Positions 1-64,000 of a stretch of DNA of 64,000 nt are shown here, piece by piece. Made by a program: the position numbers and the translations under genes. Position 1 is the first letter of the stretch. The number at the start of each line of letters is the position of its first letter. The notes beneath the pieces were generated by a model, which had not been told where the DNA came from, searched no databases, and worked only from the letters and a program-made list of their open reading frames with translations. The stretch lies in NCBI GenBank assembly GCA_037783545.1, contig JBBELK010000550.1:186001-250000 (forward strand). The letters run 5' to 3'. The DNA is from Henricia sp. BOLD:AAB3569 (Eukaryota > Echinodermata > Asteroidea > Spinulosida > Echinasteridae).

Positions 1-149
1 TTTACATGTACTGTAATGTCTGAAAGGGGACATTGTGGAGTTTAAAAAATGTTGGCCGCAAAACTTGACTTTGGCGAAAGAAATTATGTTCAAAACAGTA
101 TGTCTGTACAGCGCAGGGTTAAAGACATGCTATTTGTAGCTATCATTTA

Positions 150-1330
150 AAAAAGTTACCCGAGTTAAAGATGCATAATGTGAAGAGATATCTGGGTAAA
201 AAGTTCCCCGAGTTAAAGATGCCTAGTGTGAAAAGCTATCTTGGTAAAAAGTTACCCGGTTAAAAATGAAACTGTAAAAAATTACCCTGGTTAAAAGTTA
301 CCCGGGTTAAAGATGCATAGTGTGAAAAGCAATCTTGGTAAAAGTTCTCCGAGTTAAAGATGCCTAGTGTGAAAAGCTATCCTGGTAAAATGTTACCCGG
401 GTTAAGATATCTAGTGTGAAAAGCTATCTTGGTAAAAAGTTACCCGGGTTGAAGATATCTAGTGTGAAAAGCTATCCTAGTAAAAAGTTACCTGGGGTAA
501 AGATGTGTAGTGTGAAAAGCTATCTTGGTAAAAAGTTACCCAGGTTGAAGATATCTAGTGTGAAAAGCTATCCTAGTAAAAAGTTACCTGGGGTAAAGAT
601 GTGTAGTGTGAAAAGCTATCTTGGTAAAAAGTTACCCGGGTTGAAGATATCTAGTGTGAAAAGCTATCCTAGTAAAAAGTTACCTGGGGTAAAGATGTGT
701 AGTGTGAAAAGCTACACTGGTAAAAGTTACCCAGGTTAAAGATGCATAGTGTGAAAAGCTATCCTAGTAAAAAGTTACCTGGGGTAAAGATGTGTAGTGT
801 GACAAGCAATCCCGGTAAAAAGTTAGCCGGGTTAAGATATCTAGTGTGAAAAGCTATCTTGGTAAAAAGTTACCCGGGGTAAAGATGTGTAGTGTGACAA
901 GCAATCCCGGTAAAAAGTTAGCCGGGTTAAGATATCTAGTGTGAAAAGCTATCTTGGTAAAAAGTTACCCGGGGTAAAGATGTGTAGTGTGAAAAGCTAT
1001 CTTGGTAAAAAGTTACCCGGGTTGAAGATGCAAAGTGTAAAAAATTAACCTGGTAAAAAGTTACCCAGGTTAAAGATGCATAGTGTGAAAACCTTTCCTG
1101 ATAAAAGTTACCCAGGTTAAAATGTGCAGTGTGAAAAGCCATCTTTGTAAAAAGTTACCCAGGTTAAAGATGTGCAGTGTGAAAAGCTGTCCTGGTAAAA
1201 GTTATCCAGGTTAGAAATGTATAGTGTGAAAAGGTATCCAGGTGAAATGCTACACAGGTTAAAGATGCTTAATGTAAAAAGTTATCCGGGTAAAATGTCA
1301 CCCCAGGTTAAATATATGTAGTGTGAAATA
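150..1330. repeat. Minisatellite, about 48-bp unit, in a SIDT intron
   Basis: More than twenty copies of a unit containing AAAAAGTTACCCGGGTTAAA and TAGTGTGAAAAGCTATC repeat head to tail. At 420-710 they form a 96-bp dimeric higher-order repeat, alternating GTTGAAGATATC and GGTAAAGATGTG versions. The array stops about 15 bases from the donor of the exon at 1347. Open frames here on both strands are repeat artefacts. Bases 1-149 hold nothing I can recognise. Confidence 0.95.
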
Positions 1331-1346
1331 CACTAAAATGACTTAC

Positions 1347-4300
1347 CACTCCCATAAGCGCGATGAAGATAACTGCAGCGAATGCAGCAAAAGCAGCGTA
1401 TGCATTAGCGTTCACATCAGGATGCCTCTGTTGATATAGGACTAACATGCCCAAACCGGCAATCATGTACATGAAGGATGTATCTGAAAATAATAAATAA
1501 ATAATAAATAAATAAATAAAAATAAAATAAAACAAAACAATTAATAAAAAAATTAAGTAATTAAACAAACAAACAAATAAAAGAATAATAAAACAAAAAT
1601 AAAATAAAAGTTTGTTGCTGCCTTTCTGGATTTGTATTAAAATTATACTATGAAAACAGGACACACTGAATAAATGACACGTACCGTTAAAGGCAATGCT
1701 CGTCAGCAATGCGCACGCGCCAAATTCGTGCCATGAAATACACAGCTCCATACCTTTTCTATAGAGCTGCGTATTTTGTGGCACAAGTTTGCCGTGCGCG
1801 CATTGCTAACAAGCCTGTGCCTTTAAGGATGAAAAGATATTCTTACCAAACTGGAAATTGGAGTAGTTTGGACACACATGGTAGCTACCGCTGAGCACGC
1901 CTTCCATAACGAGAGCAATGCCAAGCGAATAGAACAGGCCAAAATGTTTGGGGATGCCGCGCATCTGAGAGGAAAAAATAGAGTGGTTAAGATGTCTGCC
2001 TAATATACAGGTGGTTGTGGGTTCGAGTCTCGCCCGAGCACGCTATCAGTTTTAGTGTGTCCTCTAGAAACGCACTTAGTATATGATACTGCGTGCTCTG
2101 GCCAGTACAATGACTGCTGTTCGCTGTATTGTTTGGAGCATTCAGAGTGATCAAGCAAGTGTTGTCCTATAGCAGATGTGCATTCGGGGCTGTGTGGCAG
2201 TTTTGCGTGCATCTTTGCAGATGTGCGACGGCGGTTTGCAGGAAGCAGGCAGGTTGCTGCGGATGGAGGATGGAACGTGCTGTTTTATGCGATCATCCAG
2301 ACATTGAGACATACGACCTAAGTACCGAGCTTCACATAGACACATTGCTAAGACAAAAAATGTTGTTGGCTATGTTTCCGATTTTTTAAAAGATAGATTA
2401 CATGATTAAAGGCAGTATACATGATTGGTATCTCGAAAATCAGAAATGTTCAAAGATTTACGCCTAACTTACACAATATAAACATGATGACTGTAGAAAA
2501 CTTCCCCTGAAATGGTTTTGTCTGAAGTGCTATAGTCTTTGAGAAATGAGTAAAACAATTATTTTTCGCCCCATGAGACGAACAATTAATTCGCCCCAAA
2601 ACCATTTCGCCCAAATGCCATTTCGCCCCCAAACCACTTCGCCCGAGTGCCATTTTGCCTTAAATCACTTCGTCCAAACACTACATTGCCCAAATGCCAC
2701 TTCGCCCCAAAACCACTTCGTGCACAGGCCGTGGTTCAGGGCGAAATAGTTCAGGGCGAAGTGGTTTTAGGGCGAAATGACTGCAAACCCTTTTTTGACT
2801 GTTTTCTCAAAAGTTAGATGAAGTACGGAGCTGGTTTTTGCTCAGGTTGGTTTTAATCATGCAAATCTTCAATCACACAGGGGGATAAAACTATTTGTAA
2901 CAGTTTACCAATCATGTATACTATCTTTAAGAAACTGTTACAAACAATGTTATCTGGATGTGTAATCGAGGATGTGTATGATAAAAACCAATCGGTGTAT
3001 AAATTACAACCTTTAAGGTTTTATTTTCTATTTGTTTGCTATTCACGCATATAATACCTTAGCCTTCTGCGAGCCAGACGCAACAGCCTGTTTGTGTATG
3101 TAGTCCTTCCTCCACACAATTAGCAAATACAGAAATCCCAACATGACGTAACCAATGTTACTAAACACATTGTTGAAAGCACTGTAAAGAACCAAAACAC
3201 AAACCAACTATTACGGAGTATTTAGTGGCCGTCGGAACTTGTCAATAATTTCACGGTTCTAAAAAGCGTAAGGTGGAGGGGAGGGGGGTCGAGGGGAGGG
3301 GGGTCGAGGGGAGGGGGGGTCGAGGGGAGGTGGGGTCGAGGGGAGGTGGGGTCGAGGGGAGGGGGGTCGAGGGGAGGGGGGTCGAGGGGAGGGGGGTCGA
3401 GGGGAGGGGGGTCGAGGGGAGGGGGGTCGAGGGGAGGGGGGTCGAGGGGAGGGGGGTCGAGGGGAGGGGGGTCGAGGGGAGGGGGGTCGAGGGGAGGGGG
3501 GTCGAGGGGAGGGGGGTCGAGGGGAGGGGGGGTCGAGGGGAGGGGGGTCGAGGGGAGGGGGGTCGAGGGGAGGTGGGTCGAGAGGAGGTGGGTCGAGAGG
3601 AGGTGGGTCGAGAGGAGGTGGGTCGAGGGGAGGTGGGTCGAGGGGAGGGGGGTCGAGGGGAGGGGGGTCGAGGGTAGGGGGGTCGAGGGTAGGGGGGTCG
3701 AGGGTAGGGGGGTCGAGGGGAGGGGGGTCGAGGGGAGGTGGGTCGAGGGTAGGGGGTCGAGGGCCGCTTAGGACTTTACATGCACTACAAAATGGTGACA
3801 TTTCATGGTAGTGACAACAATTTTTGATAAGTAGTATTTCGGGGGGAGGGATGGAGCGTCTTGAAAAATACTACTTCCTGCACAACTTAAACTTCGGACG
3901 GCCCCTTATGCACCTATCAATTGTTTACCCCCTCCATCCACTAGGGCTGCCCCACCCCTTAGGTGGGGATTTGGTCACGATTTTCAGGGTGGGGATTTTG
4001 ACACATAGAAATGGGTCTTTCCACAGAAAAGGGGGCATTTTGGCAACACAGACCATATTTTCCAGAAAACACCTTTGTCTGGTCTCAAAATAAAAGAAAT
4101 AAGTTTAAGTTGTTCTGAAGAGTTAACTTAGGGTTGCAAATAGTGTAACAACATGCCTTTCTAAAAACCTGGTGTACAAATTTCCATTATACGCTCGTAA
4201 CCGGGACAGACACTTGTGTTACATTTTAGGCCGTCCTATTTACTGTAGAAAGACTCAAATCCAATTATCAGCGCACCCGAGGATAAAAACATGAGTATAT

Positions 4301-7300
4301 TTTTTTCCCAGGGGTGGGGATTTTGTCAAGCAAAAAGTGACAATCCCCATCTCTTAGGTGGGGGCGAGGGGTGGGGGAAACAATTGATAGGTGCATCTAA
4401 TACTGGACATGTGGCCTGTGTATGTTAATTTCTGTGAATAATTTTTTAAACATGAACAAAACTGGGTTTTATTCATTTTGCATTAAAATAAACAGTAGTA
4501 TCTTCATGAATAAAATAATCCCTCATATGCAGTAATAACTGTGCATAAAGTTAATTAACATTTAAGGTCCCTTTAACCATATGAATAATACTGAATAATA
4601 TTTTTTTTCTCTAAATGTTGCAATATTGAAGAAAACAAAAATTTACATTTCTGATAAACTAACCTTATGGGTCCAACAGGCATAGCACACAGGAAATTGT
4701 AGTAACACATGTCTTCATTTCCAGACTTGTTTAGCACCTACACATTTAAGAAAATTAAAAAAACAAGAGATTACATTGGCAACTTTTACAAACAGCAACA
4801 TTGATTGAGGATGTGTATCGTAAAAACCATAAGTCAACTCAGTACCTGTAAAAAGATGTGTGTGCACATGTATTTATCTTAATTCATCTTTACTTTAATA
4901 ATAGTTTTCTCGTGAAAAAAAATATTATCTCGGGCGGAATCATTGCATTGGACAGTTTGAACCACTTCTAACTTCCATTAGGGGCATTCAACATTGTCAA
5001 AATGTTCACGGTTCTACAGAGTAATATTTTTCAAGACCCCCTCCCTCCCTCCCCTCCGAAATACTACTTATCAACATTTTTCGGTCAGTACCATGAAATG
5101 TAGAACTGTGAAAACGTTGACAATTTTGGACGGCAACCTTAATCCAAATTGAGGCAAAGTTAATGCTACTTACTGCTTGATATGTGATAACAAGTTGAAT
5201 GACCGGTAACGAGTAGAAAACGGCAATGGTCAACAAGTTCCAATAATAGAGCTTGTACTTGCGGTCCAGCGTTTTGGGTTTTTTACGTGACAGATCAGCT
5301 ACGCAAATACCGGTCTGCAACAAACGAGAAGTTTATTATTTTTGTCACGTATGTTTATGGACAATGCAGTTTTTGTGTATGACCACCTCTTTTATTGGTC
5401 AGTAATGTACGACCACCTCTTGTGGCAAGGCTGACTGCACCAGTCTCTGTAAGAGCCACCAAGGCAGGGTGCGCCACTTTGCCTGAAGTGCTGCCTGAGC
5501 TCCTGCACTTCTTGGGCTGTTTGGGGGACATGGACAAAATAATTGAAGTCAACTCATGAAGTATTCTCTCATTTGCATTTTGGGTCATTGCAAATGAGAG
5601 AATGGGCCTTTAAATGAAATTTCCAGATCACATTTTAAGCCACCGTTTTCCCCAAGGGTGTTGAGATTTTGATACCATATCATATTTCTCTCATTACCAT
5701 TCTGAAATTTCGCACTCTCAATCAGTATATTTTCAAGGATATCATAAAAAAAAACACCAATGTTTTGTAAGCTAATTTATCTGTTCCATAAAGCAGTGCA
5801 GTGATTACACCAGACTTTTTGCTTCCACAGCCAAATTGGAGATTGCAAATTTCATGTTTTCTTCTCATGGACAGTATTTTGGGAAGGTATTATATGATTG
5901 TTAGGTTAGAGCGAAATTTATTTTCTGTAAACAAAATCTTGACCAGATTAAGTACAGAACAATTCCGTACTTTGGTTCTATAGATCTCTTTTTCTTCAAG
6001 GATGTCTTCCAACATGTCAATATCTTCGTCCGCGGAATCATCATCGATATCTGATGCCGGTTGCAACGAATGGTCTCTGCCTTCAGAATTTGTCGAGACA
6101 GGACCTAAAAAATTGCAAAAAATAAGTTAGACCCAAAACTATTTTTAACCCTAAAAACAAGGCACCTATTTCAATGATTAGAACACATTTAAAACACAAC
6201 AGCATTATATATTTTATATATTATGTACTTTAGAAAACCTGAAAAATCCATGCATTTTTTTATGTTGAAATGAAAGGTAAAACCACCTTCAGTTGGCAAT
6301 TTCTCCATCAAAGGTACCATTTTACACGAACAAAAAAATAATGTGGTGTTCGTTACCATGCATAGTTCCGACCTGTCAATCAAGCCGAACCCGCCGACAA
6401 ATCACACCAGAGCTAGCAGACGGCACCCACATAGGTCAAAGTTATGCAGAGTTATATGGCTTATACAACTCTATGAAGTTATGCAATCACGCGATTTTCT
6501 GCCCATACAGTTTGTATGTGCCAGTAACTGGGTGAATTTTGGTTTCAATTTAGAGCGATTCGCTGTTCAAAGGTAGGAAAGCTTTTTTTATGAATATATG
6601 TCATCCCTGCATTATCAGCCCTTCGCTCAGTGTGTGCTAAGATAACTGTCGACCCTAAAACATAAATACTTTCTCCAATGAATCTGTGCTTTCCATGCCG
6701 AGTCCCGTTGCTTTGTACATTGTGTCGCCATTTTTTTGCGATGGCTTGTGAGCACAAAGCAACAGTATCTAAGGGGCGTGGTTAACTTGGCAATCTCGGA
6801 ACTATGCATTGTTATCAACACTTTTAGTCGGGTTTTTCTTGTCAAGTCGTGAAGTAAAATATTGGGTATTGAACTGCACATGGGGCTTTTAATAACTTAC
6901 TAGCTTTTAATACTAACCAGTGGTACCGTACATGTGGTCTGCGCTCATCCCTTGCCTCGGCGATAAGGGTTCCAAAGCACTGCCGTCTTCGGCTGAAAAT
7001 AAATAAATTTATTTACGTACAAAAAAAAAAAAATAAATAAATAAAATACAAATTAATTGAATTAAAAACCCAAAAGACGAGAAAGGCGAAATTATATAAA
7101 TGTGAACAGATTTACTGTCCAAAGTTGTAAACATTTTCACCGTGGGCGAGCGGTTTAGGTTACTGACTCGCAATACTCGGGTGAAAACTTGGGGTTGTGG
7201 GTTAGATACCCGGCTGTGGTACTTGTGCCCTTGAACAAGGCACTTAAACACACTTGCTCCATCCTTCGGAAGGGATGTAAAGCAGTTGGTCCAGTGTGTT

Positions 7301-10300
7301 GTGTAACGCACTTAAAAGATCCCAGAGCATTCTTTCGTTAAGAGTTAGGGGTTTCCCTGGTGACTCTGGCCGTGTCCATAGCTGAGCCACAGGGACACTC
7401 AAGACCAATAACCGGTTTTAAGACTGGCCAAACCCACTTTTATTCCTTAATTTAATGAAATTCTTAGACAAATGCATTTTCCCAAAATGGTCAAAATAAT
7501 GTTAACTACAGTCACTGAACACACCAAATGATAACATGACATTGAATGTACATGTATGACATTTAATGTACATGTATGACATTGAATGTACATGTATGAC
7601 ATTTAATGTACATGTATGATACATACCCAATATATGGACTGAATCAAAATGGCGTCGAAGATTAGAAGATTTGCATGCGGTGTCAAAAATGTAGGATGTT
7701 TAGAACCCACACCACGTAAAGAACAGCATTCCAATAAAAGGAGAAAAAAATTAACAAATATTTGTCAGCATCCACAAAATGATCAATATCGAGTGCGTCT
7801 GTCACCCTGTTTACACTTGATCCCGAGATCGGGGTCGAACACCGAGCTCAGGATCAGCCCCGGATCACAAACTGAGTGTAAACACTCACGGGACCAAGTT
7901 GGCCCCGGATCAGACCCCGGGATTTTTGTCTCGCGTTGGCGGAGGGTTCGATCCGAGCTTGGGATCAGTTTGTGGTTAGATAAGCAATTAATCTTTACCA
8001 CAACTTGCCACATCTGCTCCACAGCGGTAGCGGGGGAAAGCCCGCGAAATTCAAGCGGCCTTGTACACTGTACATGCACAACCCATGCACACATTGAACA
8101 GTATGTATACACACACAGAGCATGACCCCACGAACAAAGCTTGGCCTAGACTGCTCCCCGTTCCATGCGATCGCTTGTATTCCACTTATCACATGTAGAC
8201 CATGATGTAGACTAGTGAAGACAGTATGACCAGTATAGGCAAGGCATTGTATTGTATTTGGTGGGGTACAATGGCGGACGGTGGCTTAAATTTCAGATGT
8301 CTTTGCTTCATCCAGTGTATATATATCGATGGTCAGTATGTATGTGATCTAACCACTGCTGTATGGATACAGCGGCCTCTATGTACTTCTGATCGATAGT
8401 CTGGTTTCGCAATACTTTAGATGTGAATGATTATGGTCGGGATACAGACATACTGCATGTGTGCAAATCATTGGGAAAAAATGCTATGTGCGTGTACATA
8501 CATGTAAATAGGCTGTACATACATAACATACATGGCATATCCAGACATTGTTGATCAGTAAGTGATACAATTGTCCAGGTTTTTTTGGATTTGAAGAGTT
8601 GAAAATATATTCTTCTTATATTTCCGGCCGTTTATTTTTCCGGCCTCGAAAAAAGGCTCTACTGGATTTCTTTTTCCAAATTAAGAAAAAGCTGGAATTC
8701 CGGCTATAGCCGGAAGACTGGCATCCCTGGGTAAACCTGCAAGAAGGCTGTTACAGAGAAATTTAGGCTGGATGATGTGGATGAATGAACGGGTTGTTTG
8801 GTGACATTGAGTTGAGTGTGATTGAGTTTCTAATATACAAATAATGAATGTTTATGAGTTCAATGATACAAATATTTTCAAGAGTTGAAAGATGGAATGT
8901 TCCATTCAAGAGATAATTGTCATTTGATTGGAGAACATCCGACAGCCTGAGAATATGAAAAAAAGTACCCTTACATCCCTCGCATCACAATGACCGAATC
9001 CGACTCATCTACCACACGCGCGTCTTACGCAAACGCGTCTGCTCCTGCATCGTGCAATGTCACACGGCGGGATCGAAAATTTGCACACCTTTTCGTGCGC
9101 GTGCGACGGCCTTCAACATCGTTTGACAATAAAAAATTCCCATAAAAAAATGATAGGATTATTTCAGGAACCACGATACATAATGTATATGAGCATATCA
9201 TGATTTTTATCTTTAGAGCTCGGCGTATAAGCCGCCCGGTTTATAAGCCGCCGGGAACTCTTTTTGGTAAAATCAACGCATAAGCCGCGGCTTATATTCC
9301 GAAAATTACGGTACATGTACGAACACGCGCTTGCTGTTAAACTGCATGCAGTGCGCGTGCCGTGCAATAGAAACGGGCGCGCCGTGCAATGGAAGAATCC
9401 TAATGGAACTAAATTGGTGACGTAGCATTGACTGGTTAAATTATTTAACGCCATGTGACCTGATATCGTCAAATCAAATGACAGGGATCTACTTGGGCAT
9501 TATATAACAGCTGCTATACGCCGTAGATGCATGTGATCGAAACATGCTGCTAAAGACTCATTAATTTGTCAAAAATAACACCGAGATTGCGAGATTGTGT
9601 ACACAGTCTAATAAAACATTTACTGTTAAAAATTACATACAAACCTTGTTCTTCTAGATTCCCATCGCATTGTTTTGCTGCTCTGAAATGATATTAAAAG
9701 TGAAAGAAATACCAGGTATTTTCATCTTTTCCACTTTTCAGTGGGTCATATTTCTTGGGGTTTATTTTGCATCACAATAATAAAAGAGTTGCATTAGCTT
9801 AGCACAGTTTCTTAGACTTCCCCTTAAAATCAAACAGGACAGCCATGGACATTTCCGTTCACTTTCGTTTTACTTCATGTTCTTTCACTTTGCATAATCC
9901 AAGAGTAACTTTAAATAAAAAACGATAGCAGGATTCGCATCAAAATCGTTTCCACGTATTTTGGCAATTCAAAAAAATCCAAGAATTTAGTAGCATTTGG
10001 TATCAGGTTTGCGAGATATTTTTTCTGATTTTGGTGTCAAATTTTGGTATGAAAATGGAATCGAACCCCAAGGGAACCATGATTTGAAAGAGGAACTGGA
10101 AACAATTCAAAAAATGTTGGAATCGCTTAAGACCCGAAACTCACAACTTTGTTTTCACTGACCTCCGACGGTGAACTAACATGATGCATCCTGTCAGTAT
10201 GTACAATGACAGCAAAACAGCCACAGTGGTAATAATGGGTTTCCAATATTCTGCAGCTGTTTACAGATACAAAAAGTGTACATGTAACAGCAGAAGGGTT

Positions 10301-13300
10301 GTAGTGTACATGTAACAGCAGTAGGGTTGTAGTGTACATGTAACAGCAGTAGGGTTGTAGTGTACATGTAACAGCAGAAGGGTAGTAGTGTACATGTAAC
10401 AGCAGTAGGGTAGTAGTGTACATGTAACAGCAGTAGGGTAGTAGTGTACATGTAACAGCAGTAGGGTTGCAGTGTACATGTAACAGCAGAAGGGTTGTAG
10501 TACGTGTACATCTAACAGCAGTAGGGTTGTAGTGTACATGTAACAGCAGTAGGGTAGTAGTGTACATGTACCAGCAGTAGGGTTGTAGTGTACATGTAAC
10601 AGCAGTAGGGTAGTAGTGTACATGTATTAAACAGCAGTAGGGTTGCAGTGTACATGTAACAGCAGTAGGGTTGTCAACATTCGTCAAGAGCAAGTCTCGA
10701 TTCAAATCCCAAGTCTTTGAGAGCATGTCTCGATTAAGTCCCAAGTCTTTGGGAGCAAGTCTCAATTCAAGTCCCAAGTCTTTAAGAGCAACCTTTTGTT
10801 CCCTTCGCGCAGGCGGCTAGTTGTAAACCTGTCAATCATCGACCAACCCAGCAAGTTGGAAACGGTTCCCTTCGAACCGGCACACGGTTTTCTATACAGA
10901 CCGTTTGTGACCTCGCGCCTTACTCACCTGGTAGAATTTTATCCACAGTAACTGTAATGGACTTGCTTCGATTGGTTTTCACCTGGGCCATCAACATAGA
11001 CGTCGCTAAAAACAAAAAAACATATATTTGAGCTAGTTTTCATTGTAGAAATGACATGTATACATGAAACAATTCGTGATTTATAATTCCGGCACCACCA
11101 AGAATTTTGAAGCGGAAAGGTTATTTTCGCTGTGTATCATGGAAAAAGTCAACATACAACTCATTCTCATGAAAAGGACACAGACGGAATTTTATTTTTC
11201 TTCGAAAAACATTGTTGAACATGTTTTAATAATCTGGGTTTCCTACATGTAAATAAACTTCAGCCTCTAAATGCATTATTTACATGTATTTCGGTCTTTC
11301 CACAGTAAAGGGGGCATTTGGCAACACAGACCATATTTTCGAGGAAATACCTTTGTCTGGTCTCAAAATAAAAAATAAAAATTTAAGTTGTTCTGAAGAG
11401 ATAACATAGGCCCAAAATGGATTACAAATAGTGTGACAACATGCCTTTCTAAAAACCCTGTGTACAAATTTCCAATATACACTTGTTACCGGGACGTACA
11501 CTTTAGGCAGTCCCGGTTAGGAGCGTATATTGGAAATCCTATTGCAGTTGAATCTGGATTATCTGGCCACACACAGTAAATTGCCTCAATGGATCAAGCC
11601 ACAGTGACATTTTATGAGAAGCTTAAAGAAGTTTAGGAAAAGCAGGAAAAGTGTGCACAAAAAGTTGATTTTTATTTTTTATTTTTTTTCAAAAGGGGGG
11701 GTGGGGGGGTTGGGCGGGGGGTTGGGCATGCGCTCCCCACGCACCCCTAGATCCGCCCTTGTAAACTTACTGTTTTTGATTGGAGTAAAACTTAAAGGTG
11801 TGCCTAAGCACTCGTGATCGGATGGCTGTACCACTACAACTACAAAGAAGTGTCCGGTGGGATAATTGCTTTTCTGAAAAAGAAAAAATATAAAAATAAA
11901 ACAAATTAAAAATTTAAAAACCTGCAAAAATAAAACAAATGAGAAAAAAAGCAGTAAAATTGTATCACAATATACTATTCCCCGCATTTTATTTCGTCAC
12001 ACAATGCTGGGTATATTTTGTAGTTGAATCTAAATCATTTAAGCGGAATGCGTATAAAATATCTGCGTAGTGCGTACACCCCACAATATCCTCACTTATT
12101 GTGAGAAGTATAATTTACCAACCTTAACTGTAATGGCCGCCTTTTTTGTCATTGTTTGAAACTGGCCCTCAAATTCCACATTACGATGCTGATCATATAC
12201 AGGGCACTGAAAAAATACAAAAACAAAATTCAATAAATAATGATAATGATAATGATATGGATTTATACCGCGCACTTATCCGGGGAAATCCCGATCAAGG
12301 CGCCTACATTATCATCACCCTGATCATAGGGCTCCATTAAATCACTCCATATACCATCTCAGCTCCCTGGGGAGTATACAGCCCTGGCTGCCTTAGGCGC
12401 TCAACGGCTAATAAGACCTACAATAAAGCAAATCTTTTTTGGTATTTGTTTTGAAATACAGTTAAATATTGATAATAAGAGCACTGTAAATACAACATTC
12501 TGCTTAAAACAAGGAAAATTTTAGGTCGAAAATCTTTGTTCTTCATTATTTTCATTCATGATTATACAAGGTTCCTGTTAAAACAAGGTAATCTGCAAAG
12601 TCTCAAGATTTAACTGTATTTTAAGCGTGTAAAGCCTAGCGTACATCGACATTGCAACTGGAAGCAACTAGTGGCAACTGGTGTTTCCGGCAACTAGAAG
12701 CAACTCGCGGCAACTGGGAGCAACTGATCAGTTGATTAAAAATGTTGATGTACGCGCACTTGCAACTACTGGCAACTGGAAAAATCTCAGTTGCAGCGAG
12801 TTGCTCATGTTCTACTTTCTGGCAACTAGTTGTACCCAGTTTTGTCGATGTACGCGTACTTGCAACTAGTTGCTGTCAGTTGCTCACGTGCATCTGATCA
12901 CGGGTGTGTGCATCAACAGCAACTGCAAGCAACAGTTGCTTCCAGTTGCAAGGTCAAAAGTGGTTGGTAGCTCGTCTCGGTAAATGGTATGCTTTCTTTG
13001 TCGACTTCAAAGATTCAGAAGTAGTAAGATCAAATATTTCGGGCACCATTTGATTAAGGCTTTTCCAGTCAAACGGCTGATTAAAATTTTGGGATATTTC
13101 AAATCTTGATTATATATAAATCTTGAATATATATACTGGCTTTATTAGTACATTTGTACCTTTGCAGGCTGTATCGACATCAGAGCACAACCATTTGATG
13201 GTGACGTCGCTTTAACAAGCATGACATCAATGTCTTCGGGAAAGGTATACAAGTAGTACTGTGAAGAAAACAGTATTTAACACATTTATATGCACATTTC

Positions 13301-16300
13301 GCAAAAGAAACTATTTCTGTCAAGAAAATGGTAGGACCTATCATTTTTTAGTTTAATTTTAATTAGGGTTTGTTTTGCCGTTTCCAGACGTAATTATTAA
13401 CACTGTATACTCGGTGCTTTCCCGAGACACTATGAAAAACTTGATAGCGCGCTCGGTGGGACTCGAACCAACGACCTCCTGCAAACAATGCAATCAGTGT
13501 TTTTTCCTCTCATCCCAAGTTTGGTTGTTTCATTTTTTTAATGGTGATCATCATACGAGACGTGCAATAGGATTGTACGTGGGTATTTCCACAGTAAAGG
13601 GGGCATTTTGGCAACACAGACCATATTTTCGAAGAAATAGCCCTACCTGTGTCTGGTCTCAAAATAAAATAAATAAGTTTCAGTTGTTCTGAAGAGATAA
13701 CTTGGGCCCAAAAAGGGTTACAAATAGTGTGACAACATGCCTTTCTAAAAACCCTGTGTACAAATTTCCAATACACTTGTGTTACGTCTTTAATAGGCCA
13801 TCCCGGTTACGAGCGTATATTGGATATTTGTACACAGGGTTTTTAGAAAGGCATGTTGTCACACTATTTGTAACCCTTTTTGGGCCTAAGTATTCTCTTC
13901 AGAACAACTGAAACTTACTTCTTTTATTTTGAGACCAGACAAAGGTATTTTCTGGAAAATATGGTCCGTGTTGCCAAAATGCCCCCTTTACTGTGGATAG
14001 ACACCTACAAAAAGATATAGTGCCCTGGCCACTGGCCGCGTTAGAAAGGGGCCCTGAAATCAAGGTTCTTTGTCCATATGATTGCGTACAAATTGACTTT
14101 CACCCAAACAAATGTGGCCACTTTAGGCAGGTGGCCAATATAGGAAGGTGGCCACTTTAGGCAGGTGGCCTTAATAGCAGGTTTTTATTGTATCTCATTT
14201 CTTATTCAGAATTTGACCAAAGTTATTTTATATACCTTCGGATTTGAAGGGCTTACGACAAACGTCCTTGGCACACTTGTTCTGTAATAAAAATGAAAAA
14301 ACATCAACCATATATTTTTTATTACACTACTTTTATTACACTAAGTTAGGGATATTGTGGGGTGTACGCACTACGCAAATATTTTATTGCTGGTATGCAT
14401 TCCGCTTGAATGATTTTGTATATGATTATACAATTGTATCTGCATGACAGACACACCTTGTCACAGAAATATGTGAAAACAGTCATTTGAAAAATTGTAA
14501 GAATTCCTGGAAAAATATTAGCAATATTGTGACTTTCGTAAAATGGCCCTGTCGCGTGTGAAACATTTTCTTGGGTAGCACGTGTGGTCTAATGTCATGC
14601 TCATGATTGTGGGGTTATGGGTTCAAGCCCCACTTGTGCCAACTGTTTATGACCGTGGGCGAGACACTTAATCTCAATTGACTTGTCAACCCAAGCGATA
14701 TATTGGAAGCTGTTAGGGGGAAGGCCACAATCTAACTGCTGATAGGGTTGTGCACCTTGGCCAGGCCAGCCACCTAGATGAAGGGAAATTGTTCTGGTGA
14801 TTTCCTGATGGCAGCAGTAATAATGGCAACAGCACCAGGAGTACCCTGTAGGGTAGACATGTGCGCTATACAAGTGTACACATACCTGAGCTTGAAGTTT
14901 TCAACGGTTGTTATCTTCAACGTAAAGTCCACTGATTTCTCTGAAGAAGTTGTGACGTCGATTGATATATTATGAGCTGTAGATGATGTTAGGCCATCCT
15001 CTGGACACAGTGTGTGACTCACTTCATTGTACTTGTACCTATTTAAATAATTGAAGAAAAAAAAATACAAATTTGAATACGTTATTATTCAAATATTGTA
15101 ATAAATATTATTCAAATATTGTAATAAATATTATTCAAATATTGTAATAAATATTATTCAAATATTGTAATAAATATTATTCAAATATTGTAATAAATAT
15201 TATTCAAATATTGTAATAAATATTATTCAAATATTGTAATAAATATTATTCAAATATTGTAATAAATATTATTCAAATATTGTAATAATTGTCATTAAAC
15301 TGGCTTGCAGGTGCCATAAGCTACATGATTTGGCCCCAAAAAAATGCAGCTTGTGTTTTCCAAGTCGATGTAATTTATAGTTTATACGAAGTTTTATAGA
15401 CCAAAGCTCTGTATTATTTTGCCTGCCGTTAAAGATAGTATACATGGTTGGTAAACTGTTACAAATAGTTTTATCCCCCCGTGTCATTGAAGATATGCAT
15501 GATTAAAACCAACCTGAGCAAACACCAGCTCTGTACTTCATTTAACTTTTGAGAAAACAGTCAAAAAAGGATTTGCAGTCATTTCACCCCAAAACCACTT
15601 CGCCCTGAACCACGGCCTGTGCACGAAGTGGTTTTGGGCGAAGTAATGTGGGGCGAAATGGCACTCAAGCGAAGTGGTTTGGGGCGAAATGGCACTTGGG
15701 CGAAATGGTTTGGGGCGATTCGAATTTTCGTCTCATGAGACGGAAACTAATTGTTTTACTCATTTCTCAAAGACTATAGCACTTCAGACAAAACATTTCA
15801 AGGGAAGTTTTTTACGGTCATCATGTTTATATTGTGTAAGTTAGGCGTAAATCTGTGAACATTTCTGATTTTCGAGATTACCAATGATGTAAACTGCCTT
15901 TAAAACTAGAGGGCGTGTTGGATGTAAACAAGTGACGTCACGGATCACCGGACCCTGTCTATACTTACATTGACTGTATAACATATGGAAGTGCCCACGA
16001 GAGAACACTTTTTTGTTGTCTGACAACAAATAAGAGGGGATAGTCGCCGTTTGCATCATGGCTTATTGTTTTCACACGAATGCTCGTAGACTATAAAGTA
16101 GAAAGAAAAGAAATTCATTAATCGATTCGATAAGAATCAACGATAAAGCATCAGTAAGTGCACATTTGATAGAAAAACACTAATTTAGGATTTGGAAAAA
16201 TAAAGTCATATGGGATACCGTGTGGTTTAGGTCACCGAAGGGGGTTAAAATGTTAAGGGGCTAAAAGTGTTATATAGAAAATGATAACGTCCCAATATAA

Positions 16301-16718
16301 ACGTCAAAAACAACACTTTTAGCCTTCTAAAAGTACATCCAAGCTATCGATTTCAATTATTATTTACCTTCAAATTCCAGTTGTAACATAAACTAAAAAA
16401 ATACCCAAATAACCTACTAAAATGGCACCAGTAGGCAGTAACACTTAAACATTTTTTTTAAAAATCTAACTATGGTCTAAGCATGGAGGAAAGAAATCAT
16501 GGTCCAAGCATGGAGGAAGGTCCTCCATGGTCCAAGGAAGTGTTTGTGCCTACCGTGTTGTGTGGGTCCACTGTCTTCACGCACTGCCAGGGTTTTCCCT
16601 CTTTCACGGAGCCACCACCTTCACAAGAATCTTGACAAACAACGGTTTCTGAACATATCAAATACAGAATAACAAGGCCTACGTGGAACAGAGCTTTTCT
16701 TTCTATAAAAGGTGACAT
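1347..16718 (-). CDS. SID1 transmembrane family protein (SIDT1/2-like), 3' end beyond window
   Basis: Seventeen exons join in frame with consistent phase, in transcript order: 16718-16554, 16090-15969, 15038-14886, 14281-14236, 13258-13160, 12206-12123, 11873-11771, 11005-10928, 10256-10163, 9682-9645, 6992-6918, 6104-5971, 5314-5174, 4737-4664, 3181-3058, 1964-1847, 1483-1347. Together they give 1785 nt, or 595 codons. Recognisable family blocks are [116 protein letters not shown] and [11 protein letters not shown]. All match the order in vertebrate SIDT2. Family members are about 800-850 residues long, so roughly 230 residues (remaining helices and the C-terminal His motif) should lie left of base 1. 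SIDT proteins are multipass membrane proteins. They are linked to nucleic-acid uptake (worm SID-1) and lysosomal nucleic-acid transport (SIDT2), and belong to the CREST hydrolase-like superfamily. Whether this is SIDT1 or SIDT2 cannot be told. One donor (AAA|gtacgg, 5971) is weak. Confidence 0.95.
1687..1826. mobile_element. Palindromic MITE, TTAA-flanked (family A)
   Basis: Begins TTAAAGGCAATGCTCGTCAG and ends in the near reverse complement (GCCTGTGCCTTTAA). The two arms (CCAAATTCGTGCCA...) pair over about 60 bases. Relatives lie at 51680-51798 and 61088-61227. A TTAA at each end suggests piggyBac-type target duplication. It ends 20 bases from a SIDT exon (1847). Confidence 0.8.
1983..2060 (+). 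mobile_element. tRNA-derived SINE head
   Basis: GAGTGGTTAAGATGTCTGCC resembles a tRNA A box, and GTTCGAGTCTCGCCC resembles a B box with correct spacing. The fold of a true tRNA is not complete and no acceptor stem closes, so this is read as the head of a SINE. It starts 19 bases upstream of a SIDT acceptor. Confidence 0.55.
2406..2930. mobile_element. TTAA-flanked element with internal gcgaaatgg repeats (family D)
   Basis: Termini are TTAAAGGCAGTATACATGAT and the inverse ATCATGTATACTATCTTTAA. The middle carries about a dozen 13-17-bp units of the type TTCGCCCAAATGCCA / TTCGCCCCAAAACCAC. Copies lie at 15429-15903 and 58979-59415, both in the opposite orientation. Confidence 0.8.
3273..3765. 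repeat. G-rich minisatellite, 15-bp unit GTCGAGGGGAGGGGG
   Basis: About 33 copies with single-base variants (AGGTGGG, AGAGGAGG, AGGGTAGG). Each unit has two runs of four or more G, so the plus strand could form G-quadruplexes. It sits in the SIDT intron between exons 3181 and 4664. Proline-rich and Gly/Arg-rich open frames here are artefacts. Confidence 0.95.
3909..4395. mobile_element. Inverted-repeat element, ends TGCACCTATCAATTGTTT
   Basis: The outer 18 bases repeat inverted at the right end (AAACAATTGATAGGTGCA). They are followed by C-rich/G-rich arms. Inside, from about 4012 to 4250, is a piece of a second family (GGTCTTTCCACAG...), so this is a nested insertion. Relatives are at 60006-60107 and 61612-61915. 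Confidence 0.75.
7140..7440 (+). mobile_element. SINE with tRNA-like head and conserved core
   Basis: The head carries GTGGGCGAGCGGTTTAGG (A box-like) and GTGGGTTAGATACCC (B box-like). The body has GTGCCCTTGAACAAGGCAC, CTTCGGAAGGGATGTAAAGC and TTGGTCCAGTGTGTTGTGTA. The same body occurs inverted at 35890-36060. Confidence 0.65.
7535..7622. repeat. 20-bp tandem repeat (ATTGAATGTACATGTATGAC)
   Basis: Four to five head-to-tail copies alternate TTGAATG and TTTAATG. Confidence 0.9.
8120..8335. repeat. Dispersed repeat shared with 57822-58030
   Basis: About 200 bases (CCACGAACAA...TTGGCCTAGACTGCTCCCC...TACAATGGCGGACGGTGGCTT) recur at 57822-58030 at roughly 85-90% by eye. No coding content or terminal repeats were recognised. 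One copy lies in a SIDT intron, the other in a Ly6 intron. Confidence 0.75.
10268..10675. repeat. 28-bp minisatellite touching a SIDT exon
   Basis: About 14 copies of TGTACATGTAACAGCAGTAG plus GGTTGTAG, with a GGTAGTAG variant. The array begins about 12 bases before the acceptor of exon 10256-10163, so it supplies nearly the whole 3' end of that intron. Confidence 0.95.
11293..11560. mobile_element. Fragment of the GGTCTTTCCACAG foldback family
   Basis: Carries CTTTCCACAGTAAAGGGGGC, AACACAGACCATATTTTC and ACAACATGCCTTTCTAAAAA, colinear with the left arm of the intact copy at 13578-14010. The right arm is largely missing. Confidence 0.65.
12230..12415. mobile_element. SINE/LINE-tail-like dispersed repeat
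   Basis: Begins with (ATAATG)n, then GATTTATACCGCGCACTTAT, a ...TAGCGC... tail motif of the kind also seen near 38390, 48400 and 52755. It continues as a 180-base low-complexity-free segment. It lies 25 bases upstream of a SIDT exon (12206). Confidence 0.45.
12640..12950. repeat. Degenerate CAACTnGCAACT repeat region
   Basis: GCAACT/AGTTGC words occur more than twenty times in both orientations. There are two copies of GATGTACGCG and of ACTTGCAACTA. The arms can fold back, so this may be an old inverted-repeat element rather than a simple tandem array. Confidence 0.6.
13578..14010. mobile_element. Foldback MITE with about 190-bp inverted arms
   Basis: The left arm (GGGTATTTCCACAGTAAAGG, GGCAACACAGACCATATTTT, ACAACATGCCTTTCTAAAAA) is repeated inverted almost base for base on the right. 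The centre at about 13795 is short. It is the best-preserved copy of a family also seen at 4012, 11293 and, with a different interior, 18812 and 42142. No reading frame is present. Confidence 0.85.
14600..14860. mobile_element. SINE, inverted relative to 52755-53075
   Basis: Contains GGGTTCAAGCCCCACTTGTG (B box-like), GGGCGAGACACTTAATC, GCCAGGCCAGCCACCTAG and GTTCTGGTGATTTCCTG. The last blocks are reverse complements of the repeat at 52755-53075. It ends 26 bases before the donor of SIDT exon 14886. Confidence 0.6.
15075..15290. repeat. 23-bp AT-rich tandem array
   Basis: Nine nearly perfect copies of TATTATTCAAATATTGTAAT plus AAA, very uniform, so recently expanded. Confidence 0.95.
15429..15903. 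mobile_element. Family D element, second copy
   Basis: TTAAAGATAGTATACATGGT at the left and ATGATGTAAACTGCCTTTAA at the right, with internal gcgaaatgg-type units at 15585-15725. It is the inverse of the copy at 2406-2930. Confidence 0.8.
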
Positions 16719-16778
16719 TTCTGTGAATGTTCATCCCCCAAAAGTCAAAAGGTCGTGAAAAGTGGTGGGCGCGACGAT

Positions 16779-16784
16779 CACGTG
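16779..16784. promoter_or_regulatory. CACGTG E-box upstream of the SIDT start
   Basis: A palindromic CACGTG in the context GATCACGTGTCG sits about 60 bases upstream of the SIDT start codon, next to a GGGCGCG GC-rich patch. TCACGTG is the core of the CLEAR element recognised by TFEB/MITF factors on lysosomal genes. SIDT2 is lysosomal in vertebrates, which makes the position suggestive. A six-base match alone is weak evidence. No TATA box was seen. Confidence 0.3.
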
Positions 16785-17045
16785 TCGATGGCGTATGGTC
16801 AGGTGGTTAAAAGCTATTTGTCCGGTTGTGTACGGATGTTCTAATACAAGTGCGATGGCCGATACCGGGCATAGCAATAGGAACAATCGCAATACACGAC
16901 TGCACGTCAGTTTTTTCGGCCAATTTTAGCAACCTTTTTATTTAATTTAGCGTCTGTTCATTGTATTTAGTTGCTGAATAATGGCTCTTTACTGACACTC
17001 AATCAAATTATGAGAATTATTCAATTTCAACATCCAAGCATGGTT

Positions 17046-17384
17046 TTAAAGGCCCATTGTATCATTTGCAATGACAATTTTGTTTTTCATGAGTAGACAA
17101 GAAAAACCTTACTCAAAGTGTTGATAGCAATGGTAACGAACACCACATGAATTTATTTCCGTCCAAAATGGTATTTCATGCTGGAAATTGATAACCGAAG
17201 GAGGCTTTATTAACTCGCACAAAATCCATATATAGATTTTCAAGGTTTTCTGAAGCATTGATGCATCTAAGTAGCTGAAATTTCTTCAGGTTAGCCTACC
17301 AATATTCTTCCTTAGATATGGTACACTCTTATTCCACGAAACTGTAAACGGTTTTATCTTGCAAATGATACATAGGGCCTTTAA
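17046..17384. mobile_element. TTAA-flanked MITE (family E)
   Basis: Ends TTAAAGGCCCATTGTATCAT and the inverse ATGATACATAGGGCCTTTAA. The interior is AT-rich and non-coding. A related stretch (GTGTTCGTTACCA, AGTCGGGTTTTTCTTGTC) occurs at 6290-6890. Confidence 0.8.
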
Positions 17385-18811
17385 AGATGTATTGTGCTGT
17401 GCGTTTTTGGTGTGGCACCTCAAAAATAAACAAATTTTGAATTGATATTTTTCTAGAAATAATTTATTTGCGTTTAAATGAGACATCAAAAAAATCGACC
17501 AACGTTTAGTTATGTCGAATTTGCCGAGAACCACGGACAATATAACTTTAAGCTAAATTGAAGTTAGAGGGGATTCCAACGTCCGCCCGAGATAATTTTT
17601 TTTAATTAAAAAATAAAACAAATTGGAGAAACTACTATAATGGTATTACTGACGTGCCCGTGATAGGCCACCGTACAATATATTGACGCAGCCGTACAAA
17701 TAGCTGCCACAAGAAAAATCCGACTACAACATTATTTCAGGGTTCAAATTCATGATTCAGAGCAGGGCGTCACAGCGTTTGTCTCGTATGGTTGAGTTGC
17801 GACAACTATCGATTGAAAGCCATTTTGTTTCCTACGTTTGCCGTGCACGCCCTCGTGAAACTGAAAGCAGGGCCTGGCCTGGCCTGGCGAATTTTTACAG
17901 TAACATTTTTGTTCAATTAGGCCTAGGCCTATTCGGATAGAATTCCCATGCCAACGAAATGGATAAAAACATTTCTTTTCCCACTTCGAACAGGGGCCTG
18001 TTTTTGCGACCATAACCCGAAAAGTGTGTGTGACGTTCAATTAATGTAACGAATGAACAGCTTTGGTTCCCTGCGACCAAAGTCCACCATTGGCTGAATT
18101 GGTGATTACGTCATCAGAAACACGTTTCTGGTTATCGTCGCCAAAACGGTCCCTGTTCATATGCAAGCACCACAAAATAGTAAAAGCACGGAGGATAAAT
18201 AAATTGGTACCCAACCATTTTTGTTTTCATTTATAATTTTTATTCATTTAAAACCACATTATGTTAGACTTACAATAAAGTAATATATTTCAAACACATC
18301 CGAAAAATTTCTCTTTCCAAAAATAGACGTGAAAACCTACTTTATCCCAATCTAGGCTAAATAACAAATTTAATTAGCCTTTTAGAAGTATGGCGGAACA
18401 AAAGAAGAGGGCCCTATTTTATTTGGGTACAAATTTTGAACAATTGTATTTCTTTCCAAAAACATGATTTACATGTTGTAATTATAATAATTTTAAAATT
18501 AAATAAGTGCAAAGTGAAAAATGTAGTTATATTGCATTTTATTCGATTGTAAACCCACTTCAAAGTGCGCCCTCCTATTGTGTCCGCCATACATCAAAGG
18601 CTAATGACAGTCTTGTTAAATATATTACACATCTGATGAATATACAATTGTTTTAGAGTGTGATTTGGATAGTATATATAATTTACGAACAGTCGATAAA
18701 GATTTAAAACTCCAGTGCTGTACATGTATATTAAGTGCTGTATACTGTAACACTATACGACTTTTCAGCCGATCTAAAACCTAATCATAAATATATTTCA
18801 TATTAAACATT

Positions 18812-19497
18812 CATGTGGGTCTTTCCACAGTAGTGGGGTACACTTCTGTAAAGCCCGCCGCACACCTTTGCGATTTACCGGATAATCGGATCATCGGCCG
18901 TGCGCTGAAACAATTCGGGCCGGTCTGACCGTACGTACGCCATAGACCGGAGCAAATCAAACTTGTTTGATTTTTCCGGATCCGATGGTCCGGTGTCCGA
19001 TGTGCCGGTAAAGCCCGCCGCACACCTTTGCGATTTACCGGCCCATCGGACACCGGACCATCGGATCCGGAAAAATCAAACAAGTTTGATTTGCTCCGGT
19101 CTATGGTGTACGGTCAGACCGGCCCGAATTGTTTCAGCGCACACCTTTCCGGTAAGTGGTCCGATGATCCGATGATCCGGTAAATCGCAAAGGTGTGCGG
19201 CGGGCTTTAATCACAAAGGTGTGCGGCGGGCTTAACATTCAAGATCTTAGGTCCCATTCACTTCAAATGTCTTAATTTTATCTTTAAATTATCAAGCTAA
19301 ACTGAGTAAATAACTTTTTCACCAAGGAGTACGAAAAATAGTCCTACAACATACATTTGTGAAAACCCCGTGCACAAATTGTCCTATTACGCTAAACAAA
19401 TACGGAAAAAAATGTCACAAAATGGTCTGTCCACGTTACATACGTAATAGGAAAATTTGTACACAAGCTTTCCAAAAATGTATGTTGTGGTAGCTAA
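18812..19497. mobile_element. GGGTCTTTCCACAG element, interrupted and right-truncated
   Basis: Left end TGGGTCTTTCCACAGTAGTG. From 19236 onward it is colinear with the intact copy at 42142-42579 (CATTCAAGATCTTAGGTCCC...). It is split by a 381-bp element at 18852-19232, and its right end is replaced at about 19500 by another foldback family. Confidence 0.85.
18852..19232. mobile_element. Nested MITE with AGCCCGCCGCACACC ends, TAA target duplication
   Basis: AGCCCGCCGCACACCTTTGC at the left. The inverse GCAAAGGTGTGCGGCGGGCT occurs at the right, with a second GTGTGCGGCGGGCT beside it. TAA flanks both sides. Removing it restores CTGTAACATTC, exactly the sequence of the uninterrupted relative at 42142. 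The interior is two inverted arms rich in TCCGAT/ATCGGA words. Confidence 0.85.
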
Positions 19498-19499
19498 TA

Positions 19500-19816
19500 C
19501 AGGGGTGAGTGGAAAGTGAAATGTCACAAAATTCACTGCTGTTGTCATGCAGTGCATTCCCCTTTTGCTTGGAGGATGGGAATGTGTCAATGCACTTTTT
19601 GACAATAGCAATGCATTTTGTGACATTTCACTTTACACCCGCCCGCGTATTCATGCTGCACATCTCCCAATTGCTTAATCATAACAAATGACACATCATC
19701 GTAAAGAGGAATAACAGGGCTTTCCAATGATATAAAATTCAAGGAAAATTATTTTGCAACAAGAGAGAAATCGTCATACAAACGTGACTTTCCGAACTTT
19801 TTTTGAGGAGTTTATT
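19500..19816. mobile_element. Foldback fragment related to 40721-41194
   Basis: Contains GTGAAATGTCACAAAATTCA, its inverse TGACATTTCACTTTACACC, and the right end TTCCGAACTTTTTTTGAGGAG. The left end is lost in the junction with the previous element. Confidence 0.7.
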
Positions 19817-20350
19817 TGTGATGGTGCCAAGTGTACTGCATTGTAAGAAAACCTTTTTATACATAATCGACATCGTACAAGAAAATATATTTTAAAAAAT
19901 TGCCACTTTTTGGGCACTTTTGTGACGGATAAATACCGTGCAAAAATTCCCTCAAAAGGGAAGGAAACCCGTGACAGGGCTACGAATACATGCAGCTTAC
20001 ATGTAGGGGCCTACAATTACCTGTTAAGTACTAATTTAAAAGTACATGTATATACTATACTTAAACGTAGACAAAACTAAAATGGCGAAGCCGTCATGGC
20101 TTGCTGCTTCCTACGAATTAAAATCCTTACGATTTAACATCACCCTCACCACCTCATGTGACTTTTTTTTAAATCAGTGTTCCACAGACTTCTAAAAATT
20201 GCAGCATTCAATCCCAGAACTCATTTTCTTATGTTGGTGCCACAATAATTGTGCATGTTTTGGCTATCATTTCCGAAGAAACCTTTCGTCTAAATCGTGC
20301 GCACATGCCCTGATGAAATGGCCAACTAAATTATATGCCGCCAAAAATAT

Positions 20351-20911
20351 TCAAGGATTCCATACGCCTAATTTAACCGGATCGCTTTGTTCCTTGTCGC
20401 GGGTGATTTTCTTGGCGTTTCCACGATGACAGTCGACTCTGGGCGCGACGAAGCATTCCTTTGGCTTTGTTGTAGGCCGAGCTGAATTAATGTTGTTGGC
20501 TGTAACTGTACAGGAAAGAACAAACAAGGTTGTGGAGATACGAGTTTCGATGTAGCAGAGACATTTCTACTCCATGTTTCTGGATGTATAGGCAGCGGCT
20601 ATATATCCGTAAACATCACCGTTTGACTTTTGTTTACATATAAGGCACTGTGCATTAAATTGCTCCACAAAAACGTTCGGAGGTCACACAGTTATAAATA
20701 AAAAGCCGATGTTACCGGCGATCTTAGGAAATATAAATACATGTATAAAAACCATGAATGTAGGCCTAGTTATTTTTTTACCCGAGCTCTTGGATGTTTG
20801 TTTAGTCGATTTCTCCTGTGTATGCGAAGATGAAGTCAAGGAGATGACCTTTGTCGACTTCATCTGTATCTTGATTTTACGACGAACCTTTTTAAAAAGT
20901 TTACATTTCAG
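20351..20911 (-). other. Adhesion GPCR exons 15-16: cytoplasmic tail and stop
   Basis: Exon 20911-20782 continues the TM7 end (CLFDEE) with LKCKLFKKVRRKIKIQMKST, a helix-8-like basic stretch, then a Ser/Thr-rich part. Exon 20505-20351 adds about 50 residues and ends NP-stop. Phases agree (0 in, 1 between). An alternative frame of the last exon is also open (ending RLN-stop) and would be used if the previous donor lay elsewhere, so the last 50 residues are the least certain. No clear poly-A signal was identified downstream. Confidence 0.7.
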
Positions 20912-23900
20912 CTATTAACCAAACAGCGTATATACACATATAACCAGTAATCCTCCAGAGTCATTATAACTCCACCAAATAGACCAGTTGCGTGATAGAT
21001 TTGCATAAGTCTTGGAGTCACGCCTTATATTTACATAAATACTAGCAGTAGCAGAAAACAGTAGCAGAAAAGTTGTACTAACTTTAAGGCTATTTCACGC
21101 CCGCGGCGTGCTTAAGCATGCGTGCGTTTGGAAACCGCCATTGTTGCGTCACTATCTTAAGCAAAATTTGGCTCTGCGGTTAAGGCAAGTTTTCAGTTGC
21201 TTACCGTTAACGATGTCTATGAAATAGCCTGACCGCGCTCGGTTATGGGCCAGTCACAAATCAGTTGCGATGCGTCGGCGATGGGTAAAACCGGGAAATT
21301 TGAACAAAATCTTGAGACAGATCTCACGATTTTGCACCCGTCGGAGGCGCTCTCCGGACGCCTGCGGCTTGTCGCAGATTTTTTTGGCATCGCCACACCC
21401 GTCGCGGTCCCCAACTTTGAACTTAAAATTTTAAGATTGCTCGCAAGATTTTTCACCCATTTTGGGCATCCCAGACACAATCTCTGATGACCTACGATGC
21501 CCTCCGATTAATCGGAGGCGTCCTCCGAATAATCTGAGACTAGTCGCAAGATTCTGTGTGGGATTGGAAATTCAGGTTGAGATTCAATGTCTGCGAGTGG
21601 TCTCCGGCGCCCTCCGACTGAATCGGAGGCGCCCTGCGACGATTCGTACGCTTTCTGTGATCGTCTCCGACGAATCGTACGGTGGAATCGTAGTAAATCG
21701 CCGTGTATATAAGGGCGCCTCCGATCGGATCGCTAAAAGTTTGAGACGCTCTTGGAAATTAAAAGAAAAGATGCTCGCAGATATCGTCTCCGATGCAATC
21801 GGAGGCGATCGGAGGCTAATCCCACTATTTTTTGACAAAACCGGGTCAAAATCCTTGAAAAAATCTCAGACAATGTAACTGCTCCACTTTTATTAGGATT
21901 ATTGCTAGGATTGTTCAAGGCTTCTTTATTTTCTACGACGACCCCCCGCCAAAACTAATCCCCGACAGATCGCCGACATTGTGACTGGGCCATTAATGGA
22001 AAATGGGCTGTTAAACAGCTCTATGAGATTGGGCCCTGGTGTAAATATACTACATGTATATAACAAAAAACAATTCCCAAAATGTTACTTTGTATCGCGT
22101 TTTCTGCAGTAACTGACATATACATGTAAAAAGGCATATGTAATGAGTTTGCTATAAGAACTCACCAGATACACCTTTTGTTAGCTTTTAAGCGCTACTA
22201 TATTAGGCTACTTGTTATTTAGAAGTTAACACGGCTGATCTACCATCAGATACACCTTGTAACATACCGCAGAAAACACGAAAAAATTTAAAGGCCCAAA
22301 AAAGACTCAAAAGGTATAGGCCTACATGTGCTCGAAAAATGTATATTAATATTTACCTCTTCATCAAAAAGACACTGCGTCACAAAGAAGAGTACGCCCT
22401 GTTTCAAAATAACAAAAAATAAATAAATGAAATCTTCAATATTACAAAATAGCGAAGGTTCTCGTAAATGAAAATGGCCTTGTGATTTAATATAGACTGT
22501 ATCGAATAGCCGCCATTTCGTGGGGCAGTTTCTTTGTTCCTTGAGGACATGCATGGTTACACATAGGCTACTGTGCTTCCATTGTTGAACGGATTAAGTA
22601 ACAAAAGGTGCCCCCACGAAATGGCGGCTATTCGATACGGTCTACAACAGAATGCTAAAAGTAGAATTATCGGCAGAGCATTTTGGACAGTTTTTCAGTG
22701 CCATGCGAAGATATATTGGAAAGGTCTCGGCTATTCACCACTTGCACGGTCGCGATCAAAACGAGGCTTTTCTGGCGTACGTCATATTTTAAAATAGACA
22801 AAAGTCAACGTCACAGCAACCGACATGGTAACGACGCGAGGGAGTCATTGCTCATGCAAGAAAAGCCTCGCTGTTTTGCCAAAATGGCGGTATACCGTGC
22901 AAGTGGTGAATATCACTGGTGTACTCCATAAAACCATCTAGCATGTGGAAAATTCCGGAAATTCAAATTTACACTTTAGAGACGGAGGGCTTGTTATGCT
23001 TCACGTATTAAAGTTGTTTGATTTTAAACACATGTTCTTCAAGTATATCATTGATGGAAGTGTAATTTTACTTTAAAAAAATTATTGTAATGCCATTCTC
23101 AATATGCGTGATATGGTACATCCAAAAATATCTCGGTTTCGGACGTACTCATTGGGTACGTCCGAAACCGAGGGTTTTGGGGACCCTATACACACTTACT
23201 TAGAATGGCAATGCAATCACCTTTTCAGGAATTACACTTCCATCAATGATGCTTGAAGAAAATGTGTTTAAAATCAAACAACTTGAATACGTGAAGCATT
23301 ACAAGCCCTCAAAGTCTCTGGAGTGTAAATTTGAATTTCCGGAATTGTTCATGTGTTGCTTAAATTAGGCATATTATTTCACCTGAGTGGAGTTACAGAT
23401 GACAAAAACATATGCGAAAAATATTGTCTTGGGGTTGAAGTAGAGTAGACCCAGAAGCCACGGAATGCCAAGAAGAGGCTCCAGTATTAGAACGAGGCGA
23501 AGACCAGACCTAAAACAAAATAATTTGAACTAAATTAATACGCCTCTTTCTTTAACAAACCATGTGAATGTAGCTATACGAAAAAGGAGGCCATGTCACT
23601 ATGAGCAACTAACAATGGAAATTGGGCACAAACTATTGTTATTAACAATGGTGTGCCAAATGTCCATTGTTAGTTGTTCATAGTGTGTACAATGCATAGC
23701 GTGTACTGAATAGAATGGGTTAACGTAGCGGTGCACTGAGCAATAATTCATGCATCATAATGGGGGCAGATTGTTTTGTACACAAACATAATAATGGGAG
23801 CCTGCCAGAAAATCTTGGTTTGCCCTGGAAAAGTTTGGTCAAGCTTTCACCATGCCTAAAAGATCGATGCATGCACCATGTTTTCATCCTCTTGCAACAG

Positions 23901-26900
23901 TGCCCCTTTAACGCACTCCCTAACTCCTGCGTACAGTGGCCCTGTTGAAAAAGGCCCCATTTCGCGGTGGGACTAGCGACAGAAATCTTGTCGCCTCTGC
24001 TGGACCAATCAGGACGCTTGTTAGTGCATTGCAGCATGATTGCAGGCATTCAAATGTAACGCGCGCAGATTGTAAACACCGTGCATGCATGTGATACATG
24101 TACTCGGTAATGCTGGCCGTTGTCCGCGTCGACGATTGGCTGCTATTTAAAGCATACTGGGGAATCCGTTCCATTACATTCGTCAGCATGCATCCCTGTT
24201 ATTAATTTGAAAAACTGCGGAGTAAATTAAGATTGTCGTTCGAAAGTTTGGTAGGAATGGGACAGTCATGAGGAACGGAACCCAATACAATTTCTGGAAA
24301 GTATAGAAATCGTTTCTTTTCGGCATAACATGACCGAATTGATTAAATTACATCAAAATGACTCGGGCGTGAGTTGGCTCAAGACAACAGCCGGCTCACT
24401 CCACAGATTTGCGTGTGTTTCCTCAGGGTATTGTTACGTCGCTTTGCAGAGTGGAAATTCCCTGATATCTCAGGATGCATGTTTTTGGCTCTGTCGGGAA
24501 GGGGAACTAAACTTGTGGAGTTTGACCCCAAAAAATTGCCGAAAAACGTAGAGTAATTAAAAACAAAATAAAAAGGCATTATGCATGATTGATATTAATT
24601 GTTGTTCATTTTAAAAATTGGTGGGTTTCAAAAATAAAAAAATAGAAGCAGGTACCATTGTACTGTTTATGCCCACAGGCTTCAAGGAAAAACGTCAAAG
24701 CGCTGCTTGTTTATCACAAAACAGCCGTCGTCACAGTGTAGCTTTTTTTAAATTCCAAATTGTACATGAAACAATTATATTAACTTGGTCTGTACACAAT
24801 CAGCAGCCGATTTCACGAAACAGTACGTAACGTGCGCCATATAAATTAACGGTTATGCACACAACTTATGCCGTAAAATTATGGCGTAGCTATTTCTGCG
24901 CAACATTAAGTTTTCCACTTTAGCACTTTTAATTCCTAGGACGAGGTTGATTCCAAGTTTTATCAACGACTATTTAAAGTTTACATTTTGAACATGCATA
25001 AAACGTACGTCATTGTTTTCCCATGTTACGCGCGGTGTCATTCACGGCGCGCGTCGGTTTGTCATCGCTCACTCACTGCACTCACTATGTCGCAGATTTC
25101 ACTGAAAAAGCCGTTATACTGTTTTAATACTGTATTTAAGCCCATGGTAATTAATCATAATCTGAGGTTCACATTGGGAAATGAGATTTGTTCCAATTCA
25201 CAAATTACGCCACATAGGCCTATGGCTCTTATACAAGGCGTCGAGTTATACGCTATCTAAATATGGCTACTAACTTTCGTGAAACACAGTATCTTGGCAT
25301 AAGTTGACTCTCGCCCGGCACTTCAAGTTTCGTAAAATTGGCTACATGTTCACCGTTAGCTATTTAAAAAACTCACTTCATTTTGTCCATCTCCGATTTC
25401 TTCTTATTGGCCCGCAATGACATGAAGATGTAGATCAGTCGAATCAGTATTGCAGTGTTTATCTGAAAACACGAGTAAAATGATTTTTTCTTCTTTCCAT
25501 TGACTGATGAAGACTCACAGACTAGCAGTCTAAACATTCTGGTCCAAATTTTTGACCACACCGAGAGACAACAGAATAACTATGTATTTTGTTTTTCCCC
25601 TGACAGCTATCTACAAGACGAATAGCCTGTTTTAAAGCCCTGCTTTATGTGATTGTTATTAAATACTTCTTCGGGAGGGGGAGGGGGAGGGGGAGGGGGG
25701 AGGGGGAGGGGGAGGGGGAGGGGGAGGGGGAGGGGGAGGGGGAGGGGGAGGGGGAGGGGGAGGGGGAGGGGGAGGGGGAGGGGGAGGGGGAGGGGGAGGG
25801 GGAGGGGGAGGGGGAGGGGGAGGGGGAGGATGTGAGGGGCTTGCAACCCTTCCCTCGAGGGGCCCGGGGGGACCAAACTATTAATGAAGAAATAAATATT
25901 GCATTAGAAAACCGCCCCCCCCCCCCCTCCCCCCCACCCCCAAACCCCCTCCCCCACCCCCAACCTCCCCCCCAAACCCCCAGCAGGGCGTGGTTTCGGC
26001 ACACAGTAGTAGTCACAACCCCACTCTTAACCAAAAGCCAGATCCGCCCCTGGATATTGAAAAAACAATTAATTAAAACTTTAGCAGCTGAAAAGCTAGA
26101 ATAAAACTAGAATATTGGTAAACTAGCATGCATAAATTATATAGCTATAGATGCAGCAATGCTTCAGAAAAACAATTAAAATCCAATAAATAAATGTCAA
26201 AAATGGGAATGCACGCTTATTTTAAACAAACAAATCACCTTCACTCGTTAATTTTCTGCAGAAAAGTATAGCATTTTGGACAGAAAAGAATTCACGTGGT
26301 GATTGCTATTACTATCAAAATGTTGATCAAAGTCAACTTGTCAACTAATGAAGAAAAAATGGGTCACTGCAAACGATATACATTGGACCAAATGAAAACT
26401 AACATGTTTTTAAATAAGAAACAACACCTTCAAACAATTTGGACATCATCGGGAAAATATAACCTTTACGACTTAATGAACCTGAAACTTCTATAAATCG
26501 GCAAAAGTATAAAGGAAAGAGGTTGTGATTTGCTATAGCCTTGATGGGCGTTTTCGCTTTCGTTTTCGGGGGAATTTTCCTTTTTTTCCCCCGACTTGGC
26601 GCTATACTTACGAGAATGATTACAATCACGGGTGTCAAAAACGCCCAAACAAATCCGTCAGCGTAAGACAGCCAACAGCTAGAGGGAAAGTTTAAAAGAA
26701 AGAACTACAGTAAACAGCCGTAGAACACAACAAGTTTGTCCTCGTCCAAAAACTACAAATGTCCCTCAAGTGAACGAAAAATCGAACGCATCGCCCTTAA
26801 TGGGTTTGATGAAACTTCGTAAGCACGCAACGTAAATAGTTGCGATTGATCGTAGCGCTATAATCTATCGCAATATCCACCATGAAATCCACCATGATGT

Positions 26901-29900
26901 TACATGTTATTTTGTACATGTATGTCAGCACGATTCAGAGGTACTTGTACATAATATTAAAGGTCTTTACAATTGTGTAGCATATGAAATAATCTACCTG
27001 AGAAACATTTACCATGTTAACGCGGTGCATATGCTTTTCATGGGAAAAACCATGACTCGGGCATAATATAATAGTCAATATAAATCAATTAAATGTCTTT
27101 TTAGTGAAACCAGTACCCGTGGAATAATCAAACCTGCGACAATACATGTAGGCCTACTCTTTGTGCAAATACAGTGGATCACTAAATACATGTATATCAT
27201 ACGAGGAAGTGTTGTTGCGTGATCAACCTCGTTGTTTCGCCAACATGGCGACTTCGTGCAAGAAGGGAAAATAAAATAAAATAAAATAGAATAAAATAAA
27301 AAAATAATAATGTACAGACGTAGTTTCTTACTTTGGGTTGCTCCTGTATCCGTCGACGTTGGCAGCCAATGATATCACGACAATAAATACTGGAAAACCT
27401 TCATCCAATGAAACAAGAACAAAGCTTTATTTTAATTGAAAAGGTAATAATTTTAATTTCATAAAAAAACTCAAGAGAAAAAACTATCACTTGCACTTCA
27501 TGTAAGAATTAGTGGGCAAAAATGATGAAGATTACCATTGCGGGAAAATAATTTGTAAAGAATTTGACCAAAAACAAAATTTGCGTTACGAAAAAATTGC
27601 AGCGGACAGCACGATCTTATATGCATAATCGTCGTGCGGGCTATAGCCAGCTGTTTGCGTCGCGCATACAAGCTTTCGATTATACCAAAAACACCTGTTC
27701 ACGACCATTGTGTCCGCCTGGACCATTGTGTCCGCAGATGGTTTTTCGGACACAGTGGTGCGGACATAATGAGTTTTCGGACACAATAGTGCGGACATAA
27801 TGGGATTTCGGACACAATGGTACAGATATAATGGTTTTTAGGACACAATGGTGCGGACATAATGGTTTTTCGGACACAATGGTGCGGACATAATGGTTCA
27901 AGGGGACACAATGGTGTGGACACAATGGTCCAAGCGGACATAATAGTGAGGACATAATGGTTCCAGCGGACACAATAGTGCGGACATAATGGGATTTCGG
28001 ACACAATGGTACAGATATAATGGTTTTTAGGACACAATGGTGCGGACATAATGGTTTTTCGGACACAATGGTGCGGACATAATGGTTCAAGCGGACACAA
28101 TGGTCCAAGCGGACATAATGGTTCAAGCGGACACAATGGTCCAAGCGGACATAATGGTTTTTAGGACACAATGGTGCGGACATAATGGGATTTCGGACAC
28201 AATGGTACAGATATAATGGTTTTTAGGACACAATGGTGCGGACATAATGGTTTTTCGGACACAATGGTGCGGACATAATGGTCCAAGCGGACATAATGGT
28301 GAGGACATAATGGTTCCAGCGGACACAATGGTGAGGACATAATGGTTCAAGCGGACATAATGGTGAGGACATAATGGTTCCAGCGGACACAATGGTGAGG
28401 ACATAATGGTCCAAGCGGACATAATGGTGAGGACATAATGGTTCCAGCGGACACAATGGTGCGGACATAATGGTTCCAGCGGACACAATGGTGAGGACAT
28501 AATGGTCCAAGCGGACATAATGGTGCGGACATAATGGTTCCAGCGGACACAATGGTGCGGACACAATGGTTCCAGCGGACACAATGGTGCGGACATAATG
28601 GTTCAAGGGGACACAATGGTGTGGACACAATGGTCCAAGCGGACATAATGGTGAGGACATAATGGTTCCAGCGGACACAATGGTGTGGACACAATGGTTC
28701 CAGCGGACACAATGGTGAGGACATAATGGTTCCAGCGGACACAATGGTGTGGACACAATGGTTCCAGCGGACACAATGGTGAGGACATAATGGTGAGGAC
28801 ATAATGGTTCCAGCGGACACAATGGTGAGGACATAATGGTTCCAGCGGACACAATGGTGCGGACATAATGGGCCCAAACCATCTGCGGACACAATTGTCC
28901 AAGCGGACACAATGGTGAGGACATAATGGTTCCAGCGGACACAATGGTGCGGACATAATGGTTCAAGGGGACACAATGGTGCGGACATAATGGTTCAAGC
29001 GGACACAATGGTGCGGACATAATGGTGAGGACATAATGGTTCCAGCGGACACAATGGTGCGGACATAATGGGCCCAAACCATCTGCGGACACAATTGTCC
29101 AAGCGGACACAATGGTTCTGAACAGACGCCCTAGCTCACCCCAGCCTACAGCAAACCACACAAACATCCGAATTTTCCGCTGGAAAGTTGGCGTTGACTT
29201 GATCAGCAGGAAGACGCCTTCTAGCGCCATCCATGTGAAAGCAGCAAGCAAGAAGTAATGCAGAATTATGGCTACCGCCGAACAGCCATCCTGTAAACGT
29301 AGCATGACAAAATAATTACATGGTATTACATTTTTGATAACCGAAGTGTTGTCTATTTTTTTTAAAATGGACGTTACTTCTGTATTTCGTTTTGCGCTAT
29401 TTGTACACGGGTATTTCCATAAAAACAGGAGCCAAGTGTGACATTTTGATGCATTTGTAAAAATGCCTTTTAAAGTTAAAACTGTTTAAAGAAATTTCTG
29501 TGCAATTTCTAAATAATGTAGAATATTTAAAATAATTCACAAACGGTTAAACATGTCTTGGTAGCATAGTCTTAAAAATATTCAAGAAAATTATTTCACG
29601 ACGTAATGGGGGACTCCAAGGCATTTTTCAACTCTTGCGATTACATTTCAAGTCTTTTTGACCAGTTTCTTTCTGGAAAAAGGTATAGTTGCTGATTTTA
29701 CCCAGCTTTAGAACCCTTGACTTTATCAATTCAAATTACATTATGAGCTCATTTTGTTCCATTTTGAGCGAAAGTTTCAAAATGTGACACTTGCATTTAG
29801 AAGATAGCACTAGTTTATTGAATCGTTCTCGTTACGTTTTGGGTATTATCAACACATAAAGGAGTTGTTCGATTCACGAGGTCATATATTCTTTATATGC

Positions 29901-32900
29901 CGAGGGTAATCGTTCTCTGAAGTCCGGTAATTATATTTAAAAAAACATCAAGTGTCACGACGTAAGGGGGACACTGTGTCCCGTTTTCATGGAATGACCC
30001 ATCGTTTTAGAGCTGTGTATAGGTTTAGCTGGACGGTTATTTATATACCACATCCAACAGCGGAGGGACCGCCAATTACAGGAAGGGGAGCAAGTGTGGT
30101 TGACGGTGCCTTGCTCGAGGGCACAGGTGCCACAACCCGTCACGGCCAGGAATCGAACCTACATTCTAGTACTATAGCACAGGAACTTAAGTTCGACGCA
30201 CTATACCGCTCAGCCATAACACCCCACAAAATTCAGTTAATTAACTTTTTTCCTTGGCTTTAGCAATGGACATATCAAATTACCAGCGAAGGTTTAGATC
30301 CAGTTACCCCAGTAACCTACGTCACACCTTAGTAGTCTATACTGGGTACTGAAAGCGAGTCTCTCTAGTTAATTGTCCAAAATTATTTGGACAAATAATA
30401 ACCGTGTTGTGTTACGAACAAAAGAGGGGAAGATGGAGCAGTCCATTGTCAATGTAGGTCTATGTCAGCCATAAATAGTGTGCGACCTTTCCCATCAACA
30501 GTTTGCATTTTACACAAATTATTCAGGAGACACGACTAGACTCCCATTACACGTACCGTAAATAAAGTTTATTGTAAAACTACAAGGGTGTGTTCGTTTA
30601 GCTTGCCCAGGTCGCCCAAAGTCAGCCCCACGCCATGACATTATACTCCCGTGTTCGAGTAGCCTAGCTAGTACTGGTGTTTCGCCCAAAAGCACTCACA
30701 GCGACCAGGGGGAAGCTAAGAGAACGCACCATAACAATCAATCTTTTACACTTACGTCAACTGCATAACCCGTAAAGAGGAATACCAGGTGACTTGCCAT
30801 TAATGCGAATGCCAAGTTTGCATGAATCACAGTCCGCAGGCTTCTCATTCTAAATATTGGACACAAACATAGCAATGCAAACAAGGTGTGTTTTCTTTTC
30901 GCGATCATAACTACAAACATGTTTCTGTCGTAATTCAACCAATGAACGGTTTCAGTTGTGGACGACCAAAACTGACCATTGGTTAAATATGGTATTGTGT
31001 CAAAACTTGATTCTGGTTGTGATGGCGAAAACAGGCCCCATGCAAAGGTGGAAGTAGAATGTTTAAAAAAAGAAAGGTCTAAAATACTTCGACAATCTCT
31101 GTTGTGTTCCTTAGTTGTACATTTTCTTGACATGCAAAGACTTTTTTAAATAGGTGTATTCTGCCCGGATTAAACAAACAATTAGGTGATCGGGCTGTTT
31201 CCGATCACCTATTACTATTGTACGATTTCTTTGTCTTTTTTAGGTGATCGGAACCCATTCCGATCACCTATTACTATTGTACGATTTCTTTGTCTTTTTT
31301 TTAGGTGATCGGGCTGATCCCGATCACCTATTGATATTGTACGATTTCTTTGTCTTTTTTTTGGCTTTTTCGCTTTGAGCGAAAAAGCCTTTGTTTTCGT
31401 TCTGATTTTTTGTTTTCTGCACAGTTTGCACAGTCTGCACAGTTTGCACAGTTTGCACAGTTTGCACAGTTTGCACAGTTTGCACAGTTTGCACAGTTTG
31501 CACAGTTTGCACAGTCTGCACAGTCTGCACAGTCTGCACAGTCTGCACAGTTTGCACAGTCTGCACAGTCTGCACAGTCTGCACAGTTTGCACAGTTTGC
31601 ACAGTTTGCACAGTTTGCACAGTTTGCACAGTGTGCACAGTTTGCACAGTTAAAAAAAGAAAGGTCTAAAATACTTCGACAATCTCTGTTGTGTTCCTCA
31701 GTTGTACATTTTCTTGACATGCAAAGACTTTTTTTAAATAGGTGTATTCTGCCCGGATTAAACAAACAATTAGGTGATCGGGCTGTTTCCGATCACCTAT
31801 TACTATTGTACGATTTCTTTGTCTTTTTTAGGTGATGGGAACTCATTCCGATCACCTATTACTATTGTACGATTTATTTGTCTTTTTTTTAGGTGATCGG
31901 GCTGATCCCGATCACCTATTGATATTGTACGATTTATTTGTCTTTTTTTTTGGCTTTTTCGCTTTGAGCGAAAAAGCCTTTATTTTCGTTCTGATTTTTT
32001 GTTTTCTGCACAGTTTGCACAGTCTGCACAGTTTGCACAGTCTGCACAGTTTGCACAGTTTGCACAGTTTGCACAGTTTGCACAGTTAAAAAAAGAAAGG
32101 TCTAAAATACTTCGACAATCTCTGTTGTGTTCCTTAGTTGTACATTTTCTTGACATGCAAAGACTTTTTTTAAATAGGTGTATTCTGCCCGGATTAAACA
32201 AACAATTAGGTGATCGGGCTGTTTCCGATCACCTATTACTATTGTACGATTTCTTTGTCTTTTTTAGGTGATCGGAACTCATTCCGATCACCTAATACTA
32301 TTGTACGATTTCTTTGTCTTTTTTTAGGTGATCGGGCTGATCCCGATCACCTATTGATATTGTACGATTTCTTTGTCTTTTTTTTGGCTTTTTCGCTTTG
32401 AGCGAAAAAGCCTTTGTTTTCGTTCTGATTTTTTGTTTTCTGCACAGTCTGCACAGTCTGCACAGTCTGCACAGTCTGCACAGTCTGCACAGTCTGCACA
32501 GTCTGCACAGTCTGCACAGTCTGCACAGTCTGCACAGTCTGCACAGTCTGCACAGTCTGCACAGTCTGCACAGTCTGCACAGTCTGCACAGTCTGCACAG
32601 TCTGCACAGTCTGCACAGTCTGCACAGTCTGCACAGTCTGCACAGTCTGCACAGTCTGCACAGTCTGCACAGTCTGCACAGTCTGCACAGTCTGCACAGT
32701 CTGCACAGTCTGCACAGTCTGCACAGTCTGCACAGTCTGCACAGTCTGCACAGTCTGCACAGTCTGCACAGTCTGCACAGTCTGCACAGTCTGCACAGTC
32801 TGCACAGTCTGCACAGTCTGAACAGTTTGCACAGTTATCAATTCTTACTCTCAGATTGACTGGTTTTTTTTCATCAAAAGGTGCGGGAAAAATGTGCGTT

Positions 32901-35900
32901 TATTTTGTTGCTAGGTATAGAAATGCTAAAAACGAGAAATATATGCCGTATAACTTCACAGGGCCGTATACACAATTCATGCAGAAGGTAATTTGAACGC
33001 AGCCTTTCTTACCGACAGACAGCATACGCTAGAAGTGTTACTGCGAGGCACACGATGGACAAAGTTAGACCAATCTTGGTCAGTATTTCTAGAGCAAGTT
33101 TGTCAGTTTCACCCAATGGTATCTGTCGAGATAAAACACAAAATAGATACGTTTTCGACACACGGCCCTAGTATCACAAGTTTATTGTAGCCCAATGTTG
33201 TCAACATACCATTATCACCACTGAGCCCAAATGTATAAAACTTAAAGGGCCATGAAATGGTATTTTTACCGATGAAATTTATGCTCTGGAACTGCTCCAT
33301 TCATTTACAATTATAAAAAAGTTGGAGTTGTTTTAGGGGTTAAAATACATTTTAGGGGTTAATTTACATATTGAGCGAGGTTGTGATGTCACATTAGGCA
33401 AACACAGGAAAATCTCATTCAACTGTGCACAAAAGATTTCAGTATTTTCTCCAACTTGCTGAAACCTTTATAACCCATGACTGTTTGGGTTTGTTTTACA
33501 TCTTGTACGCTGTAAGCCATGTGAAAACCAAGGTTGGAAACTGCAGCAATTTTCCATAATTTCAGTTTGATGTTTTTTCTTTGCTTTTCTGCTTTGTGTT
33601 CCTAAAGTGACATGCCCCAAAAAGCGCCCCTTTTCTGTGAGTTTCTGTAAAGACATTTTCAAAAATGTCACCTTTTATTCATGGGGCATCAAAATGAACG
33701 GTGGTATTGTCTTTCTAAACAAGTAATCCTTCATGTGCGTATAAAGTTCCCCACCATTTCAGGCCCTTTAAGCGAAATTTGTGCTGAGCATACCACGATA
33801 ATTTGCTTCAGCATGCACCATTTACGGTTACGCTTAGCAAATTGGTAAAACGCACAAGTTAAAAATTGGACCCAGCACCCAATTTCACGAAGCGCTACCA
33901 TACGTCGTATTAGTCGTGGCTTAATTTGCGATGTCACACACGTCGCAACTTGTGAGATGCAGGCGACGCCGAAGATAATATTTTGCTATCTTTGCGCGTT
34001 GTTCTCGACGGCCATTTGCTTGTAATAAATACATAAAACAGTCGTAAAATAGGCTCGTACAACAACTTTATTTACGCTATTAAATCTCCAAATTAACGCA
34101 TTGCCCTTGCGGCTGTTTCATGGAATGGCTCACAAGACGCGTTGCACACAACGGTGACGTGTCCGTCGTATAATCGCATCGCGTCCTAACTTTCATGAAA
34201 TCGGGTACAAGTCCCGGAATTCAGGTTGATATTTTGCAGAAACCATTAAAATTTTCATCCACGTGATTAAAGTCTGTTGGCATACCTCGTCAGTCTGAAA
34301 CAGTATAGCGAAATGGGTGAGATGGTTGCAGCTACACTGCACATCTGTTGCGGTTTGGAATTGGATAGTACATCCGCTGGTCGACCAAACACTGCGAGAA
34401 AACAAAAACGATTGCCCATTTTGAAATGCATTATCATAAAAACCGACTTCGAAGTTCGTAGGAAGGTCACTATACCAGGAATATAGTTCTACAACACTCA
34501 TTAGATTTACCTCAATGGGAATTTTGAAGTGCCTGACTGATTGGATTTACTATTTAGGCCTCTATGTTTTTTTTCACTCTTACTTAATTTTAAGCTAATT
34601 TTTAGTCAAATCAAATATCTGGTGGATTATATAATATTTTATACGATTAATGTTAGTAGCAAAATAAATAAATTGAATTGGAAAAAAATACTGATTAAAG
34701 ACGCAGGATAGTCAATACAACACGAACAAATTCGTGCTCCATACCTTGCCCGAGTAGGGCAGCTTCGCTTACAATCCCAGAGGATGGAGGCTTATTATTT
34801 TTAAGCGAGCCTCTCCACTGTTTATCGTTGCTAGGCTAATCGAATCACGCGCGCGCTGGGTTGTGTGTTGTATCGCTTGTACCAAAGAGTTCCCATATAC
34901 GGTCAATTCATATCTGTAATGTAATGTGATTATGTGAATATAGTTAAAACTAAATGTCATGAATTTACAAAGGGTGTGTTTTCTGTGATAAATATTTGAT
35001 TTCGAAAAGATACACACCCTATTTGCAGAATGGACGAGGCTTTTAGCCTGCACAATGACCCGTAAGAGCGGCTGCCAGGGCAAGGTATAGAGCGCGGTGA
35101 AATTCGTGGCACGAATTTGTCTGTCCCGCATTGACGAGCCCCCGTCTTTAAGATTTTTAAAAGAGGACAACTTTGAGTTATTCACTTACTCCGTTTCCTG
35201 ATCCAAAAAGCTGCATATTGGTTCCAAAATTTCGGGGTCGTGCTGAAAGGACACCGTCAAAATAGAAAGGTCAAATATATTTCACACACCTCCGCCCCAA
35301 CTGCACGTAAACATAATGGAAGTAAAACGTGAGCGTGAACCAGTGACCATAGCAACGGTCCTGTGACCCCGATGTGACGTCAGGACTCTGCCAGCGAATT
35401 GGTGATTTTGAGAAAACTGCTTTTATCTTTGGGAGAGTGTAAAATATATCTGTTGAATAGTAGATAAAACATTCCATTTTTTTAAAACTCACCGAATCGA
35501 TCGGGAAATCAAGTAGCACCGGCTCCTCTGTGAATTGTTCAAAAGGATGTCCGTTTTCGTCAGTGGCATCAACGTCTAGAATGTCGCTCCCGAATCCATA
35601 AATCTGTTTGCCTTTCAGAAGCTCCCTCAGATCGGGCGTCCGCAGCCATCGGTTTATTTTTCGCAAGCTCACCGTTACTTGGTACAGACAAAAGAAAACG
35701 CTAACATCTATTTTGTTTACTTGACCCAGTATGTTTTTATTTATTTCATATATAGTTTTATGGGACTTCATCTCGCAGCCTGTTACAGCTTAATTGCGTG
35801 AACATAAAGTGTCTCCCACCTAATCAGTGGGTGGCGCCATTGGCAGCCGACATCCACATAATTATCTTACTATACTCCACGAAGAAGTGTTCTGGGATTG

Positions 35901-38900
35901 TTTAAGTATGTTACACAACATACTGGACCAACGGCTTCACATCCCTTCCGAAGGATGAAGCAATTGTGATTGAGTGCCTTGCTCAAGGGCACATGAACCT
36001 ACAACCGTGGTTGCCCGTTAGCTAATAAGACAACATCATCACTACCCTCGTAGGTACCCCGTTTACTCCTGGGTGGAGAGAGGCAATTTATGGCAAAGTG
36101 CCTTGCTCAAGGGCACACACCATGAAAGTGATTTAGAATTTAACCCACCAAATTACAAATGAACCTATGTAGAATAGTTTATATAGCCTACTCTGCTTGT
36201 TAAGAGGCTGCCTTGATTAAAGAGGCCACCTGAACCTGTTTATAGTGGCCACCCGTGCTTGGTCCCAAATAACATGCGCATAATGCATATGAAACCCTTG
36301 TATAATGGCCACCTGTTTATAGTGGCCAGTTTTTCACGGTCCCGAGGGTGGCCACTATATACAAGTTTCATTGTACATGACCTTTGGATTCTTGCGCGGT
36401 TGCCTTCAAAAGGAGGCTAGACATACAAATGTGTTTTACAATGAATATCAGTACGTCTCGCTGTTTGGCCCAAATGGCGGCTCCGTGCAAACAGCGAGTG
36501 GCCCAACAAAGGGTATCCCCCAAAAATCTCTAGATTAAACCTGGCAACCTTAGAATTTATATTTCCCCGTATCCTGATGGAGAATCCTCTTCAATTAAAT
36601 AAAACCAGTCTTTACTGCATCATAATCAGTCAAGCGAATCAAGTAGTTATGTAATTGTTGGTGCAGCAAAGTCACACCCTACAACAAATCACTCCTATAG
36701 TTGAGAGCTGACCTTGCTTTACTAAAAATGACATAACATTTTGATTCACTTGACTGATTTTGATGCAATAAAGGCTATTGTTCATGTAAGAAGACTCCCT
36801 ATATCAATCAGGATCTGGGGAAACAGATTAAGAGGTTACCAGGTTTGCCCAGACAACCTAGTATATTTCCTCGGAATTTGGTCAACGACTAATGACAACG
36901 AAGTGAAAGTATCTTACGCTTTTTACCGACGGGGGCAGGAATTTGCACAGAATACCGACCGACCTTCTCGTTAATTGTGATCCAGCGTCTATCATTATCA
37001 TCCTCATTCGTGCGTTTACAAGGAGCTGGAAAAGACGTTAAAAAGGTTAAAATTAATGTAACGCAGTTTATACTCTCAGCGAAAGATGTGGCTTAGAGAT
37101 CACTCAAACGTTTCCAAGGAACACCTACTGATTTTGATACAGTACGTGTATCTATTTTTTCAACTTGCTGGATATTATATAAGATGATAATATCTTGTAA
37201 TCGGTTTATTCACAAAATGGGCCATGGACCAATAAACATATTTGCCTTAAAAATTTTTTTGTAATTATTACTTTTTAAAAAATGTGTGAAGATATCAGCG
37301 ATATCTTTAGCAACATTTTTAATTCAGTTTCGAAAACCCAACAAAATGAGGTTTTCTAGGAGCCATTACAGGTATCTTCATGCTTCACTGCACCGCACAT
37401 AAAATTATACGGGGACTCAAGGGGGAGAGTCCGGAAGTGCTATACACCGGGGCTATTTCTCCGTCAGGCCATTGGTTGCAAACAGTTTGTTGTTTACATT
37501 ATGTCACTGGGAAAAAAATAGGATGATTGGAGCTTGGCTAGAAGCCCATATTTCCCAGGGTCGTACTGAAGGTGACTATGCAAGCTCCAACAGGGGGCTC
37601 GATTGAAGATTACATAGAGTTTGAGTGGGCGAAATTGGTCAAAATATGTTTTAATAAACAATTATACAAATTACTTCTAAAAGCACCCCGTTTTTCCAAA
37701 AGCGCCCCAAGGTATGTCTGAGGGATATCAAACGTATTTTGGCGCACCGAGCGAAGGCATCAGTTTTCCTGGTCCATGGTCAATCCAAATTGTCTTTTCG
37801 CAACCACAACCAGAAATATGTTTCTGAGTTCCGACGTACTGCGGAATCAACCAATGGTTAGCTTTTGTCATCGGCAACCGAGGTCGTTCATTGGTTGATT
37901 TGGTAATTACGTCAGAAACGTGTATCTGGTTATGCTCGCGAAAACATGCCCCATATTCGTCAACAGAGGGCGCTCATCACTTGTTTACGGCGCTCATCAC
38001 TTGTTTACGTGTACGTTTACATATTTCAAATATATATTCTCAGTTCACCTGATAGTGACACGTTCGCAGATATCAGTTTGCCATCCGTGCAGTTTACATA
38101 GCAGTAGAGGCTTTTGTTTCGGAATATTTGGAGATCGTCCGGTGAAAGCATCACAGTTGAGTTTGTTGTTTCATTCGCTTCTGAAGAATTTTGGCATATT
38201 ATCAAAGACTCCCAATCCACGGTGGGTGGCCCAATAGCCCAACCAACTGATCCGTTACATGCAGGGTCAACCGTGCATGTTCCGAATAAAGTGTAGTTGA
38301 CACACTTGTGGGTCAGAAATATCTTGGGATCTTCACCATTTACGCCTGTAAGAAGAACATTAATAAAAGAAAATGTTTAAATAATAATGACAATAATGAA
38401 ATTTGTAAAGCGCACATGTACACTCGGCAAAAGAAGTTCTTGGACACTTGTAAAAGTTCAAATAATTTTTAAAAATAATTCATAAAAAGCACATTATTGT
38501 ATATCAATATGACCACACAATAGTTCTCTACCAGCATGATATGGAGTTAACGCGTGAGCAATCATGCATGGCTGGTTACACGCATTAAACAATAGCAAGT
38601 ACAGTAACAGAAAATTGCAAGAAATGGAGCATTCAGTTATTCAATTGTGAAACAGTTTATGTGGCATAATGATCCATTGAAAGAAAAAAGCAGTATGTTT
38701 CTTTGCTGGGGGTTCATTATTGAACAAATCCCGTGCACATTGTCAAGTCAAAATTAAATGCCATTTTGAAAAGAAGAGGAAATTATCCATCTTGGATGCA
38801 TCATTATTCCACTGGAATTGTTAACAAAATTTAGGCCTGCAGGATGGACATGATTATTAGCATTTGAATGCTCCATTTCTTGCAATTTTCTGTTACTGTA

Positions 38901-41900
38901 CTTGCTATTGTTCAATGCGTGTAACCAGCCATGCATGATTGCTCACGCGTTAACTCCATATCATGCTGGTAGAGAACTATTGTGTGGTCATATTGATATA
39001 CAATAATGTGCTTTTTATGAATTATTTTTAAAAATTATTTGAACTTTTACCAGTGTCCAAGAACTTCTTTTGCCGAGTGTATATCCACCCTGCAGGGTGC
39101 TCAAGGCGCTGCAGTAAACAACAAGTAATTAATTCTTGAAAATTTACGACATCAAGTAAGTCTTTAGAAGTGATTTGAACCTAGTTGTACAGTGGCATGA
39201 TCTGAGTTCAAGTGACAATGAACTCCAAAGTCGAGGAGCTGCAACAGAAAAAGATCTGGCGCCCCAAGTTCGTTTATAATTTGGTTCCTTGAGAAGCTGC
39301 TGTTACTTTTTCTTATTATTCTTATTCTTTATTCGGCCAAACAGACATGTACAATTATACAACTTTACCATGACGGCCAGGATCAACAAAAGTATACAAG
39401 ACACTGTAACCTAGTAAAAGGCCTGCTGACCCACTCACAGCAAAGTACAAATAATAAAATAAAATAAATAGTTTGGATATAGGGTAAATACACTGAACAA
39501 AATTATAAACGCCCCATGTGACACTTTGAAACATTTATTAGCCTTAGGGGTTGCAAAATATATTAAATCATACAACATTCATTTTGTTGTTCAATATGCT
39601 ACATATTACTGTCCGTTAGAATAACCAATTTATACAATTATCAGACATTATCAGCTCATTTAGGGCCGCCCATTTCATGTTACCTAAATAATTTACATGG
39701 GGCGTTTATATTTTTGCTCAGTGTATAAACAAATTCAAAATTAAAGCTCATACAGAACCAAGTTATATACAGTAACAATTAACACAAATCTAACTCTGCA
39801 AAATGTGGGAAAAATAAATAAATATGACAAATAATTTAAATGAAAGACATCCACAAAAATATTGCACTAAATATAGGTGTAGGAAAAGAAAAAAAACAGT
39901 GACAGGGACAGGGACAAAAACAAAAACAGGGACACATAAATGATAATGATCGAAGAGTTCTTGCTGGAGAATATTCATGTAGTAGTTCCTTAATGTAGTG
40001 GGGAGCCTTGTTGAGAGCTTTGTGGACCAGAAGCATGAGTTTGAAGACAATCCTTTGGGAGACAGGAAGCCAGCAAGATATGTGATTGAGGGACTCTCTT
40101 TGCTGCCCTTATTAAAGGAGCGCGTTCACATTTTTCCAGAAATTATTTTAACCTGTAAGAATCATATAAAACACCTCCCCAAAATACTGGATGTGGAAGC
40201 AAACAGGTTGGTGTAATTACTGCACTGCTTTATGGAACCAGAGTTTACAAGACATTGGTGTTTTTTTTTTACGATATCCTTGAAAATTTACGGATTGAGA
40301 ACGCGAAATTTCAGAATGGTAAAGAGAAAAATATGACAAAAGATATACAAATCTCAACACCCATGGGGAAAAATGTGATATGAACACCTCCTTTATAACA
40401 CGTTCTTCTCTCTTTTGTTAATGCACCAACCCACTAAAACCTGCAAGAGATTTCTTTAACATTTCTTTGATGTTTCAGACACAATGGGGGGGAGGGGGTG
40501 GGGGGGGGGGGGGGGGGGCGGGATGAGGGGGGCAATGGGAGGGGTTTGTACCCTCCGTAACATTATTGTGCACCAGAGGCAAAGTAAAAAAACCAGTGGC
40601 AGACAACCCAAAATCATTCCACGGGTATTTTAAATACATAACCATTTTCTGTGGTTCGGGTTCGAATCCTGTCCGGGTTAATAATTATGTGTATTGAGGT
40701 TTTCCTCTCACGTCTAAAATTAAACTCTTCAAAAAAAGTTCGGAAACTCAAGTTTGACTAACTAATTCTCTCTTGTTGCCAAATCATTTCCCTTGAATCA
40801 GGTATTATTGGAAAGCCCTGTTATTTGTTATGATTAAGCAATCGGGGGATGTGCAGCACAGCTAAATACGGGAGTGGATGTAAAGTGAAATGTCACAAAA
40901 TCCATTGCTATTGTCAAAAGGTGCATTGACACATTCCCATCCCCCAAGCAAAAGGGGAATGCACTGTATGACAATAGCAGTGAATTTTGTGGCATTTTAA
41001 TTTACACTATATCCCCATATTCAGTTGTGCTGTACGTCCCCCAGTTGCTTAATCGTAACAAATGACACATCAGTGTAAAGAGGAAAAACGGGGCTTTCCA
41101 GTGAAACCAAATTCAAGGAAAATGACTCGGTAACACGAGAGAAATTGTCAATCAAACTTGAGTTTCTGAACTTTTCTTTTTTCACAGGAGTTTATATACA
41201 TTTCTTCCTCATCTTTTCTCAAAGACTAATGGGTAATTCCCAAAATTAGGGGTCCAAAAGTGTGACATGCTTTTTAAGATTTCCAAGTGTTTTTAATGAT
41301 TGAAAGTGGTTTCCCAGTAGAAAATAATAATTTTTATTTCAACAAATGCCACTCAAATTTAATGTTTGTGTGTAGATATGGCACCAAGGTTAATGCAAAC
41401 TCATTATACAGCTAATTTTCATTGGCGTAGGTAACCCGGGACACCAAACTCCTATTCAATACCATGGAACAAATTATAAGCCTTTATGGTTATTTGTTTT
41501 GAATATTTTTCAGGAATCGGAGAACAAAATATTGAAGAAACTGATGCTGCCCCCTATAATCACAGGCAACAGTCCATTACTGAGAATTTGTGATCATGAG
41601 TGGTGATTTATGAAGCAGAGAGTGTTGTACGTAACTGGGACACCAAACATTTTGGACCCCTAATTTGGGGAATTACCCTAATACGTAAAATTGGCTTGGT
41701 GTCACCAGTTTATTTCAATTAGCTTTTTGTGTGTTTCGCATGAGCAGCGTCTGGTGTACTGACGTCTCTCCTTTCACATGCACACTTAGTATCCCCTCGA
41801 CCAGACTAAATGTTTGTTGCTATGTGGTGCACGCGGCAGGTGTGAAGTACAGAATCAATACCGTGCTCACCGTAGGAGAGAATGGCATAAAGCAACCAGA

Positions 41901-44900
41901 CTGTAGGCAATGGCGAGCACCACGTAGAAACAACAGCATGTGACTGTCTAAACCGCACCTCCATTTAAAAGTGAGAATTTCGAGGCGCCAGCCATTATGA
42001 AAATGTTACACGCAAAAGACTTTTTTTTTTCTTCAACAAATTAATTTTGTAGTGAGTAGAACTGTAATGACATACGATAATAACGAACTCAATTGACACG
42101 TACAATTCCCAAGTAGCGCCGGTCACAAAAGCTATGGCATATGGGTCTGTCCACAGTAATGGGGTACATTTCTGTAACATTCAAGATCTTAGGTCCCAGT
42201 TCACTTCAAATTTCTTAATTTTATCTTTAAATTATCAAGCTAAACTAAGCAAATAACTTTTTCACCAAGGAGTAAGAAAAATAGTCCTACAACATACATT
42301 TGTGAAAACCCCGTGCACAAATTTTCCTATTACGCATGTAACAAAGACGGAAAAAAATGTCACAAAAGTGTCTGTCCACGTTACATACGTAATAGGAAAA
42401 TTTGTACACAAGCTTTTCAAAAATGTATGTTGTGCCAGCAATTTCTTAACTTTTTGGGCAAAAGTTATCTCCTGAGAACAAAACAAGGACATTTCTTTAA
42501 TTCTGAGATAAACTAAAGACATCTGAAAGGAATTATTGACTTATTTTTCAAATGTACCCCATTACTGTGGACAGACCCACATACATTTTCCTAAACTACC
42601 TTTTACAAAATAGTGTGGCGTCAGTTGCCGTGGTACTTTGGTCTAAACATTCGCTGGTAATCTGAAACGCCCATTGGTAATGTGCAGGGAAACAGTCCAC
42701 TGGTTTTGGTGACGTAGACTCAGTAACCTTGGCAACACAAATTCTCGAAGACTTTTGCGTTTTGCGTCGACCATAATGTCATAACATATGAAGCGGGTAA
42801 TTTATAATTTAATTGTACTGTTAATATGTTCCACGGCTCATTAAACCATGAGCCAGCCTTGGCAATTTAAACAAATTATTATAAATAAATGAGACACACC
42901 TATCACGCAAATGTGCTGCCAGCGTCGTTTTGTGGTTTCAAGGCTTAAACTGAACCTAATTAATGCACTTGAATTGGGCATATACATTGCATGCATGCGG
43001 TAATGAATGGTATTGTCTATTCTCTTCAACGTGTCATTGTACTATACTACGTGTAAAAAAAACACACACAAAAAACATGTCCTACTTTTTATCTTGAATA
43101 ACTTTATATTTTTTTTTCAATTTTGCTGCCAGTGTCGTTTTGTGGTTTCAAAGTTTGACTTAAACCTATTGCACTTTTATCCTTTAAGGACAAAGTTTTT
43201 GGAAGGCAATAGAAACAGCTCTGAGAACAATCAAAGTGTTATGTCAATCTGGTTTGAGCAGCTTTAATTCAACGCAATTCACACCACTAGCGATATATCA
43301 AGCAAATATGATTCCTTTATCAGCTATTAGTTTCCGGCCGCAGCGGACCCGCGAAACTTTGCAACAATTAAGCAAAATAATTAAGCATGCAACAATATTT
43401 ATCAGCTATTAGTTTTCCGGCCGCAGCGGGCACGCGAAACTTTGCAACAATTAAGCAAAATAATTAAGCATGAATAATTATTTATCAGGTATTAGTTTCC
43501 AGGCGCAGCGGGCACGCGAAACTTTGCAACAATTTTAAGCAAAACCAAACAATACAATAAATAAATCATATACAAAGTCGTGTATGATGTCCATTATTTG
43601 CGCAATCGTAAACAATAACAGCAAAATATACTAAGTGATAAAACTACACAAGGAATCAGGCGTCAATTAAATAAAGATAAAAAGCAAAGGTCAGAATTCC
43701 CTTAAGAGATCCACCCTGGTGAAAGGGGGACCGGGAAGGCGGTGGGCGTTTTCTAGAAGACCGAGCAAAGTGATGTTGAACGCTAGCTGCTCAAACGAAA
43801 GTGAAGAATGCTTCATCAGGGCCGATCCCTTCGCCCCCAAATTCGAATGATATTAATGACTTTAATTAATCAAACTTCACACCACCATCGACAAAAGCCA
43901 GGCCCCCAGACTTGCTAGCGCCAGGATCCAAACTAATGGAATGGTATATTGTCTATTCTCTTCAACGTGTCATTGTACTATACTACGTGTCAAAAAAACA
44001 CACACAAAAAACATGTCCTACTTTTTATCTTGAATAACTTTATATTTTTTTTTCAATTTTGCTGCCAGTGTCGTTTTGTGGTTTCAAAGTTTGACTTAAA
44101 CCTATTGCACTTTTATCCTTTAAGGACAAAGTTTTTGGAAGGCAATAGAAACAGCTCTGAGAACAATCAAAGTGTTATGTCAATCTGGTTTGAGCAGCTT
44201 TAATTCAACGCAATTCACACCACTAGCGATATATCAAGCAAATATGATTCCTTTATCAGCTATTAGTTTCCGGCCGCAGCGGACCCGCGAAACTTTGCAA
44301 CAATTAAGCAAAATAATTAAGCATGCAACAATATTTATCAGCTATTAGTTTTCCGGCCGCAGCGGGCACGCGAAACTTTGCAACAATTAAGCAAAATAAT
44401 TAAGCATGAATAATTATTTATCAGGTATTAGTTTCCAGGCGCAGCGGGCACGCGAAACTTTGCAACAATTTTAAGCAAAACCAAACAATACAATAAATAA
44501 ATCATATACAAAGTCGTGTATGATGTCCATTATTTGCGCAATCGTAAACAATAACAGCAAAATATACTAAGTGATAAAACTACACAAGGAATCAGGCGTC
44601 AATTAAATAAAGATAAAAAGCAAAGGTCAGAATTCCCTTAAGAGATCCACCCTGGTGAAAGGGGGACCGGGAAGGCGGTGGGCGTTTTCTAGAAGACCGA
44701 GCAAAGTGATGTTGAACGCTAGCTGCTCAAACGAAAGTGAAGAATGCTTCATCAGGGCCGATCCCTTCGCCCCCAAATTCGAATGATATTAATGACTTTA
44801 ATTAATCAAACTTCACACCACCATCGACAAAAGCCAGGCCCCCAGACTTGCTAGCGCCAGGATCCAAACTAATGGAATGGTATATTGTCTATTCTCTTCA

Positions 44901-47900
44901 ACGTGTCATTGTACTATATATACTACGCGTAAGTTATCTTGAATAACTTTATTATTTTTTAACGGATTTAAACCAAAATTTAACATCATGTAAACAAGGC
45001 CCGACAAATTTCCCTGAGTGAGTTTCATCAGTTTTGTCAAAGAGGTTGAGATTTAAACGCCATACGGAAAAAACCCTAAATTTGAGAATTTGCTACTTTC
45101 GACTTGGCATCCGCCATTGTCAAGAAAATTGTTTCTGTCCGAGGTCCCTTTGTACCTCTTGATAAATAGACCGATCCAGTAAGCTCCGCCCATTCAGAAA
45201 TTGCCTAGCAACATACCACACCTGTGAGACACGTGTGCAGTAGAGTCGCGTGGCCGTGCCGTGCGTCAGCGTCAGCGCTCTGGTTAGCGCGTATTGAAAC
45301 ACGCACACGCACACAGAAACTGCACGCTCGAAAGCAAAATGTGCACTTAAGACGGTATCCGGTCGTGTGCGTGCACGTACAACACGCCTGCAATACGCGT
45401 AACGCGCGCGGTCGAACAAAAACATTTCGACACACATCTAGAACGCAGTGAATGCACAACAAAGCAAAACGACAAGCTAATTTTTGTGAGTTTTTCCGTT
45501 AAAACAAAAACACATTTATGAAGGGATTAAAAGTAGGTTAGGATAGTCTTATACAATCCGTTTTAAACTGGCTAGGGTCCTCTTCGCTGATAAAAATGAT
45601 GTTTATGGTGTTTTTGTGTCACTCGTGCTGCATTTCGCCGTAGCTAGCTCTGTGCACAAAATTTGAGGACTCAGGTAACCAAAATGGACATCCACATTTT
45701 GGTTACCTCAACCTGAGGCTGTGATTGGTCAATTCCAAAATGGGCGGAGCTTACTGGATCGGTCTATTGCGGGAAATGATCGAGATGGTTTGCCTGACAT
45801 TTGGAGTGATGCCGCCTTTTCTCAGAAGCTTTCGGCTCAGCACACACATCGTCTCCTGCGACGTATTGACATTGAAAAAACCCAAGTTCAAGTCGAAAGG
45901 AGCGAAATCTGAAATTGACACCTTCTCGTGAAATCGGCTGCATGTCATGCATTTCAATCAAGTATCAGGTCTCGCCAGTTAGAACAAATGGTCATCTAAC
46001 CACTGAGACCTTTTAAATCAAGTATCATGTCTCGCCATGCAGTTAGATCAAGTGGTCATCTAACCACCGAGACCTGGGCATGTATTTAAATCAGGTATCA
46101 GGTCTAGCTAGTTAGAACACATGGTCATCTAAGTAAGTTGTTCCCTGATAAACTCATGCTGTACAAATGTAGGTCATACGCTGCCGAAGGCAATGGCTCT
46201 ACACTACAAACCACTGAACTGTGTCCCTGTGCTTTTGCAATGGTACTTTTTCCCGACGGCCATGATGTTTAGAGCCAATTGCCGTGGCAACACGTCACAC
46301 TTGGGCTGTCTATTGAAAATGATACGCTTGGCGCAATCAGTATAAAAACGTTGACACCCGCGAAGTTCAGAAATTGCACTTTTTGCCCCATGACTTTTAT
46401 TTGAATAAATATCTCATTTGACAAGCCACAATTATTTTCAAGGTAGGAACCGACCCTTAGCGTACACTTACAATAGGTACACGTACCATCTAACTAGACC
46501 GCACTAATTAAATCGATATTTTCAATGAAGTGTAAGCCTACTAGCCAAGAAGTAATGTCCCTGGTCAAAACTGACCTTATTAGAAATTTCAAGGGATAAT
46601 TATTTAAGGCAATTCGTAGCGGCCTTACTCCAAATCGATTTTCCCACTGTAGGGCAAAATGTCAGAAGTTTCACGAATTACTATAGTAGATAAAGAAAAT
46701 ACAAACATTAAATGTTGTCACTTGATGTAGTTACTGAACGATTTGCTGATTGGTGGATCTTATACAATCGCTAATTAACCCGTTGAACCCTAAATGTCAC
46801 ATTTGTGACTTCCCTGTGAACAAGGAATAACCCGATGAGCCACTATTGTGGGTTTTAAGTGACGTCTTCATAACCGGTGTCATTGTGCATAAATAATTTA
46901 TGGTTCAAAGGGTTAAAGGAGTGTGACCAGATCACTTTTTTTTACCCATAACTCCCCGGGACTTACCTTATGGGTCAAGAGATTTTTATATCGTAACATC
47001 CGTTATATTTTTCTGATTACGAAACTGAAACTCCCGCGCTTCTAGGCCGCATATTTCCGAGGATATCGTCGAAAATCCACCGATTATTTGTAAACTAATT
47101 TTCCAGTATCAACGTTTATCCGCTGAAAGCATACTCGATAGTTTTGTTAAATTTTTTACTGGAAATTGCGAATGTTTTCGGATTTTTGGGACATGGGAGG
47201 TGTGTATGGGAGTTACTTGATAATATTGGTAAGTTACATCGAAAACTATTTTCCAGAAACTCTGGTCACGCTCCTTTAAGGTTAGTCCTGTATAATTTCC
47301 AATATTTTAATATTCGATTACTCGGTTTTATTTTTCGAATACTCGTATTGGATACACGACATGAGTAGCGTGGTAGAGTTAACTAAACTCTCTCGTGCTT
47401 GTCCTCCAGGAGGAAGCAAATAATTATTCATCAGCGTTTCAGCACGCGCGCAAAATTAGCTTTTTGCGTGTAACATTCGCATAATGGCTAGCGCCTCGAA
47501 TTCTTCACTTTCAAAAGGAGGTGCATGCAGTTTAGAAAGTCACACACTACGCTGTTGTTGCTACGTGGTGCATGCCATTGCCTTGTAACCAACAGTCTGG
47601 TTGCTTTATACCATTCTCTCATACGGTGAACACGGTATTGGTTCTGTACTTCACAGTCATGTGGATACTGGTCACAGGACATTGGTTTTAACGTTTAATC
47701 TTTTTTACATATGTACATGTACATGTATATACTGGTCAAGTGTTTATGTGGCGAAGGAAGTATACGTCAGTATACATGACGCTATATATGTTAAACGTGC
47801 ACTGAGGCTAATCTATGCTATACAATAAAAAAAAAAATTTCGCCCAGCATTCTTATTTACTGGTAAATGCCATTATTATGTACCATCGCACGCGTAACTA

Positions 47901-50478
47901 TAGTTACTGCTTCACGCTAACGTTTTGCATCCATTGTGTTTGCGAACATAATTGTAATCTCGCAAAACCGAAATGTCCGCAACAAAATTCTGCCACAACT
48001 ATCTGCTTACATGGTATATCCTGTGAAATTTCGATGTTTTGCTTTAACGGTTGGCTAGAAAATCATCCTTAGAAATGACCACAAAAAGTGCGTGAAACCC
48101 AAAAGAAATGCTATTTTTAGGGGTGGGAGGAAGACTGTTTGTCCTAGCCCACACACATTTTATATTTGACGGCCAGAACGCAAGACCTTCCCCAGCGGCC
48201 GTCGCCATTTTTTAAACGAAAATGGAGGAACTATATTTCAAGTTCCAGCTTAAGACACATCTTTTTGTTCAGTATTACCAGACTTGATGCTCTTGATGAT
48301 GCTCTTTGGTTTTAACGTTTAATATTTTTTATATATGTACATGTATATGTATGTTATCGCAGGCTTTGGTTTTTGTTTTTATACCATAAAGCGCCTAGAG
48401 GCCCTGGCATTTGGCGCTATATAAGATTGCTATTATTATATTATTATTATTATTTATGGAACTTGCAAAATGATCGTTCCTTGTTTTGGTAAAGATATGG
48501 TTCCTATTTGGAAATCTGTGTCCTGGGTGAGATAAAATATGTAGCAGATTCGCTACAAAAAAATCCGGCCGCTGGGGAAAGTCTACCGCTCTTGTCGTCA
48601 CACATAAGATGTGTGCGGCCAGAGGCATTTGGGCTCCTTTGTCCGTGAAGATGGGTCATGTTTTGTGACATATCTCAAAAACTGTCTCATTCCAGCCAAG
48701 CTACTGCAGACAATATTCATTTCAGAAAGAAAGGCGTATCTCGCTACACTAAAAGTACAGTACTCATGTATTATGGTGTACCAAACATTGTCCTTGATAA
48801 CAGGTTAAATTGGAACAAAAACACTCAGAGAATTTGTGCCAAGGCAAACCAGAGGTTATATTTTCTTAGGAAGTTAAGTTCTTTTAATGTCAGTAATCAA
48901 ATTTTGCATTTATTTTACAAGAGTGTTGTTCAGTCAATCATTTATTTTAGTTGCATTGTATATGGTACAATAACCTAACTGTAAAAAACCGAAAGAAAAT
49001 TGAACGGATCACTAAAGATGCAAGAAAATAATTGGTCGGGAAGTAATACCCCAGTCACAATTAGCTTGCGATGGGTTTGCGAGTAGTTTGCGACGGATTT
49101 CTAGGCATTTTCGGCCGGGGCCCAACGGGACTCCTTGCTGCTGGCATCGGGCGGGCATCGAGTTACTTTTAACTTATAACCTGGTGCGGCGTTTCGCATC
49201 GCAAACTGATCGGCAATAAATCGGTCGATGCCTGGCCGATTACCGGCAGGGCATCGCAAACAATCCATATATCGGCCAGGCGCCGACCAGGCGCCGCCCA
49301 GACGCTGGCCGGGCCCCGCCCGGCGTCCGACCGATTTGGCCGCGCCCGGCCGGAAATCGGCCAGGATAATGCAGTGACATATACAGGCAGGACACCGGCC
49401 GATAAACGGGCCAAGAAATCGACCCCATTCCGTCATGGCAGCGTGCGGGGCACTTTTAATTGTGACTGTGCCCGCTTAATCGCGCGATCTTTCGCCGACC
49501 TCTACTCGCCGACCTCTACACGCCGACCTCTACACGCCGACCGATGCCTATAAATCGCACACGCCGCCCGGCCTCCGCTTTAATTGTGACTTAGGTATAA
49601 AACAGATAAACGAAATGATGGAAACAAACTATCTTACAAAACTGCAGACTATAACCCAAGACCCAACTCATCCTCTCCATTCATCTTTACACGTCCTCCG
49701 ATCAGGAAGATTTTGTGCACTCCCCACTCAAACAAACCGGTTCAGATTTTCTTTTTTACCCAATGCCATTCACTTGTACAATTCGAATTTTATCAGATAA
49801 ATACTGTCTAAATAACGTAGTACAAGCGGATATGAGTTGTTGCTTATAATGATACGCTTTTTTGTATACATTCTTACTTTTTTGTATTTACTGATGTTTT
49901 AAATTTAATATAAACTTTTACGTGTTTTAAAAAAATATATTGTTTTTGTGTGCACATTGGGAAGATGAATTTCACTTTCAAAGTGTTTTAATTTTGATGA
50001 AAACAAAATAATGAATTGAATTGAAACTACAGACCCAGTAAAATATCTTGACGGTGTTCAACATGCGGTGTCCATAGAAAGAACAAGATTCTCAAACGGT
50101 GATGAGAGATTGCTTATTGAAAATATGTATGGATATATTTAAGCAGAGCACTATATATACCATAATCCACACTGCAACAAATATTTGGAATGTCTGAATA
50201 AATTCTCAGTATTTACATGTATCAACATGTAGTAAGTTATATCGATGAAAACCAATGTATTTTGTGCTCAACTTAAAGGAATGACCCAAATACGAACGGA
50301 ATGAGGCCTATGCATGGAAAATCTGTGAAAATACAATCAACATTATAACACAATAGGGAATCGAAACATAATGTGCACCGAATACCACAGAGCGCATTTT
50401 CTTACCTTGCACGCCCGATGCCCGCATGAAAAGAATTCCGATAAAAATTGACAAGACTTTGCAGGCTGGTATCTTCAT
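20351..50478 (-). CDS. Adhesion G-protein-coupled receptor, complete coding sequence
   Basis: Sixteen coding exons, all phase-compatible, in transcript order: 50478-50406, 38345-38049, 37025-36918, 35677-35493, 35242-35190, 34391-34286, 33122-33013, 30849-30756, 29290-29140, 27389-27332, 26678-26612, 25462-25377, 23509-23383, 22398-22357, 20911-20782, 20505-20351 (stop TGA). This gives 1842 nt, or 613 residues. Order: signal peptide (1-24), Cys/Asn-rich region (25-159), GAIN remnant with GPS (160-274), seven helices (about 283-515) and a basic Ser/Thr-rich tail. The GPS reads CSCNHLTHFAILF, so autocleavage would fall between L263 and T264 and expose a THFAILF tethered agonist. Helix hallmarks are HYFLLAAFTWMALEGVFLL (TM3), NCWLS (loop 2), EMDKMKSGLRL (loop 3), PLLGIPWLLG (TM6) and CNSTQGVLFF (TM7). 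The subfamily cannot be named with confidence. The ectodomain is short for the family. The first intron is about 12 kb, so attachment of the signal-peptide exon rests on phase and plausibility. Confidence 0.9.
21246..21992. mobile_element. 747-bp non-autonomous transposon, ends TGGGCCAGTCACAA
   Basis: TGGGCCAGTCACAA at the left and TTGTGACTGGGCCA at the right, flanked by TTA on both sides. The interior is full of TCCGATTAATCGGA-type short palindromes. Its open frames (80-138 residues) overlap on both strands and look like no protein. It is related by its ends to 49049-49595. Confidence 0.8.
22490..22640. repeat. Inverted repeat around GAATAGCCGCCATTTCGTGG
   Basis: The 30-base arm at 22497-22525 recurs inverted at 22610-22640 (CCACGAAATGGCGGCTATTC). 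A second pair (CACTTGCACGG / CCGTGCAAGTG with AAAGCCTCG arms) lies at 22735-22915. Both are in the region between the TM6 and TM7 exons of the GPCR. Confidence 0.65.
22951..23346. mobile_element. Large palindromic element with a perfect central hairpin
   Basis: Outer arms AATTCCGGAAATTCAAATTT and the inverse AAATTTGAATTTCCGGAATT. At the centre is a second perfect hairpin (CTCGGTTTCGGACGTAC...GTACGTCCGAAACCGAG). It is non-coding and lies 37 bases from the TM6 exon of the GPCR. Confidence 0.8.
23597..23690. mobile_element. Short hairpin MITE (CACTATGAGCAACTAACAATGG)
   Basis: ACTATGAGCAACTAACAATG pairs with CATTGTTAGTTGTTCATAGT around an AACAATGG centre. A diverged copy is at 55690-55790. Confidence 0.75.
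23888..24478 (+). repeat. About 590-bp dispersed duplication, copy 1
   Basis: High identity with 62728-63327 starts at TCTTGCAACAG and stops abruptly after CTGATATCTCAGGATG. It holds CCATTACATTCGTCAGCATG and, from 24330, an open frame of 49 codons (MTELIKLHQNDSGV...) that is open in both copies with only four to five replacements. I do not recognise the peptide. It could be the 5' end of a duplicated gene or simply a transposon end. It lies in the GPCR intron between the TM5 and TM6 exons. Confidence 0.7.
25673..25830. repeat. (GGGGGA)n hexanucleotide array
   Basis: About 26 near-perfect copies with one interruption. It could form G-quadruplexes on the plus strand. It is followed at 25914-25981 by a C-rich stretch. 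It is in the GPCR intron between exons 25462-25377 and 26678-26612. Confidence 0.95.
27712..29125. repeat. About 32-bp minisatellite filling a GPCR intron
   Basis: Around 44 dimers of GGACACAATGGT and GGACATAATGGT separated by variable spacers (GC, GAG, TTCCAGC, CCAAGC, TTTTTC). The array begins about 15 bases downstream of the donor at 29140 and makes up most of the 1.75-kb intron. Because three units make 96 bases without stops, all minus-strand frames stay open for hundreds of codons. Confidence 0.95.
29408..29998. mobile_element. Putative inverted-repeat element, ends GGGTATTTCCATAAAAAC
   Basis: GGGTATTTCCATAAAAACAG at the left and CCCGTTTTCATGGAATGACCC at the right are imperfect inverse ends. 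Both sides carry AAGTGTGACATTTTG or similar. No target duplication is clear. Confidence 0.45.
30025..30230. mobile_element. SINE, reverse orientation
   Basis: Contains TGCCTTGCTCGAGGGCACAG, the inverse of the SINE core at 7225, and AGGAATCGAACCTACATTC, the inverse of a B box-like GTTCGATTCC. Confidence 0.6.
30896..31041. mobile_element. Hairpin MITE with TTTTCGCGATCATAACTA ends
   Basis: The arms TTTTCGC...AACCAATG and CATTGGTTAA...GATGGCGAAAA fold on each other. Relatives with the same ends are at 37792-37945 (better preserved) and 17990-18150. Confidence 0.65.
31061..32836. repeat. Three-copy higher-order repeat of hairpins plus 9-bp arrays
   Basis: A core of about 355 bp starts at 31061, 31650 and 32087. 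In each core, three hairpins with the stem AGGTGATCGG / CCGATCACCT follow one another at about 60-base spacing (first copy 31184-31210, 31242-31269, 31303-31329). Each is followed by TTGTACGATTTCTTTGTC and a T-run. A fourth hairpin, GGCTTTTTCGCT / AGCGAAAAAGCC (31363-31389), follows. The core ends in an array of TTTGCACAG or TCTGCACAG: about 26 copies at 31416-31650, about 9 at 32005-32086 and about 44 at 32441-32836. It lies wholly in the intron between the TM1 and TM2 exons of the GPCR. The QTVQTV, SLHSLH and SAQSAQ frames are artefacts. Confidence 0.95.
33242..33771. mobile_element. TTAA-flanked MITE (family B), copy 1
   Basis: TTAAAGGGCCATGAAATGG at the left and CCATTTCAGGCCCTTTAA at the right. 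The interior (TTGTGATGTCACATTAGGCA, TGTGCACAAAAGATTTCAG) matches 53297-53841. No coding content. Confidence 0.85.
33874..34207. mobile_element. Putative inverted-repeat element, ends CCCAATTTCACGAAG
   Basis: CACCCAATTTCACGAAGCG faces CTTTCATGAAATCGGG. The inner arms share CGTCGTAT words. The ends are imperfect and no target duplication is clear. Confidence 0.4.
34286..35677 (-). other. Adhesion GPCR exons 4-6: GAIN subdomain and GPS autocleavage site
   Basis: Exon 35677-35493 encodes an amphipathic segment ending FTEEPVLLDFPIDS. Exon 35242-35190 encodes HDPEILEPICSFLDQET, and exon 34391-34286 encodes VWSTSGCTIQF...VQCSCNHLTHFAILFQTDE. The four GPS cysteines (PIC, SGC, QC, SC) and the HL|T cleavage triad are intact. 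The Trp usually found after the first Cys (CxFW) is replaced by Leu (CSFL). The acceptor at 35677 (tgtaccaag) is not strong, so that exon's left border is less sure than the rest. Confidence 0.88.
34725..35155. mobile_element. Inverted-repeat region related to family A
   Basis: AATTCGTGCTCCATACCTTGC at the left, and CAAGGTATAGAGCGCGGTG with AATTCGTGGCACGAATTTG at the right, echo the arms of the palindromes at 1687, 51680 and 61088. It fills the intron between the GPS exon and the 53-nt GAIN exon. Confidence 0.5.
35890..36060 (-). mobile_element. SINE, reverse copy of the 7140-7440 family
   Basis: ACACAACATACTGGACCAAC, CCTTCCGAAGGATG and GTGCCTTGCTCAAGGGCAC are the inverse of blocks in the 7140 SINE. 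A second core copy follows at about 36099. Confidence 0.65.
36918..38345 (-). other. Adhesion GPCR exons 2-3: Cys-rich N-glycosylated ectodomain
   Basis: Exon 38345-38049 encodes about 99 residues with six cysteines (HKCVN, GTCTVDPAC, IICQN, LYCYVNC) and at least six Asn-X-Ser/Thr sites. It resembles no domain I can name. Exon 37025-36918 encodes PCKRTNEDDNDRRWITINEKVG and 13 further residues. Its position between N-terminus and GAIN, with Cys, Trp and a following Gly, is where HormR-like domains lie in other adhesion GPCRs, but the usual PCP motif is missing. Both exons have good acceptors (ttacag, tttccag) and donors (gtgaac, gtaaga) and phase 1 ends that fit each other. Confidence 0.75.
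37792..37945. mobile_element. Hairpin MITE with TTTTCGCAACCACAACCAG ends
   Basis: The arms run from TTTTCGCAACCACAACCAG to AACCAATGG, and from CATTGGTTGA to CTGGTTATGCTCGCGAAAA. Same family as 30896 and 17990. Confidence 0.7.
38421..39079. mobile_element. 659-bp foldback element with about 215-bp inverted arms, TA target
   Basis: Left CACTCGGCAAAAGAAGTTCT, right AGAACTTCTTTTGCCGAGTG. Pairing then continues almost perfectly for over 200 bases to GCAAGAAATGGAGCATTC. TA lies on both sides. It splits a SINE whose two halves (GTAAAGCGCACATG / CCACCCTGCAGGGTGCTC) match an unbroken relative at 52765-52805. Tc1/mariner-type mobilisation is likely. No transposase remains. Confidence 0.88.
40122..40398. 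mobile_element. Family C element (TTAAAGGAGCG), reverse, diverged
   Basis: TTAAAGGAGCGCGTTCACAT at the left. The interior is colinear, inverted, with 56509-56835 and 5570-5990 (GTAATTACTGCACTGCTTTATGG; CTCAACACCCATGGGGAAAA). Confidence 0.65.
40721..41194. mobile_element. Foldback element, ends TAAACTCTTCAAAAAAAGTTC
   Basis: The arm AAGTTCGGAAACTCAAGTTTGA pairs with TCAAACTTGAGTTTCTGAACTT. A second inner palindrome (GTGAAATGTCACAAAATCCATTG...) is at the centre. A truncated relative is at 19500-19816. Confidence 0.78.
41231..41678. mobile_element. 448-bp MITE, ends GGGTAATTCCCAAAATTAGG, TAAT duplication
   Basis: The right end CCTAATTTGGGGAATTACCC is the inverse of the left. TAAT flanks both sides. 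A partial inverse copy is at 55073-55410, and the inner end AATTAGGGGTCCAAAA also forms the ends of 59778-60018. Confidence 0.85.
41846..42010. repeat. Dispersed repeat, inverted copy at 47455-47660
   Basis: TGAAGTACAGAATCAATACCG, AAGCAACCAGACTG, AACAACAGC and GAATTTCGAGGCGC recur as reverse complement at 47455-47660. No structure or coding sense was recognised. Confidence 0.65.
42142..42579. mobile_element. Intact 438-bp MITE, ends TGGGTCTGTCCACAG, CATA duplication
   Basis: TGGGTCTGTCCACAGTAATG at the left. The inverse CATTACTGTGGACAGACCCA is at the right, and CATA lies on both sides. This is the empty-site reference for the interrupted copy at 18812. Confidence 0.88.
43003..44930. repeat. 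936-bp tandem duplication (two full units and a partial third)
   Basis: TTGTCTATTCTCTTCAACGT starts at 43013, 43949 and 44885, an exact 936-base period. Units one and two are almost identical. Inside each, three copies of a 75-80-bp subrepeat (CAGCGGGCACGCGAAACTTT with AAGCAAAATAATTAAGCATG) lie in tandem. The 84-86-codon frames are not recognisable proteins. It lies in the long first coding intron of the GPCR. Confidence 0.95.
45166..45772. repeat. Region bounded by inverted GACCGATCCAGTAAGCTCCG
   Basis: GACCGATCCAGTAAGCTCCG with CCCATT at 45168-45195 returns inverted at 45737-45766. The 540 bases between are rich in CG and GTGTGCG words and show no other symmetry. It may be an inverted-repeat element or two opposed fragments. 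Confidence 0.55.
45955..46140. repeat. About 58-bp tandem repeat
   Basis: Three copies of AATCAAGTATCAGGTCTCGC...AGTTAGAACAAATGGTCATC, the second and third diverged. Confidence 0.8.
46190..46320. repeat. Dispersed 130-bp repeat shared with 54423-54556
   Basis: Both copies read GCAATGGCTCTACACTA...CTGTGCTTTTGCAATGGTAC...CGACGGCCATGATGTTTAGA...CACTTnGGCTGTCTAT, with about ten differences. Confidence 0.75.
46913..47279. mobile_element. TTAA-flanked MITE (family C), intact copy
   Basis: TTAAAGGAGTGTGACCAGA at the left and TCTGGTCACGCTCCTTTAA at the right. A weak inner palindrome is built on AATATTGG. No coding content. Confidence 0.85.
48205..48460 (+). mobile_element. 3' end of a LINE with (ATT)n tail
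   Basis: A short coding remnant (FKFQLKTHLF) of the usual non-LTR C-terminus is followed by an untranslated tail, AAGCGCCTAGAG, TGGCGCTATATAAG and (ATT)n. All upstream parts are gone, as expected of 5'-truncated copies. Confidence 0.7.
48640..50025 (+). mobile_element. CR1/L2-like LINE remnant (reverse transcriptase C-terminus), interrupted
   Basis: A frameshifted stretch encodes the end of a non-LTR reverse transcriptase: LDNRLNWNKNTQRICAK, NQRLYFLRKL, LHLFYKSVVQSII. After a 547-bp insertion (49049-49595) comes the C-terminal part: TQDPTHPLH, LRSGRF and LPNAIHLYNS, then stop and an AT-rich 3' tail ending near AATGAATTGAATTGAA. In-frame damage (shift near 48650, stop at 48976) shows it is dead. 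It lies in the first coding intron of the GPCR. Confidence 0.85.
49049..49595. mobile_element. 547-bp transposon inside the LINE, ends CCCCAGTCACAATTA
   Basis: CCCCAGTCACAATTAG at the left and TTAATTGTGACTTAGG at the right, with TA on both sides. The interior is GC-rich with repeated GGCCGG/CCGGCC words and a triple CGCCGACCTCTAC. Its CAGTCACAA ends match 21246-21992, so it is the same broad family with a different interior. Confidence 0.82.
50406..50478 (-). other. Adhesion GPCR first coding exon: signal peptide
   Basis: ATG at 50478 begins MKIPACK followed by VLSIFIGILFMRASGVQ, a short basic start and hydrophobic core typical of a secretion signal. The exon ends CAAG|gtaagaa in phase 1. 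That joins GC GTA AAT of the exon at 38345 to read SGVQGVNGEDPK. An AG lies one base before the ATG (acag|gATG), so this exon probably begins at a splice acceptor and a non-coding exon lies upstream. Confidence 0.75.
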
Positions 50479-50917
50479 CCTGTTAAAATAAGGATTAAAG
50501 ACGGATTAAATGATTGAAAACAAATTTAATAACGGTAACAACAGCATTCGATAACTAAAGAATAATGTTGATAAACTGCCTTGTATAAATTTGCAGTAAT
50601 ACTTCGGAAAACGTTAAAAAAAACCTGCATGGTTTTGTGTTGAATGAATGGTAAAAACTCGTTTGCAAACGATTTGGGAAAAAAGTACCATCAGCCATGG
50701 ATTACAAAAGTTTCAGCAAGTTTGAGAAAAAAAAAGTGGGTGTCTTGTGCAGGGGTGTACAAACTAAAAAACCTTTGTTTTAACCCCCAAAACAAGCTCC
50801 AAATATGATTTTTAGGACTGTAACCGAGTGGAGTAATTTCATAGCATAGATTGATAAAAATCCTTAATCATCGGCCCTTTATAAAACCTAAACAACATTC
50901 TTTTGTTAAAAGCTTAC

Positions 50918-51070
50918 CTGAAAGGAATTTTCGTCTGAACAGCAAAACACTAAATTTACACTTTATTTTCTGCGAATCAGCAAGCCAGGGATCTCTCCAG
51001 ATATTGCACAGACGACCCGAAAAGAAACGTGCTCATTCAACGGTTTTTACGTGCCTCGGCGTTTACGTGT
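50918..51070 (-). other. Probable non-coding first exon of the adhesion GPCR
   Basis: An optimal donor (TTTCAG|gtaagc) lies at 50918, upstream of the signal-peptide exon, whose ATG directly follows an acceptor. With the TATA box at 51096-51103, transcription would start near 51070. That gives a 5' untranslated exon of about 150 bases and an intron of about 440 bases. This is inferred from splice and promoter signals only. Confidence 0.5.
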
Positions 51071-51095
51071 ATTGTCCTTACGTTACACGCACTAT

Positions 51096-51103
51096 CCTTT
51101 ATA
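51096..51103 (-). promoter_or_regulatory. TATA box of the adhesion GPCR gene
   Basis: Reading the minus strand, the sequence TATAGTATAAAGG occurs about 25-30 bases before the inferred start site and 180 bases before a strong splice donor. The match to TATAAA is good. No other TATA-like site stands in the right place for the signal-peptide exon. Confidence 0.5.
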
Positions 51104-51679
51104 CTATATAGACAGCACAACGTTAGGTATAGAACGCGTTTACGTTGCAGCGCGCAATTAATTTAAAAGGCGACTGCCAACTGAGAGAATCAATATTTCA
51201 TAAAATAGCTTTAAATAGATTTGAAAATGACCAATTGGCTTTTCATCCTGCGTTCGACAGTTTGAAATTGCTATATGTGACTCGCTCTGCAAAAAGGTAT
51301 CATTATAGTGGCACAGGCTAGGTCGATATTTTGCGACTATAAGAAGAAATATGCGGCAGATCCAGGCTCATAAAAACACAAAAACACAATGGAAATTCGA
51401 AAACTCGACCAAGCCCGCGCCACCTATTCTACCTTTTTGCAGAGCGGGATCACATATAATTATACGACCATCTTTTTGATGTTTTTATGTGTATTTTTAA
51501 GTGCGAAAATTAAAACCCGATATATCATTTTGTAAGATAAAATCTTAACATAGGCTATCTGAAGAAGAATGTTGGTAAACTCTGCAGAAATGTTAGCTAC
51601 ATAGATGTATCAATCAAAATCTATGCATGCATGGTTTTTGCATTGAATGAATGGTAAAAATGTGTGTGCAGTGTGGACA

Positions 51680-51798
51680 TTAAAGGCAGAGGTACGTCAA
51701 TGCGCGCGGAATACGCAGCTCCATAGCAAAGACACAGAGCTGCGTATTTTGTGGCACGAATTTGGCCCCACGCGCGCACTGACGAGCCTCTGCTTTAA
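51680..51798. mobile_element. Family A palindrome, copy 2
   Basis: TTAAAGGCAGAGGTACGTCA at the left and TGACGAGCCTCTGCTTTAA at the right. The arms hold AATACGCAGCTCCAT and its inverse. Confidence 0.8.
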
Positions 51799-51920
51799 AA
51801 AAATCTTCAGTTGCTAATAACATCTTGGTAAACAGTACACTGTATAAATTGACTCATGCACGTGGTTCTACCAAGCTCATGCATCTGAAGTGTTGCGCTG
51901 TGCAATACATACGCCTCATG

Positions 51921-52395
51921 TTGAGGCAAGTGTCACCTCATCATGTTGAGGCGAGTGTCACCTCATCATGTTGAGGCGAGTGTCACCTCATCATGTTGAG
52001 GCGAGTGTCACCTCATCATGTTGAGGCGAGTGTCACCTCATCATGTTGAGGCGAGTGTCACCTCATCATGTTGAGGCGAGTGTCACCTCATGTTGAGGCG
52101 AGCGTCACCTCATGTTGAGGCGAGCGTCACCCCATGTTGAGGCGAGCATCACCTCATGTTGAGGCGAGCGTCACCTCATCATGTTGAGGCGAGCGTCACC
52201 TCATCATGTCGAGGCGAGCGTCACCTCATCATGTCGAGGCGAGCGTCACCTCATCATATCGAGGCGAGCGTCACCTCATCATGTCGAGGCGAGTGTCACC
52301 TCATGTTGAGGCGAGTGTCACCTCATGTTGAGGCGAGCGTCACCTCATGTTGAGGCGAGCGTCACCTCATGTTGAGGCGAGCGTCACCTCAAGTG
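51921..52395. repeat. 25/22-bp minisatellite (CCTCATCATGTTGAGGCGAG)
   Basis: About 20 copies. The number of CATCATG/CATG triplets varies and one part has TGTCGAGG for TGTTGAGG. CCTCA/TGAGG makes each unit a small hairpin. It sits in the GPCR-Ly6 divergent intergenic space, 0.8 kb upstream of the GPCR TATA box. Confidence 0.95.
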
Positions 52396-52754
52396 TTTCA
52401 TGTGCCTGATGTGATAGTCAAAGCTTACATGGAAACACTTATTGTGAGAGATATAAATGATTTGACAATCACCTTACATGTCATGCAACAAATGCTGCTC
52501 AGCATGCTCTGTCTACTACTTCACGCACCTGACGTGACCATTAAGTTTTACTGTTTAAATTTACTACATGTGCATGTATAGGCACGAGTTTAACAAATTA
52601 AACCGTCACCTAATGTACACGAGGAACAGCGGTTTAAGCTACTTGGGGTGCTAGTCAGAAACACATCAGGTACCTCATCCATAAGCAGTTACCTGCCTCT
52701 TGTGTTCATGATTTTGGGACAGACATTAATGTGTTAATGCACAGGTGCACGTGT

Positions 52755-53075
52755 AATAATGGTGGATTATTATATAGCGCACATGTCCACTCTGCGGGGT
52801 GCTCCTGGTGCTGTTGCCATTATTAACGCTGCCACCAGGAAATCACCAGAACCATTTCGCTATAACTAGGTGGCTGCTGGCCAGGCGCTCAAACCTATCC
52901 GCAGTTAGATTGTGCGATTCCCCTTAACAGCTTCCCAACTATCGTTTGGGTTGACGAGGCAACTGGGATTAAGTGCCTTGCCCAGGGACACAGACACGTT
53001 GGTCGAAGTGGAGCTTGAACCCACTACCTCTGATTGGGAGTCCTGCTTCATACCCACTAGACCACACGCGGGGTC
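52755..53075. mobile_element. SINE (best-preserved copy)
   Basis: Starts TATATAGCGCACATGTCCAC, passes AACTAGGTGGCTGCTGGCC and GTGCCTTGCCCAGGGACAC, and ends GGAGCTTGAACCCACTACC with TGGGAGTCC, inverse of a tRNA B-box/A-box pair. It is therefore a reverse-oriented tRNA-derived SINE. Part of it is repeated inverted at 14600-14860. Confidence 0.68.
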
Positions 53076-53296
53076 TGTACCACTATTTATAAAATAATTA
53101 ATCTCCATAGAAATTCCAACTTTGGATAATACCTTCTTGAACTCAAAGAGAGCAGAAAAATTAGGAATTATGAGGAAGTATGTGCATTAATTTCCCCGCT
53201 TAAAAGCAAAACTGTTTAAATCTTTCTCTCGTTTCCGTTTGAGGTTAGCCAAAAGCGGTTTATAAATGTTTTCGGTTTTCTTTCTACAAGCTCGGC

Positions 53297-53841
53297 TTAA
53301 AGGCCCCTGTATTTTTTTTTTATCAATGAAACCCATGCTATGCAACTACTCCATTCATTTATAGTCATAAAAACCTAACTTGTTTTGGGGGTTAAGATGA
53401 TGTAATTTACATATTCATGAGCAAAGTTGTGATGTCACATTATGCAAACACGGGAAAATCTCATTGAAATGTGCACAAAATATTTCAGTATTTTTTCCAA
53501 TTTGCTGAAACTTCTGTAACCCAAGATTGTTTGGGTTGTTTAACATGTTGCCTGTTATGTAAACTATGAAAAAAACCAAGGCTGGAAACTGCAGCAATTT
53601 TCAACAATTTCAGTTTAAAGTCTTATGTTTTTTCTTTGCTTTTCTGATGTGTTCCTAAAGTGACGTGCCCGAACAGCACCCTCTTCCTGTGAGTTTATGT
53701 AAAGAAATTTTCAAAGTTGAAAAATGCCACCTTTTATTCACGCGCATTAAAATTAACAGTAGTATTGTCTTTCTAAACAAGTATTCCTCCATATGCACTA
53801 TAAACTGTGCAAATGGTTTTTAGCACCTTATGGCCCTTTAA
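53297..53841. mobile_element. TTAA-flanked MITE (family B), copy 2
   Basis: TTAAAGGCCCCTGTA at the left and GGCCCTTTAA at the right. The interior aligns end to end with 33242-33771. It is older than the other copy, judging by the differences. Confidence 0.82.
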
Positions 53842-54860
53842 TATATGAAGAGAAAATAAAAAAAATTCGGGTTTAGTTTATGAAAAAATAGGCTCTGGTT
53901 ACATTTCCCTCCGATTGTTATTTCAAATTCACTTCGAAACTATGGCAAAACTGAAACATCGGAGCCAAAATCTAAAATTGGCAATGAATCTCTTTCGTAA
54001 CCGACTCGTGGTTTTCTTGTCTATACTATACCCATCAAAACTTTGGAAACACCTTGAAAGTTTCAGGTTTTGGAGAGGAAAAAGTATAATTTTGTGAAAG
54101 CAAATGTAGGTGTATTCTAACAAAAAGCAATATATACATGTTAATTTTAGTGCCATTTTTGGCCTCAGCAGTGAGCTTTATTAACAAATTGGAGAGCATG
54201 CAAAAAGAAACGGCTAAACTTGATGTTCATCAAAGAATGCCCCTTAGCAGCTATGACAGCTACACACAATCTCTGCATCCCGATTGTCAGTTTCTCCAAA
54301 CATTCAGTGGAAATACGCCTCTTTTAAGACTCAAGAGGTTTTCTTGGCTGGTTGGGCATTTCTTTAATATACAAGTTGTACCCTTGTTTGTAGACTGCCG
54401 AAGTGAATACGTCATCTTTTGTTAGTTGCCTCTTGCAATGGCTCTACACTAAAAACCACGGAACTGTGTCTCTGTGCTTTTGCAATGGTACTTTTTCCGA
54501 CGGCCATGATGTTTAGAACCAATTACCATGGCAATACGTCACACTTCGGCTGTCTATAGCAGAACGTCTTTTGTTTCTTGGGTACACACTTAATGGCAAA
54601 AGGCTGGTTTATATTAAACAGACTGCCAATTTTTTGAAGCATTGTGCGCCTGCAACGTCCGGAACTTCAAATTACACACGAGTCTGTGGAAAATGATCAA
54701 GCCATCTACCCGACTCGTGTGCATAACTCCAAGGCGTAGCCATTGATTACGAACGCTGCCTAATTATAATATGTAGATATTTGTTCCGAAAACAAAAGAT
54801 TGAAAATGAAAGCACGAATCTGATTGGTTGAGGCAGGACTTTGACTTAACCGTAATGTCT

Positions 54861-54868
54861 TATAAAAA
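54861..54868 (+). promoter_or_regulatory. TATA box of the Ly6 gene
   Basis: TATAAAAA lies 60-67 bases upstream of the ATG at 54928, so transcription should start near 54890 with a 5' untranslated region of roughly 35-40 bases. The match is strong and the spacing is right. It supports the unusual start exon that holds only four coding bases. Confidence 0.65.
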
Positions 54869-54927
54869 CCGTTCGCAGTATAGGCGTTACCTTAAAAGTA
54901 GTCTCTGCAGCAATTCGTCCCGTAAGA

Positions 54928-57900
54928 ATGGGTAAGTTTGATTTAATTTTAAAAGTATTTTGTATAGCTTTTGTGTGTTCATTTCGGTCAATCAATCAAA
55001 TTGGATACCAAAATGTCGATATGACATATGATTGTAGGTAGGCCTACAAGCAAAATCATATAAAACACATGGATAATTCCCAAAATTAGGGGTCCAAAAT
55101 GTTTGGTGTTCCAGTTACGTACGACACTATCTGCTTCAACAATCACCACTTATGACTACAAATAATCAGTAATGGACTGTGGCCTGTGATTATAGGGGGC
55201 AGCATCATTTTCTTAAATATTTTGTTTTCTGATTCCTGAAAAATATTCAAAACAAAAGACCATTTTTAAAGGCTTATAATAGGAGTTTGGTGTCCCTGGT
55301 TATACCTATACGCCAATGAAAATTGGCTGTAGAATGAGTTTGCATTAACCTTGGTGCCATATCTACACACAAACATTAAATTTGAGTGGCATTTGTTCAA
55401 ATAAAAATAATTAGGCCTATACAAGCAAAATCATATAAAACACATGCATGATTGCAGAGGTGCCAACATTACAATTTGAAAAAGAGTATTTTGCCACAGG
55501 GTGGTAAATTTTATAACTTAAAGGTAGTATACTTGTTAAAAAACGGCATGATTTCCACTGTTAATAGACCTATGACATAATGACGTCACGCACTGTTTAC
55601 CGCGGTGCATTATGGGTGAAAAGTAGGGACGAAATCTCTGCATCGCTAGTTTGCACAATTATTGCAGGGCCATTTTCGCCGCCTTTTGACACTATGAACA
55701 TCTAACAATGGAAATTGGGCACACACCATTGTTACTATTAAACAATGGGGTTACAATGAACATGTACATGTTCTTGCTCATGGTGTGAGGCCTTGAAAGT
55801 TAAAACAATAGTTCGGGCGTCCGTCGTGCGCTTAAAACTCACGCAGGCACAACTAAGTTTTTTTTTAGAAATTTACGATCTTTGTTTTAGACATTTGTTT
55901 TGCCAGCGAAGCGGTTAGGAAAGTTCACAAAGTTACGTGCATAATACGCTAGGCGCTATGCATACAACGCACGCAAAGTTCGCAAACTAGCGATTTCGTC
56001 CCCACTTTAACTTTAAAGTTGCACTGCCCGTGTTTGGGCCGATTTGGGCGTACAATTTGTTTTGTTAAGTTAAATAGGTATTTTTCTAGAATAGAAAAAG
56101 TTATCAGCTTTCATTTGGTACCAAGAACGTAAAAATCCGTCAAGGATTAATGCCAGTCGATTAAAAACAAGAAATGATTAAAAGGCTGGCAGGTCAATTA
56201 ATCGACAGGGTTATGACGTAAATGTACACGTACATGTGTACATTGTACACATACTATGTACATATGAGCGTACGCGCACATGTACAACATGTGAAGCACG
56301 ATTCAAGAAAAAGGCTTGTATCTCCAATTCCCGACGTCGGAAATTTAAGTTTTTGATATTTTTCGTTACAGAGACACGTAAGCTTTCTAAATTCGTTCGC
56401 TTGTGTAAATTAATTTTGTTAATCCTTTCACCGAAACACGGGCAATGCAACTTTAACCTGAGAAATTAACTTGAGGGGATTAATGTGCGTGTGCACACAT
56501 TTGTTACTAATAAAGGAGCGTGACCAGATCACATTTTTGGGCCTCAATTTTTTCTTTGGGTGTTGAGATTGTTGATACCACATCATGTGTCATATTTGTC
56601 TCATTACTTTTCGGAAATTTCGCGTTCTCAATCCTTATTTCAGAGGATATCTTAAAAAAAACCCGAGGTTTAGTAAACTAATTTATCCGGTTACATAAAG
56701 CAGTGCATGCAGTAATTACAACAACTTGCAAATTTCCTGTTTTCTTCCCATGTATACTATTGGTGAGATATTTTATATGATTGTTAGGTTAAAATAAAAT
56801 CCATTTTCTGAAAAGAATTGAACACGCTCCTTTAAGAAAGTAGTAGTAAAAACAAGGCACAGCGGAAGTAGTGATCTGTCCGTGTGACCGTGTCTTTACC
56901 TTGTCTTTTAGGGTTCCTACAACTACTGACGATCGTAACTATGGTATTATTAGGCAGTCGAGGTAAGGAGTATGCTGTATTTTCATGACAGTTTAGGCCT
57001 ATGGGTAATATAGGGTGTCCCAAATAGGTCAAACCAACCTCAGAACATATTTTCCTGGATCCTGCATGCATGATAGGGAATATTCTTGCATGAAAAATCA
57101 GACAAATGGAGTAGCTAATGACCGTGACTGCCCGTGTCCTAAACTGGGCGGCCATGCAGTTCTAGTCAAATAATCAGATGTGGTTCATAGACTTCTCGTG
57201 TTTGGTCTATAATGCGCTGCGTTTAGCGCTCCCTCTGGACTAGTAGCATGTTTAATCCGTTTTCTTCTTTCCGAGACAGAAGAAAGCAGATTACACAGAC
57301 CGCTAGTCTAGAGGGCGCGCAGTACGCTGCGCATTACATACCAAACACGGGAAGTCTAGGTTAGGCGCAAATACGGCCGTATAAAAACAGCGTTTTTTTT
57401 TACAAGGTTGCCGATGTCTAAAATACAAAGTATGATGTTTTTCTCGTTAAAATAGAGTAAATGCTTTTAAAATTCGTTGGGGAAAAACAATTAATTTGCC
57501 GAGAACCACGGACAATATAACTTTATTGATGGTGATTTGAACTGTTTCAGTGATGGCCTTGAAATGCTACGACTGCCAGGATGCCTTTACAGATGACGTT
57601 GATACGGATGCTTCATGTCGGTATCTTTCAAATGGCATTGAGCCAAAAGAGTGCTCACCCGGGCCATCGCCGGCGCCCGGAGCCGTTCCAGTGTGTTTAA
57701 AATTGGTTGGCACGCTCGCAATACGGGGTAAGCCCATCGATATATATAATATACACTGGAAGAAGTATGCAATAGCAGTTGGCTATACCAGAATTGAAGC
57801 CACGCGCCGGCCGCCATTATTGTACCCCACGAACAATACTTGGCCTAGACTGCTCCCCGGTCCATGCGATCGCTTGCATGCCACTTAACACATGTAGACC

Positions 57901-60431
57901 ATGACGTAGGTTAGTAAAGACAGTATGACCAGTCTAGGCAATGCATTGTATTAGGTTGTGTACAATGGCGGACGGTGGCTTCAATTTTAGATGTCGTTCC
58001 TTCATCTAGTATATACATATCGATGATAGATGGACTCAAGTACAAAGGTATTTGTTATACCCCGTCTTGGAATACTGCAGTTTCATTGGTCCAGAACGGT
58101 CACATGTCCATGCGATAAAAACTCATATCACCCTGCGTATGCGAATTTAACTTCATATCACCCGGCCGTACTATGCGTGTCCATAGCACGCGTAACGCGC
58201 TGTATGAGGCTCCATAGTAAAAGAAACCGCGTGTTACGCCCGCTAGAGGCGCACAACGCGCACGCACATCGCATTTTTCCACACGCTGTGCGCGTGCTAC
58301 TTTCGCAATGTCACACACGCACAGGTAGTAGTCCGAAAACTAGCGAAAGTGCAGAGACGAATTGTTTTTACAATTTCAACATTCCAAATAATAGAAACGA
58401 TATTATTATGCTGTACGGAGACGATGAGACGGGATATAACAAAACAATTGTTGACTGGTGTGGTGTGGGATATGGGTTTTAACACCCTCGGGAGCTCATA
58501 GCACCCTCGGCGTTGCCTCGGGTGCTATGAGCTCCCTCGGGTGTTAAAACTCCATATCACCCGCTGCCGTACGGAAATTTTAGTTCATATCGCCCTACCA
58601 TGAAGCGATCTGCGTGCACGTTTTACGCGTCCATAGCACGCGTGACGCGGTCCCGGGTAAAATAAACTGCGTGTTACGCCCACTAGAGACACGCACATTC
58701 CAGTATTCCACACGCTGTGCGCCAAAACAACAAACTCGTACGCGCGCCACTTTCGCAATACACGCAATATAAAATTTGTGCAATTTTTGTACAATTTAAA
58801 ATAAAAGAAACGATATTCTGAGACCAAGCCGGGATATAACAAAACAATTGTTGACTGGTGTGGTTATGGGTTATGGGTTTTAACACCCTCGGGAGCTCAT
58901 AGCTTTGCCTCGGGTGCTATAAGCTCCCTCGGGTGTTAAAACTCCATATCCCACACCACACCAGTCAACAATTGTTTATTATCCCCCTGTATGATTGAAG
59001 ATATGAGCAAAAACCAGCTCCGTACTTCGTCTAACTTTCAAAACAAAAAGTCAAAAAAGGGTTTGCAGTCATTTCGCCCCAAAACCACTTCGCCCTGAAC
59101 CATTTCTCCCTTAACCACGGCCTGTGCATGAAGTGGTTTGGGGGCGAAGTAGCTTTTGGGCGATGTAGTGTTTGGACGAAGTGATTTTGGGGCGAAATGG
59201 CACTGGGGCGAAATGGTTTTGGGGCGAATTTAATTTTCGTCTCATGAGACGAAAACTAATTGTTTTACTCATTTCTCAAAGACTATAGCACTTCAGACAA
59301 AACCATTTCAGGGGAAGTTTTCTACGGTCATCATGTTTATATTGTGTAAGTTATAGGCGTAAATCTGTGAACATTTCTGATTTTCGAGATACCAATCATG
59401 TATACTGCCTTTGAAGGTAGTCTACTTGTTTGGTAATTACCCTCCCAAAAAAAGCCCTAATTATTATCTTTAAGCTTACTTGTTAACAAGATGGTAATGG
59501 TAGTGATCATCCTGTGGAATTATTTCGTCTGAAGTGCCCTAAATGACAATTAGTTTGAATCTCCAAAGATCGCCTATACATGCGATTTTTTGCAGCCATT
59601 CATTCATGCACAAAAACCGTATGTATGCGGCTGAAATTTCTACAAGGTAGTTTACTCGACCTATGTTTTCAATTACCAGTGGAAATCATGCCGTTTTCAA
59701 CAGTTTACCAAACAAGTATACTACCTTAAGCACTGCAAAACGTTTGCTAGCTTCAGAGCCAAACGTAATGCACCTCGGTCTTTCTATAAATTAGGGGTCC
59801 AAAAGTGTGACATTTAGTGTCCCCCGTTACACCTGATTATTTGTCGTACAAGAATCATTAAAATGGCTTGTAAACCATTTTTTTATGAATTGTACTTTAT
59901 GTATACTCACTCTTTGAGATGGAAAGTATTTAGAATGCGTCCTGAATTTACAAAAACGAGATGAAAAATGTAACGGGGGACACCAACATTGGACCCCTAA
60001 TTTATAGAAAGACCCACCTATCAATTGTCCCCCTCCCCCCCCCCCCCCCATCCCCCCGCGCTGGCCCACCCACTATGTGGGGGTTTGGTCACAATTGACA
60101 GGTGCATAATAATTTGACAATTTGACTAATATAAGGTTTGATTGGTTTCTCCCCCGTTATTCACGTAGCAAACATGACCACTGTAAATCTGGGAGACGTA
60201 GTGCGTGGGTGCAGTAGCATGGCTCAAAGTGAAAGCACCAACGAATGCAAGACCGGCAAGACTGGCGAGCCTTTGCAGGAGTTTTCCGTGGACGAGGACG
60301 ACGGTTCGTCTGTTCTTGTCGATATTAACGCGTATTGCATTTGCAGCACGGATGGATGCAACGTAGCGGGCGCTCTTCAGCCGACCATTTGGTGGCTCGC
60401 AGCTGCGTTTATTGCGCCTCTCCTGCAGTAA
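54928..60431 (+). CDS. GPI-anchored Ly6/uPAR-domain protein
   Basis: Four exons: 54928-54931 (only ATGG), 56912-56962, 57551-57727, 60169-60431. They total 495 nt, giving 164 residues and TAA. Exon 2 supplies the hydrophobic signal core (GFLQLLTIVTMVLLGS), and cleavage is likely before LKCYDC. The mature part has ten cysteines. It starts KCYDCQ and ends YCICSTDGCN, the LU-domain signature CxCx4CN. After it comes a short spacer and a hydrophobic end (TIWWLAAAFIAPLLQ) with no cytoplasmic tail, the pattern of a GPI-anchor signal. An NMT glycosylation site opens exon 4. All splice sites are canonical (gtaagt, gtaagg, gtaagc; tttag, tttcag, cgtag) and phases are 1/1/1. Family members act at the cell surface, often modulating receptors or channels. 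No specific orthologue can be named, though quiver-like invertebrate proteins are similar in build. Confidence 0.88.
55073..55410. mobile_element. Partial inverse copy of the 41231-41678 MITE
   Basis: ATAATTCCCAAAATTAGGGG, then GTTTGGTGTTCCAGTTACGT, GAAAATATTCAAAAC and ACACACAAACATTAAATTTG. These are colinear with the reverse complement of 41231-41678, but the far end is missing. Confidence 0.7.
56509..56835. mobile_element. Family C element, second copy
   Basis: ATAAAGGAGCGTGACCAGATC at the left and CACGCTCCTTTAA at the right. It lies in Ly6 intron 1, ending about 75 bases before the signal-peptide exon. Confidence 0.78.
57187..57358. repeat. Imperfect palindrome around a GAGACAGAAG centre
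   Basis: TAGACTTCTCGTGTTTGGT...GCGCTCCCTCTGGACTAG at the left pairs with CTAGTCTAGAGGGCGCGC...ACCAAACACGGGAAGTCTAG at the right. Probably another MITE. It lies in Ly6 intron 2. Confidence 0.65.
58030..58970. repeat. Tandemly duplicated segment with ACACCCTCGGGAGCTCATAG hairpins
   Basis: Two related blocks (about 58030-58562 and 58563-58970) each carry GTCCATAGCACGCGT, AAACTGCGTGTTACGCC and ATATAACAAAACAATTGTTG. Each ends with a hairpin (ACACCCTCGGGAGCTCATAG / CTATGAGCTCCCTCGGGTGT, at 58478-58545 and 58882-58940). No coding sense was recognised. In Ly6 intron 3. Confidence 0.8.
58979..59415. mobile_element. Family D element, third copy, left end truncated
   Basis: Colinear with 15429-15903 from AAAACCAGCTC to ACCAATCATGTATACTGCCT. 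Internal gcgaaatgg units are at 59085-59230. The left terminal bases are replaced by the neighbouring hairpin repeat. Confidence 0.75.
59778..60018. mobile_element. Short MITE, ends GGTCTTTCTATAAATTAGGG
   Basis: GGTCTTTCTATAAATTAGGG with GTCCAA at the left; the inverse TTGGACC with CCTAATTTATAGAAAGACC is at the right. An inner GTGTCCCCCGTTAC / GTAACGGGGGACAC pair is also present. It is followed directly by a small 60006-60107 element (CACCTATCAATTG...CAATTGACAGGTG) 60 bases from Ly6 exon 4. Confidence 0.78.
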
Positions 60432-61087
60432 AGGCGGCTGCACAAGAGATTACTAAAGTGTGACGTCATGTTGCATGGGTTGCATGGGTAACTGGGTCTA
60501 AACATGCGCTGGTAATCTGAAATGTATATTGCTTAAAGCGCAGGGAACAGTTCACTGGTTTAAGTGTAGATCCAGTAACCTTGGCAACACACAAAGGGTG
60601 ACCTTTTGTGCAGTTCGCCTAAATAAGCTGTTTTGTTTATGGTTTTACTCATCAGATGTCTTATTGTATTATTTACTGCAGAAAAGAGAAAAAAAATCGT
60701 GTTCGAGGAAATGTACACATTTTCGGAAAGATTCGTTTTTCTTTTACGGGAGCAAAATTATGACCCAGCAGCAAAATAGTATCAAGTTTTAAATTAAATA
60801 CATACTGTACAAGGCTTACTTCGTCGCAACGTCACTTTCGGTAGGGCTGGAGTGAAAACAACGGTGTGCCCATGGTGACAAGCGGGAACAAAACTGTTGT
60901 CTATGCAACACGTACACGTATCTAGGCATTAATAATTTGTTTTCACTCCAGTCACGGTGCTATGCCTAAGGCGCATATGACACTGGTCACAAAAGTACCA
61001 GGGTGTGCGACCGACATAAGGCAAATTGCACCCCGATTTAGAAATCGTTTTAGCCCTTTAAAAACGGAATTTGCGCACTTAATTTAC

Positions 61088-61227
61088 TTAAAGGTAAGGC
61101 TCGTCAACAATGCGCGCGCGCCAAATTCGTGCCACGAAATACGCAACTCCATAGCAAAGGCATGGAGCTGCGTATTGCGTTGCACGAATTTGGCGCGCGC
61201 GCATTGTTGACCAGCCTGTGCCTTTAA
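61088..61227. mobile_element. Family A palindrome, copy 3 (best preserved)
   Basis: TTAAAGGTAAGGCTCGTCAA and the inverse TTGACCAGCCTGTGCCTTTAA. The arms GCGCGCGCCAAATTCGTGCC and GCACGAATTTGGCGCGCGCG pair nearly perfectly. Confidence 0.85.
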
Positions 61228-61611
61228 ACACAAAACACGGGTTTTGTACGGTACTGTATAGATTGATTTAATATAGCTATTTTAACCGACACTGTTCATA
61301 AATGTTCCTTGGGCGGATTACAATAAAAGGTATAAATACCGTACACCCTCGCCACTATCTCTTCCTAATATGACATGATAATGCCCCAGAAAGTGTAAAT
61401 GTGGTTAGGAAACATGATTTTAGCAATGAGAACTATCACGTTTTTCTTTGAAAACACTTGGGATTTTTATGTCATGCTCCATTTAAACGTCAGAAAATCA
61501 CTTTTAGCCTAGGCTTCTAAAAGTATCATGCTCATAGACAGTGCATGGAGTCTCAACTGGCAAGGGTGTATGGTATTTTTTTCCCAATAAATTTGTCTTA
61601 GCGTCCAGTTT

Positions 61612-61915
61612 ATACACCTATCAATTGTTTCCCCCACCCCTCCCCCTCCCCCGTGCTGCCCCACCCCCTATTTGGGGGTTTAGTCACGTTTTTCATGCCC
61701 CAGGGTGGGGCATTTGACCCGTGTATTTGTATACAAGACGCGCATGTTTTGCACCCGAGGGTGGGGATTTTTGTCACAAAAAAGGTGACAATCCCCACCT
61801 CTTGGGTGGGGTAGCCCGGGGGGCTGGGGGTTGGGGACGGGGGGTTGGTGGTTGGGGGCGGGGGGGGGGGGGGGGGGGGGGGGTGGGAGGGGTTGCATTA
61901 TTGGTGCATTATTAA
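61612..61915. mobile_element. Inverted-repeat element with poly-G tract
   Basis: CACCTATCAATTGTTTCCCC at the left; CCCCACCTCTTGGGTGGGG and a 22-base G run on the right arm; ends GGTGCATTA. Same family as 3909-4395. The long homopolymer may hide an assembly error. Confidence 0.65.
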
Positions 61916-61989
61916 GACAGTCATTTATAGCAGGCTACAAATTTAATTTGAAAAGAATTTGTTTTACTATAGTGGCCTCTTATTTTCCT

Positions 61990-62420
61990 GGGCCCATGTG
62001 CATAAAAGGCTACTAGTTTAGCTGCCAACTAGTGCTTAGTAAGATTATAAATTCCCTAGTTTATACCTACGGAGTTGGCAACTAATTTGTGTTGCATAAA
62101 ATCTCACTAGGCACATTGCTTACTAGTTGCATACTGCCCAGTACTTACAAGTAATCCGTCATTGTGAAGCAAAGCTTAGGCACAAAGTTGTTTAGCTCCA
62201 TGATTCTACGAGCCATGTTGTCCAAAGGCAGACTGATTAGTTGTCATCTAGTGACTTAGAGGTACCCCAGATCAACTCTAACTTTTGCCAGAATTTTAGA
62301 ATGTTACTATATCTAGTTGGGTTTTATGCATCACAATTAGTAATCAACTAGGCTTAGTAAGCAACTTAAGTCCATTTTAGTTGCCAACTAGGCCTAGTAG
62401 CCTTTTATGCACATGGGCCC
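61990..62420. mobile_element. Inverted-repeat element, ends GGGCCCATGTGCATAAAAGG
   Basis: GGGCCCATGTGCATAAAAGG then CTACTAGTTTAGCTGCCAACT at the left. The inverse AGTTGCCAACTAGG, CCTAGTAGCCTTTTATGCAC and ATGGGCCC is at the right. The interior has further CTAGTTG words. No coding content. Confidence 0.82.
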
Positions 62421-62727
62421 TGATGACTTAATAACCTCCAAAACGTGTTAAAATTTTAAAGGGAAGTGATTTTAAGCGTGAAAAACATTCAACAATTACT
62501 TACAAAATACTTTTCTACCATGTTCCATAGACTTAACACACGGCGTATCAGTGGCGACAAGTGAAACAAATTAATACCGCCATGTATGGTCAACTACTCA
62601 AATTATTCTTTCCTTTATTATTTGCTTTGACGAAGCAGAGGCGGATACAGCCACATTAAAATACAGGAATACAGTGGAATTTAGGGGGTCGCACCCCCTG
62701 AAACACATTGTATCCCTGCAATGCATC

Positions 62728-63327
62728 GTCTTGCAACAGGACCCCTTTAACGCACTCCCCAACTCCTGCGTACAGTGGCCCTGTTGAAACCGGCCCCATT
62801 TCGCAGGGGAACAAGCACAGAACAATACAGAAATCTTGTCGCCTCTGCTGGACCTTTTTTTTTTAGCAGTGCGTTGCAGTCATTCAAATGTCACGCGCGC
62901 AGATTGTAAACACCGTGCATGAATGTGATACGGTACATGTACTCGGCAAGGCTGGCCGTTGTCCGCGTCGGCGATTGGTTGCTATTTCAATAATTTCAAG
63001 CATACTGGGGAATCCGTTCCATTACATTCGTCAGCATGCATCCCTGTTATTAATTTGAAAAACTGCGTAGTAAATTAAGATCGTCGTTTGAAAGTTTGGT
63101 AGGAATGGGACAGTCATAAGGAACGGAACCCAATACAATTTCTGGAAAGTATAGAAAAGGTTTCTTTTCGGCATAACATGACCGAATTGATTAAATTACA
63201 TCAAAATGACTCGGGCGTGTGTTGGCTCAACACAACAGCCGGCTCACTCTACAGATTTGCGTGTGTTTTCTCAGGGTATTGTTACGTCGCTTTGCAGAGT
63301 GGAAATTCCCTGATATCTCAGGATGGC
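62728..63327 (+). repeat. About 600-bp dispersed duplication, copy 2
   Basis: Partner of 23888-24478, with the same start and the same abrupt end after CTCAGGATGG. The MTELIKLHQND frame begins at 63178 and continues beyond the breakpoint into unrelated sequence. No further gene was recognised from here to 64000. A small ATTAGGGCGAC inverted repeat lies at 63803-63850. Confidence 0.7.
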
Positions 63328-64000
63328 TCTTGGGATGTTACTACGGATACTTGGGAAGAAAATACATGGTCTTTCGCATCCGTTTAATGCACTCTGGTGT
63401 TTGCGACGCTGTCTTTGGTTTTCCCATTACAGGATCCCAGATTTGACCGCGCTGGCCCGCCACCCTGTTTGTAACCTGATAACAAAATCACAAAGTAAAG
63501 GAAACAAACCGTTAAAGGATAAGTTTTCCCAGGAAACAAAGACATTGTGTTAAACTTAATAATTAATAATATTAATAATAATCATAATTTAAACAACGCT
63601 GGATGCCGCAATGGGGCGACATTTCGGGAAGACTCTCGCCGGGGACCAACGAAATTTCGGCAAGAGTCACTCAAAATGACACCTTATTTTTTTACTCAAA
63701 GCTTCCGGAGATGCTTCCAGACCGAAGAGAACAACTCCAGTCCCAATAAAAATGGTTCTCGACCTAAAAAAAAAATGGTTTTTGACCTAAAACTCAAAAA
63801 TATTAGGGCGACACCAAAATGTCGCCCTATTGAGCAGGTCGCCCTAATATAGCTTTTTTACACACGATTTGTCGCCCTATCCTACAATTCATAGTTTTTT
63901 ATATTAATACTTTATATTGCGCAAATTCCATAAAAGAAATTATGTTCAAATGCGCATAACAATACAGTGTATACTTACACTACAACTAAAGAATTGGTTA

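Follow-up and report, generated by a model that had tools for sequence, protein, structure and literature searches.

A composite repeat of hairpins and a 9-bp minisatellite in three tandem units within a predicted adhesion-GPCR intron

What kind of repeat carries hairpins that share a stem and differ in their loops, closes each of its units with a minisatellite and stands three times over in a single intron? Here we describe such a locus in a 64-kb window, by which we mean the whole stretch of Henricia sp. DNA that was analysed. It is probably a nested (composite) tandem repeat that grew at three scales inside an intron of an adhesion-GPCR gene, by slippage and unequal exchange. We infer that these two processes were the mechanism, and that the repeat is spacer DNA in the intron without a product or function of its own.

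The repeat (31063–32834, followed by TTA) consists of three direct units, arranged head to tail, which start at 31063, 31650 and 32086 and are 587, 436 and 749 bp in length. Each unit comprises a core of 354, 356 and 354 bp, respectively (31063–31416, 31650–32005 and 32086–32439 on the plus strand, the last base of each being the first T of its array), and a 9-bp array. Within the core, 120 bp without strong structure are followed by three monomers of 59–60 bp, a fourth hairpin (H4) and a T-rich tail. Each monomer is a hairpin followed by the spacer TATTACTATTGTACGATTTCTTTGTC, or nearly so, and a T-run; the word TTGTACGATTT is present in all nine hairpin monomers. In unit 1, all on the plus strand, H1 (31183–31211) has an 11-bp stem, TAGGTGATCGG, and the loop GCTGTTT; H2 (31241–31270) has a 13-bp stem and the loop CCCA inside AACCCATT; H3 (31302–31330) has a 12-bp stem and the loop CTGAT inside GCTGATC; and H4 (31363–31389) has a 12-bp stem, GGCTTTTTCGCT, and a loop of 3 bases. 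This anatomy, with its same-stem, different-loop hairpins, fourth hairpin and 9-bp array in each of three units, had been described in an earlier, sequence-only reading of the window, and we recovered it almost letter for letter. Some details had to be amended. In units 2 and 3 the loop of H2 reads AACTCATT, and the stem of H2 has one pair broken by a C to G change in unit 2 (31829–31858) and is 14 bp in length in unit 3 (32264–32295). The spacer that was said to follow every hairpin is mostly the same, except that in unit 2 GATTTA replaces GATTTC after both H2 and H3.

The three 9-bp arrays, also on the plus strand, differ in length and make-up. Array 1 (31416–31649) is mixed, with 26 monomers of which 16 are TTTGCACAG, 9 are TCTGCACAG and 1 is TGTGCACAG; array 2 (32005–32085) has 9 monomers (6 TTTGCACAG and 3 TCTGCACAG); and array 3 (32439–32834) has 44, of which 42 are TCTGCACAG, with a single TCTGAACAG and a single TTTGCACAG.

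The hairpins are no accident. Perfect stems of at least 11 bp (with loops of 3–10 bases) occur 13 times in the 64-kb window, and 11 of these lie within the repeat, where two stem types recur in copies, so that the 11 are not independent events; the twelfth hairpin of the repeat, H2 of unit 2, is the one with a broken pair. Among 200 control sequences of 64 kb each, generated by a first-order Markov model with the composition of the window, 168 had no such stem, 30 had one and 2 had two (mean of 0.17), and a smaller run gave none in 5 of 5 sequences. Folding as DNA gave z = −10.6 for the core, and folding of H1–H2 as RNA gave z = −9.3 against shuffles, whereas the 120 bases 5′ of H1 in unit 1 fold as RNA no better than shuffles (z = +1.0). 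We also considered whether the block 5′ of H1 is a decayed 59-mer; this was rejected, as the best local score of 18 was matched by 226 of 2,000 shuffles. Outside the repeat, only two perfect palindromes of the same definition are present in the window, at 23132–23172 (17-bp stem) and 45673–45708 (14-bp stem).

The repeat lies wholly inside one GT–AG intron of a minus-strand adhesion-GPCR gene, as judged from splice sites predicted from sequence alone. The intron (30850–33012; 2163 bp) lies between the exons for TM1 and TM2, with its GT and AG borders supported by the exon reading, and the repeat with its trailing TTA (31063–32837; 1775 bp) makes up 82% of it. The TM1 exon (33013–33123 as far as read) has its 3′ border at the GT donor (33012), and the TM2 exon (30767–30849 as far as read) has its 5′ border after the AG at 30850. 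When joined (...LALEILTKIGLTLSIVCLAVTLLAYAVCR/MRSLRTVIHANLAFALMASHLVFLFTG), the two exons form one open frame that matches 7tm_2 (E=8e-8). The host gene also includes an open reading frame (ORF) with a GPS motif (34193–34546, minus strand; Pfam GPS, E=1.9e-11), and a further minus-strand ORF stretch (29131–29485), which matches profile positions 72–126 of 7tm_2 (Pfam, E=9.6e-11), is taken as its putative next transmembrane part.

Comparison of the units shows the order in which the repeat grew. Across 356 alignment columns, the cores of units 1 and 2 differ at 8, those of units 1 and 3 at 4 and those of units 2 and 3 at 8, which corresponds to a likeness of 97.8–98.9% by column; the changes fall in 7 substitution and 3 indel columns, and private changes are present in each of the three units. 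In a first step, a hairpin monomer of 59–60 bp would have been tripled, after which the loops would have diverged or been replaced. Unequal exchange would then have tripled the entire block of four hairpins with its 9-bp minisatellite, the 9-bp arrays offering a natural substrate for such exchange. Because H1, H2 and H3 each match their counterparts across the units, the tripling of the hairpins preceded that of the units. In a third step, slippage would go on altering the lengths of the 9-bp arrays, with unit 3 as the latest case; as array 3 is nearly uniform, it was either the last to grow or was cleared of variants. The proposal that the expansion is recent is supported by the likeness of the cores and by the 42 identical monomers out of 44 in array 3. 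The same C to A change in neighbouring spacers of unit 2 fits what local exchange between 59-mers might be expected to leave. The founder may perhaps have been a HINE-like element. In direct and closely alike units, and in arrays that vary in length (26, 9 and 44 monomers), the locus has the features by which a composite minisatellite is recognized.

A second composite tandem repeat is present at 43001–43982 and 43934–44918, with a unit of around 933 bp that is 99.6% alike between copies and includes 2.8 copies of an 83-bp repeat in each. Large minisatellites with units of at least 15 bp occupy 150–1328, 3272–3763, 10275–10674, 27738–29116 (just downstream of the 7tm_2 stretch) and 51916–52391; together with the second composite repeat, these indicate that expansions of this sort are frequent here. 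Other features of the window are dispersed. An interspersed family (2406–2930 on the plus strand, 15429–15903 and 59004–59412 on the minus strand), about 85–87% alike, carries a minisatellite of TTCGCCC words of around 16 bp and thus represents a dispersed element with a minisatellite of its own. A pair of dispersed repeats (23885–24477 and 62724–63325) is 88% alike over about 600 bp. A plus-strand ORF at 48649–48978 matches Pfam ALKBH8_N (E=1.7e-12) and may, from its sequence, be a non-LTR reverse transcriptase tail, and two cysteine-bearing plus-strand ORFs (57541–57888 and 60135–60431) have a weak likeness to Quiver Ly-6/u-PAR (E=0.096 and 0.0014, respectively) that falls below the curated cut-off.

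Next in standing to composite growth, and in our judgement unlikely, is the explanation that the repeat is a tandem multimer of a non-autonomous Helentron/HINE-type rolling-circle element, which would have inserted once at TT, with its end signal bypassed and the 9-bp array at or near its 3′ end. TT is found at both outer sides and at the inner junctions (GAATGTTTAA; GCACAGTTAA twice; GCACAGTTATCA), and the compared flank stretches share no direct match of more than 3 bp and show no evident target duplication. An inserted element would likewise be consistent with the sharp outer TT borders and with a first unit of full length, and a site without the array is predicted to read GTAGAATGT-TTATCAATTC, or close to it. 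Slight further support comes from a 5′ inverted repeat, TTAAAAAAAG/CTTTTTTTAA, that is 10 bp in length in units 2 and 3 (6 and 4 of 500 shuffles gave one as long); its counterpart in unit 1 has 8 bp (a length reached in 62 of 500 shuffles). H4 is separated from the array by 26 bases, or lies 35 bases from the end if a single monomer is kept, and HINE palindromes are placed around 8–35 bp from the 3′ end in passages of PMC4067079, which also report tandem arrays of Helitrons that arose by bypass of the end. Tandem repeats are likewise found inside oyster HINEs, according to an excerpt of PMC7492417.

Several observations stand against this explanation. As the units are, the array lies beyond the palindrome, with 260, 107 and 422 bases from H4 to the unit end. 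Helentron families are defined by subterminal inverted repeats of at least 11 identical bp in the passages of PMC4067079 that treat them, and no such repeat of at least 11 bp was found, in the core alone or with the array included. The longest inverted matches between the first 30 and the last 130 bases of the core are A-rich, at 9, 9 and 10 bp, lengths that were also reached in 230, 193 and 107 of 500 shuffles; with the final 130 bases of whole units the matches are 3, 6 and 3 bp, and between the first 30 bases and the 9-bp array the match is 3 bp. No further copy of the core was detected in the 64-kb window (blastn, E 1e-6, stretches of at least 60 bp), from which the 9-base arm and the spacer word are otherwise absent, and Pfam found no Rep/helicase in 10 of the 127 listed ORFs. 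Canonical Helitrons have 5′ TC and 3′ CTRR ends and insert between A and T. Read by eye, the ends here are TTAAAAAAAG ... CACAG before TTA; they are not of the canonical kind. The likeness to Helentron/HINE-type elements that was raised in the earlier reading holds in outline (TT flanks, a palindrome in the 3′ part and tandem repeats) and fails at the subterminal inverted repeats. Because of this failure, and because the search for dispersed copies covered the 64-kb window alone, the repeat is not filed as a HINE.

Growth as a composite minisatellite sits less easily with the loops. The differing loops on conserved stems had been read as a sign that pairing is maintained, which the three units do not bear out. 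One of the seven substitution columns lies in a stem (the C to G change in H2 of unit 2), where it sets G opposite G and breaks the pair, and one that borders the H2 stem in unit 3 (T to A) adds an extra pair; none of the seven is compensatory, a count that has little power with three units only. Stems take up 96 of the 356 columns, and one substitution in seven is what chance would place there (P=0.40), so that stems are not depleted of change. Within unit 1, the stems of the three same-stem hairpins carry no change. Between H1 and H2, 5 of 8 loop positions are changed compared with 0 of 46 in stem plus spacer (P=1.8e-5); the figures are 5 of 8 and 2 of 46 between H2 and H3 (P=3.3e-4), and 2 of 7 and 2 of 46 between H1 and H3 (P=0.08). 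The spacer pairs with nothing in the hairpin, yet it is about as conserved as the stems (between H1 and H3, 2 of 24 unpaired spacer positions are changed compared with 0 of 22 in the stem; P=0.49), and pairing is for this reason not singled out as the conserved feature. The odd part is the loops, the change of which alongside constant stems and spacers is left unexplained by plain tandem duplication; the loop contrast in unit 1, significant for two of the three hairpin pairs, counts against plain growth. We tried an inverted H1 loop as the source of the H2 loop and rejected it, as 4 edits are needed in the inverted compared with 5 in the forward orientation and 25% of random pairs do equally well. 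A mobile or self-copying hairpin cassette, with a constant stem and spacer and an exchanged loop, would be the nuclear equivalent of the repetitive hairpin-forming elements (RHE) found in sponge mitochondria, with three tandem cassettes in each minisatellite-carrying unit. We consider such a cassette improbable.

Less probable still is selection on the hairpins for a role in the receptor pre-mRNA, for example in splicing or intron structure. The minus strand, which carries the host gene in its coding orientation, also folds strongly (z = −10.1), and the constancy of the stems in unit 1 would agree with such a role; however, folding of either strand is inherent in any palindrome, no change is compensatory and the sole stem change between units breaks a pair. 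Quasipalindrome correction, in which one arm of a palindrome is copied from the other, would keep stems perfect without selection. We attach equally little weight to the idea that assembly created part of the triple unit, for instance by placing two alleles one after the other. No more than 4 columns distinguish units 1 and 3, and long 9-bp arrays are hard to assemble, but unit 2 has changes of its own and no two arrays agree in length and make-up.

Least probable of all is a small RNA gene, in which the TATA-like word TTTAAATA (at 83–90 of the core of unit 1, 30 bases 5′ of H1 and one mismatch from TATAWAWR) would drive transcription by Pol III, beginning close to H1 and terminating at the T-runs (in unit 1, runs of 6, 8 and 8 follow the successive monomers), and for which H1 with its spacer folds better than shuffles (z = −5.6), given that among the best words listed an equal TATA score recurs in the core (one more on the plus strand and three on the minus strand) and H2 and H3 have no TATA-like word of their own on the plus strand, that a B-box is absent (the best match has 3 of 11 positions wrong), that an A-box is found only with two mismatches and that stems of 11–14 bp are short for known Dicer substrates.

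Searches of RNA families gave no match at the gathering score in the whole 64-kb window, and a tRNA scan found none. With E values of up to 5 accepted, 21 weak Rfam matches were obtained in the 30–34-kb region, of which 3 fall in the flank and 18 in the repeat, where they are confined to the minus strand and lie over either the 9-bp arrays or H4 and its surroundings. The best is mir-1912 on an array, at a nominal E of 0.00068 and 29.2 bits compared with a gathering score of 72. A microRNA and a histone 3′ end were rejected as identities, as all 21 matches fall below their gathering scores (the histone stem-loop reached at best 20.5 of 34 bits). Phage and plasmid records, which are silent on animals, gave no match to the core in distant mode with E values of up to 1, and the hairpin pattern occurs 0 times in prokaryote genomes, which are equally silent on animals. 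An 18-mer of the spacer was found in 2 IMG/VR contigs; only that word is common to them, with a single further 13-mer in one, and we take it as chance. The hairpin GGTGATCGG..CCGATCACC was found in 24 IMG/VR contigs, once in each; none has the spacer word, 5 of the 24 have isolated core 13-mers, and we take these as chance palindromes.

Taken as it is, the locus is a further intronic composite minisatellite. Should there be dispersed copies, its sharp ends and the contrast between stems and loops would make it a good case for the joining of hairpins, minisatellites and rolling-circle elements, and for weighing perfect palindromes that are kept by selection against those kept by arm-to-arm copying. 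The sequence words of the repeat, and those of the other minisatellites of the window, have no match in the open-licence literature, which is not proof that they are unpublished.

Three known systems invite comparison. HINE / DINE-1 elements, for example Cg_HINE of the Pacific oyster, resemble this repeat in outline, with TT at the borders, no target duplication that is evident from the flank stretches compared here, a 3′ palindrome and the carriage of tandem repeats and a microsatellite (as described in parts of PMC4067079 and PMC7492417). The repeat is unlike them in lacking 11-bp subterminal inverted repeats, in having its array after the palindrome and in comprising three whole units in tandem. 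The ‘mirages’ of amphioxus are likewise tandem-repeat expansions in animal genes with unstable lengths, and the sections of PMC3087553 that concern them describe intron-linked minisatellites that change in length; mirages, as depicted there, span exon–intron borders, whereas the present array is wholly intronic and nested in its order. The sponge mitochondrial RHE are short hairpins, often in tandem, with conserved stems and differing loops, and include ‘blue15’, ‘yellow18’ and triple-hairpin regions; in the portions of PMC2800124 that deal with these, its authors left open whether recent spread or pressure on structure is responsible. RHE are mitochondrial and dispersed there, as far as those portions go, whereas the present hairpins lie in a nuclear intron, at one locus in the 64-kb window, with a spacer that is about as conserved as the stem. 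The RHE trait of stems that are more conserved than loops is found in unit 1, at P<0.001 for two of the three hairpin pairs and P=0.08 for the third, and RHE are the nearest precedent for the same stem with different loops, in tandem.
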